From: Bauldia litoralis
GTDB lineage: Bacteria > Pseudomonadota > Alphaproteobacteria > Rhizobiales > Kaistiaceae
Direction of reading: 5' to 3'
Assembly: GCA_945882315.1 (NCBI GenBank)
Contig: CAMCWB010000035.1
Span: 1 to 40,028 of the forward strand
DNA length: 40,028 nt
Of the stretch, positions 1 to 40,028 are shown piece after piece (position 1 is the first letter of the stretch; the number at the start of each line of letters is the position of its first letter). A program made the position numbers and the translations under genes. The notes beneath the pieces were generated by a model, which searched no databases, was not told the origin of the DNA, and saw only the letters and a list, made by a program, of their open reading frames with translations.

Positions 1-172
1 CACCGTATCCCAGCGATACCTGATGGCATCCGCGTCGATCATGCGACCGACCTACGCCGGTTCGAAGCTCTCAGGAATCCTCTAGAACCGAGTCACAGCG
101 ACGCACGCCCGACAGAGCGTGATTCAGTTGTTGTTCGGAATGTCCTAAGCTTCGGATCGGGGAGGGACTGTC

Positions 173-925
173 GTGACCTATGAAGGATTAACCGGCGGCG
201 AAGTCGGTTTCACCGGCCACAAGGGCGATAAGGGCAATGCCTATCACGCCCGCCCGACGGCCGCCGGCAAGGTGCCGGGTGTCGTGGTCATCCACCACGC
301 CCCCGGCTGGGACGAATGGTGTGCCGAGGTGACGCGGAAATTCGCCCATCACGGCTATTCCGCCATCGCCCCGAACCTCTATTTCCGTGACGGGCCGGGC
401 GCACCGGACGATGTCGCGGCCCGGGTCCGTGCCGAGGGCGGCGCGCCCGACGACCAGGTCATGGGCGATGTCGCCGGTGCGATGGCCTGGCTGCGCGCGC
501 AGGACAATTCCAGCGGCAAGGTCGGAATCATCGGCTTCTGCTCGGGCGGCAGGCAGACCTATCTTGCCGCCTGCACGCTGAAGGGCGTCGATGCGGCGGT
601 GGACTGCTGGGGCGGCAACATCGTCATCGACGATCCGTCGGTGCTCTCCGACCGGCGCCCGGTCGCTCCGGTCGAGTATACGGCGTCACTGGATTGCCCG
701 CTGCTCGGACTGTTCGGCAATGAGGACGAGAATCCGACGCGCGAGCATGTCGACCGGCTCGAGGCGACGCTGAAGCAGCACGGCAAGACCTACGAATTCC
801 ATCGCTACGACGGTGCCGGCCACGCGTTCCTCGCCTGGTACCGCGTCCAGTATCGTGTCCAGCCGGCGGTCGACGGCTGGAAGAAGATTCTCGATTTCTA
901 TGGCCGTCATCTCAAGGCGAAGTGA
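173..925 (+). CDS. dienelactone hydrolase family protein
   Basis: A 250-residue alpha/beta hydrolase of the dienelactone hydrolase family. The family hydrolyses dienelactones or related esters in the cytoplasm, often in aromatic degradation; the substrate here is unknown. The family triad is visible: nucleophile Cys123 in GFCSGG, Asp185 in FGNEDEN and His217 in GAGHAF. Glu48 lies in the WDEW stretch after the HHAPG oxyanion region. There is no signal peptide. The start is GTG at 173, preceded by a purine-rich GGGGAGGG about 6 bases upstream. The next gene begins 12 bases after the stop, so the two are probably co-transcribed. Family assignment is firm; the reaction is not. Confidence 0.9.
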   Translation: MTYEGLTGGEVGFTGHKGDKGNAYHARPTAAGKVPGVVVIHHAPGWDEWCAEVTRKFAHHGYSAIAPNLYFRDGPGAPDDVAARVRAEGGAPDDQVMGDVAGAMAWLRAQDNSSGKVGIIGFCSGGRQTYLAACTLKGVDAAVDCWGGNIVIDDPSVLSDRRPVAPVEYTASLDCPLLGLFGNEDENPTREHVDRLEATLKQHGKTYEFHRYDGAGHAFLAWYRVQYRVQPAVDGWKKILDFYGRHLKAK

Positions 926-937
926 GGGAGAAAGCCG

Positions 938-1216
938 ATGTGCACTTATATCGTTGAAAAGGCCCCGATCTACGGCAGCGCCAAGGGACCGGATGGCTGG
1001 ATGAAGGTCGATACGGCCAATGTCTATTTCGACCACCCCTATCACGCGCAGCTCCACCACGCGCTCGGCATCGACTTCGTCGATGAATCCGCCGGCAGCC
1101 CGCAGCGCGTCGCGATCGAGATCAGCGCCCAATCCGCCCGCCGGCTGGTGGAGCGCATCCTGGCGGCGCTGGAGGCCGGGGAGAGGGCCCATGCGATCGG
1201 GCCGGAGCCGGCGTGA
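938..1216 (+). CDS. DUF6295-like small protein of unknown function
   Basis: A 92-residue soluble protein starting MCTYIVEKAPIYGSAKG, with YFDHPYHA in the middle and a helical ARRLVERILAALE segment near the end. From memory the MCTY...EK opening and the FDHP stretch match the family called DUF6295; no function is known to me. It follows the dienelactone hydrolase by 12 bases with an AGGGAGAAAG ribosome-binding site inside the gap, so it is likely translated from the same message. It has no signal peptide and no membrane segment. Existence as a gene is well supported by spacing and composition; the family name is recognition only. Confidence 0.75.
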   Translation: MCTYIVEKAPIYGSAKGPDGWMKVDTANVYFDHPYHAQLHHALGIDFVDESAGSPQRVAIEISAQSARRLVERILAALEAGERAHAIGPEPA

Positions 1217-1228
1217 CGTTGTGAGGGA

Positions 1229-1546
1229 TCACCCGATCGAAACGACCTCGCCCGGTTTCAGCGACAGCAGAACCGATGCGAACTGGGGTACGAGTGGTAT
1301 CAGATCATTGAGCCGATTAGTTCTTGCGCGCAAAACGACCACCGCAATTGGAAGGGTGATAACATTCTGCTGAAAGGACAGATTGCGATCAACGGTCAGA
1401 AAGACGTCGAACTCGCGGCTCGCCTGTCGCAGGAGTTCACCGTTCTTAAGAGACGCCCATCCCATCTGACGGGCTGTCTTGACGTCATGGCCTGTGATTG
1501 CGCGGCCGAGGCGCCAATCGATGCATTCGTCGATCAGGACTTTCAC
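1229..1546 (-). CDS. DUF5615-type PIN-like toxin
   Basis: A 105-residue protein opening MKVLIDECIDWRL, with DVFLTVDRNLSFQQN in the middle. This is the layout of the DUF5615 / Mut7-C-like PIN-fold family: acidic residues D7 and E8 near the N terminus, then TVDRNL. Members usually sit beside a DUF433 antitoxin and are predicted RNases. Here the GTG start overlaps the stop of the upstream DUF433 gene by four bases (GTGA), so translation is probably coupled. The pair is isolated, with no phage or transposon genes beside it. RNase activity is inferred from the family, not shown. Confidence 0.85.
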   Translation of the reverse strand: MKVLIDECIDWRLGRAITGHDVKTARQMGWASLKNGELLRQASREFDVFLTVDRNLSFQQNVITLPIAVVVLRARTNRLNDLIPLVPQFASVLLSLKPGEVVSIG

Positions 1547-1755
1547 GACACGGATTCAACTAGACGGTCCTTCGCCTCCTCAAGGAAGCCGATGACCTGA
1601 TCTCGAGTAACCGTGGGAAAGCCTTCGAGGAATTGGTCGATGGAGTCACCCGCCTCGATGTAGTCGAGAAGGGTCTGCACCGGCACGCGTGTCCCGCGAA
1701 ACACCGGCGTTCCGCCCATGATCTCAGGGTCACGAAGGACAACGGACTGTTTCAT
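1543..1755 (-). CDS. DUF433 antitoxin-like protein
   Basis: About 70 residues from ATG at 1755: MKQSVVLRDPEIMGGTPVFR and onward, with RGTRVPVQTLLDYIEAG and a C-terminal helix. The DP-x-I-x-G-G-TPVFRGTRVPV signature is typical of DUF433, a small winged-helix-like family regularly paired with DUF5615 toxins. A TTG at 1791 would add 12 residues that do not look like the family, so ATG is preferred although its ribosome-binding site is weak. It is the first gene of a two-gene unit and probably both neutralises the toxin and represses the operon; that role is inferred from the family. Confidence 0.85.
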   Translation of the reverse strand: MKQSVVLRDPEIMGGTPVFRGTRVPVQTLLDYIEAGDSIDQFLEGFPTVTRDQVIGFLEEAKDRLVESVS

Positions 1756-1827
1756 TTGCCCACGGTAAGCGAATCGCGGCCAGTTATGCAACCGTGCAGG
1801 TATCGCAGCGTATTTCTTGTCGATCCG

Positions 1828-2394
1828 CTACCACCTGAACATCGGCAGCGGGTTCAGCGGGTGCTTGCCGAGATGCTGGATCTCCAGCCGCACCAGGTTC
1901 AAATGAAACCCGGCGTCCGGCCATTCGGCGTAGAGTTCGCGGACAAAGGCCCCCGGCAGGCCGAAGCTGACAACGCTCCATGTCACGTCGATCCAGTCGG
2001 CCTTGCGGAAAGGCTCGACCAGGCCGGCGCCGCCGCGAAAGGGCGTGACCTTGTGGTGCTGGAGGATCATCTCGCTGACGCCGGCCGTCCAGCCGCTGCG
2101 GCCACTGCCGTTCAGGTAGTCGGCCGCCAGCCGCACCGAGGGCGCCAGATAGTCGAAGGTCCGGTCCGTCCAGATGCCGAGATCGTGGAAGGCGGCGGCG
2201 ATGGCAATCTTTTCCAGCCGCTCCGTGTCGCGGACGTTCGCCGTCAACGCGGCGCTTAGATTGGCGACGCGATAGACATGGTTACGGTAACCGACGAAGT
2301 CCTTGCCAATCCCGGCGCGATGGGCGCCGAGAATTTCGTCGATCGGTGCAATCTCCGTAAGGATCATGCGCCGCGGGGAGCCTGACGGCGTCAC
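1828..2394 (-). CDS. HD domain phosphohydrolase-like protein
   Basis: A protein of up to 188 residues with an HD metal-dependent phosphohydrolase domain. Seen: His39 (YRNHVYR), the His70-Asp71 pair in AAFHDLGIW, and a downstream Asp in KADWIDV, which together make the H...HD...D metal site. HD proteins hydrolyse nucleotides or other phosphoesters; the substrate is unknown. The GTG at 2394 overlaps the stop of the upstream hydrolase by four bases (GTGA). An alternative ATG lies nine codons later (MILTEI) and neither has a clear ribosome-binding site. The overlap suggests coupled translation with the lysophospholipase-like gene. Confidence 0.8.
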   Translation of the reverse strand: MTPSGSPRRMILTEIAPIDEILGAHRAGIGKDFVGYRNHVYRVANLSAALTANVRDTERLEKIAIAAAFHDLGIWTDRTFDYLAPSVRLAADYLNGSGRSGWTAGVSEMILQHHKVTPFRGGAGLVEPFRKADWIDVTWSVVSFGLPGAFVRELYAEWPDAGFHLNLVRLEIQHLGKHPLNPLPMFRW

Positions 2395-3227
2395 GCCGGC
2401 AGGTGCTTTTCGACCCAGTTCGCGATGTCGGCCATGACCTTCTCCTTGTCGAGATCGTTGAGAAGGTCGTGGACATGGCCCTCATAGAGCTTCAGCGTCT
2501 TGTCCGCCGAGCCGGCATTGTCGAAGAACTGCTGGCTGCCGCCCGGCTTGGTGACGACGTCGGCCGCGCCGTGGAGGATGAGGACCGGCAGCGTGATCAG
2601 TGAGAATTCGAGCGTCAGCCGCTCGTCGGCGCGCCACATCTCGGCGACGGTGAGCGTCGGCTGGACCTCGTCCTTGACGAAAGGATCGTTGTTCATTGCC
2701 TCGACGACCTTCGGGTCGCGCGAGAAGTCCTTGATCGGCAGCCGGAGCACATGCAGATGCGGCGTCAGGTGGGCGAGGCCCTTGAGCAGCGACAGCGCGA
2801 ATTCCGGCGCATAGACGCGGAAGGCGAAGCTTTCGCAGATCAGGCCGGCGAGCTCCGACTGATGATCGAGAGCGTAGCTCGATGCGATGACGCCGCCAGC
2901 GCTGTGGCCGAGCAGGAACACCGGCAGGCCGGGCTCGCGCGACTTGGCGATCTTGATCATCGCGTGTACGTCGCCGATATATTCCTGGAACTTGTTGATG
3001 AAATAGCGCTCGCCTTCCGACTTGCCGCGGCCGCGCAGATCGAGCGCGTAGACTGCAAAGCCCTTCGCGACGAGCTGGTCGGCAACCCATAAATAATGGC
3101 CGCTATGCGAATTGAAGCCGTGGCAAACGGCGACCACGGCGCGCGGCGTTCCGGCCGGCTTCCAGGAGCGCAGGAAAATCTTGAGACCGCCTTCGCCGAC
3201 GAAGGTTTCTTCCGTTGGTTGAGTCAT
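2391..3227 (-). CDS. monoacylglycerol lipase / lysophospholipase-like alpha/beta hydrolase
   Basis: A 278-residue serine hydrolase of the monoacylglycerol lipase / PldB-like class (Hydrolase_4). The nucleophile is Ser109 in GHSAGG, the acid Asp223 in LHGAADVV and the base His253 in GHVHDLLND, the usual MGL ending. CHGFNSHSGHY near residue 35 forms the oxyanion region and DLRGRGKSEG follows. There is no signal peptide, so it is cytoplasmic. Such enzymes cleave monoacylglycerols or lysophospholipids. It is the first gene of a two-gene unit with the HD protein. The 18-bp palindrome at 3383-3400 lies about 155 bases upstream and could be its operator. Confidence 0.9.
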   Translation of the reverse strand: MTQPTEETFVGEGGLKIFLRSWKPAGTPRAVVAVCHGFNSHSGHYLWVADQLVAKGFAVYALDLRGRGKSEGERYFINKFQEYIGDVHAMIKIAKSREPGLPVFLLGHSAGGVIASSYALDHQSELAGLICESFAFRVYAPEFALSLLKGLAHLTPHLHVLRLPIKDFSRDPKVVEAMNNDPFVKDEVQPTLTVAEMWRADERLTLEFSLITLPVLILHGAADVVTKPGGSQQFFDNAGSADKTLKLYEGHVHDLLNDLDKEKVMADIANWVEKHLPA

Positions 3228-3382
3228 TCAGTCCCCCATTCAAATTGCATCGTGCCCCAGAAAAGCGGCCGGAGCGTATGCGATCTGGCCTTAAATCCAT
3301 AGTGCACGATCATGTGACAACCCGACGGGATTCTCCCCGGCCGGCTTCATGCCGACGCTAAGTTAGCGCCGGCGCGAGGGAA

Positions 3383-3400
3383 ATTGAATGCACGTTCAAT
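3383..3400. promoter_or_regulatory. palindrome, possible TetR-type operator
   Basis: ATTGAATGCACGTTCAAT, with 6-bp perfect outer arms (ATTGAA/TTCAAT) and partial symmetry in the centre. The spacing resembles operators of TetR-family repressors. It lies between the stop of the exporter permease and the start of the monoacylglycerol-lipase-like gene, both on the minus strand. No TetR gene is present in the window, so the reading as an operator is inference. Confidence 0.35.
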
Positions 3401-3411
3401 GCCAGGGACGG

Positions 3412-4230
3412 CTATTCCCGCCGCAGGTAAAGCCAGAGCGTCAGCGGTGCCAGCAGGATGGTGAGCACCACCGGCATGATCAGCGCGAGGCCGATGTCGG
3501 CGAGGGTGACGCCGCCGCTCATGCAGCCGCGGATCGCGGTGGTGATCAGCGACACCGGATTGACGTCGACGAAGGCCCGCAGCCATGCCGGCATGGTGCC
3601 CGGATCGACCATGATGTTCGAGGCGAAGACCAGCGGGAAGATGACGGTGAAGCCAATCGTCATCACGGTCATCGGCGTGCGGATCAGGAGGCCGAGCACG
3701 ATAAACACCCAGCCCATGCCGAATCCGATGGCAAGCAGCAGCAGGAAGGCACCGAGTACGCCTGGCACGCCGGCCTCCGGCCGATAGCCGAGGATGAGGC
3801 CGATCGTCAGGATGATGCCGCCGGCGATCAGGTGGCGGAGGAAATCGCCGACGATCAGCCCGGCGAAGGGCGACAGCGACCAGATCGGCAGCGAGCGGAA
3901 GCGGTCGAACAGGCCTTTGCCGAGGTCGGTCGAGAGGCCCATGCCCGAATAGACAGAGTTGAAGACCACCGTCTGCACGAGGATGCCCGGCAGGAAGAAT
4001 TGCAGATACTCGCTGGGCGAACCGGCAAGCGCTCCACCGAAGACGAAGGTGAAGAGCAGCGTGAACATGATCGGCGTCATGACGAGGTCGAAGAGCTGCT
4101 CCGGCACGTGCCGGAATTTCAGCACCGCGCGCCAGGCGAAGACGAGCGCGTTCGAGATGGGGCCTGGTTGCGGCGGCCGCGCGACCTGTTCGAGGACGGG
4201 GAGGGTGTTGATCGAGCCGCCGTCGTTCAT
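3412..4230 (-). CDS. ABC-2 type transporter permease (DrrB-like)
   Basis: A 272-residue membrane protein with about six hydrophobic segments, beginning after a roughly 45-residue cytoplasmic N terminus. FDRFRSLPI after the second membrane segment and NPVSLITTAIRG near the end are typical of the ABC-2 / daunorubicin-resistance DrrB group. It forms the membrane half of an exporter with the ATPase encoded just upstream; its ATG overlaps the ATPase stop by four bases (ATGA). The export substrate (drug, lipid or polyketide) cannot be told from sequence. The permease is intact although the ATPase carries a nonsense codon. Confidence 0.9.
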   Translation of the reverse strand: MNDGGSINTLPVLEQVARPPQPGPISNALVFAWRAVLKFRHVPEQLFDLVMTPIMFTLLFTFVFGGALAGSPSEYLQFFLPGILVQTVVFNSVYSGMGLSTDLGKGLFDRFRSLPIWSLSPFAGLIVGDFLRHLIAGGIILTIGLILGYRPEAGVPGVLGAFLLLLAIGFGMGWVFIVLGLLIRTPMTVMTIGFTVIFPLVFASNIMVDPGTMPAWLRAFVDVNPVSLITTAIRGCMSGGVTLADIGLALIMPVVLTILLAPLTLWLYLRRE

Positions 4231-5237
4231 GCGCTCTCTTCCTTGCCGTCGGCGCCAGGACCCGGCTGGCCGGTCAGGGCGAAGAACACTTCGTCGAGGC
4301 TCGGCGAGCCCATCGAGAAATCGGAAAGCTCGATGCCGGCCGAGACCAGCGCACCCAGCGCCTCATTTGCTGCCTTCGGCGAGCCGGAGATGATGGAAAG
4401 CTGCGCTCCCTCGGCGCTGCGCTGGACGTTGCCGCCGAGCCGCTGTTCGAGCAGCCTGGCAGCCTCGTCGATCCGCGCCGCATCGGTGATCTCCACATGA
4501 AGGAATCCGGAACCGATCGCCGCCTTCAATTCGCGGCTCGTGCCCTCGGCGATCTTCCTGCCATGGTCGATCACCGCGATGCGCGCCGCGAGCTGGTCGG
4601 CCTCTTCGAGATATTGCGTGGTCAGCAAAATGGTGACGCCGGAATCGGCCAGGCCGCGGATCATCTTCCACACGCCCTACCGCGCCTTCGGGTCGAGGCC
4701 GGTGGTCGGCTCGTCGAGGAAGAGCACGCCCGGCGTGATGATCAGCGAGGCGGCGATATCGAGGCGACGCCGCATGCCGCCGGAATAATTCTTCACCTGC
4801 TTGGTCGCGGCATCCGAAAGTTCGAAGGCGGCCAGCAACGCATTGGCCCGCTCCCTGGCGGCGCGCCCGCGAAAGCCCCAGAGACGGGCGAGCAGGACCA
4901 GGTTCTCGCGGCCGGTCAGGTCTTCGTCGAGAGAGGCGAACTGGCCGGTCATGGCGATGGCGCCGCGAACGTCCTGCGGCGCCGCCACGATGTCGTGGCC
5001 CATGACATGGGTCGTGCCGGAGTCGGGCTTGGCCAGCGTCGCCAGCATTCGCATCAGCGTCGTCTTGCCGGCACCGTTGGGGCCGAGAATGGCGAAGATC
5101 ATGCCGCGCGGCACGTCGAGGTCGATCCCGTCGACGGCCTTCACGTCGGTGAAATGCTTCACCAGCCCGCGCGCCGTAACCGCCAGCCCGCCAGCTTCGG
5201 CCGGGATCGGGAAATTTTGAATTGCTGCGTCGTTCAT
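4227..5237 (-). pseudogene. DrrA-like ABC exporter ATPase with internal TAG
   Basis: An ABC ATPase of the daunorubicin-resistance DrrA type. The N-terminal part carries Walker A (GPNGAGKTT), the Q-loop (MTGQFASLDEDLTG), the signature YSGGMRRRLD, Walker B (GVLFLDEP) and the D-loop GLDPKAR. An in-frame TAG at 4677-4679 follows at once. The same frame then continues with GVWKMIRGL, the switch region TTQYLEEADQLA and the usual DrrA C-terminal domain, so no bases appear lost. Position and flanks fit a single-base substitution. The downstream part could restart at GTG 4671-4673, four bases past the TAG. The ATG at 5237 is preferred over a TTG at 5258. Either a recent pseudogene, a sequencing error or a split protein. 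Confidence 0.8.
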
Positions 5238-5406
5238 GGTCGCCGTGTGGATTGGCAAAGTGAGGAGAATATGACGCTCTCTTCAACCGGGCCGACGCAT
5301 ATACCGATCTTTGCACGGCGGCGCCAGCCGCAGACCGCGAGTCGAGCGGGCTGGCGGCGGCAAGATTGGCGCTGGATTGTCAGCGACTTCGGGAGCCGAC
5401 GTCCGG

Positions 5407-6594
5407 TCAGACGCCGGGCGTTGTCGAAAATGTGAAGCGCGTTTCCGCCTTGGTGGAGATCACCTCCAGCCGTCCGCCATGCGCCCTGGCGATCTCCGAC
5501 GCGATGAACAGCCCGAGGCCCAGGCCCTCCATCCGCGTCTTGTCGTCCGACCTGTAGAAAGGCTGAAAGAGCCGCGTGAGATTGTCGGGCGGGATCGGCT
5601 TGCCCTGGTTGGCGATGGAGAGCGTCAGGCCGCTGGCATCGGTGCGGGCCACGACGCGTGCCGGCGTGTCCTCCGACCCATGCGCTACAGCGTTGCCGAG
5701 GAGGTTCGAGAAGAGCTGGGCGATACGATTGTGATCGCCGTAGAAGGGGACGGCGAGGTCGAACTCGGTTTCCACTTTGCGCTCGGGCCATGCCGTCTCG
5801 ATCTCGCTGATGACCTGCTTCAGCGTCGGCTCAAGCGGCTTACTTTCCTTATCCAGGGTCAGTCCGCCGCCGAGCTTGCCGCGTGCAAAATCCAGCACAT
5901 TGTCGATCAGGCCGCTCATGCGCAGCACGCTGGCCTGCATCAGGTTGGCAACCGAGCGCATCTTGTCCTCGAGCGGATTCCGCAGGAGAATCTTGGTGCC
6001 GGCGTCGATGGCGGCGAGCGGGTTACGGAGGTCGTGGCCAAGCACGGCAATGAACTGGTCGCGGAGTTCCGCAATGCGGCGCTCATCGAGAAGGTTGGCC
6101 TCCGAACTCGCGAGCTTTTCGTTGGCGTCGAGATGGATGGCGATCAGTTCCGCGAACAGCTTGAACATCCCGATCGTCTCGGGGTTCTTCAGCCGCGCCG
6201 GCTTCGGATCGATTGCGCAGAGCGTCCCGAAGAAGCGGCCGTCCGACAGCATGATCGGCACGGAAATGTAGCTCTGGAATCCGTACATCGCCGGCGTGTG
6301 GTGGCTGCAATAGAGTTCGTCCTCAGCGACGTTGTCGATCGCCACGACCTCATGCGCTTGCCGCACTTCGTGGCACAGCGTGGTCTCTACGGGCAGCTCA
6401 CCGCCGGGCTCCAGCCCGAAATGGATGTTGTCGAGGACCTGGCAGACGATCCAGCGCTCCTCCGTGACGCGCGCCACCGCGGCGAAGCCCATGCCGGTCG
6501 TGCGGCAGATGACCTCGAGGATCCGCGGTACTGCGGCGATCTCGGCGATTGCCGCTACGTCCTGCCCGAAACCCTTGTCCAAAGCGCACCCCAT
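5407..6594 (-). CDS. GAF-domain sensor histidine kinase (orphan)
   Basis: A 395-residue soluble sensor kinase. Residues about 15-155 form a GAF domain (CHEVRQAHEVVAIDN, YISVPIML, FFGTLCAIDP). The dimerisation/phosphoacceptor helix has His187 in FIAVLGHDLRNPL, and the ATPase domain has the N-box LFSNLLGNAVAHG (Asn297 and Asn301) and the G-box GLGLGLFIASEIARAHGG (near 357-374). There are no membrane segments, so it senses a cytoplasmic signal. No response regulator lies beside it. The gap to the upstream peptidase gene is 74 bases and includes a GCCGGC inverted repeat, so co-transcription is uncertain. The ligand is unknown. Confidence 0.92.
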   Translation of the reverse strand: MGCALDKGFGQDVAAIAEIAAVPRILEVICRTTGMGFAAVARVTEERWIVCQVLDNIHFGLEPGGELPVETTLCHEVRQAHEVVAIDNVAEDELYCSHHTPAMYGFQSYISVPIMLSDGRFFGTLCAIDPKPARLKNPETIGMFKLFAELIAIHLDANEKLASSEANLLDERRIAELRDQFIAVLGHDLRNPLAAIDAGTKILLRNPLEDKMRSVANLMQASVLRMSGLIDNVLDFARGKLGGGLTLDKESKPLEPTLKQVISEIETAWPERKVETEFDLAVPFYGDHNRIAQLFSNLLGNAVAHGSEDTPARVVARTDASGLTLSIANQGKPIPPDNLTRLFQPFYRSDDKTRMEGLGLGLFIASEIARAHGGRLEVISTKAETRFTFSTTPGV

Positions 6595-6668
6595 CGAACC
6601 GAAGAGCCTATATAGGGTCGGGGATGCTGCGCCGGCAAAGTTTGTTCTGCCGGCGGGCCTGCGACAGG

Positions 6669-7826
6669 TCAGCCCGCCGCCACGACCCAGTCGCGGGGGC
6701 CGTCGCCATAGCCCTCGCAGCCGGTCTCGGTGACGACCACCGTATCCTCCATCTTCACGAAGCCGACCTCGGGGCTTTTGATGTCGGTTTCGATCGACAG
6801 CACCATGCCGGCGCGCAGCGGCCGGTCGGCATCGCTGGCCGGGTACGAGATCGCACCGTCGCCGTCGATATGCGGCGCCTCATGCTGGATCATCCCCATG
6901 CCATGTGCCCGGAAGATGATCTGGTTCTTCCGCTCGGAGCCGGCAAAGACGGTCCGCGCCGCCTCGACCACGGTCCGCCCGGTGACGCCGGCCTTGATGA
7001 CGGCGCGGGGCGCGTCCTGGATCGCGCGAATCTCGGCCATCAGGTCGCGCATCAGGTTGGTCGGCTCGCCCATCACCGCCATGCGGCAGAGGTCGCCGAG
7101 ATAGCCGTCGAGATTGGCGCCGGAATCGAGCGACAGGATTTCGCCCTTGTTCCAGGTCCGGTCGGACGGCGCGCGGTTGAAGGAACGGCCGGTGGCGGCG
7201 AGGCAATATTCGAAATTCATGCCGCGGTTAACTTCCTCGCGGCGGACGCGCTCGACGATGTCGCGCTTGGTGGTGCCGGCCGGCGTCGTCGTCATCACCA
7301 GCGTCATGACGTCGACGATCAGCTCGGAGGCTTTCTTCAGCCTGGCGAGTTCGTCCGGCCGCTTCACGGCGCGGAGTTCCTGCATCGTCGGCAGCGCATC
7401 GACGATGGTCGCGTCGGGCAATTCTTCGCGAAGCGCGAGATAGGCATCCGCCGGGATGAAACACATCTCGACCCCGATCCGCCCTTTGGCGAGGCCGAGT
7501 CCGCGGATCATCGCGGCCGCCTCGCGGGCCGCGTGCGCGCTGCTCTTTTGCGTGTTGCGGATGGTCGGCGCCCAGGGCGGCTCGATCTCCTGATGATGCG
7601 GCTCCAGCGGGTGGCCGATATAGAAGGCGTTCTCCGGCTTGCCCTTTGGATAGCCGAGCACCGGCAGATAGCGGCTGATGCCCAACGCATCCTTATGCGC
7701 CAGGAAGAAATAGCGGTAGCCGCCGAGGAGATACTGGACGCTGTCCTTGTCGGTCGCGAGCATTAGGTCGATGCCGGACTCGTCCATCAATGTGTCGAGA
7801 TGGGCGCCGTCGAAGGGAAGCTGCAT
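6669..7826 (-). CDS. M24 family metallopeptidase (Xaa-Pro aminopeptidase/creatinase fold)
   Basis: A 385-residue pita-bread-fold protein. The N-terminal creatinase-like domain spans about 1-150 and the catalytic domain about 155-375. The five metal ligands of M24 enzymes are visible: Asp234 and Asp245 (LSLDSGANLDGYLGDL), His308 (RAHGMGM), Glu346 (SIETD) and Glu360 (KMEDT). Members are Xaa-Pro peptidases or non-peptidic C-N hydrolases such as creatinase and ectoine hydrolase; the family alone does not decide. It follows the flavin monooxygenase-like gene by 11 bases, so the two are probably one operon and may act on the same compound. Confidence 0.88.
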   Translation of the reverse strand: MQLPFDGAHLDTLMDESGIDLMLATDKDSVQYLLGGYRYFFLAHKDALGISRYLPVLGYPKGKPENAFYIGHPLEPHHQEIEPPWAPTIRNTQKSSAHAAREAAAMIRGLGLAKGRIGVEMCFIPADAYLALREELPDATIVDALPTMQELRAVKRPDELARLKKASELIVDVMTLVMTTTPAGTTKRDIVERVRREEVNRGMNFEYCLAATGRSFNRAPSDRTWNKGEILSLDSGANLDGYLGDLCRMAVMGEPTNLMRDLMAEIRAIQDAPRAVIKAGVTGRTVVEAARTVFAGSERKNQIIFRAHGMGMIQHEAPHIDGDGAISYPASDADRPLRAGMVLSIETDIKSPEVGFVKMEDTVVVTETGCEGYGDGPRDWVVAAG

Positions 7827-7837
7827 CGCCGTCTCTC

Positions 7838-9037
7838 CTACAGGGTCTGGCTCTTGAACTCGCCGCCGAGCGCGACATTGCCCCAGACCGTCATCTGCAT
7901 GTCGGTGCTGAAATGGATATGGTTCGAGGCGGCGCGCACGTCGCGGAAGATGCGCTGCAGCGGCGCCTGGTCATAGATGCCGTTGGCGCCGGCCATCTCA
8001 TGCAGCATGTCGACGGCCTCGACGGCGAGCCGGATCGCCGCGGCGACATTCCGCTTGTAGCGAAGCTTGGTTTCGAGCGGCACCGGGCCGTGCGCGAAGA
8101 TACGGCTCGCCTCGACGCAATCGTTGCGCAGGATCAGCCGCGCCGCATCGATCTTCGCCCCGGCAAGTCCGGTGCGGAGCTGCACGGTCTGGAAGTCGCG
8201 CATTCTGGCGCCCGTCGTGTTGGTGCTCCGCGATTTGACGCTCTCGATGGTGAGGTCGAGGGCGCCCTGCGCCGCGCCGACGATCGAGGAGCCGATGGCG
8301 TGCGGCCCCAGCGCCGAGGTCGGCAGGCGGTACATCGGATTAGGATTGGCGGTGACACCGGCAAAGGCGTGGCCGGGCAGGGCGGTCGCCATCGACTGGA
8401 CGCGGTACGCCGGCACGAAGAGCTCGTCGACCTTGACCGACGAACTGCCGGTGCCGCGCATGCCCATCGTCTGCCAGTCGTCGACGATCTTATATTGCCC
8501 GGCCCGGAGCAGGCACTGGATCCAGTCGACCGGCTTGCCGTCCTCGATCACCATAGCGGCGAGCAGGTTCCAGCCGGCGCCGTTCACGGCCGAGCAGAAA
8601 TTCCAGTTGCCGGAAAGGACAACGCCGCCCTCGACACGCCGTGCCTTGCCTTGCGGATAGATGATGACGGCGGCGATCAGCGCGTCGGGATTCTCCTCCC
8701 AGACCTCGCGCTGCGCTTCTTCCGGGAAGAGCGCCAGCGTGCGGTGATGCGTGGCGAGGTTGGCGACGTTCCACGCAATGGACGCGTCGCCGCGTCCGAG
8801 CATTTCCGGGATGTCGACGGAGGCGACATAATCGAGCTCCATGCCGCCCCATGCCTTCGGCTGGAGATAGCGCAAGAGGCCGCTCCGATGCAGCGCCGCC
8901 TCGACGGCCGGCGTCATCCGCCGCGCCTGCTCGACCTCGGCGGCGTTCTCGCGAAGCAAAGGGATCAGCTCGGCGGCGCGCCGCACGGCCTCGTCATGAC
9001 CGACATTGGCGAAGCTCTTCGCGCGCGCCTGGTCCAT
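7838..9037 (-). CDS. acyl-CoA dehydrogenase-fold flavin monooxygenase (group D, HsaA/HpaB-C2-like)
   Basis: A 399-residue protein with the acyl-CoA dehydrogenase fold. WQTMGMRGTGSSSVKV near residue 190 and the ending VRAASNHIHFSTDMQMTVWG resemble the two-component flavin monooxygenases (HsaA, the C2 4-hydroxyphenylacetate hydroxylase, DszC) more than true acyl-CoA dehydrogenases. These use reduced flavin from a separate reductase to hydroxylate aromatic or heterocyclic substrates. No flavin reductase gene lies in the window. It is the first gene of a unit with the M24 enzyme; its 5' side carries a palindromic repeat. An acyl-CoA dehydrogenase role remains possible. Confidence 0.8.
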   Translation of the reverse strand: MDQARAKSFANVGHDEAVRRAAELIPLLRENAAEVEQARRMTPAVEAALHRSGLLRYLQPKAWGGMELDYVASVDIPEMLGRGDASIAWNVANLATHHRTLALFPEEAQREVWEENPDALIAAVIIYPQGKARRVEGGVVLSGNWNFCSAVNGAGWNLLAAMVIEDGKPVDWIQCLLRAGQYKIVDDWQTMGMRGTGSSSVKVDELFVPAYRVQSMATALPGHAFAGVTANPNPMYRLPTSALGPHAIGSSIVGAAQGALDLTIESVKSRSTNTTGARMRDFQTVQLRTGLAGAKIDAARLILRNDCVEASRIFAHGPVPLETKLRYKRNVAAAIRLAVEAVDMLHEMAGANGIYDQAPLQRIFRDVRAASNHIHFSTDMQMTVWGNVALGGEFKSQTL

Positions 9038-9149
9038 GCTCCTCCCGCACCGGCCCGCCCGCGTTGTGGTCAGCGGTTCGGTTGGCCGATGCCGGGATTA
9101 TTCTCGGGAAGCCCGCGAAGAGCAATGGGACGAGCGTCTCCCATCCGCT

Positions 9150-9230
9150 CGTCCCCGCGAAAAGCGGGGACCCAGGGCCACGGGCGCTGTGGTTCGCCAT
9201 CCTGGATTCCCGCTTTCGCGGGAATGAGCG
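9150..9230. repeat. palindromic repeat family 1, copy A (intergenic, diverged)
   Basis: Two inverted arms with internal hairpins (CCCCGCGAAAAGCGGGG on the left, CCCGCTTTCGCGGG on the right) around a spacer. It is the same design as the four copies inside the cobalamin genes but more diverged. It lies just downstream of the first carboxymuconolactone-decarboxylase-like gene and upstream of the flavin monooxygenase gene, where it could affect message ends. Confidence 0.8.
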
Positions 9231-9243
9231 GAGAGGGTGAGGC

Positions 9244-9675
9244 TCAGGAAGGTTTCGCCGCCTCGTCGATCTTCTTGAAAGCCCGCATCGCCGCGCGGAT
9301 GGCGTGGTTGGCCTTGGGCAGGCCGATATAGGGCGTCGCCTGCACGAAGACGCCGACGATCTCCTCGCGCGTCAGGCCGAGATTGAGCGCCACCTTCACA
9401 TGCCATTCGAGCTCGCCGACGAGGTCCTGCGCGGCCATCGTGGTGAGGACTATGATCTCCTTGGTCTTCATGTCGAAGGGCGTCTCGGCCCAGACCATGC
9501 CGAAGCACCATTCGACGATGCCCTGCGTATGGGTCGAGGACATCGCGAAGAATTCTTCCGACGATTGCCCGTCGTTCCCGTAGATGCCCATCTCGTCGCG
9601 GATCTTCCGCGCCCTGTCCAAGCGGTCTTCGACCAGCGGCCGTTCGAGTTTCGGCCAGATTCCATCGTCGCTCAT
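9244..9675 (-). CDS. carboxymuconolactone decarboxylase family protein, paralogue 1
   Basis: A 143-residue all-helical protein of the carboxymuconolactone decarboxylase (CMD) family. Seen: HTQGIVEWCFGMVWAE, the KTKEIIVLTTMAAQDL helix and HVKVALNLGLTREEIVGV, the core CMD repeat. It lacks the CxxC pair of AhpD-type peroxidases, so it is not an AhpD reductase. Known relatives decarboxylate gamma-carboxymuconolactone or act as small oligomeric isomerases and decarboxylases; the substrate here is unknown. It is closely similar to the two following paralogues and is the only one without a lysine-rich tail. Upstream purine-rich sequence provides the ribosome-binding site. Confidence 0.88.
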   Translation of the reverse strand: MSDDGIWPKLERPLVEDRLDRARKIRDEMGIYGNDGQSSEEFFAMSSTHTQGIVEWCFGMVWAETPFDMKTKEIIVLTTMAAQDLVGELEWHVKVALNLGLTREEIVGVFVQATPYIGLPKANHAIRAAMRAFKKIDEAAKPS

Positions 9676-9762
9676 TGCTTCCTCCCGTTTCTTCTGTCGG
9701 ATTAGGCGTGCATGCCGAACCGCCGCCGGAGCGGCCGCGGTCTCGATCGAGCCGGCCGAAGC

Positions 9763-10254
9763 CTAGCTCTTTTTCTTCTTGCTCTTGGCAGCCTTGGCCT
9801 TCGCCTTGACCGGCTGGCCGTCGGCGCGGCTGGTGCCCTTCTCGTCGACTTCCTTGAAGGCGCGGAAGACGGCGGCCAGCGCGTGGTTGACCTTCGGGTA
9901 GCCGCAATAGGGCGTGCACTGCACGATCACCGCGACGATCTCTTTCCGCGTCAGCCCGAGATTGAGCGCCGATTTCGTGTGCCACTCGATCTCGCGGTCG
10001 AAATCCTGCGCGACCATGGCGGAGAGGGTGGCGATTTCCTTGATCTTGGGATCGATGGTGTCGTCGGCCCAGATGAGCCCGAAGCACCATTCCATCAGGC
10101 CTTGGGTGTGGACCTTCGAATATTTGTAAAAGTCGGCATTGTTCTGGCCGTCCTTGCCGTAGATCCCCATCTTGTCGCGGATCTTTTTGGCGCTCTCGAA
10201 CCGCTCGCCGATCTCCGGCCGCTGAAGATCCTCCCAGCGAAACTCCTCGCTCAT
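9763..10254 (-). CDS. carboxymuconolactone decarboxylase family protein, paralogue 2
   Basis: A 163-residue CMD-family protein from ATG at 10254 (MSEEFRWEDLQRPEIG). The frame stays open further upstream, but an ATG with purine-rich leader and alignment to its paralogues fix this start. The core (HTQGLMEWCFGLIWADDTID, SALNLGLTRKEIVAVIVQ) matches its neighbours. The C terminus ends in a strongly basic tail, KAKAKAAKSKKKKS, absent from most small CMD proteins I know; it could bind nucleic acid or membrane, or simply be disordered. There is no CxxC motif. It is 87 bases upstream of paralogue 1. Confidence 0.87.
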   Translation of the reverse strand: MSEEFRWEDLQRPEIGERFESAKKIRDKMGIYGKDGQNNADFYKYSKVHTQGLMEWCFGLIWADDTIDPKIKEIATLSAMVAQDFDREIEWHTKSALNLGLTRKEIVAVIVQCTPYCGYPKVNHALAAVFRAFKEVDEKGTSRADGQPVKAKAKAAKSKKKKS

Positions 10255-10340
10255 GGCAACTCCCTCCGTCGGGCCCGGTTGATTCCGAGCCTCCAGGAGG
10301 GGAGTACAGCACGTTCCGGAAGCTTCGTCAGGAGGCCAGG

Positions 10341-10438
10341 CCGTAGGGTGGGCAAAGCTGCGAAGCAGCGTGCCCACGCATGACCAAGTCGTCGGATCCG
10401 CGTGGGCATGGTCTTCGGCCTCTGCCCACCCTACGGGG
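10341..10438. repeat. palindromic repeat family 2, full copy
   Basis: Long imperfect inverted repeat. The left arm begins CCGTAGGGTGGGCAAAGC and ends GTGCCCACGC; the right arm is its near complement, ending CTGCCCACCCTACGG. It lies between CMD paralogues 2 and 3. A half copy with the same ends is at 23197-23235, next to cobQ. Repeats of this GTAGGGTGGGCAAAG type are scattered through many bacterial genomes. Confidence 0.85.
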
Positions 10439-10460
10439 CGTACAGGCGCGAGAAAAAAAC

Positions 10461-10931
10461 TCAGGCCTTCTTGGCCTTGCCCTTCGCCTTGGTCAGCTTC
10501 TTGGCGGCCTTGCCTTTGGCTTCGTCGACTTCCTTGAAGGCCCGGACCGCAGCCTTGATGGCGTGGTTGGTCTTGGGCAGGCCGACATAGGGCGAGCACT
10601 GGACGATCGTCGCGATGATCTGCTCCTTGGTGAGGCCGACATTCATCGCCGACTTGCAATGCCATTCGAGTTCGTCCGGCAGGTCCTGCGCGACCATGGT
10701 CGAGAGGACGATCATTTCCTTCTGTTTCAGGTCGAGCGTCGGCTCGGCCCAGACCATGCCGAAGCACCACTCATAGATGCCCTGGGTGTGGAGCGGCGAG
10801 ACGTCGTAATGGCCCTCGCGGCCCTGGCCGCCCTTGCCGTAGATGCCCATCTTGTCGCGGATGACGCGGGCCTTCTTCAGGCGCTCTTCGACCGGGGGGC
10901 GCTCGAGACGATCCCAGACTTCGTTGCTCAT
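10461..10931 (-). CDS. carboxymuconolactone decarboxylase family protein, paralogue 3
   Basis: A 156-residue CMD-family protein and the first of three tandem paralogues in transcription order. Core motifs: HTQGIYEWCFGMVWAEPTLD, MIVLSTMVAQDLPDELEWH and NVGLTKEQIIATIVQCSPYVG. Its tail KKLTKAKGKAKKA is lysine-rich, as in paralogue 2. AAGGAGAG lies about 8 bases before the ATG. Between it and paralogue 2 lies a palindromic repeat, which may end or process the message. The tandem arrangement with divergence in the tails suggests local duplication followed by specialisation; the substrate is unknown. Confidence 0.88.
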   Translation of the reverse strand: MSNEVWDRLERPPVEERLKKARVIRDKMGIYGKGGQGREGHYDVSPLHTQGIYEWCFGMVWAEPTLDLKQKEMIVLSTMVAQDLPDELEWHCKSAMNVGLTKEQIIATIVQCSPYVGLPKTNHAIKAAVRAFKEVDEAKGKAAKKLTKAKGKAKKA

Positions 10932-11033
10932 TCTTGTCTCTCCTTCTTGTCGCGGCCGATCCGCGAGAAAAGTGGAGCGAGCTAAAGCACGCCGGGCGCC
11001 GCGAGGGAACTGACCTGTCGGCGAATTTCCGAC

Positions 11034-12365
11034 CTAGAAGCCGCCTGCGACGAGGAGCGCATAGGCGCATTCCCTGCCGCGGACGGCGCTGTGGCTGGAA
11101 ACGAAGGCGTCGGCCTTAAGGTTGTGGACCTTGCCGGGTGCGAAATTATAGACGCCGCCGACCGGCAGCAGCGTCAGCTCGGCGAACTCGACCGGTGCCA
11201 TCTTGACGGCGCCGTTGCGGCCCATCCCGCCATAGGTGTCATTCCTGTCGCCGAGGCCGCGGCTGTTGTCGCCGCTGATGCGGACGGCGAGCGGATAGGC
11301 AAGGCCAACCGCCTTGTCGTTCACGGTGTGCGTGATGAGGATCGGGCCGGCGACGCGGTTCTCCTTGATGACGCTGCGGAAGAAGCCGTCCTTCTTGCCG
11401 TCGAATTTCGACGTGAAGCCGTTATGCGAGAAGGCGCCCTGGAGGAGCGTCATGCTGGACGGCGCGATCTTCGCAGGCCCGGCGACCGCCGCCGTCACCA
11501 GCCGCGCCCCGAAGCTGTGGCCGGCGAGATGGATGCGAAGGTCGGGCCGTGCGGCGCGGACCTCCTTCAGCACCTTGTTGAGGCCGCTGCCGACGACACC
11601 GGCGCGCTCCTTCATCTGGTAGAAGGTCGCGAAGTTGAGGAAGCGCCATGCCCCGGCGGTGATACCGGACAGAATGTCCTGGAAGCCGAGCACGCCGCCG
11701 GTGGTGCCGGCGCTGGTCGAGGCGATGCCGCCGGTCCCCTTCGGCGCCTTCTTCGGCTCGACGATCGGCGCGCTGAGGGATTCGAGGAGGGCCGTCGGCT
11801 TGACTTTGAAGAACTGCTTCGAGGCGTCGCTGTTCTCGCTGGACGGCGGCAGCAGCGCGCGGATCAGCTTGACGAATTCCTTCTGTGCCTTCGGGCTGTC
11901 GTCGAGCAGGTCGACCAGCTTCTTGGCTTTCTCCAGCGCCGTCTTGTCGGCCTTGTCGAACGTGCCTTTCAGCCCCTCCAGCTTCTGCTTGAGCGCCGCG
12001 GCGGTGACGCCGCGCTTCTTGCTGGAGGCCGTGCCGCCCGCGCCGGCGGCGAGGCCGGCCGGGATCAGATCCTCGTCGGCGAATTTCTTTGAGGGCCAGA
12101 AGACGCCGACGACGGCGGTCGTCTTCGTCAGGTCCTGCGGCGCCGCGTTCAACCCCGCCATGTTGGCGAGCAGCTCCTGGTAGAGGGCCCGCGCCTCGGC
12201 CATGTCGTTGTTCCAGCCATGCGACAGCACGATCAGATTAGTGATCCTGCCGGTGCCGGTCTCCCGCACCTTGGCCAGGATCGCGGCTTTCTGGGCCGCG
12301 TCATGGACTGCGCCCTTCTTGGTCATCTCGAGAGGCAGGAATTCAAACCCCGACAATTTGGCCAT
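11034..12365 (-). CDS. alpha/beta serine hydrolase of unknown specificity
   Basis: A 443-residue protein with an alpha/beta-hydrolase outline: the first strand and oxyanion region LIVLSHGWNNDM near residue 45, then nucleophile Ser284 in LAGHSFGARLV. A candidate acid is Asp350 in THTVNDKAV and a candidate base is His425 near the C terminus. Between residues 105 and 230 lies a lysine/alanine-rich insertion that may be a lid or coiled region. There is no signal peptide or membrane segment, so it is probably cytoplasmic. It starts 10 bases after the subtilisin-like protease gene and is almost certainly in the same operon. Substrate and role are not known to me. Confidence 0.75.
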   Translation of the reverse strand: MAKLSGFEFLPLEMTKKGAVHDAAQKAAILAKVRETGTGRITNLIVLSHGWNNDMAEARALYQELLANMAGLNAAPQDLTKTTAVVGVFWPSKKFADEDLIPAGLAAGAGGTASSKKRGVTAAALKQKLEGLKGTFDKADKTALEKAKKLVDLLDDSPKAQKEFVKLIRALLPPSSENSDASKQFFKVKPTALLESLSAPIVEPKKAPKGTGGIASTSAGTTGGVLGFQDILSGITAGAWRFLNFATFYQMKERAGVVGSGLNKVLKEVRAARPDLRIHLAGHSFGARLVTAAVAGPAKIAPSSMTLLQGAFSHNGFTSKFDGKKDGFFRSVIKENRVAGPILITHTVNDKAVGLAYPLAVRISGDNSRGLGDRNDTYGGMGRNGAVKMAPVEFAELTLLPVGGVYNFAPGKVHNLKADAFVSSHSAVRGRECAYALLVAGGF

Positions 12366-12375
12366 GCCGCTTCTC

Positions 12376-13995
12376 CTATACCGACTGGATTGCCCGCATC
12401 AGGTCGATCAGTCCCTTGCCCTGGAAATAGACGGTGCGCTTGAGGTCGGTGGCTGTGGTCAGGAAGATGTCCTTCACCGCCAGCGGCCGGCCGATGAACT
12501 CGTTGCGGATCGACAGGAAGGCGGCGATCGCACCCGACACATGCGGCGCGGCCATGCTGGTGCCGCTGTCTTCCTTGTAGAGCGCGTTCGGCGAACGGCG
12601 CTTCTTGCCCGCGGCCGTGCTGCCCGACTTGCAGGACACGATCCGCTCGCCCGGCGCCACGAGGTCGGGCTTGAGGCGTCCGTCGCCGGTCGGGCCCTTC
12701 GAGGAAAAGTAGGAGACGCCATACTGGTGCGGCGCGTCGCGATGCGTCGAGCCGACGGTGATGGCGAGCTCGGCATTGCCTGGGTCGTTGATTGTCAGGT
12801 CGAGCCCGGCGGATGGGGGCCCGCCCGATTCCGACTGGATGAAGCCGTAGCCGGTATTGCCGGCGGCGACGACGACCGCGACGCCCGAACTCACCAGCCG
12901 GTTGACCTCGACGCAGAGCGGGCTCTGGCCGCAGGCATACCATTTCGGCTCGAAGTCGTAGCCGACGCTGAGATTGACGCCATGCACCAGGATGCGCCGG
13001 CCGTCGCTGTTGAGGCTGTGCACATATTCGAGCGCCGCGATCAGGTTGCTCGAAAGCCCCCGGCCGTCGTCGTCGAGCACCTTGAGGCTGAGGATCTTGC
13101 ATTCAGGCGCAATGCCGGAAATCGTCGCGATGCGCCGGTCCTCCTCGTGATGGACCTCGTTGCTCTCGTCGCGCCGCTCGATCTCGGCGACGATCTTGCG
13201 CTTCGCATCGGCAATGAATTCGCCGGCGATGATGCCCGCCACATGCGTCCCGTGGCCCTGCAAATCGGTGCAGGCGCGGCGCTGCAGCTCGGCCTCGCTG
13301 TCCTCGCCTTCGCCGGCGAAATCGCGATGCTTCAGCGGCCCGCTGAGGGTGAGGTTGTCATGCAGCTCGAAATGCGGGTGGGTGCTGTCGATGCCGGTAT
13401 CGGCGACCGCCCAGACGATGCCGCTGCCGCGCGCATTGAAAGCCTTGATCGCCGCATCGCCCTTGATCGTCACGATCGACTTGTTGACGAAGGGCCGCAC
13501 GACATGATCGAGCCAAACGCGGAAGATGGCCGGCGAGGGGCTCTTGGCCGGCGTTTTTCTGTCGCGCCGGATCAGTTCCTTGATCGTCTCGGCCTTGAGG
13601 CGCGCGAAGACATACTGCCGGCTGAAATCGTTCTTGCTGGCGACGAGCTTCTCGCCGGAGGAACCGGGCCGCGCGATCAGCGCCGCGATCATCGCAATGA
13701 TCTGCCGCCGTGCATCATCACGGCCGCCCGGAAAATCGAGATGCGCGTCGATGATGACGTTATGGGCTGGCGGCGGATCGCCCTCATACATCTCCTTGAG
13801 AAGGGGGAGGGCGATGATCGAGCGCTCGAGATTGAGCGCATTGCCTTGCGGCATGATGGGCGAGCCCGGCACTCCGAGCTGGCTGGTCGGTCCGCCGCTG
13901 CCAGATGCTGGCCGGCTGGAGCGTGCTGCCGTCGCACCGGCGCGCGGTGTGCGGTCACGCCCTGACGGCCCGGACGATTTCGGCTTTCTCGGCAT
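12376..13995 (-). CDS. S8 subtilisin-like serine protease, no signal peptide
   Basis: A 539-residue S8 peptidase. The catalytic triad is complete: Asp199 (AVADTGIDSTHPH), His248 (GHGTHVAGIIAG) and Ser480 (SGTSMAAPHVSGA), with oxyanion Asn380 in VVAAGN. Residues 1-50 are basic, proline- and serine-rich and look disordered, and about 50-190 is an N-terminal domain that could act as an inhibitory prodomain or docking module. No secretion signal is visible, which is unusual for subtilisins and suggests a cytoplasmic role or non-classical export. It is the first gene of a unit with the serine hydrolase 10 bases downstream. Confidence 0.9.
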   Translation of the reverse strand: MPRKPKSSGPSGRDRTPRAGATAARSSRPASGSGGPTSQLGVPGSPIMPQGNALNLERSIIALPLLKEMYEGDPPPAHNVIIDAHLDFPGGRDDARRQIIAMIAALIARPGSSGEKLVASKNDFSRQYVFARLKAETIKELIRRDRKTPAKSPSPAIFRVWLDHVVRPFVNKSIVTIKGDAAIKAFNARGSGIVWAVADTGIDSTHPHFELHDNLTLSGPLKHRDFAGEGEDSEAELQRRACTDLQGHGTHVAGIIAGEFIADAKRKIVAEIERRDESNEVHHEEDRRIATISGIAPECKILSLKVLDDDGRGLSSNLIAALEYVHSLNSDGRRILVHGVNLSVGYDFEPKWYACGQSPLCVEVNRLVSSGVAVVVAAGNTGYGFIQSESGGPPSAGLDLTINDPGNAELAITVGSTHRDAPHQYGVSYFSSKGPTGDGRLKPDLVAPGERIVSCKSGSTAAGKKRRSPNALYKEDSGTSMAAPHVSGAIAAFLSIRNEFIGRPLAVKDIFLTTATDLKRTVYFQGKGLIDLMRAIQSV

Positions 13996-14177
13996 TTCGT
14001 CTCCCGCCGCTGCGAATGCCCGTCGGGAGACTATCCCGCGACCCGGCCGCGTGTCTCGCCATCGGCAGAATTAGCCGCCGGAAATGTTGTTAGCTTCGTA
14101 ACCGGAAAGGATTCAAGTCGAGCTATTGCTTGGCACTCCCCCTTGCCCTCCAACCCGCTCCCGCCTACGGTAAATCC

Positions 14178-14366
14178 GCGTTGGTTCTTCGGGGCGTTGA
14201 GTGCTGAGGATTAAACGGGAATGCGGTGAGGAAGAGGGTTCAGACCCGCCGATGCCGCAGCTGCCCCCGCAACTGTAAGCGGCGAGTCCTCCGCATCGGC
14301 CACTGGGAAACCGGGAAGGCGCGGATTTCGGACTTCGACCCGTGAGCCAGGAGACCGGCCGACGCG
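14178..14366 (+). ncRNA. cobalamin riboswitch
   Basis: The conserved core of the cobalamin riboswitch is directly readable. It includes GGGAATGCGGTG near 14217, GCTGCCCCCGCAACTGTAAG near 14260, CCACTGGGAAACCGGGAAGG near 14300 and the terminal B12 box AGCCAGGAGACCGGCC at 14345-14360. It lies about 50 bases before cbtB and should reduce expression of the cbtBA-cobPWNOQ operon when cobalamin is plentiful. The 5' limit is approximate. Confidence 0.95.
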
Positions 14367-14402
14367 TCCCGAAAAACCCTTCCGTAGGTGGGACGGAGAA
14401 GG
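14365..14402 (+). promoter_or_regulatory. possible riboswitch expression platform
   Basis: CGTCCC at 14365-14370 can pair with GGGACG at 14390-14395. Within the loop, CCTTC at 14378-14382 can pair with GAAGG at 14398-14402, part of the cbtB ribosome-binding site GGAGAAGGAG. No T-rich tail follows, so control of translation start rather than termination is the likelier mode. This is inference from base pairing by eye. Confidence 0.45.
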
Positions 14403-14412
14403 AGACACGACT

Positions 14413-14589
14413 ATGCAATCCCAGACCACGACTCTGCCTGTATCCGGCACCGCGGCGCGCATCGTGCCGGCGGCCGCTGCCCTTCTGCTCGGCCTTGCCC
14501 TGTTCCTCGCCTCGGGCTTCGCGGGCGCCACCGTGCTGCATAATTCGACGCACGACACGCGCCACGCCTTCGGCCTTCCCTGTCACTAG
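14413..14589 (+). CDS. cbtB: CbtB, small cobalt transporter subunit
   Basis: A 58-residue protein with one membrane segment (about residues 17-42, PAAAALLLGLALFLASGFAG) and the CbtB histidine-rich ending HNSTHDTRHAFGLPCH, whose His and Cys residues probably bind cobalt. CbtB works with CbtA in a cobalt uptake system that replaces CbiMNQO or CobN-linked importers in many proteobacteria. The start ATG follows GGAGAAGGAG closely and is the first gene after the riboswitch; cbtA begins 11 bases after its stop. Its short length makes it easy to miss in annotation. Confidence 0.93.
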   Translation: MQSQTTTLPVSGTAARIVPAAAALLLGLALFLASGFAGATVLHNSTHDTRHAFGLPCH

Positions 14590-14600
14590 GCGAGGCCATC

Positions 14601-15458
14601 ATGTTCAAGACGATCGTCTTCAGCGCCTTCGGCGCAGCGCTCGCTATTTGCCTTTCGGTGACGGTGCTGCAACTCGCCACCACCGAGCCGCTCATCCTCC
14701 ACGCCGAGGAATTCGAGGGCGCGGCGCCCGCCCATGACCACGGCCCGGCAGCTTCCGTGCCTCACACTTCCGTCGTCCCGGCGAAAGCCGGGATCCATGC
14801 TTCGGGTCCGGCCATGGCTCACCAAATGGATTCCGGCTTTCGCCGGAATGACGCCGTGGGGGAGGCAACACTGATCCATGCGGCCTTCGCCGCAGAGGAA
14901 GTGTCGGTATGGCTGGTCCACGATACGGCTGCCGCGGGCGAGGCAGAAGAATGGGCCCCGGCCGACGGCATCGAACGGACCCTCTTTACCGGCCTGGCCA
15001 ATCTGGTGATCGGCTTTGCCATCTCGCTGATGCTTGTCGGCGTCATGGTCCTCAAGGGCGATCCGATCGACGCAAGGCGCGGCCTCCTCTGGGGCGTCGC
15101 CGGCTTTGCCGCCGTCTCGCTGCTGCCGGCCCTCGGCCTGCCGCCGGAACTGCCGGGCACGCCGGCCGCCGACATCGCCGACCGGCAGCTCTGGTGGCTG
15201 CTGACCGCCGCGGCCTCGGCCGGCGGGATCGGGCTCATGGTCTTCGGCAGGAACTGGGGCGTCATCGCCGGCGGCCTTGCCCTGGTCATCGCCCCGCATT
15301 TCATCGGCGCGCCGGTACCGCCCAGCCACGACGTCTCCTATCCCGGCGCGCTTGCCGGCGAATTCGTCGTTGCGTCGCTGGTCGTCAGTGCCGTCCTCTG
15401 GTCGGTTGCCGGACTCGTCTCGGGAGCGCTCTACCGGCGTTTCTCGGCCTCGGCCTGA
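14601..15458 (+). CDS. cbtA: CbtA, cobalt transporter membrane subunit
   Basis: A 285-residue CbtA-family membrane protein. The membrane segments are near residues 5-25, 130-152, 163-182, 198-217, 220-238 and 255-278. The loop after the first segment contains HAEEFEGAAPAHDHG, a histidine- and acid-rich stretch that probably meets cobalt. That loop also carries a translated palindromic repeat at residues about 57-84 (VVPAKAGIH ... MDSGFRRND). The insert sits between membrane segments, so it need not disturb the pore. Partner of CbtB, in the riboswitch operon; supplies cobalt for CobN. Confidence 0.92.
   Translation: MFKTIVFSAFGAALAICLSVTVLQLATTEPLILHAEEFEGAAPAHDHGPAASVPHTSVVPAKAGIHASGPAMAHQMDSGFRRNDAVGEATLIHAAFAAEEVSVWLVHDTAAAGEAEEWAPADGIERTLFTGLANLVIGFAISLMLVGVMVLKGDPIDARRGLLWGVAGFAAVSLLPALGLPPELPGTPAADIADRQLWWLLTAAASAGGIGLMVFGRNWGVIAGGLALVIAPHFIGAPVPPSHDVSYPGALAGEFVVASLVVSAVLWSVAGLVSGALYRRFSASA
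14771..14853. repeat. palindromic repeat family 1, copy B (inside cbtA)
   Basis: 83 bp made of two 27-bp inverted arms around a 29-bp spacer. Each arm forms a hairpin, CCCGGCGAAAGCCGGG on the left and TCCGGCTTTCGCCGGA on the right. It is read in frame in cbtA as VVPAKAGIH, then spacer, then MDSGFRRND. 83 is not a multiple of three, so one more base (or a target duplication) must have come with it. Confidence 0.92.
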
Positions 15459-15464
15459 CCGAGC

Positions 15465-16004
15465 ATGGGTGAGGCCCATATCCTGGTCCTCGGCGGGCAG
15501 CGCTCCGGCAAAAGCCGCTTCGCCGAGGAACTCGTCGCGGGCAGCCGCAAGCCCCGCGTCTATGTCGCGACGGCGGCCCGCCGCGACGGCGAGATGGCCG
15601 AGCGCATCGCGGCGCATCGCATACGCCGTGGCGCCGAGTGGACGACCATCGAGGAGCCGCTTGAACTGCCCGCTATCCTCGGCCAGCTGGCGGGGGAGGG
15701 CACGGCCGTCCTGGTCGATTGCCTGACGCTCTGGCTCTCCAACCTCTTCGAGGCGAAGCGCGACATCGGGAAGGAGGCGGACGCCCTGCTCGCGGCGCTC
15801 TCCGCCCGCAGCGCACCGGTCGTCCTTGTCTCGGGCGAGGTCGGCCTCGGCGTCATTCCCGACAATGCGCTCGCCCGCGCCTATGCCGACGCGCTCGGCA
15901 CCCTCAACCAGCGCGTCGCCGCCGCCGTCGGCCGCGTCGTCTTCATGGCCGCGGGCCAGCCGGTCCTCGTCAAACCATCCGCCTTTCCGGAGATCGCCCT
16001 GTGA
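15465..16004 (+). CDS. cobP: adenosylcobinamide kinase / guanylyltransferase
   Basis: A 179-residue bifunctional enzyme (CobP in Pseudomonas naming, CobU in Salmonella). It phosphorylates adenosylcobinamide and then transfers GMP to give adenosyl-GDP-cobinamide in the cytoplasm. The P-loop is GGQRSGKS at residues 10-17, the RIAAHRIRRG stretch holds the histidine expected to carry GMP, VDCLTLWLSN is the Walker-B-like segment, and VSGEVGLGVIPDNALAR is a family hallmark. The ATG lies 7 bases after the cbtA stop. Its stop overlaps the GTG of cobW (GTGA), which suggests coupled translation. Confidence 0.95.
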   Translation: MGEAHILVLGGQRSGKSRFAEELVAGSRKPRVYVATAARRDGEMAERIAAHRIRRGAEWTTIEEPLELPAILGQLAGEGTAVLVDCLTLWLSNLFEAKRDIGKEADALLAALSARSAPVVLVSGEVGLGVIPDNALARAYADALGTLNQRVAAAVGRVVFMAAGQPVLVKPSAFPEIAL

Positions 16005-17023
16005 ACGCGCCCGCCCGCATCCCCGCCACCATCGTCACCGGCTTCCTCGGCGCCGGCAAGACGACGCTGATCCGCAACCTCATCGCGCAGGCCAAGGGCC
16101 GCCGCATCGCCATCCTCGTCAACGAATTCGGCGACATGGGTTTCGACGGTTCGCTGCTCGCCGATTGCGGCGATTCCGACTGCAAGCCCGATACGATCGT
16201 CGAGCTCGCCAACGGCTGCATCTGCTGCACGGTCGCCGACGAATTCCTGCCGACCATGGAAGCGCTGCTCGCCCGCGATCCGGCGCCCGATCACATCGTC
16301 ATAGAGACGTCGGGCCTCGCTTTGCCGCAGCCGCTGGTGCGCGCCTTCTCCTGGCCGAGCGTCAAGCATCGCGTCACGGTCGACGGCGTCGTCACCGTCG
16401 TCGACGCCGAAGCGGTCGCGGCCGGCCGCTTCGCCCCCGATCCGGAAGCGACCAAGGCGGCGCTCGCCGCCGATCCGGCCATCGATCATGACGACCCGAT
16501 CGAGGAACTGTTCGAGGACCAGCTCCGCTGCGCCGACCTCGTCGTCGTCAGCAAATCCGATCTCGTCTCCGAGGCGACGCTTCTCGAAGCCGAAGCCATC
16601 ATCCGCCGGGAGGCGCGGCCGGGCACCGGCATGATGCGGAGCGCCGGCGGCAACCTCTCGCCCGAGGTGCTGCTCGGCCTGTCGTCGGCGAGCGAGGCCG
16701 ACATGACCGGCCGCGAGAGCCATCACGACCTCGAAGGCGAAGAGCACGACCATGACGATTTCACCAGCTTCGTGATCGCACCGACCGCGGCGGCTTCGCT
16801 TGACGCGCTCCGCGCCCGCATCGCGACGACGCTCGCCATCCCCGGCGTGCTGCGCATCAAGGGCAGGGCGCCCGTCACCGGCCGTGCCGTGCCGGCCGTG
16901 ATCCAGGCGGTCGGCGCCCGTGTCGAATCCTGGTTCGCGCCGGAAGCCGGTACCGCCGGCCTCGTCGTCATCGGCCTCCGCGACATGGACCGCGCCGCCA
17001 TCGAAGCGGCCCTCGGCGGATAG
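16001..17023 (+). CDS. cobW: CobW, G3E GTPase for cobalamin synthesis
   Basis: A 340-residue G3E-family GTPase and metal chaperone thought to deliver cobalt to the CobNST chelatase. It shows Walker A GFLGAGKTT near residue 14, the metal-binding CxCC in ELANGCICCTVADEF, VIETSGLALP and a histidine/acid-rich stretch, HHDLEGEEHDHDD, near residue 240. The start is GTG at 16001, overlapping the cobP stop by four bases; a longer frame upstream is a shadow of cobP. It is followed after 2 bases by cobN, the enzyme it is expected to serve. Confidence 0.95.
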   Translation: MNAPARIPATIVTGFLGAGKTTLIRNLIAQAKGRRIAILVNEFGDMGFDGSLLADCGDSDCKPDTIVELANGCICCTVADEFLPTMEALLARDPAPDHIVIETSGLALPQPLVRAFSWPSVKHRVTVDGVVTVVDAEAVAAGRFAPDPEATKAALAADPAIDHDDPIEELFEDQLRCADLVVVSKSDLVSEATLLEAEAIIRREARPGTGMMRSAGGNLSPEVLLGLSSASEADMTGRESHHDLEGEEHDHDDFTSFVIAPTAAASLDALRARIATTLAIPGVLRIKGRAPVTGRAVPAVIQAVGARVESWFAPEAGTAGLVVIGLRDMDRAAIEAALGG

Positions 17024-17025
17024 AC

Positions 17026-20000
17026 ATGCATCTTCTCGCGGCCGAACCCGGACGGATCGACGACGGCGAGGCGGCGGTCGATCTCGACCAGCCGCCCGCC
17101 GATATCGTCTTTCTGTCGGCGGCCGACTCCGAGCTGGCGTCACTCGTCGCGGCGGCCGGGCGCTCAAGCTTTGGCCTGTCGCTGCGCGTCGCCAATCTTG
17201 GCCGGCTCGCGCATCCGCTGTCGGTCGATCTCTATGTCGAGAAGACGCTGGAGCGCTCGAAACTCGTCGTCATCCGCATGATGGGTGGCGCCGGCTACTG
17301 GTCCTACGGGCTCGATCGGCTGCGGGCGCTGGCGCGCGGCGGCGGTCCGGCGCTCATCGTCATCCCCGGGGAAGATCGCTGGGACGAGAATCTGGAAGCC
17401 TATTCGACCGGCGCCGGCGAAACCGCGCGCCTCCTCTGGCGCTATCTCGTCGAGGGCGGCGCCACCAATTGTGGCCATGCGCTGCAACTGGCGGCGCATT
17501 GTCTCGGCAAGGCACCGCAGCCGCCGCAACCCGAGATCATCCCCCATGCCGGCGGCTACTGGCCGGGCGTCGGGCCGATCGGGCTCGACGACCTCCGCCG
17601 GCGCCTCGGGCCTGACCTGCCAATCGCGCCAATCGTCTTCTACCGCGCCTATGTCCAGAGCGGCCTGACGGCGGCGATCGACGCGCTCGCCGGCGAACTG
17701 CAGCGGAGCGGCATCAACCCTCTGCCGATCTTCGTCACCAGTCTCAAGGACCGTGAATCCGAGGCATTTCTCGAAGCGGCGTTCGCGGCACTGCCGCCCG
17801 ACATCATCCTCAACACGACGGCCTTTTCCGTGTCGCGCATCGGCGCCGCGCAGGCGAGCACGCTGCTCGACAGGCCCGGCCGGCCGGTCCTTCAGGTGGT
17901 GCTTGCCGGCACGACGGAAGACAATTGGCGCGAGAGTACCCGCGGCCTGACGCCGCGCGACCTGACCATGAATGTCGTCCTGCCCGAGGTCGACGGCCGT
18001 ATCCTCACCCGCGCCGTCGCCTTCAAGGCGGAGACCGCCGGCCCCGCCGGCACGCAGGCGGAGCATCGGCCGCTGCCCGATCGCGTCGCTTTCGTGGCGC
18101 GTCAGGCCAAGGCCTGGATCGATCTCGGTAGGAAGCCTGCCGCCGAAAAACGCGTCGCGATCATCCTCTCCAACTACCCGAACCGCGACGGCCGCCTCGC
18201 CAACGGCGTCGGCCTCGACACGCCGGAGAGCGCGGTGATCGTGGCGGCGGCGTTGCGGGAGGCGGGGCACGATCTCGCCGGCTTCCCGGAGAGCAACGCG
18301 GCGCTGATGGATGTCCTGCTCGGCGGCGTCACAAATGACATCTCCCGCTTCTCGTCATCCCGGCGAAAGCCGGAATCCACCGCTGAGGTTGTTATGGATC
18401 CCGGCTTTCGCCGGGATGACGACGTGGGGAGGCTCTCGCTCACGGACTATCTCGACTTCTTCGCCTCTTTGCCCGAAGCCAACCGGAGCGCCCTGACCGA
18501 ACGCTGGGGGGCGCCCGAAGACGATCCATTCTTCACGGACGGCAGCTTCCATCTCGCCATCCATCGCTTCGGCAATGTCGTCGTCGGTATCCAGCCCTCG
18601 CGCGGCTACGACATCGATCCGAAGGCGACCTATCATGCGCCCGATCTCGTCCCGCCGCATCATTATCTGGCCTTCTATGCCTGGCTGCGGACCGCATTCG
18701 CCGCCGAAGCGATCGTCCATCTCGGCAAGCATGGCAATCTTGAATGGCTGCCCGGTAAGGCGCTCGGGCTTTCGGAGACCTGCTGGCCGGAAGTGATCCT
18801 CGGCGCCGTACCGGTGATCTACCCGTTCATCGTCAACGATCCCGGCGAGGGCAGCCAGGCCAAGCGGCGATCCTCCGCCGTGATCGTCGATCACCTGATG
18901 CCGGCGATGACCCGCGCCGAGATTCATGGCGGCCTCGCCGAGCTGGAGACGCTGATCGACGAATATTACCTCGCGACCGGCGTCGACCGCCGCCGGCGCG
19001 AATACCTCCGCACCGAGATCATCGCGACGGCCGAGCGCCATGGCCTCGACCGCGACCTCGGCATGGCTCGCGGCGACGGCGATGAGGCGCTGCGCGTCCT
19101 CGATGCGCATCTCTGCGAATTGAAGGAGATGCAGATCCGCGACGGCCTGCACATCCTCGGCCGCTCGCCGGGCGATCGCCAGCGCATCGACACGCTCGTC
19201 GCCATCGCCCGCGTCCCGCGCTCCGGCGGTCGACCGGAGGACCAGTCCCTCCACCGCGCCATTGCCGCCGATCTCGGTCTCGACGGCTTCGACCCGCTCG
19301 ATTGCGACATGACGGCGGCGTGGGCGGGTGCGCGACCGGCTGCTTTGGTTGAGGTCTCGGAGAAGCCCTGGCGCAGCAATGGCGATACCGTCGAGCGGAT
19401 CGAAATGTTGGCGGCGCGGCTTGTCGAACACTGCCTCGCCACCGCCTCCGTCATCCCGGCGAAAGCCGGGATCCATTCGAGCGCTCCACACGCGGATGGC
19501 TTCATGGATTCCGGCTTTCGTCGGAATGACGCCGAGGTTGGGGCGGGTTCTGATCTGCTAACCGAACCTCGGAGGCCCCATCAGTCGACTACAGCCATCC
19601 TCGCCTGGATCGCCACCGATCTCGCGCCCGCGCTCGACAAGTCCGGCGCCGCCGAGATCGGCGCGGTGCTTACCGCGCTCGACGGCCGCTTCGTCCCGCC
19701 GGGACCGTCCGGGGCGCCGACGCGCGGTCGGCCCGACGTCCTGCCGACTGGCCGGAATTTCTACTCGGTCGATGTCCGCGCCGTGCCGACGGCGGCGGCA
19801 TGGGCGATCGGCCGCCAATCCGCCGATGCGCTGGCGCTCCGTTATTTCCAGGACGAGGGCTGCTGGCCGGGCGCGATCGCCATGTCGGCCTGGGGCACGT
19901 CCAACATGCGCACCGGCGGCGACGACATCGCGCAGGTGCTGGCGCTGATCGGCGCGCAGCCGGCCTGGGAAAAAGGCACCGGCCGCGTGACGGGTTTCAC

Positions 20001-20952
20001 CGTGATGCCGCTCGGCGAGCTCGGCCGGCCGCGCATCGACGTGACGCTGCGCATCTCCGGCATGTTCCGCGACGCCTTCCCGGCGCAGATCTACCTCATC
20101 GATTCCGCCATGCGCGCCATCGCGGCGCTGGACGAGCCGGATGACGCCAACCCGATCGCCATGGCGGCGCGGGCGACCGCGTCACGTCTGTCCGGGGCCG
20201 GGCTGGACGGCGCGCACGCCGCCCGCCATGCCGCGGCGCGCATCTTCGGCGCCAAGCCGGGCGCCTATGGCGCCGGACTGCAGGCGATGATCGACGAAGG
20301 CATCTGGGAAAAACGCGGCGACCTCGCCGACGCCTTCCTGGCCTGGAGCAGCTTCGCCTATGGCGGCGGCGCCGAAGGCGAAACGGTGCCGGACCTACTC
20401 AAGGAGCGTCTTGCCGGTGCCGATGCGGTCTTCCACGCACAGGACAATCGCGAGCACGACATCCTCGATTCCGACGACTACTACCAGTTCCAGGGTGGGC
20501 TCGCGGCGGCCGTCGAGACGCTGAAGGGCGTTGCGCCGCGCGTCTATCACGGCGACCATTCGCGGCCCGAGAAGCCGGTCGTCCGGGCGCTCTCGGAAGA
20601 GATCGCCCGTGTCGTCCGCGGCCGCGCCGCCAATCCGAAATGGATCGCGGGCGTCATGCGCCACGGCTACAAGGGCGCCTTCGAGATGGCCGCGACGGTC
20701 GATTATCTCTTCGCTTATGCGGCGACGACCAATGCCGTCCAGGACCACCATTTCGACCAGCTCTTCGACGCCTATATCGCCGATGACCGTGTCCGTGCCT
20801 TCATCGCTGAGCACAATGCGCCGGCGCTGGCGGAGATGGCGGCGCGCTTCCGCGAGGCGATCGAGCGCGGCCTCTGGGCGCCGCGCGCCAACAGCGCCTA
20901 TGATCACCTCTCCGCATTGATTTCCGGGCCCCGTCAGGAGGCGGCCGAATGA
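17026..20952 (+). CDS. cobN: cobaltochelatase large subunit CobN (two translated repeats)
   Basis: A 1308-residue CobN, the large porphyrin-binding subunit of the ATP-dependent aerobic cobaltochelatase. With CobS and CobT (not in this window) it inserts cobalt into hydrogenobyrinic acid a,c-diamide. HLGKHGNLEWLPGKALGLS near residue 565 and YPFIVNDPGEGSQAKRR further on are family hallmarks, and the C-terminal third contains AFLAWSSFAYGG. The protein is slightly longer than usual because it carries two translated palindromic repeats, at residues about 443-465 ([10 protein letters not shown]) and 808-835 (VIPAKAGIH ... MDSGFRRND). Both look like surface-loop positions. Its stop overlaps the cobO ATG (ATGA). 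Confidence 0.96.
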   Translation: MHLLAAEPGRIDDGEAAVDLDQPPADIVFLSAADSELASLVAAAGRSSFGLSLRVANLGRLAHPLSVDLYVEKTLERSKLVVIRMMGGAGYWSYGLDRLRALARGGGPALIVIPGEDRWDENLEAYSTGAGETARLLWRYLVEGGATNCGHALQLAAHCLGKAPQPPQPEIIPHAGGYWPGVGPIGLDDLRRRLGPDLPIAPIVFYRAYVQSGLTAAIDALAGELQRSGINPLPIFVTSLKDRESEAFLEAAFAALPPDIILNTTAFSVSRIGAAQASTLLDRPGRPVLQVVLAGTTEDNWRESTRGLTPRDLTMNVVLPEVDGRILTRAVAFKAETAGPAGTQAEHRPLPDRVAFVARQAKAWIDLGRKPAAEKRVAIILSNYPNRDGRLANGVGLDTPESAVIVAAALREAGHDLAGFPESNAALMDVLLGGVTNDISRFSSSRRKPESTAEVVMDPGFRRDDDVGRLSLTDYLDFFASLPEANRSALTERWGAPEDDPFFTDGSFHLAIHRFGNVVVGIQPSRGYDIDPKATYHAPDLVPPHHYLAFYAWLRTAFAAEAIVHLGKHGNLEWLPGKALGLSETCWPEVILGAVPVIYPFIVNDPGEGSQAKRRSSAVIVDHLMPAMTRAEIHGGLAELETLIDEYYLATGVDRRRREYLRTEIIATAERHGLDRDLGMARGDGDEALRVLDAHLCELKEMQIRDGLHILGRSPGDRQRIDTLVAIARVPRSGGRPEDQSLHRAIAADLGLDGFDPLDCDMTAAWAGARPAALVEVSEKPWRSNGDTVERIEMLAARLVEHCLATASVIPAKAGIHSSAPHADGFMDSGFRRNDAEVGAGSDLLTEPRRPHQSTTAILAWIATDLAPALDKSGAAEIGAVLTALDGRFVPPGPSGAPTRGRPDVLPTGRNFYSVDVRAVPTAAAWAIGRQSADALALRYFQDEGCWPGAIAMSAWGTSNMRTGGDDIAQVLALIGAQPAWEKGTGRVTGFTVMPLGELGRPRIDVTLRISGMFRDAFPAQIYLIDSAMRAIAALDEPDDANPIAMAARATASRLSGAGLDGAHAARHAAARIFGAKPGAYGAGLQAMIDEGIWEKRGDLADAFLAWSSFAYGGGAEGETVPDLLKERLAGADAVFHAQDNREHDILDSDDYYQFQGGLAAAVETLKGVAPRVYHGDHSRPEKPVVRALSEEIARVVRGRAANPKWIAGVMRHGYKGAFEMAATVDYLFAYAATTNAVQDHHFDQLFDAYIADDRVRAFIAEHNAPALAEMAARFREAIERGLWAPRANSAYDHLSALISGPRQEAAE
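18353..18421. repeat. palindromic repeat family 1, copy C (inside cobN)
   Basis: 69 bp (23 codons): 27-bp left arm, 15-bp spacer, 27-bp right arm, the arms being near-perfect reverse complements. The left arm is read in the frame SSRRKPES, different from copies B and D, and the right arm as [10 protein letters not shown]. The cobN frame stays open. Confidence 0.93.
19449..19531. repeat. palindromic repeat family 1, copy D (inside cobN)
   Basis: 83 bp with 27-bp arms and a 29-bp spacer, the same lengths as copy B but with unrelated spacer bases. It is read as VIPAKAGIH, then spacer, then MDSGFRRND. It lies between LAARLVEHCLAT and a segment leading to AILAWIATDLAP in cobN. Confidence 0.93.
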
Positions 20953-21572
20953 AAGAAGACATGACCGAAGCCGAGCTCGACGAACGCCACGCCGAAAAGA
21001 TGCGCAAGAAGAAGGCGGCGCGGGACAAGATTCTCGCCACCAAGACGATCGAGAAGGGCCTGCTCATCGTCCACACCGGCAAGGGCAAGGGCAAATCGAC
21101 CGCCGCCTTCGGCATGATCTTCCGCATGCTTGGGCATGGCGAGAAGGTCGCCATCATCCAGTTCGTCAAGGGCAAGTGGCAGACCGGCGAGCGCGTCGCG
21201 CTGAAGAAATTCGGCGACCTCGTCTCGATCAACACGATGGGTGAGGGCTTCACCTGGGAGACGCAGGACCGGCAGCGCGATCTCGCCGCCGCCCGCGCCG
21301 CCTGGGAGCGCGCCAAGGCGATCATCGCGGCGGGCGAACACCGCCTCGTGCTCCTCGACGAGCTCAACATCGTGCTGCGCTACGACTACTTGCCGATCGC
21401 GGAGATCGTCGCCTTCCTCCGCGACGAGAAGCCGGCCAATGTCCATGTCGTCGTCACCGGCCGCAACGCCCGCGACGAGCTGATCGAGATCGCCGACCTC
21501 GTCACCGAGATGGAGATGATCAAGCACCCGTTCCGCTCGGGTGTGAAGGCGCAACCGGGCATCGAGTTTTGA
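20949..21572 (+). CDS. cobO: cob(I)yrinic acid a,c-diamide adenosyltransferase
   Basis: A 207-residue corrinoid adenosyltransferase of the CobO/BtuR/CobA type. It transfers the adenosyl group of ATP to cob(I)yrinic acid a,c-diamide to form the Co-C bond. The N terminus is a basic helical extension rich in Lys and Arg. The P-loop is TGKGKGKST at residues 43-51, [10 protein letters not shown] follows, and [12 protein letters not shown] and [20 protein letters not shown] are typical of the family. It starts on the ATGA overlap with cobN and ends on a TTGA overlap with cobQ. Confidence 0.96.
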
Positions 21573-23200
21573 CGCATGTCCCGGCCCTCATGATCCAGGG
21601 GACCGGCAGCCATGTCGGCAAGTCGGTCATGGTGGCGGGGCTGTGCCGGGCGCTTCTGCGGCGCGGCCTGAAGGTCGCGCCGTTCAAGCCGCAGAACATG
21701 TCAAACAATGCTGCGGTGGCCGAAGGCGGCGGCGAGATCGGCCGCGCCCAGGCGCTGCAGGCGCGGGCATCGGGCTTGATGCCCTCCGTTGATATGAACC
21801 CAATTCTCTTGAAGCCCGAGAGCGAGACGGGCGCGCAGATCATCGTGCAGGGCCGGCGCTTCGGCACGATGCGGACCGGCGAATTCGGCAGGCGCAAAGC
21901 AGAGCTTCTGCCCTTCGTGCTGGAGAGTTTTGCCCGCGTCGGCGCCGATGCCGACATCGTTCTGGTCGAGGGCGCCGGCAGTCCTGCCGAGATCAACCTC
22001 CGCCGCGGCGACATCGCCAATATGGGCTTCGCCGAAGCAGCGAATGTGCCTGTCGTGCTGGTCGGCGATATCGATCGCGGCGGCGTCATCGCCAGCCTGG
22101 TCGGCACGTATGAAGTGCTCGACGCGCCGGACCGGTCGCGGATCAAGGGGTTCCTTATCAACAAATTCCGTGGCGACGCCGGCCTCTTCTCCGAGGGCCT
22201 CCGCTTCATCGAAGAACGCACCGGCTGGCCCTGCTTCGGCGTCGTGCCGTGGTTCGAGGGCGCCAATGCGCTGCCGGCGGAGGATGTGTTGGGATTGGTG
22301 GGGGACTCCGCTCTGTCTCCGTCATCCCGGCGCCCGGGTCCGGCCTCCGGCCGGCCCGAGCATGAACTCCAGCCGGGATCCATAACGGCCTCTGCAATGG
22401 ATCCCGGCTTTCGCCGGGATGACGACAGTGTGCGGAGCGAGCGTCAAATCCACATCGCCGTTCCCGCGCTGCCCCGCATCGCCAATTTCGATGATCTCGA
22501 CCCGCTGCGGCTTGAGCCCGGCGTGGCGCTGACCATCGTGCGCGCCGGCGAGCCGATCCCGGCCGACGCCGATCTTGTCCTGCTGCCAGGATCGAAATCG
22601 ACGATCGCAGACCTGGCCTTCCTGCGGGCGCAGGGTTGGGACATCGACATTCTTGCCCATCACAGGCGCGGCGGCAGGGTGCTCGGCCTCTGCGGCGGCT
22701 ATCAGATGCTCGGCCGTACCATCGCCGATCCGGACGGCGTCGAAGGCCGTAGCGAAGTCGTCGCCGGTCTCGGTCTTCTCGACGTCGAGACCGCGATGAG
22801 CGGCGACAAGACCACGACGTCGGTCACGGGCCGGCATGTGGCGTCGGGCGAAACCTTAGTCGGCTATGAAATCCATCTCGGTCGCACGGCCGGCCGTGAT
22901 TGTGGGCGTCCCTTCGTCGACCTCGGCGGCCGCGGAGATGGCGCGCATTCGGCGGACGGACTCGTCGCCGGCACCTATGTGCACGGCATCTTCGCATCGG
23001 ATGGTTTTCGTCGCGCTTGGCTCGCGGCACTCGGCGGCAGGCATTCCGTCTTTGAATACGAAGCCGGCGTTGAAGCCACGCTCGATGCGCTGGCCGAGCA
23101 CCTGGAGAAGCATGTCGACGTCGAGCGGCTTTTAGCTATTGCAGGTATCGGCGAGGCAAGAACGATAGCCCGCGTCCGAACGCTCGGTGATGTCGCGTAG
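21569..23200 (+). CDS. cobQ: cobyric acid synthase CobQ (with translated repeat)
   Basis: A 543-residue glutamine-dependent amidotransferase that amidates four carboxylates of adenosylcobyrinic acid a,c-diamide to give cobyric acid. The N-terminal domain has the P-loop GTGSHVGKS (residues 11-19), and the C-terminal class-I-like glutaminase domain has Cys375 in [11 protein letters not shown] and His472 in GTYVHGIF. A translated palindromic repeat (residues about 251-285) sits between [16 protein letters not shown] and [18 protein letters not shown], the junction of the two domains, and makes the protein longer than usual. The start is TTG at 21569, overlapping the cobO stop. The stop codon lies in the end of another repeat. 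Confidence 0.95.
22320..22424. repeat. palindromic repeat family 1, copy E (inside cobQ, expanded)
   Basis: 105 bp (35 codons). The right arm is a perfect family-1 arm, read as [10 protein letters not shown]. The left arm starts and ends like the others, but its GAAA tetraloop region is replaced by a longer GC-rich stretch that is itself nearly palindromic (CGGGTCCGGCCTCCGGCCGG). It looks like a repeat with a second element in its loop, still in frame. Confidence 0.85.
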
Positions 23201-23235
23201 GGTCGGCACGGCCTTCGGCCTTTGCCCACCATACG
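23197..23235. repeat. palindromic repeat family 2, half copy at cobQ end
   Basis: Starts GTAGGGTCGGCACGGCC and ends GGCCTTTGCCCACCATACG, matching the outer ends of the repeat at 10341-10438 but shorter. The cobQ stop TAG (23198-23200) is the second to fourth base of this element, and cbiB ends just beyond on the other strand, so it separates two convergent genes. Confidence 0.75.
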
Positions 23236-23245
23236 AACTTGCCAA

Positions 23246-24220
23246 TCAAATGATGGCAACGAGCACCGCCAGCAGGAAGACGAGCAACGCGAACCAGATG
23301 CAGGCGCCGACATAGACGCGAAGCGCGCGCAGGATATCGACGGGTCGCGGCGGGCGTCCGCCGGCATTGAGGAACGGGTCGTTGGCCAGCCTGCCGCCAT
23401 AATTCCGCGGACCGAGCAACGCGATGCCGAGCGCCCCGGCGGTCGCGGCTTCCGGCCAGCCGCCATTCGGCGAACGGTGCTTGCCGGCATCGGCGAACAT
23501 GACGCGCAAGGCCGTGGCGATGGAGCCGCCGGCGAAGGGCGCTGCGAGCGCCATCAGCAGGCCGGAGAGGCGCGCCGCAGGCCAGTTGACGACATCGTCG
23601 AGCCGCGCCGCGGCCCAGCCGAAGTCTCGATAGCGTTCCGAGCGATGGCCGATCATCGAATCCGCCGTGTTGATCGCCTTGTAGACGCAAAGGCCGGGCA
23701 GGCCGAGGAGGCCGAACCAGAGGGCCGGCGCGATCAGCCCATCGGAGAAATTCTCGGCAGCGGATTCGATCGCGGCGCGGCTGACGCCGGCTTCGTCGAG
23801 CGCCGCCGGGTCGCGGCCGACGATCTTGGCGATTTCCTTGCGTGCCGCCGCAAGCCCGCCGGTCCTGAAGGCGACCGCCACCGCCGCGACGTGATCGTAG
23901 AGACTGCGCCCCGCCAGCAGGACCGAAGCGACGAGGGCCGTCCCGATCCATCCGAAGGGGATGCGGGAGAAGATCACCTCGACGAGCAGCCCGGTTCCGG
24001 CCGCTGCCGCCACGACCACGAGCAGCGCGAAGGCGCCGAATTCCTTCTTCCAGACCGGGGGGAAGTCGGGTCGGTTCCACTTCCGCTCGAGGAGGGTGAT
24101 CACACGGCCGATCAGGACGACGGGATGCGGCACCCGGCGCCAGAGCATGTCGGGGTCGCCGATCGCCGCGTCGAAGGCGAGCGCCAGCAGGAGCAGGAAG
24201 AGATGGCCTTCGAGCGTCAA
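23246..24220 (-). CDS. cbiB: adenosylcobinamide-phosphate synthase CbiB (CobD)
   Basis: A 324-residue integral membrane protein that joins aminopropanol phosphate (or its threonine-derived form) to adenosylcobyric acid. It opens with a hydrophobic segment and ALAFDAAIGDPDMLWRRVPHPV, the CbiB hallmark. RDPAALDEAGVSRAAIESAAENFSDG (in part) and FALLGLPGLCVYKAINTADSM-like segments follow, then several membrane spans; the last is FALLVFLLAVLVAII. Also called CobD in Pseudomonas naming. The start is TTG at 24220, overlapping the stop of the BtuF-like gene (TTGA). It converges on the cobQ end. Confidence 0.94.
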   Translation of the reverse strand: MTLEGHLFLLLLALAFDAAIGDPDMLWRRVPHPVVLIGRVITLLERKWNRPDFPPVWKKEFGAFALLVVVAAAAGTGLLVEVIFSRIPFGWIGTALVASVLLAGRSLYDHVAAVAVAFRTGGLAAARKEIAKIVGRDPAALDEAGVSRAAIESAAENFSDGLIAPALWFGLLGLPGLCVYKAINTADSMIGHRSERYRDFGWAAARLDDVVNWPAARLSGLLMALAAPFAGGSIATALRVMFADAGKHRSPNGGWPEAATAGALGIALLGPRNYGGRLANDPFLNAGGRPPRPVDILRALRVYVGACIWFALLVFLLAVLVAII

Positions 24221-25086
24221 CGCGCGGTCACGCGGGCGAACTCGGCGGTGAGGCGGTCGAAGGCAGCCGGCAGCGACGGCCCGGCGCAGACGGTGAGCAT
24301 CTCCGGCAGCACGACGCGTTTCTCGGGCGGGTAGAAGGCCGCCAGCGCCGGATGTGCGAGGAGGGCACTGCCCTGGTCCTGCGACTGCGTCGTGGCCGAG
24401 GCGACGACGAGGAAGTCGGGCCGGTCTGCGATCAGCCTCTCGAGCGGCACGAACCCGCCGGTCTTGCCGGCGAGCCGGCCGCCGGCATTGTCGAAGCCGA
24501 CCTTGGACAACAATTCGCCGGTCAGCGTCTCGGCGCCGGTGACATAGCCGCGGCGCTGATAGACCGCGGCGCTCGGTTTGTCGGCAAGGGCAGCGCCGGT
24601 GGCTTCCGCGCGTTGCATCGCGGCGTCGATTTCCGCAATCAGCGCTTCGCCGCGCTCCGGATGGCCGACCAGTTCGGCGACCTGCCGGATCTGGCCGATC
24701 GACTGCGCGACGCTGCGCGCCGCATCGAGCAGCACGACCCGGAAACCGAGGCGGCCCAGCATCTCGCGCGTCGCGAGCTTGGTGAAGCGGCCGGCCAGCA
24801 CCAGGTCGGGCCCGATATCGACGACGGTCTCGGCCTCGCCGGCGTCATGCCGGAAAGCCTCTGCCTCCTTTGCCATGAAGGAAAGCGTCGGATCGACCGC
24901 GTAGGGCGACAGAGCCGCGATCTGGGCGGGGTCGGCGAGGGCGAGGAGCAATTCGTCGGCGCAGAGGTTGATCGACACGATTCGCGACGGCGTCTCGGCC
25001 GCGGCCGGCATCGCCATGCAAAGCGCCGCCAAGGCGGGCAACGCCCCCTTCACCCGGCCGGCAATCCACAGCAATCCCATTCTCAT
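24217..25086 (-). CDS. btuF: BtuF-like periplasmic corrinoid-binding protein
   Basis: A 289-residue class-III substrate-binding protein. It has a Sec signal peptide (about residues 1-28, ending AMPAAAE), then SRIVSINLCADELLLALADPAQIAALS, the standard opening of BtuF/FhuD-like binding proteins, and later PDLVLAGRF. The start ATG at 25086 is chosen because GGAAGAAG lies about 6-8 bases upstream; a longer frame to 25173 has no such support, and ATG 25080 is a close alternative. It is divergent from the BtuB-like receptor and overlaps cbiB. It should pass cobalamin or cobinamide to the FecCD/BtuD transporter downstream of btuB. Confidence 0.85.
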   Translation of the reverse strand: MRMGLLWIAGRVKGALPALAALCMAMPAAAETPSRIVSINLCADELLLALADPAQIAALSPYAVDPTLSFMAKEAEAFRHDAGEAETVVDIGPDLVLAGRFTKLATREMLGRLGFRVVLLDAARSVAQSIGQIRQVAELVGHPERGEALIAEIDAAMQRAEATGAALADKPSAAVYQRRGYVTGAETLTGELLSKVGFDNAGGRLAGKTGGFVPLERLIADRPDFLVVASATTQSQDQGSALLAHPALAAFYPPEKRVVLPEMLTVCAGPSLPAAFDRLTAEFARVTAR

Positions 25087-25223
25087 GCCATCTTCTTCCG
25101 TGCCGGCATTGCGAGTCTCCAGAGGCTCGTTTACTCCTTGATCGTCCGGCCGAAAAGCCGGGGCCCGGGACACATCCGTGACGGGCGCCGAAACCAGATC
25201 GATCCAAACCGGAGATCTGCCCG

Positions 25224-27155
25224 ATGATGCCTTTCCGCCGGCGCTCCAGCGCCGTCTTCATGTTTTTCGCCGCGCTTGCCGCGGGCTGTGCGGCTGCCGG
25301 AGCGCAGACGGTCGAGATTCCGGAGATCGTCGTCACACCGCTCTTCACGCCGACCACGATCGACAAGATCGGCAGTTCGGTGTCGGTGGTCGGCCGCAAG
25401 GAGATCGAGCGGATGTCGCCGGCCTCGGCGGCGCAGCTCTTTCGCAGCATCCCGGGCGTGACCGTCGTCGAATCCGGCGGTCCCGGCGGCTCGACCGACA
25501 TCCGCCTGCGCGGTGCCGAAACCGGCCAGACGCTGGTCCTGATCGATGGCGTCCGCGTCAACGACTTCTCGACGACGCGCGACGATTTCGATTTCGCGCT
25601 GCTGTCGCCGAACGACATCGAGCGCATCGAGATTCTGCGCGGGCCCCAGAGCGCGCTCTACGGCTCGGATGCGATGGGCGGCGTCATCAATATCATCACG
25701 CGCAAGGCCGGCAGCGGCAAGACGGCCTCGGCGAAGGTCCAGGGCGGCGCCTACGGCACTCACTCGGAAGAGCTTTCGGCCGGCATGAGCGCCGGCGATT
25801 TCCGGATGCGTTTCAGCGGCTCTTACTTCTCGACCGAAGGCTTCTCGCGGCGCGGCGATCGTGAGGCGAACGAGGCCGACGGCTCGGAGAAATGGGCCGG
25901 CAACGTCAGCGCGTCCTATGCGCCGGCCGATGGCCCGCGGGTCGATGTCGGCGTCAACGCCTTCAACCAATCCGCCGACTATGACGGGACGTCCTCATCG
26001 ACCGGGCCGGGCGCCCTCAACACGGTCGACCGCAGCCTCGTTTCCGGCTTCGCCAAGCTGACCATGCCGAAGCTCGGCGACCGCTACGACCAGTCCTTCA
26101 CTGGCTTCTTCACGGATTCCTCGCGCGACAATCACGAGCCGGCGAGCACGATCCCTCTGTCGGAATTCGACGCGACCTCCGGCGGCGCCGAATATCGCGG
26201 CACGCTCGACCTCGACAGGGCGGGCAGCTTCACCGCCGGGCTTCGCGCCGAGCATGAGGTGGCCAGCAATTTTGCCCAAACCACGGGCGATTTCCCGGGC
26301 TATGAAAGCGAGCGGACCTTCTATGCGCTCTATGCCCTCCATCAGTTTTCGCCGCGCGACGACGTCCATCTTACCTTCGGCGGCCGCTATGATGGCGAGA
26401 TCGACGGCGATGGCTTCCTCACCGGCCGCGCCACCGCCGCCTGGCAGATCCCGTCGAGCGAGACGATTCTGCGCGCCAGCGTCGGCACCGGCGCGAAGCG
26501 GCCGACCGCCTACCAGATCGGCAACAACCTCTTCGCCGCCTCGGAGTTTCCCGGCGAGACGGTCGACACGAACCTCGCGCCCGAAAAGAGCATCGGCGTC
26601 GATGCCGGCATCGAGCAGCTTCTCTTCGACGGCTCGCTGAATGTTTCCGCGACCGCCTTCTATAACCGCTTCACCGACCTCCTCAGCTTCACGCCCTTCA
26701 ATTGCGATACCTGTTCCTTCTCGGATGGCGCCTATGAGAATATCGACAGCGCCGAGACGGCCGGCGTCGAGCTCTCGGTCGAATCCGACATCCTGCCCGG
26801 CCTCCTCAAGGTCGGCGCCAGCTACACCTATCTCTACAGCCGCAATCTCGATACCGGCCGGCCGCTGCCGCGCCGGCCCGAGCACAGCGCCAGCTTCGAT
26901 GTTACCGTTTACGAGACCGGCCTGTTCGAGATGACGCTCTCCGGCGTGATCGTCGGCGAGCGCTTCAATCGTGCCAGCGATGCCGAGCCGATGCCCTCCT
27001 ATGCCCGCCTCGATTTCTCCGGCAAGCTGCACATCGCCGAGGGGACGGAGCTTTTCGGCCGCATAGAAAACCTGACCAACATCGACTATCAGGACCCGGT
27101 CGGCTTCAACGCGCCCGGCCTTTCGGCCTATGTCGGCCTGAGCTGGACGCATTAG
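25224..27155 (+). CDS. btuB: TonB-dependent receptor, BtuB-like
   Basis: A 643-residue outer membrane receptor. The signal peptide covers about residues 1-28 (ending AAGAQ), a TonB-box-like EIVVTP follows at once, and the plug domain runs to about residue 150 (LFRSIPGVTVVESGGPG, DIRLRGAETGQTLVLIDGVRV, RIEILRGPQSALYGSDAMGG). The rest is a 22-strand-type barrel ending in aromatic WTH. Plug sequence and neighbours point to vitamin B12 or other corrinoids. GGAG lies about 10 bases before the ATG. No cobalamin riboswitch is visible in the divergent 137-base gap, unlike most btuB genes. A heme or siderophore receptor is less likely. Confidence 0.87.
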   Translation: MMPFRRRSSAVFMFFAALAAGCAAAGAQTVEIPEIVVTPLFTPTTIDKIGSSVSVVGRKEIERMSPASAAQLFRSIPGVTVVESGGPGGSTDIRLRGAETGQTLVLIDGVRVNDFSTTRDDFDFALLSPNDIERIEILRGPQSALYGSDAMGGVINIITRKAGSGKTASAKVQGGAYGTHSEELSAGMSAGDFRMRFSGSYFSTEGFSRRGDREANEADGSEKWAGNVSASYAPADGPRVDVGVNAFNQSADYDGTSSSTGPGALNTVDRSLVSGFAKLTMPKLGDRYDQSFTGFFTDSSRDNHEPASTIPLSEFDATSGGAEYRGTLDLDRAGSFTAGLRAEHEVASNFAQTTGDFPGYESERTFYALYALHQFSPRDDVHLTFGGRYDGEIDGDGFLTGRATAAWQIPSSETILRASVGTGAKRPTAYQIGNNLFAASEFPGETVDTNLAPEKSIGVDAGIEQLLFDGSLNVSATAFYNRFTDLLSFTPFNCDTCSFSDGAYENIDSAETAGVELSVESDILPGLLKVGASYTYLYSRNLDTGRPLPRRPEHSASFDVTVYETGLFEMTLSGVIVGERFNRASDAEPMPSYARLDFSGKLHIAEGTELFGRIENLTNIDYQDPVGFNAPGLSAYVGLSWTH

Positions 27156-27190
27156 AGCAGCGAGTCTTCGCTCGGATCGCGCCGGGGCCG

Positions 27191-27280
27191 CCTCGTCCTT
27201 CGAGGGCCGGATTTTCTTTACGTCCCTGTCCGGCCCTTGGCCGTCCACGGTCTCTTGTGGCCGGCCACCTCAGGATGAGG
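27191..27280. repeat. palindromic repeat family 3, copy 1
   Basis: Starts CCTCGTCCTTCGAGGGCC and ends GGCCACCTCAGGATGAGG: long inverted ends around a spacer. It is of the CCTCATCCTGAGG kind often seen between alphaproteobacterial genes. It lies between btuB and the permease gene. Confidence 0.8.
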
Positions 27281-27324
27281 CAGAACTGGCGCCGCGTCTG
27301 GGTGACCAGAAAACAGTACCATCC

Positions 27325-27410
27325 CTCAATCCTCATCCTGAGGCGCGAGGGCCAAGAGATATCGAGGAATGGGAAGAAGGAAATCCCGAGCCTCGAAGGA
27401 CGAGGATTGA
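27325..27410. repeat. palindromic repeat family 3, copy 2
   Basis: Starts TCAATCCTCATCCTGAGGC and ends GCCTCGAAGGACGAGGATTG, so the ends are inverted. It is 44 bases after copy 1 and in the opposite sense. Together the two copies fill most of the 302-base gap between btuB and the permease gene and could form a transcript-processing or termination structure. Confidence 0.8.
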
Positions 27411-27457
27411 GCCGAGGTGCTTTCCCGCCAAAGCGCAACGCCTGTGCAAAGGTCTCA

Positions 27458-28489
27458 ATGAGGGAGGGCGTGACAAGGAGCCGAAGGCGCGGGAGCGCGA
27501 TCCTGCTCGCCTGCCTTCTGGTGCTGGTCGCCGGCCTGTTCCTCGCCTCGCTCGCCGTCGGTCCCGTGCTCCTGTCGCCGGAGGAAGTGCTGAAGGCGCT
27601 GGCCGGCGAGGGGACCGAGACCGCCAGGATCATCGTCGCCGAGATCCGCCTGCCGCGGGCGCTGCTGGCGCTGATGATCGGGGCGACGCTCGGCCTTTCC
27701 GGCGCCGCGCTCCAGGGATTGCTTCGCAACCCGCTTGCCGCACCGTCGCTTTTCGGCGCGCCGGCCGCCGCCGCCTTCGGCGCGGTGACGGTCATCTCGC
27801 TGGGTGTCGTCGACGCGCTCTCCTTCGCGCTGCCCTTCGCGGCGATCGCCGGCGCGCTGGCCTCGGTGGCGCTCCTAATCCTGGTTGCCGGGCCGCGCGC
27901 CAGCCTGCTCATCCTCATTCTCGCCGGCCTTGCCATATCGAGCCTTGCCGGCGCCGGCACGGCGCTGGCCCTCAACCTCGCGCCCAATCCCTTCGCCGCC
28001 CTGGAGATCGCCTTCTGGCTCCTCGGCTCGCTCGAAGACCGCAGCATGCGCCATGTCCTCATCGCGCTACCCTTCATGGTCGCCGGCGCGGCGTTCCTGA
28101 TCTGGGACCGGCGCGCCTTCCGGGCCCTGACGCTCGGCGAGGAGGCGGCGGCAAGCCTCGGCTTCAACCTGACCGGCGTCCGGCTTCGCGTCGTCATCGG
28201 CGTCGCCCTCGGCGTCGGCGCCTCGGTGGCGGTGGCGGGCACGATCGGCTTCATCGGCCTTGTCGCGCCGCATCTCATGCGGCCCTTCGTCCGCTACGAT
28301 CCCGGCCGGCTGCTCGTTCCGGCCGCCCTGTCGGGCGCGGCGCTGCTGCTTGCCGCCGATATCGCCGTCCGGCTCATACCGTCCTCGGGCGAGATCAAGG
28401 TCGGGGTGCTGACCGCGCTGATCGGCGCACCCTTCTTCATCGCCCTCATCATGCGCCGCCGCCACGATTTGTCGGGAGCCGCATCATGA
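27458..28489 (+). CDS. btuC: FecCD-family ABC permease (BtuC-like)
   Basis: About 343 residues of a class-II importer permease with some ten membrane segments. Hallmarks include EIRLPRALLALMIGATLGLSGA, LRNPLAAPSLFGAPAAAAFG and VAGTIGFIGLVAPHLMRP. ATG 27458 (after AAAGG) is preferred; GTG 27470 is possible, and a frame reaching back to 27257 reads through palindromic repeats and is not credible. It forms the membrane channel for the corrinoid passed by the BtuF-like protein. Its stop overlaps the ATPase start (ATGA). Specificity for B12 rather than iron chelates is inferred from context. Confidence 0.88.
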   Translation: MREGVTRSRRRGSAILLACLLVLVAGLFLASLAVGPVLLSPEEVLKALAGEGTETARIIVAEIRLPRALLALMIGATLGLSGAALQGLLRNPLAAPSLFGAPAAAAFGAVTVISLGVVDALSFALPFAAIAGALASVALLILVAGPRASLLILILAGLAISSLAGAGTALALNLAPNPFAALEIAFWLLGSLEDRSMRHVLIALPFMVAGAAFLIWDRRAFRALTLGEEAAASLGFNLTGVRLRVVIGVALGVGASVAVAGTIGFIGLVAPHLMRPFVRYDPGRLLVPAALSGAALLLAADIAVRLIPSSGEIKVGVLTALIGAPFFIALIMRRRHDLSGAAS

Positions 28490-29265
28490 ACCCTCCGGAG
28501 AAAATCCTGACGGTTTCCGGGCTGGGCGTGCGCTTCGGCAAGCGCGCCATCCTTGCCGGCATCGACCTTGCCGTCAGCGCCGGCGAGGTCGTCGCGATCG
28601 TCGGCCCCAACGGCGCCGGCAAGACGACGCTGCTGCGCGCCATCGCCGGGCTGCTCCCTGCCAAAGGCAACATCGAGATCGCCGGTTCGCCGGTTGGGAA
28701 ACTGTCTCTCGCCGAGCGCGCCCGACGCGTCGCCTACCTGCCGCAGGGCCATGTCTTCCACTGGCCGCTGACGGCTGCCGAGATCGTCGCGCTCGGCCGC
28801 CTGCCGCGCGGTGCCGGCGCCGACCTGTCCGAGGCGGATCGTCTGGCGGTGAGCATGGCGATGGCCGCCACCGGCGTCACCGAATTCGCCGAGCGCTCGG
28901 TCACGACGCTGTCGGGCGGCGAAAGGGCGAGGGTGGCGCTCTCCCGCGTCCTTGCCACGGAAGCAAAGCTCATCCTCGCCGACGAGCCGACGGCGTCGCT
29001 CGATCCGCGCTACCAGCTCATCGTCCTCGATATTCTCAGGCGCCACGCCAAAGACGGCGGCGCGGTGATCGCGGTGCTGCACGATCTCGGCCTCGCGGCG
29101 CGCTATGCCGACCGCATCGTGGTCCTCGATTCCGGCAGCGTCGCCGCCGCCGGCGCGCCGCGCGACGTGCTGACGAAAGCCCTTCTCGCCAAGACCTTCG
29201 GCGTCAATGCGCAGATCGTGACGCTCGTCGATGCGCCGGTGGTCATCCCCTGGTCCGTGACCTGA
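28486..29265 (+). CDS. btuD: ABC transporter ATPase (BtuD-like)
   Basis: A 259-residue ATPase of the iron-chelate/B12 importer class. Walker A is GPNGAGKTT near residue 40, the Q-loop YLPQGHVFHWPLTAAE, the signature LSGGERARVALSR, Walker B LILADEP, the D-loop TASLDPR and the switch His in AVLHDLGLAARYADR. It pairs with the FecCD permease (4-base overlap) and probably with the divergently encoded BtuF-like protein. A hairpin at 29288-29310 follows. The B12 assignment rests on the surrounding genes. Confidence 0.9.
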   Translation: MNPPEKILTVSGLGVRFGKRAILAGIDLAVSAGEVVAIVGPNGAGKTTLLRAIAGLLPAKGNIEIAGSPVGKLSLAERARRVAYLPQGHVFHWPLTAAEIVALGRLPRGAGADLSEADRLAVSMAMAATGVTEFAERSVTTLSGGERARVALSRVLATEAKLILADEPTASLDPRYQLIVLDILRRHAKDGGAVIAVLHDLGLAARYADRIVVLDSGSVAAAGAPRDVLTKALLAKTFGVNAQIVTLVDAPVVIPWSVT

Positions 29266-29287
29266 GCGGGATGCGCCCCGATGAAGA

Positions 29288-29310
29288 AAGCCCGGAACGT
29301 AGCCGGGCTT
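29288..29310 (-). terminator. hairpin between btuD and the 46-aa gene
   Basis: AAGCCCGG - AACGTAG - CCGGGCTT, an 8-bp stem. Read on the minus strand the stem is followed by TCTTC, so it can end the message of the 46-residue peptide gene. It may also act on btuD transcripts from the other side. Confidence 0.65.
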
Positions 29311-29323
29311 CCAAGAGATGGCT

Positions 29324-29464
29324 TCACCGGCAGATATTGGGCGCCGTCGGCCGCTCGCAGGCGGAAGCGTTTTGCCGGTCGCTCAGACTGTCGCTGCCCG
29401 CAATCGCGACGCTTGGGGCAAGGGTGAGCGCGATAGAAGCGGCAAGGATGATTTTCTTCAACAT
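29324..29464 (-). CDS. 46-residue secreted peptide, unknown function
   Basis: MLKKIILAASIALTLAPSVA is a clear Sec signal peptide. A mature part of about 25 residues follows, with two cysteines (SACERPTAPNIC) that could form a disulphide. The ATG at 29464 has a strong GGAGGTT ribosome-binding site at a 7-base spacing, and a terminator hairpin follows the stop, so this is a complete small gene. A frame extending to 29566 lacks such support. I do not recognise the family. It may be processed to a peptide of about 2.5 kDa in the periplasm. Confidence 0.7.
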   Translation of the reverse strand: MLKKIILAASIALTLAPSVAIAGSDSLSDRQNASACERPTAPNICR

Positions 29465-29649
29465 GGGACAACCTCCGTTTAGGGACATTGCCAGAGGTAG
29501 GTCGCGCGGGGCATCGAGCCATAAGGGTCTACCCTCGGATGCCGGACGCTCAACCCGCGTGATCACAAAGGTTTTTAAACGAATCCGGGCACGGGCCGGC
29601 GTAGACGATATCGCCGCGCTTGAGCGAGGCGAAGGCTGGCGTTGCCTGG

Positions 29650-30213
29650 CTAGGAGTTTGAAAGCCAGTCGATCAGGTCTGCGGCGTTTCGGTCCGGCGG
29701 GAAGACCGGATAGAAAACATGCGTCACGACTCCGTCATCGATGACGAGGGTAAAGCGCTTCAGGAGTGTCATCCCGGACGTCTCAAAGATCGGCAGGTTC
29801 ATCGCCGCTGTGAGCGCCAGCCCTTCATCCGACAGGATCGCAAACGGCAAGTGCAGCCGTTCGGCGGCTTCCCGCTGGTACGCCGCGTCCTGTGTCGAAA
29901 GGCCGAACAGGTGGTCGACACCTTTTGCCCGCAGCTCGGCGAAGTGGTCGCGGAAGGAACAGGATTGCGGGGTGCAGCCGCGCGCCCCGGGAATCATATC
30001 CCAGCCATCGGGATTCTCGGCGCCGGGAGTGCCGGTGCGTGGGTAGGCGTAGACGACGACCCGGCCGCGCAGCGCCGACAAATCGACGGTCTCGCCCTTG
30101 GTGCTCGCAAGCCCTACCGATGCCATCCGCGCGCCCGTGAGGTGGCGGGCCGCGCCATCGTCGATCGGGGCTGGAATCGTGGACCAGTCGGGGGCGTCCA
30201 GATTGCTCTTCAT
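29650..30213 (-). CDS. peroxiredoxin (AhpC/TSA-like)
   Basis: A 187-residue thioredoxin-fold peroxiredoxin. After the VVVYAYPRTGTPG strand and loop comes GARGCTPQSCSFRDHF with Cys80 and Cys85. In this subfamily the peroxidatic cysteine and a close partner lie four residues apart, in place of the usual PxxxTxxC. FGLSTQDAAYQREAAERLHLPFAILSD (in part) is the usual Prx middle. It probably reduces hydrogen peroxide or organic peroxides in the cytoplasm. The ATG has GGAGGA 8 bases upstream. No partner reductase is adjacent. Confidence 0.85.
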   Translation of the reverse strand: MKSNLDAPDWSTIPAPIDDGAARHLTGARMASVGLASTKGETVDLSALRGRVVVYAYPRTGTPGAENPDGWDMIPGARGCTPQSCSFRDHFAELRAKGVDHLFGLSTQDAAYQREAAERLHLPFAILSDEGLALTAAMNLPIFETSGMTLLKRFTLVIDDGVVTHVFYPVFPPDRNAADLIDWLSNS

Positions 30214-30613
30214 CTCGCAAGTCCTCCTCGACCGGCAGCGGCTCTCAACCGGGTCCCTTCGCCTTTACCGATGTTTGCGCCGCGTTGGCAAAGAAAATGC
30301 CCCCAAGGAATGGACACGCCTTGCCGGGGCGCATCGCCAAGTGTATCTCCGGCGGTGTTCACCAGTTTGCCGCCAAGGGCCTCTGGCCCAAAGGGCACAG
30401 GGCCGCCTGGGTGTCTCGTCCGGGCATCCAGGCGTTCCCAATGAGTCCGGCCGGCCTGCGCTTAAGGCCTGTGATCGCGCATTCGCCGTCGGCGCGATGC
30501 TCGCCTTCCCGCGATGGATAGAACTTCCAGCCTCTATGTGAACTTCGCCACAGAACTCCGTGATGGAGCCCGCCAAGGTGTTGCGCGTGAAATGAGCATC
30601 GAGGAGGTCCCAC
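30214..30613. other. 400-base gap, no gene recognised
   Basis: Between the peroxiredoxin start and the cysteine-rich protein, which are divergent. Open frames here have no ribosome-binding sites and no familiar motifs. It must hold the promoters of both genes, but I see no convincing -35/-10 pair or palindrome. GAGGAGG near 30600 belongs to the next gene. Confidence 0.5.
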
Positions 30614-30937
30614 ATGGTTCTGCGAGCAGCTCTGGTCGCGTTGTGTTTGTCGGCGCCGCTTCTTTCCCTGACCGGCGTTGCGGTTGCCCTCGACAACAAT
30701 GACCCACGATCCGTGCAGAGCGAATGCGCCGGCACCTGGAACCGCTGCTGGGACGGCTGCAAAGGCAAGGCAAGCAGTTGCTACAAGGGCTGCAACGACA
30801 GATACGACATTTGCCTCAAAATAGAGATGGACCCGGCCCCTAAGAACGCCCCGGACACCGGCGGTGCTCCGCCACCGAAGGGTCCTCGCGGCGTTTTCGA
30901 AGGACAGACGCTTCCGGGTAAGGCCGTGAAACCATAG
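30614..30937 (+). CDS. cysteine-rich secreted protein, unknown function
   Basis: A 107-residue protein with a signal peptide (about residues 1-25, ending TGVAVA), then a short domain with six cysteines (SECAGTWNRCWDGCKGKASS and CYKGCNDRYDICL). The spacing suggests two helices joined by disulphides. The C-terminal 35 residues are rich in proline and glycine (GGAPPPKGPRG) and look disordered. The ATG at 30614 follows a GAGGAGG site. I do not recognise a family. Export to the periplasm and disulphide formation are inferred. It stands alone between two non-coding gaps. Confidence 0.7.
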   Translation: MVLRAALVALCLSAPLLSLTGVAVALDNNDPRSVQSECAGTWNRCWDGCKGKASSCYKGCNDRYDICLKIEMDPAPKNAPDTGGAPPPKGPRGVFEGQTLPGKAVKP

Positions 30938-31340
30938 AGCAGGAATTGCCTGTCGGCGCGGCCGGTCTGCTGGGAGAGCAGGGGACCAAAACCACGCGAC
31001 CGGGAGCAGGCGGTGCCCTCGGCAGGGCGGCCGGCTGTCTGCCAGCGGCATTCTTCCCATCCTGCGGAAGAGCAGTCGCGGCCTCACCAAGCGGCAGGTA
31101 TCCGTATCCGATCACGACGGATATTCGCCGGCCCGCCGCCCGCTCTTACCTTCCGATCTGCCCGCCGCTTAGCAGCGCCCTCACATACGCGAAGAGCGAA
31201 TCCCCGCGACGGGATTGACTGAGGCTTAAGGGAATATTTGCACTGCCACACCGATAACGAAGGTGGCATGGCCCTGCCGACGCGCTTCCCGCCGATCATA
31301 ACGGCACCCAAATGCGGCGGCGCCAGGTCTCGGAGCCCGC
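30938..31340. other. 403-base gap, no gene recognised
   Basis: Lies between the cysteine-rich protein and the acyltransferase, both on the plus strand. Several short frames are open but without ribosome-binding sites, motifs or plausible protein composition. I see no terminator with a T-tail and no palindromic repeat of the three families. It probably contains the acyltransferase promoter. Confidence 0.5.
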
Positions 31341-32435
31341 ATGCGCTCATCGTCGGAACAGTATTTTGAGAGGCTGGACCATGTCCGCGGCGTCGCCGCC
31401 TTCCTGGTCTTCTCCTGGCATTTCATCCATGCGGGCGGAGTATCGCCTGACTATGTACCGTCTTTCGTGCCTTTCTCGCTTCTCGAGGAGGGGCATGTCG
31501 GCGTGGGCCTTTTCATGGTCCTCAGCGGCTATCTCTTCGCCAAGATCATCGGCGACCGACGCATCTCCTACAGCTCCTTTTACTGGAACCGCTTTCTGCG
31601 CCTCGCGCCACTGCTGACCGTCGTCCTTTCCCTTACCTTCCTCATGCAGTGGCTCGGCGGCACCCGCCTTGCGGACATAGGGAGCACGGCGGTTCGCGGC
31701 TTTATTCTGCCCGAATGGCCGAACGGCGCCTGGTCGGTCGCCGTCGAGATGCATTTCTACTTGATCATGCCGCTGTTGATCCTGTGCGCGGTGAAGCGGC
31801 CTTTCGTGCTGATCACATTGACGATCGTGCCGATCACGCTCCGGACGCTGTTCTATCTCGACGAAGCGGACATCCGGAATATTGCCAGCTACACGATCAT
31901 CGGAAGGGCAGATCAGTTCATCTTCGGCATGGCGGCCGCTGTCCTCTTCCGCGACAGCCGTCCGCGCCACAGCTCCTTCTGGCTGGCGGCTCTCGTGGGC
32001 ATGCTTCTGCTCTACGGTTTCAATCTCATGGGCGGCTATTACGGCACCATGGGCTCGCCCATCTGGATCATCGAGCCGACGGTCGAGGGCGCCGCTTTCG
32101 CCCTTGTCATCGCCCTCTACGATCGCAGCCGAATCGTTCTGCCGCGGCGGATGAGCAGAGCGCTGGCCGCCACCGGCCTCGCTTCATTCTCGATCTATCT
32201 CTGGCATCTTCTGTTTGCGCGCCAACTCGCCACGCTGATCGATGCGCATCTCATCGATATGTCGAATTTTCTTTCGGCGGCGCTGATTTCGTCACTCGCC
32301 TTCGTAGCCTTCGTACCAATCGGTCTCGTCAGCTACCGGACGATCGAACTTCCCTTTCTGCAATATCGCCGCCGCTACATCAGGGAGGACTTGTCCGCGC
32401 CTCACCTGCGGACCGCGGTTGCCAAAGCTGCCTGA
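31341..32435 (+). CDS. acyltransferase family 3 (OafA/YrhL-like) membrane protein
   Basis: A 364-residue integral membrane acyltransferase with about ten membrane segments. Family signatures are LDHVRGVAAFLVFSWHF near the N terminus (catalytic-type His27), GHVGVGLFMVLSGYLF, FYWNRFLRLAPLL and NGAWSVAVEMHFYLIMPLL with the conserved Glu, ending SYRTIELPFL. Such proteins transfer acetyl or other acyl groups to cell-surface sugars, lipid-linked glycans or peptidoglycan. No polysaccharide genes are adjacent, so the acceptor is unknown. CGGAG lies about 7 bases before the ATG. Confidence 0.9.
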   Translation: MRSSSEQYFERLDHVRGVAAFLVFSWHFIHAGGVSPDYVPSFVPFSLLEEGHVGVGLFMVLSGYLFAKIIGDRRISYSSFYWNRFLRLAPLLTVVLSLTFLMQWLGGTRLADIGSTAVRGFILPEWPNGAWSVAVEMHFYLIMPLLILCAVKRPFVLITLTIVPITLRTLFYLDEADIRNIASYTIIGRADQFIFGMAAAVLFRDSRPRHSSFWLAALVGMLLLYGFNLMGGYYGTMGSPIWIIEPTVEGAAFALVIALYDRSRIVLPRRMSRALAATGLASFSIYLWHLLFARQLATLIDAHLIDMSNFLSAALISSLAFVAFVPIGLVSYRTIELPFLQYRRRYIREDLSAPHLRTAVAKAA

Positions 32436-32582
32436 GGGCCGAGCTCCCAAGTTTTCAACATTCCGGCCGGCGGCGGCCGGCTACCGACGACGACAGCGAT
32501 TCCGGATGCCTGTATTCTGCTGGGCGCTCATCACCGAACCGCTCACGAGTCACGGAAAAATCGTGCGATGCGGCAAGCGGAG

Positions 32583-32656
32583 TGGAGGCCTCGCCCGGAA
32601 TCGAACCGGGGTGCAAGGATTTGCAGTCCTCTGCGTAACCACTCCGCCACGAGGCC
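32583..32656 (-). tRNA. tRNA-Cys (GCA)
   Basis: 74 bases with CCA encoded. The acceptor stem GGCCTCG pairs with CGAGGCC, the anticodon stem AGGA/TCCT holds the loop CTGCAAA with anticodon GCA, and the T-arm is CCCGG-TTCGATT-CCGGG. It lies on the minus strand between the acyltransferase and the isoaspartyl methyltransferase gene. No integrase or attachment-site repeat is seen beside it. Confidence 0.97.
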
Positions 32657-32770
32657 TTAGCCGGCTGGTATAATTGTTCCGGGTGGTCGCGCAAGCGATT
32701 TCGCCCGGTCTTGTTAGTTTCACCCGGGGCCGCTAATCAGGTTTTAACGACGGCCAAGAGAACGGTTCCC

Positions 32771-33442
32771 ATGGAAGATTTCGCCAGCGCCCGCATCAAG
32801 ATGGTCGACTCGCAGATCAGGACCGTGGACGTCACCGACTACGATATCCTGGCGGCGATGGGCGATATCCCGCGCGAGCGCTTCGTGCCGGCGCGGATGA
32901 AGCAGCTTGCCTATATCGACGAGGACATCCTCATCAAGGAAGCCGGCGCCGGCGTTCCGGCCCGCTATTTGATGGAACCCGGTCCGCTGGCCCGCCTGCT
33001 GCAACTGGCCGAGGTCGGCCCGGCCGATATCGTCCTCGATATCGGCTGCGGCACCGGCTACGCGACGGCAGTCCTCGGGCGGCTGGCCAATTCGGTCCTC
33101 GCCGTCGAGTGCGATCCCGACCTTGCCGCGGCCGCAAGCCAGACCCTCGTCGACCTCGGCATCGCCAATGCGGCGGTCGTCACCGGGCCGCTCGAGGCGG
33201 GCTATCCCTCGGAGGGGCCGTTCGACGTGATTTTCGTCGGGGGCGCTATGGAAGTGGTTCCCGAGACGCTTTTGCCGCAGCTCAAGGAAGGCGGGCGCCT
33301 CGTTGGCGTGGTCGGTTATGGCCAATCCGCCGTGGCGACGCTCTTCACGCGCAGTGGCGGCGAAGTCGGCCGCCGCATCGGCTTCAACGCCCATGTTCGT
33401 CCGCTGCCCGGCTTCGAGCGTCCCAAGACATTCGTTTTCTGA
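32771..33442 (+). CDS. protein-L-isoaspartate O-methyltransferase family protein
   Basis: A 223-residue SAM-dependent methyltransferase of the isoaspartate (PCMT) family, which methylates damaged isoaspartyl residues for repair. It opens MEDFASARIKMVDSQIRTVD, the alphaproteobacterial form. The SAM-binding glycine motif is VLDIGCGTGYATAVLG, and EGPFDVIFVGGAMEVVP follows. ATG 32771 is chosen over a TTG 60 bases upstream. The family's usual GPxxTISQP motif is replaced by AGAGVPARYLMEPG, as in the Rhizobiales group always found before tolC, so true repair activity is uncertain. Confidence 0.87.
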   Translation: MEDFASARIKMVDSQIRTVDVTDYDILAAMGDIPRERFVPARMKQLAYIDEDILIKEAGAGVPARYLMEPGPLARLLQLAEVGPADIVLDIGCGTGYATAVLGRLANSVLAVECDPDLAAAASQTLVDLGIANAAVVTGPLEAGYPSEGPFDVIFVGGAMEVVPETLLPQLKEGGRLVGVVGYGQSAVATLFTRSGGEVGRRIGFNAHVRPLPGFERPKTFVF

Positions 33443-33615
33443 GATAATCTCAATTGTGACGGTTGAACGGCTGGTGTTGTTTCGCAGTCGCAGCGGAGCG
33501 AATTCTGTTGCCCGATCGATTATCCGGGTTTGATCTGCGGATCGCCCGGCCTACATTGTGCGTTCCATGGGGTTTGCATTGCGGTCGCGTTCGGCGGCCC
33601 GGGGAAGCGGCGAGG

Positions 33616-34983
33616 GTGGGATTATTGCGTCAGCGTCGTCGAGTAGGGGCGATGGCCGGGCTTGCGGCCGCGCTCATTTTTGCGTCACCGGTGTCGGCCG
33701 CGACGCTGGTCGATGCCATGTCGTGGGCTTACACGAATAATCCGCAGCTCAACGCGGCGCGCGCCGCGCTGCGTGCGACGGACGAAGACGTGCCGCGCGC
33801 CAGATCCGGCTACCGGCCGTCGGTCTTCGCCAATGCCGATGCCGGCATCGATTATTCCGATTCGAGCAGCAGCGGCTCCAGTACCAGCTATCCGCGCGGC
33901 ATCGGCGTCACGATCGAGCAACCGCTCTTCCTCGGCTTCCGCACCAAGAATTCGGTGAAGGCCGCCGAGACCGCCGTGCTTGCCGGCCGGGAATCGCTCC
34001 GCAGCACCGAGCAGGACGTTCTCCTCGATGCCGTCGCCGCCTTCATGGATGTGGCCCAGGCACAGGCGATCGTCAGCCTGCGCTCGCAGAACCTCGATTT
34101 CCTCCGCGAGCAGGTCCGCGCCTCCAATGACCGCCTGAATGTCGGCGAGGGCACCCGGACCGACGTTGCCCAGACCAATGCCCGCCTCAGCCTCGGCGTA
34201 TCGGACTACAGCGCCGCCGTGGCGACGTTGGCCGCCGCCAACGCGACCTACCAGATGGTCGTCGGGCGGGCCCCCGACACGATCGGTGCGGTGAAATCGG
34301 TCGACGGGCTGATCCCGCGCACCCTCGATGCGGCGCTCAGCCTCGGCCACATCAACCATCCGGCCATCATCGCCGCGAACTACAATATCGACATCGCCTC
34401 CTTCAACGTGAAGGTCATCGAAGGCGAGTTCCTGCCGCGCGTCACGCTGGAAGGCGACGTCTCGCACCGTGACGGCAGCCAGCAGGGCGCCACCGATTCG
34501 GCCTCGATCGTCGGCCGGTTCAGCGTTCCGATCTACCAGGCCGGCGAGCCCGACGCGCGCGCCCGGCAGGCCAAGGAGACGCTGAGCCAGCGCCGCATCG
34601 AGCATGATCTGGCGCGCGACCAGGTCCGCCAGGCGGTTGTCGCCACCTGGAGCTCGCTCGAGGCGGCAAAGGCCCAGATCTCGGCCGCCGACGACCAGGT
34701 CTCGGCGCAGCAGCTGGTGCTCTCGGGCGTCACCGAGGAGCGCAATGTCGGCCAGCGGACGACCCTCGACGTTCTCGATTCGCAGCAGGACCTGATCGAA
34801 GCCCGGGTCTCGCAGGTGACGGCACGCCGCAATCGCGTCGTCGCCGCCTACAGCGTGCTGGCCGCGGTCGGCAATCTCGGCGCCGCCAAGCTCCGCCTTG
34901 CCGTCCAGCTCTACAATCCGAAAGAGCATCACCGGCAGGTCCGCGACAAATGGGGCGGCCTGCGCACGCCCGACGGCCGCTGA
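33616..34983 (+). CDS. tolC: TolC-family outer membrane channel protein
   Basis: About 455 residues of a TolC-type trimeric outer membrane channel for type I secretion and drug efflux. A signal peptide with a basic n-region (RQRRR) ends FASPVSAA. ATLVDAMSWAYTNNPQLNAA, RSGYRPSVFANADAG and the second repeat half (IDIASFNVKVIEGEFLPRV) are family features; NVGQRTTLDVLDSQQDL is the conserved second-repeat helix. GTG 33616 gives a good signal peptide; ATG 33652 is also possible, and the frame open to 33463 is not supported. A strong terminator follows. No pump genes are adjacent. Confidence 0.9.
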   Translation: MGLLRQRRRVGAMAGLAAALIFASPVSAATLVDAMSWAYTNNPQLNAARAALRATDEDVPRARSGYRPSVFANADAGIDYSDSSSSGSSTSYPRGIGVTIEQPLFLGFRTKNSVKAAETAVLAGRESLRSTEQDVLLDAVAAFMDVAQAQAIVSLRSQNLDFLREQVRASNDRLNVGEGTRTDVAQTNARLSLGVSDYSAAVATLAAANATYQMVVGRAPDTIGAVKSVDGLIPRTLDAALSLGHINHPAIIAANYNIDIASFNVKVIEGEFLPRVTLEGDVSHRDGSQQGATDSASIVGRFSVPIYQAGEPDARARQAKETLSQRRIEHDLARDQVRQAVVATWSSLEAAKAQISAADDQVSAQQLVLSGVTEERNVGQRTTLDVLDSQQDLIEARVSQVTARRNRVVAAYSVLAAVGNLGAAKLRLAVQLYNPKEHHRQVRDKWGGLRTPDGR

Positions 34984-34990
34984 GGCAAAT

Positions 34991-35020
34991 AACCCGGGGA
35001 GATCGCTGCCCCGGGTTTTT
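34991..35020 (+). terminator. Rho-independent terminator after tolC
   Basis: AACCCGGGG - AGATCGCTG - CCCCGGGTT followed by TTT: a 9-bp GC-rich stem with a short T run, eight bases after the tolC stop. Confidence 0.9.
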
Positions 35021-35111
35021 CACGCCTCTACGATTCAATTAGTGTCCGCTCTGTGAGAAGATTCAGTTCGGCGTGCGATTTGATTCGCGCGTGCGGACGG
35101 CGGAGACATGC

Positions 35112-35759
35112 ATGGCCAAGCCGAACCAAGTACCGGAATCCTCGATGGAGGAGATCCTCGCCTCGATCCGCAAGATCATCTCAGAGGACGAGGCCAAGCC
35201 GGCGCTGAGGCCGACGCTGGCGCCGCAGACTGCTCCGGCGCCGCGGCCGGCGAACAACGTCGCCCGCCTTTTCGGCGACGAGCCCGCGGAACTGTCCATC
35301 GGGCAAGAGGAAGAGCCGGTCGCAAGCGAGGCTTCCCGGCCCGACGAGACGCTGTCCGACGACGCGGCGGACGCGGATTCGGTCGATTCGACCCTGTCCT
35401 TTCCGCGCTGCCGGGAAGAGCCGGGGGATTCGGAGCCGGCGCCCGAGCGGACCCTGACGATGACCATCGAGCCGGCCGCCGCCGTCGAGGCCGCCTTGTC
35501 GGTGCCGGACTGGAAGCCGGCCGAGCCGCGGGCGCCCCTTAACCAGCCCTCGCTGCTGTCGCCGCGGGCCGATGCGGCCGTCACCTCGGCCTTCAATCAT
35601 CTGGCTGGCACGATCCTGGCCACCAATTCGCGGACGATCGAGCAGATGGCCGAGGACATGATGAGGCCGATGCTCAAGGATTGGCTGGACGACAACCTGC
35701 CGCCGCTGGTCGAGCGCCTCGTCCGCGAGGAGATCGAGCGGGTCTCGCGCCGCCGCTAG
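35112..35759 (+). CDS. popZ: polar organizing protein PopZ (DUF2497)
   Basis: A 215-residue PopZ-type scaffold that forms a condensate at the cell pole and anchors chromosome origin complexes and signalling proteins in alphaproteobacteria. The N terminus has the conserved partner-binding helix SSMEEILASIRKIISEDEA. The middle, about residues 30-145, is acidic, proline/alanine-rich and disordered. The C terminus has the oligomerisation helices TNSRTIEQMAEDMMRPMLKD and WLDDNLPPLVERLVREEIER. The ATG at 35112 gives MAKPNQVPESS; a frame 13 codons longer is less likely. Lies between tolC and valS, the usual Rhizobiales order. Confidence 0.92.
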   Translation: MAKPNQVPESSMEEILASIRKIISEDEAKPALRPTLAPQTAPAPRPANNVARLFGDEPAELSIGQEEEPVASEASRPDETLSDDAADADSVDSTLSFPRCREEPGDSEPAPERTLTMTIEPAAAVEAALSVPDWKPAEPRAPLNQPSLLSPRADAAVTSAFNHLAGTILATNSRTIEQMAEDMMRPMLKDWLDDNLPPLVERLVREEIERVSRRR

Positions 35760-35779
35760 TCACTCCCGGCCAACCGCTT

Positions 35780-35806
35780 CAAAGCGCCGGCTTTGCCGGC
35801 GCTTTG
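35780..35806 (+). terminator. hairpin after popZ
   Basis: CAAAGCGCCGGC - TTT - GCCGGCGCTTTG, a 12-bp perfect stem 20 bases past the popZ stop. The tail is GCGTTG, not a T run, so it is a weak terminator or a processing/stability hairpin. Confidence 0.6.
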
Positions 35807-35836
35807 CGTTGTGCCAAAGGTACAAAACTGTTGCTA

Positions 35837-35861
35837 GTTCACAGAATTGTTGACAGTGAAC
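35837..35861 (+). promoter_or_regulatory. inverted repeat in valS leader
   Basis: GTTCAC at 35837-35842 and GTGAAC at 35856-35861 are perfect inverted arms around 13 AT-rich bases, 25 bases before the valS ATG. It could be a protein-binding site or a leader hairpin near the ribosome-binding site. I see no T-box signature. Low confidence. Confidence 0.3.
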
Positions 35862-35886
35862 AGCCTTCTTTTGTCCGGGACCGGAA

Positions 35887-38583
35887 ATGCTCGATAAATC
35901 CTACGAAGCGGCGGCCGTCGAGCCGCGCATCTATGACGCCTGGGAGAAGGCCGGCGCCTTCAAGGCCGGGGCCGGTGCCAAGACCGGCGCCGAGACCTAT
36001 ACGATCGTCATTCCGCCGCCCAACGTCACCGGCTCGCTGCATATCGGGCACGCGCTGAACAACACGCTCCAGGACATCCTCGTCCGCTTCAACCGGATGA
36101 AGGGCAAGGACGTGCTCTGGCAGCCGGGCATGGACCATGCCGGCATTGCCACGCAGATGGTCGTCGAGCGCCAGATGATGGAGCGCCAGGAGCCCGACCG
36201 CCACGTCATCGGCCGCGAGAAATTCGTCGAGAAGGTCTGGTCGTGGAAAGCCGAATCCGGCGGCCTGATCATCAACCAGCTCAAGCGCCTCGGCTTCTCC
36301 TGCGACTGGAGCCGCGAGCGCTTCACCATGGACGAGGGCCTGTCGCGGGCCGTCGTCAAGGTCTTCGTCGAACTCTATCGCAAGGGCCTCATCTACAAGG
36401 ACAAGCGCCTTGTGAACTGGGACCCGAAGCTGCGCACCGCGATCTCCGACGTGGAGGTCCTGCAGGTCGAGACCAAGGGCCATCTCTGGCATTTCAAATA
36501 TCCGATCGAGGGCGAGCCCGGGCGGTTAATCACCGTCGCCACGACGCGGCCGGAGACCATGCTCGGCGATACCGGCGTCGCGGTGAACCCGAATGACGAG
36601 CGCTACAAGGACCTGGTCGGCAAGCATGTCATCCTGCCGCTGGTCGGCCGCCGGATCCGCATCGTTGCCGACGACTATGCCGATCCCGAGACCGGCTCCG
36701 GCGCGGTCAAGATCACCCCGGCGCACGACTTCAACGACTTCGAGGTCGGCCGCCGCCACGATCTGCCGATGATCAACATCCTCGACACCGAGGCGAAGAT
36801 TGTCCTCCGTCCCAACCCCGATTTCGTCAAGGGCGTGCCCTACAGCGTCGAGATCGAGGATACGATCAACGCCCTGAACGGCCTCGACCGCTTCGCGGCG
36901 CGCAAGCTCGTCGTCGACATGCTGGTCGAGCGCGGCCTCGTCGAGAAGATCGAGGAGCATGTCCACGCCGTGCCGCATGGCGACCGCGGCGGCGTGGCGA
37001 TCGAGCCCTTCCTGACCGAGCAATGGTATGTCGACGCCAAGACCCTGGCGCGGCCAGCGATCGCCTCGGTCCGCGAAGGGCGGACCGTCTTCGTCCCGCA
37101 GAGCTGGGAGAAGACCTATTTCGAGTGGATGGAGAACATCCAGCCCTGGTGCGTTTCGCGCCAGCTCTGGTGGGGGCACCAGATCCCGGCCTGGTACGGG
37201 CCGGACGAGAAGGTCTTCGTTGCCTCCAGCGAGGAGGAGGCCCGCGCCGAAGCCCGCACGCATTATGGCCGCGACGTCGCACTGAGCCGCGACGAGGACG
37301 TCCTCGACACCTGGTTCTCGTCGGCGCTGTGGCCCTTCTCGACGCTCGGCTGGCCGGACAAGACCCCGGAGCTGGCGCTCTATTATCCGACCAACGCGCT
37401 GGTCACCGGCTTCGACATCATCTTCTACTGGGTTGCCCGGATGATGATGATGAGCCTGCATTTCATGGGCAAGGAGCCCTTCCGCGACGTCTACATGCAC
37501 GCCCTCGTCCGCGATGAGAAGGGCGCCAAGATGTCGAAGTCTAAGGGCAACGTCATCGACCCGCTCGAACTCGTCGACGAATACGGCGCCGACGCGCTGC
37601 GCTTCACGCTCGCCGCGATGGCGGCGCAGGGCCGCGACATCAAGCTCTCGACGAACCGCGTCGAGGGCTACCGCAATTTCGCGACCAAGCTCTGGAACGC
37701 CGCCCGCTTCGCCGAGCATTACGAATGCCAGGCGGTCGAAGGCTTCGATCCGGCGACCGCGACGGAGACGCTGAACCGCTGGATCGCCACCGAGGCAAGC
37801 CGCGCGACGCGCGAAGTGACCGAGGCGATCGAGGCCTACAGGTTCAACGAGGCGGCCGCCGCCGCCTACCGCTTCGTCTGGAACCTGACCTGCGACTGGT
37901 ATCTGGAACTGACCAAGCCGGTTCTGGCCGGCGAGGACGGGGCGGCCAAGGACGAAACGCGGGCGACCGTCGCCTGGCTGATGGGCCGCATCGTCGCGCT
38001 GCTCCACCCCTTCATGCCCTTCATCACCGAAGAGCTCTGGCCGCGTTTCGGCGGCAGGAAGCTTTTGGCGCTGTCCGCCTGGCCGCAGCCGGGATTCGAG
38101 GACGAGGCCGCCGCCGCCGAGATCAACTGGCTGGTCGGTGCCATTTCCGAGATCCGTTCCGTCCGCTCGGAAATGAACGTGCCCGCCTCCGCGATGGTGC
38201 CGCTCTCGGTGTCCGGCGCCTCCGAACTCACCCGGGCGCGGCTTGCCACCCATGATGTGGTGCTGCGTCGCCTCGCCCGGATCGAGTCGGTCGGCATCGG
38301 TGCTGAGAGCCTCAAGGGCGCCGTGCAGCTGCACGTCGGCGAGGCGACCTTCTCGCTGCCGCTCGGCAGCGTCATCGACCTCACCGCCGAGCGCGCCCGG
38401 CTCACCAAGGAGCTCGATCGGGTCGCGAAGGAGATCGCCAAGATCGATGCCAAGCTCACCAACGCCCAGTTCCTCGCCAAGGCGCCGGCCGAGGTCGTCG
38501 ACGAGCAGATGGAACGCCGCGCCGAGGCGGTAGCGCTGCGCGAGAAGATGGACGCCGGCCTACGCCGTCTGGCGGCGTCGTAG
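35887..38583 (+). CDS. valS: valyl-tRNA synthetase
   Basis: An 898-residue class-I synthetase that charges tRNA-Val. The HIGH signature lies in PPPNVTGSLHIGHALNN near residue 50, and the KMSKS signature is GAKMSKSKGN near residue 548. The editing domain lies between, with TTRPETMLGDTGVAVNP and the GSGAVKITPAHDFND segment. WCVSRQLWWGHQIPAWY precedes KMSKS. The C-terminal tRNA-binding coiled coil starts near residue 835 (LTAERARLTKELDRVAKEIA). The gene is complete and essential; its codon use matches its neighbours. A 602-residue open frame on the opposite strand is a shadow. Confidence 0.98.
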   Translation: MLDKSYEAAAVEPRIYDAWEKAGAFKAGAGAKTGAETYTIVIPPPNVTGSLHIGHALNNTLQDILVRFNRMKGKDVLWQPGMDHAGIATQMVVERQMMERQEPDRHVIGREKFVEKVWSWKAESGGLIINQLKRLGFSCDWSRERFTMDEGLSRAVVKVFVELYRKGLIYKDKRLVNWDPKLRTAISDVEVLQVETKGHLWHFKYPIEGEPGRLITVATTRPETMLGDTGVAVNPNDERYKDLVGKHVILPLVGRRIRIVADDYADPETGSGAVKITPAHDFNDFEVGRRHDLPMINILDTEAKIVLRPNPDFVKGVPYSVEIEDTINALNGLDRFAARKLVVDMLVERGLVEKIEEHVHAVPHGDRGGVAIEPFLTEQWYVDAKTLARPAIASVREGRTVFVPQSWEKTYFEWMENIQPWCVSRQLWWGHQIPAWYGPDEKVFVASSEEEARAEARTHYGRDVALSRDEDVLDTWFSSALWPFSTLGWPDKTPELALYYPTNALVTGFDIIFYWVARMMMMSLHFMGKEPFRDVYMHALVRDEKGAKMSKSKGNVIDPLELVDEYGADALRFTLAAMAAQGRDIKLSTNRVEGYRNFATKLWNAARFAEHYECQAVEGFDPATATETLNRWIATEASRATREVTEAIEAYRFNEAAAAAYRFVWNLTCDWYLELTKPVLAGEDGAAKDETRATVAWLMGRIVALLHPFMPFITEELWPRFGGRKLLALSAWPQPGFEDEAAAAEINWLVGAISEIRSVRSEMNVPASAMVPLSVSGASELTRARLATHDVVLRRLARIESVGIGAESLKGAVQLHVGEATFSLPLGSVIDLTAERARLTKELDRVAKEIAKIDAKLTNAQFLAKAPAEVVDEQMERRAEAVALREKMDAGLRRLAAS

Positions 38584-38604
38584 CTGTCGCATTACACGAC
38601 GATC

Positions 38605-38640
38605 CCGCAAGGCCGCCCGCGATCGACCGCGGCCTTGCGG
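38605..38640. terminator. bidirectional hairpin between valS and phoX
   Basis: CCGCAAGGCCGC pairs with GCGGCCTTGCGG: a 12-bp perfect stem with a 12-base loop in the short gap between two convergent genes. It lacks a T-tail on either side, so it may be a weak bidirectional terminator. Confidence 0.6.
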
Positions 38641-38659
38641 CGTTCACCGAGGGCAGATC

Positions 38660-40028
38660 TTATACGGCAATCTTGCCGCCGCCCTGCTTGGTGATCACGA
38701 CCACCGAAGGGCGAACCGGCATGTCGTCCTTGAAGTCCGGCCAGCGCGTCGAGAGATCCTCGTAGTAGGACGGGCGGCCGAAGGGCTCCCAGTCGTCGCC
38801 GCCATCGCCGGGATGCTGCACGGCCACGAACGCCGTCTGGTCGTCCGGCGTGAAGAGGGGACCGCACATCTCGGCTCCGACCGGCACGCGGAAGAACAGC
38901 TTGGACGTCGCGCGAGCATCGCCCTCGGTGTCCACGGCCCACAGGCCGTCGGTGCGCCCGGTGGCCTTTGGGCCTTGGCCATCGGTCGCCACCCAGAGGC
39001 GGCCGGCACTATCGACGGCGCAGTTGTCCGGCATGCCGAACCAGCCGTTCCTAGTCGTTTCGGTGGAGAAGGTTGCTCCGACTTCGGCCACGGAAGGATC
39101 GCCGCATTTCAGCAAGACTTCCCATTTGCCGGCGGTGGCCGCGAAGTCGCCGCCGTCCTCGATCATCTCGATGACGTGACCGAAGGCATTTTCGGCGCGC
39201 GGATTGGCGGCGTCGACCTGGTCGGCCTTGCGGCGCGTATTGTTGGTCAACATCAGATAGACCTTGCCGTTTACGCCGTTGGGCTGGATATCTTCCGGGC
39301 GGTCCATCTTGGTGGCGCCCAGGAGGTCGGCGGCTCGACGCGTTTCGATCAAGACGTCGGCCTGGCCGGCAAAACCGTTCTCTGCCGTCAGGGGGCCCTG
39401 GCCGTGGATGAGCGGCAGCCATTGCAGCGTGCCGTCCTCGGAAAATTTCGCCGCATAAAGCGTGCCCTCATCGAGCAGATCCATATTCGCGGCGCGGTCG
39501 GTTGGGCTGAACGTTCCCGCAGTTACGAATTTGTAGACATAGTCGAAGCGCTCGTCGTCGCCGAGATAGAAGACGACGCGGCCATCCCTGGCGACGATGG
39601 ATTCGGCGCCTTCGTGCTTGAAGCGCCCAAGGGCGGTGCGCTTCTTCGGGACTGAATTCGGGTCCATCACATCGACCTCCACGATCCAGCCGAAGCGATT
39701 GGGTTCGTTCGGCTCTTTGGAGAGATCGTAGCGGTCATGGAAATTCGCCCATTCATAGCCGCCTTCCGGCACGCCGTAGCGTTCGTAATTGGCGGCTTCC
39801 TTGTGCCCCGCGGGCAGTTCACCGGAGAAGTAGCCGTGGAAGTTCTCCTCGGCCATGACATAGGTGCCCCACGGCGTAACGGTGCCGTCGCTGGTCGTGT
39901 TGGAATTCGCGTGACGTGGCTCCGGCGTGGTGAAGGTATCGGTTCAGGCGGGCAGGTCAACCGGCTGATCGACGGGCTTGGTTGCGAGGGTCTGCCAACC
40001 GTCGATTTTGCGCATGACGATCTGTCCG
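38660..40028 (-). pseudogene. PhoX-family (DUF839) gene, 5' end outside window, in-frame TGA
   Basis: The C-terminal 456 codons of a PhoX-type phosphatase/DUF839 beta-propeller, usually exported and calcium/iron-dependent. Recognisable parts are TPWGTYVMAEENFHGYF, the propeller strands with KMDRPEDIQPNG, NGWFGMPDNCAVDSAGRLWV and CGPLFTPDDQTAFVAVQHPG. An ATG at 39856 lies inside the conserved TPWGTxxxxEENF block, so it is not the true start. Upstream in the same frame the reading is PRHANSN, then TDTFTTPE, then a TGA at 39944-39946, then open frame again (GWQTLATKPVDQPVDLPA) to the window edge. A nonsense mutation, a sequencing error or a separate start after the TGA are possible. Confidence 0.78.

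What the first reader, a model, noticed from the sequence alone, without database searches (positions are those of the whole stretch)
14771..22424. One palindromic repeat family translated in frame four times within a single cobalamin operon
Copies at 14771-14853 (cbtA), 18353-18421 and 19449-19531 (cobN) and 22320-22424 (cobQ) share two 27-bp inverted arms. All four leave the host frame open and add about 23-35 residues that end MDxGFRR(D/N)D. A fifth copy at 9150 is intergenic. Coding palindromic elements of this kind are best known from Rickettsia. A cluster of four in one operon for one pathway suggests local spread, or tolerance because these proteins accept loop insertions. This is the strongest candidate for an undescribed phenomenon in the window.
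Basis: partly seen in the sequence, partly recalled or inferred. Interest (0 to 1): 0.85.

Follow-up and report, generated by a model that had tools for sequence, protein, structure and literature searches.

The report
Selfish DNA repeats translated inside cobaltochelatase
Four copies of a small hairpin-forming DNA repeat, of a kind that normally sits between genes, lie in frame inside three vitamin B12 genes of this bacterium, and the enzyme that inserts cobalt (CobN) proves to carry unrelated repeats of this kind at the same places in other, distant bacteria.

Summary
Confirmed. Four inverted dimers of a CGTC-tagged REP (8-bp stem, GAAA loop, CCA tail) lie in frame in cbtA, cobN (twice) and cobQ of one riboswitch-led B12 operon; the fifth (9146-9230) is a diverged, intergenic sister. 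Of 20 such elements found in the 3.98-Mb genome, 16 are intergenic by my gene model and the 4 genic ones are all here. Relatives have empty sites in cobQ and cbtA; AlphaFold gives low confidence at the cobN and cobQ inserts. Intragenic CGTC-REP dimers, Rickettsia RPE-4/6 included, were described in 2013 (PMC3733652), so the kind is known. What I found no report of is the target: CobN linkers carry in-frame, sequence-unrelated, genomically repeated palindromes in Kaistia, Pseudomonas and Pseudanabaena too, and sibling Pseudanabaena species carry different ones at the same site. Best explanation: REPs land widely, selection removes nearly all coding insertions, and CobN linkers are among the rare protein sites that tolerate them, with turnover. 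Local spread inside the operon is only weakly supported. The mobilising enzyme is unknown: a search for the Y1/RAYT transposase domain found none in 27 of 28 family genomes.

The parts
14165..14377 (+). cobalamin riboswitch (RF00174) upstream of the operon
   Evidence: cmscan 118.3 bits, gathering score 31.5
14601..15458 (+). cbtA, cobalt transporter subunit, carries insert 1
   Evidence: ORF 285 aa, PF09490 E 6.9e-42
14771..14853 (+). CGTC-REP dimer 1, in frame in cbtA (SVVPAKAGIH...MDSGFRRND)
   Evidence: absent from the cbtA of 20 of 20 relatives aligned
15465..16004 (+). cobU/cobP-type cobinamide kinase; the repeat scans show no copy here
   Evidence: PF02283
16001..17023 (+). cobW-type metallochaperone (an ORF start at 15719 is also possible); the repeat scans show no copy here
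   Evidence: PF02492, PF07683, gene model
17026..20952 (+). cobN, cobaltochelatase large subunit, 1308 aa, carries inserts 2 and 3
   Evidence: PF02514 1256 bits
18353..18421 (+). CGTC-REP dimer 2 in cobN linker 1 (about residues 443-466)
   Evidence: model pLDDT below 50 for residues 444-464
19449..19531 (+). CGTC-REP dimer 3 in cobN linker 2 (about residues 808-836)
   Evidence: model pLDDT below 50 for residues 810-842 and 846-849
20949..21572 (+). cobO adenosyltransferase; the repeat scans show no copy here
   Evidence: PF02572
21569..23200 (+). cobQ, cobyric acid synthase, carries insert 4 between its two domains
   Evidence: PF01656 7-239 and PF07685 296-479
22320..22424 (+). CGTC-REP dimer 4 in cobQ ([37 protein letters not shown])
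   Evidence: model pLDDT below 50 for residues 245-290
22333..22370 (.). second palindrome nested in the left arm of dimer 4
   Evidence: sequence; only weak matches in the roughly 10% of the genome at hand
9146..9230 (.). diverged sister-type REP dimer (CTC..CCCCGCGAAAGCGGGG), intergenic

Best explanation
The four inserts are dimers of a CGTC-type repetitive palindrome (REP) that spreads in this genome, and they are translated as passengers. REPs enter DNA broadly (by an unknown enzyme). Insertions in coding DNA are removed by selection unless they are in frame, free of stops and in an exposed linker that takes extra residues. The two CobN linkers (about residues 437-468 and 805-853), the CobQ inter-domain linker and the variable loop of CbtA are such sites. 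CobN linkers are unusually tolerant in general: unrelated bacteria carry unrelated repeat families there, and these are exchanged over short times, so the linker behaves almost like intergenic DNA inside a gene. Shown here: repeat identity, empty sites in relatives, genic versus intergenic counts in the genomes examined, unrelated families at the same CobN sites, low model confidence at the inserts. Inferred: that protein tolerance, and not a DNA target, is the cause; that the proteins are made and work; the mode of movement.
For: Arms are repeats: 33 arms in G000 and matches in 22 of 28 family genomes, up to 188 arms in one. Location: 20 elements in G000, 4 genic, all in this operon; nearest relative G006, 32 places, 1 genic, in a pseudouridine synthase. 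Taking the operon (8.6 kb of about 3.3 Mb coding) as fixed by one copy, the other three falling in it by chance has p of about 2e-8 (my arithmetic, coding share). Empty sites: of 24 genomes with an aligned cobQ, 22 lack a comparable insert (G015 has about ten extra residues); G006 has a different, repeat-type insert there. cbtA: 20 of 20 relatives lack it. CobN linkers: in the 56 loci L084-L139 linker 1 is 17-18 aa in 56 and linker 2 is 12-23 aa in 41, but several Kaistia, two Pseudomonas and eleven cyanobacterial loci have longer inserts, most of them palindromic. Copy number of those repeats in their own genomes: Kaistia linker-1 repeat 37-102 arms in 5 of 6 Kaistia genomes asked (0 in G019), Pseudomonas insulae 190, Pseudomonas sp. 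BMS12 115 (nearly all of those listed at 2 mismatches), Pseudanabaena 50, 29 and 42; reversed-pattern controls 0. Elsewhere those repeats are intergenic: of 30 Kaistia arm loci 3 lie in CDS, all CobN; of 30 P. insulae arm loci the only Pfam-supported CDS is CobN, 2 arms; of 30 Pseudanabaena biceps loci 2 lie in CDS, CobN and UvrC. Turnover: Pseudanabaena siblings carry different repeats at the same linker. Controls: strong inverted repeats in CDS were 3 per 328 kb and 5 per 322 kb in stretches of G000 and Kaistia G024, none REP-like by my reading, below a codon-shuffle null of about 10 and 11; in 80 named CobN genes 18 against 4.3 expected, and 16 in 972 neighbouring genes over 902 kb, about three times as much DNA. 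Structure.
Against: CobN is not the only coding home: UvrC (Pseudanabaena), a pseudouridine synthase (G006) and the tail of a ribonucleotide reductase (G005) carry one each, and one neighbouring gene of Pseudanabaena L125 looks repeat-like. Tolerance alone does not explain four copies in one operon. Members of the Kaistia genus group G008, G011, G014 and G018 have short linkers of 13-23 aa. Some linker inserts are not shown to be repeats: the Kaistia linker-2 hairpin had no other copy in the DNA I held, nor did the G006 CobN inserts beyond weak matches, and the GATCCCCC type of cyanobacteria was found only in CobN within the loci held. Of the 18 inverted repeats, at least four (in L060, L082, L099, L105) look like chance pairs outside the linkers. 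By folding energy corrected for GC the strongest window of a locus lies in linker 1 or 2 in 8 of 80 (1.5 expected), and the Kaistia inserts do not stand out. In the CobN model other short stretches are also below pLDDT 50 (385-397, 576-581, 604-610, 625-633 and the end), and low confidence is expected where relatives have gaps. No congeneric relative of the window's genome was available, so its insertion points are not exact to the base. Several genomes were looked at because their CobN has an insert, so their counts are not an unbiased sample. Gene calls are from my own codon-usage model, not from annotation.
Confidence: 0.78

Rival explanations
1. Local spread: one element entered the operon and copied itself, or converted its neighbours, into nearby permissive sites, so the cluster reflects short-range movement and not only tolerance.
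For: Arms of the four copies are more alike (mean 2.17 mismatches) than quartets in general (mean 5.0; 100 of 3060 as low; 18 elements compared). Two linkers of one cobN share a repeat type in G000, in Rhizobium L070 and in Pseudanabaena L120 and L133.
Against: The spacers between arms are unrelated among the four copies by inspection. In Kaistia the two CobN linkers carry different repeats. CobN is hit across phyla, which local spread does not explain.
Confidence: 0.25
2. The inserts do something: the hairpins in the long riboswitch-led mRNA set stability or slow the ribosome at domain borders, or the added peptides help assembly, and selection keeps them.
For: Placement between domains or confident structure elements, occurrence at the same linkers in distant phyla with unrelated hairpins, and exchange of one hairpin for another among siblings.
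Against: Most CobN have no insert (linker 1 is 17-18 aa in 56 of 56 loci L084-L139). Sequence, length and frame are not conserved.
Confidence: 0.12
3. Relaxed selection: the B12 genes are decaying or dispensable here and collect insertions.
For: B12 can often be taken up (general knowledge), and a TonB-dependent receptor lies at 25224-27155.
Against: The frames of cbtA, cobN and cobQ are open over full length with intact Pfam domains, and the insertions sit in linkers or a variable loop.
Confidence: 0.07
4. The residues are native protein sequence that resembles the repeat.
For: None found.
Against: The same DNA is present as intergenic copies in the genome and relatives lack it.
Confidence: 0.01

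Closest known systems
CGTC-tagged REPs, intragenic units (PMC3733652, BMC Genomics 2013)
   Same: CGTC end, 8-bp stem, 4-nt loop, CCA tail, inverted dimers, mostly intergenic, not tied to a transposase gene, some dimers in frame coding for 20-30 aa
   Different: That paper's main text stresses DNA replication, repair and RNA-modification genes, has no word starting with 'cob', and notes a shared site only for recB of two Xanthomonas. Here all genic copies sit in one B12 operon, and CobN linkers are shared sites for unrelated repeat families. Its supplementary gene list could not be read.
Rickettsia palindromic elements RPE-4 and RPE-6 (through PMC3733652)
   Same: palindromic repeats translated in frame; that paper places RPE-4/6 among CGTC repeats
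   Different: host near the free-living Kaistia (inference), few genic copies, concentration in one pathway; no sequence comparison with RPEs was made here
REPINs (PMC3116915; passages seen)
   Same: inverted REP doublets predicted to form one long hairpin
   Different: its abstract has the doublets randomly distributed in extragenic space; REPINs are tied to RAYT transposases (recalled), and no Y1_Tnp match was found in G000

Membership tests
CGTC-REP (family 1 type) | unpaired CGTC at one end | tested here: met
   outer ends CGTC...GACG in the copies
CGTC-REP (family 1 type) | 8-bp stem with complementary A-T first, 4-nt loop, CCA tail | tested here: met
   CGTC ATCCCGGC GAAA GCCGGGAT CCA, read (one cbtA arm has G in place of A at stem position 1); criteria from the paper
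CGTC-REP (family 1 type) | dispersed, mostly intergenic, often paired in opposite orientation | tested here: met
   16 of 20 elements intergenic; 12 of these 16 hold an inverted pair at up to 4 mismatches
CGTC-REP (family 1 type) | no association with tyrosine transposase genes | tested here: met
   PF01797 not found in 27 of 28 family genomes including G000; one fragment in G017; control rings in 5 of 14 genomes
Rickettsia palindromic element (RPE) | in-frame insertion into ORFs of functional proteins | tested here: inconclusive
   in-frame with intact domains; function of the proteins not tested
Rickettsia palindromic element (RPE) | sequence membership in an RPE family | not tested
   no RPE sequences were compared
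REPIN with RAYT | cognate RAYT (Y1_Tnp) gene in the genome | tested here: not met
   no PF01797 match in G000; the assembly is in 162 contigs, so loss in a gap is possible
REPIN with RAYT | GTAG-tagged palindrome | tested here: not met
   ends are CGTC

The most novel reading that the evidence does not exclude
CobN linkers are a shared safe harbour for REP-type repeats across bacteria: once one is present it marks and keeps the site for the next (nesting, replacement), so unrelated repeat families replace one another at the same protein position in alpha- and gammaproteobacteria and cyanobacteria, and the B12 operon as a whole is a preferred coding refuge for such DNA.
Probability: 0.4. Interest if true: 0.75.

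Novelty: new variant of a known kind. Interest (0 to 1): 0.6.

Why it matters
REPs are named for being outside genes. One protein that takes them up again and again, in unrelated bacteria and with unrelated repeats, gives a natural series of insertion experiments: how much foreign peptide a chelatase linker accepts, how fast repeats turn over, and whether coding copies show where REPs land before selection acts. It also gives a test bed for the unknown mobilising activity of CGTC repeats, which occur here in genomes in which no Y1 transposase domain was found.

Tried and rejected
Rejected: native protein sequence. Rejected: mobilisation by a resident RAYT, as far as PF01797 shows. Rejected as genic: G000 elements at C14, C16:9646, C25, C65 and C71, where long ORFs overlap the repeat but are shadow ORFs or N-terminal overextensions by Pfam and gene model; P. 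insulae L340/L341, L347 and L357, whose ORFs have no Pfam match and oppose another ORF; G004:C7, intergenic by gene model.

Led nowhere or weak: a peptide search with the second cobN insert over 297 genomes of the order gave 19 matches in 11 genomes. Five have open frames of 300 aa or more: cobN, cbtA, cbtA antisense, the C71 shadow ORF and G004:C7; the other 14 have open frames of 28-194 aa and I did not check them. The search is insensitive: it missed the first cobN copy and cobQ. The nested cobQ palindrome had only weak matches. GC-corrected folding energy put 14 of 7389 CobN windows and 4 of 18807 other windows beyond z -4; 7 of the 14 are in linker 2, none in linker 1; windows overlap, and the position given for L087 is doubtful because its ORF runs upstream. 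Linker-2 inserts of Kaistia, the CobN inserts of G006 and the GATCCCCC type of cyanobacteria could not be shown to be high-copy. Inserts of Rhizobium L070 and cyanobacterium L113 at other CobN positions were read, not counted genome-wide. Element counts use overlapping patterns, so 35 matches in the Kaistia stretches and 7 in the G000 stretches (none in CDS) are upper figures. The Kaistia pattern is nearly palindromic, so a place can count on both strands.

Rows chosen or dropped: one search used the longest ORF of each locus and some rows were on the wrong strand; one search replaced it with the best BLAST hit. The relatives and the named loci overlap (for example L032 and L073, L033 and L076, L035 and L060, L040 and L064); counts per 80 use the named loci only, and drops identical CDS (109 left). 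The tree used 44 of the CobN rows, the CobN model 26, the CobQ model 23 of 25 (two partial ones left out).
Full report
OBSERVATION. The four copies are present as described. Each is an inverted pair of an arm whose consensus is CGTC ATCCCGGC GAAA GCCGGGAT CCA. The three host genes lie in a tight plus-strand cluster, cbtA, cobU/P, cobW, cobN, cobO, cobQ (14601-23200), with a cobalamin riboswitch upstream at 14165-14377. The frames are open and the Pfam domains intact. In all four the right arm is read as MD(P/S)GFRR(D/N)D, but the left arm is read in two different frames, so nothing is designed for one peptide. The cobQ copy has a second palindrome nested in its left arm. The fifth copy (9146-9230) is a diverged sister type between genes.

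WHAT IT IS. In the window's own genome (3.98 Mb, 162 contigs) the degenerate arm pattern has 33 matches at up to 2 mismatches, which form 20 elements. I called genes with a codon-usage model trained on the window and 400 kb of the same genome. Four elements are in genes, the four of the finding; 16 of 16 others are intergenic. Pattern matches occur in 22 of 28 genomes of the family, from 1 to 188. Named relatives put the organism near Kaistia and Bauldia. By the criteria given in PMC3733652 (passages, sections 15 and 16 and part 1 of section 17 seen), the arm fits the CGTC REPs: CGTC end, 8-bp stem, 4-nt loop, CCA tail, inverted dimers, no linked transposase. The Y1_Tnp domain of RAYTs was not found in 27 of 28 family genomes, with one fragment in G017 (the same search rings in 5 of 14 control genomes).

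EMPTY SITES. Of 24 genomes with an aligned cobQ, 22 go from the first to the second domain without a comparable insert (G015 has about ten extra residues). Besides G000 only G006, its sister in the CobN tree, has an insert there, and it is another repeat type (CCCCGCGAAAGCGGGG), with 10 matches at up to 3 mismatches in the G006 DNA I held, its own site included; that DNA was mostly taken around other repeat matches. In cbtA 20 of 20 relatives lack the insert, in a loop that varies among them. The AlphaFold models have low confidence at the inserts: CobN residues 444-464, 810-842 and 846-849 in a 526-residue piece (mean pLDDT 71.7; shorter stretches at 385-397, 576-581, 604-610, 625-633 and the end are low too), and CobQ 245-290, the only low stretch besides its last 11 residues (mean 80.9), between its CbiA and GATase_3 domains.

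COBN IS A SHARED SITE. The alignment of CobN from relatives and from 80 named genomes shows linker 1 at 17-18 aa in 56 of 56 loci L084-L139, and linker 2 at 12-23 aa in 41 of these 56. Several Kaistia have 64-108 aa in linker 1 (L034, L052, L053, L060, L073, L076, L083) and four of these seven 52-63 aa in linker 2 (L034, L060, L073, L076); other members of that genus group (G008, G011, G014, G018) have short linkers. Pseudomonas insulae and Pseudomonas sp. BMS12 have 35 and 34 aa in linker 2; eleven cyanobacterial loci have 32-75 aa there. The DNA of most of these inserts is palindromic, and where I could count it, repeated in its own genome: the Kaistia linker-1 repeat has 41, 37, 90, 102 and 77 arms in G016, G020, G022, G023 and G024 and 0 in G000, G006 and G019; the Pseudomonas repeat, of GTAGGAGCG form (recalled as a REP type), has 190 arms in P. 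insulae and 115 in BMS12; the Pseudanabaena repeat has 50, 29 and 42 arms in three genomes. These families look unrelated in sequence to the CGTC repeat and to one another. G004, in another genus, has the same CGTC type in linker 1, while its sister G009 has a short linker, so that insertion is independent, or was lost in G009. By reading I count 18 of the 80 named CobN with repeat-like inserts somewhere in the gene (L060, L070, L073, L076, L079, L083, L087, L104, L106, L109, L112, L113, L115, L117, L120, L125, L130, L133); this is a reading, not a score, and not all are shown to be repeats.

ARE OTHER GENES HIT AS OFTEN? Kaistia: of 30 arm loci (6 best matches in each of 5 genomes) 27 are intergenic and 3 are in a CDS; all three are CobN. 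P. insulae: of 30 arm loci (of 190 arms) 6 lie in a called CDS; the 2 with Pfam support are the two arms in CobN, the other 4 lie in three ORFs without Pfam match that oppose another ORF; 2 touch gene edges and 22 are intergenic. Pseudanabaena biceps: of 30 loci (of 50 arms) two are in a CDS, CobN and UvrC, one touches an edge, 27 are intergenic. G006: of 32 places one is in a CDS, a pseudouridine synthase. G005 has one in the tail of a ribonucleotide reductase (PF02867). Uvr genes and pseudouridine synthases fit the 2013 paper, which lists such genes. In 400 kb each of G000 and G024, strong inverted repeats in CDS numbered 3 and 5, under a codon-shuffle null of about 10 and 11, and none looked like a REP. 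In the 80 named loci CobN had 18 (null 4.3), at least four of them chance-like pairs away from the linkers, and 972 neighbouring genes had 16 in 902 kb, one of them repeat-like by reading (L125). By GC-corrected folding the strongest coding window of a locus lies in CobN linker 1 or 2 in 8 of 80 loci, 1.5 expected. The genomes of Kaistia, Pseudomonas and Pseudanabaena were chosen because their CobN has an insert, so these counts say how rare other coding copies are, not how often CobN is hit.

TURNOVER. Seven closely related Pseudanabaena CobN carry palindromic repeats at linker 2, but of at least two types: CCCTCACCCC in three (L112, L117, L125), GATCCCCC in three (L106, L120, L133), a further form in L109. 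A site near residue 190 shows the same exchange: GATCCCCC in L106, L117, L120 and L133, CCCTCACCCC in L112 and L125. This speaks for repeated gain and loss and against one old insertion. Kaistia G016, G023 and L083 lack the linker-2 insert that L034, L073 and L076 have.

HOW IT WORKS. Most likely REPs land broadly; coding copies survive only where frame, lack of stops and an exposed linker allow. The consensus arms are open in most frames (read by hand: three of three frames of the left arm, two of three of the right arm), which makes survival easy. That protein tolerance is the cause is inferred from the one thing the cases share, the linker, since repeats, hosts and base composition differ. 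Local spread may add to it: the arms of the four copies are closer to one another than most quartets (100 of 3060 as low) but their spacers look unrelated. A function for the hairpins cannot be excluded.

LITERATURE. Two searches that asked for cobN together with palindromic or REP terms found 0 papers; a third, looser one found 67 papers, of which the 20 listed do not hold cobN. The library is open access only. PMC3733652 has no word starting with 'cob' in its main text; its supplementary list was not readable. A 2025 REP survey (PMC12306157) has none of 'intragenic', 'cobN' or 'cobalamin' in its text (term search only). PMC3116915 (passages) reports that 14 of the 1067 most abundant REP 16-mers overlap genes in one Pseudomonas.

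VERDICT. The element is a new member of a known kind, intragenic CGTC-REP dimers; the target pattern, one operon here and CobN linkers across phyla, looks like a new variant and deserves an annotated genome-wide test.

Noticed in passing
window 9247-10931, minus strand: Three neighbouring genes (9247-9675, 9766-10254, 10464-10931) look like tandem paralogues, with 273-nt blocks 71-75% identical to the first.
   Followed up: no
L248 (G006), gene 712-1860 minus: CGTC-REP dimer in frame between the N-terminal part and the catalytic domain of an RNA pseudouridine synthase (PF00849), a gene class the 2013 paper also lists.
   Followed up: partly
L219 (G005), 1426-3147 minus: CGTC-type dimer in frame in the C-terminal tail of a ribonucleotide reductase (PF02867), shortly before its final cysteines.
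   Followed up: partly
L371 (Pseudanabaena biceps), 1027-2994 minus: The same repeat type as in its CobN lies in frame in UvrC.
   Followed up: partly
L113 and L070: Cyanobacterial CobN with GTAGGGGCG-type palindromes near reference residues 500 and 770, and Rhizobium CobN with CATCTCCCCC-type dimers near 190 and 752: further CobN sites.
   Followed up: partly
L121 and L124, CobN linker 2: Cylindrospermum has a short tandem repeat and Chroococcus a repeat-like stretch in the same linker, so it may also take other kinds of repeats.
   Followed up: no
family genomes: CGTC repeats reach 188 arms in a genome (G005) in which no Y1_Tnp domain was found; the mobilising enzyme of these repeats is unknown.
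   Followed up: no
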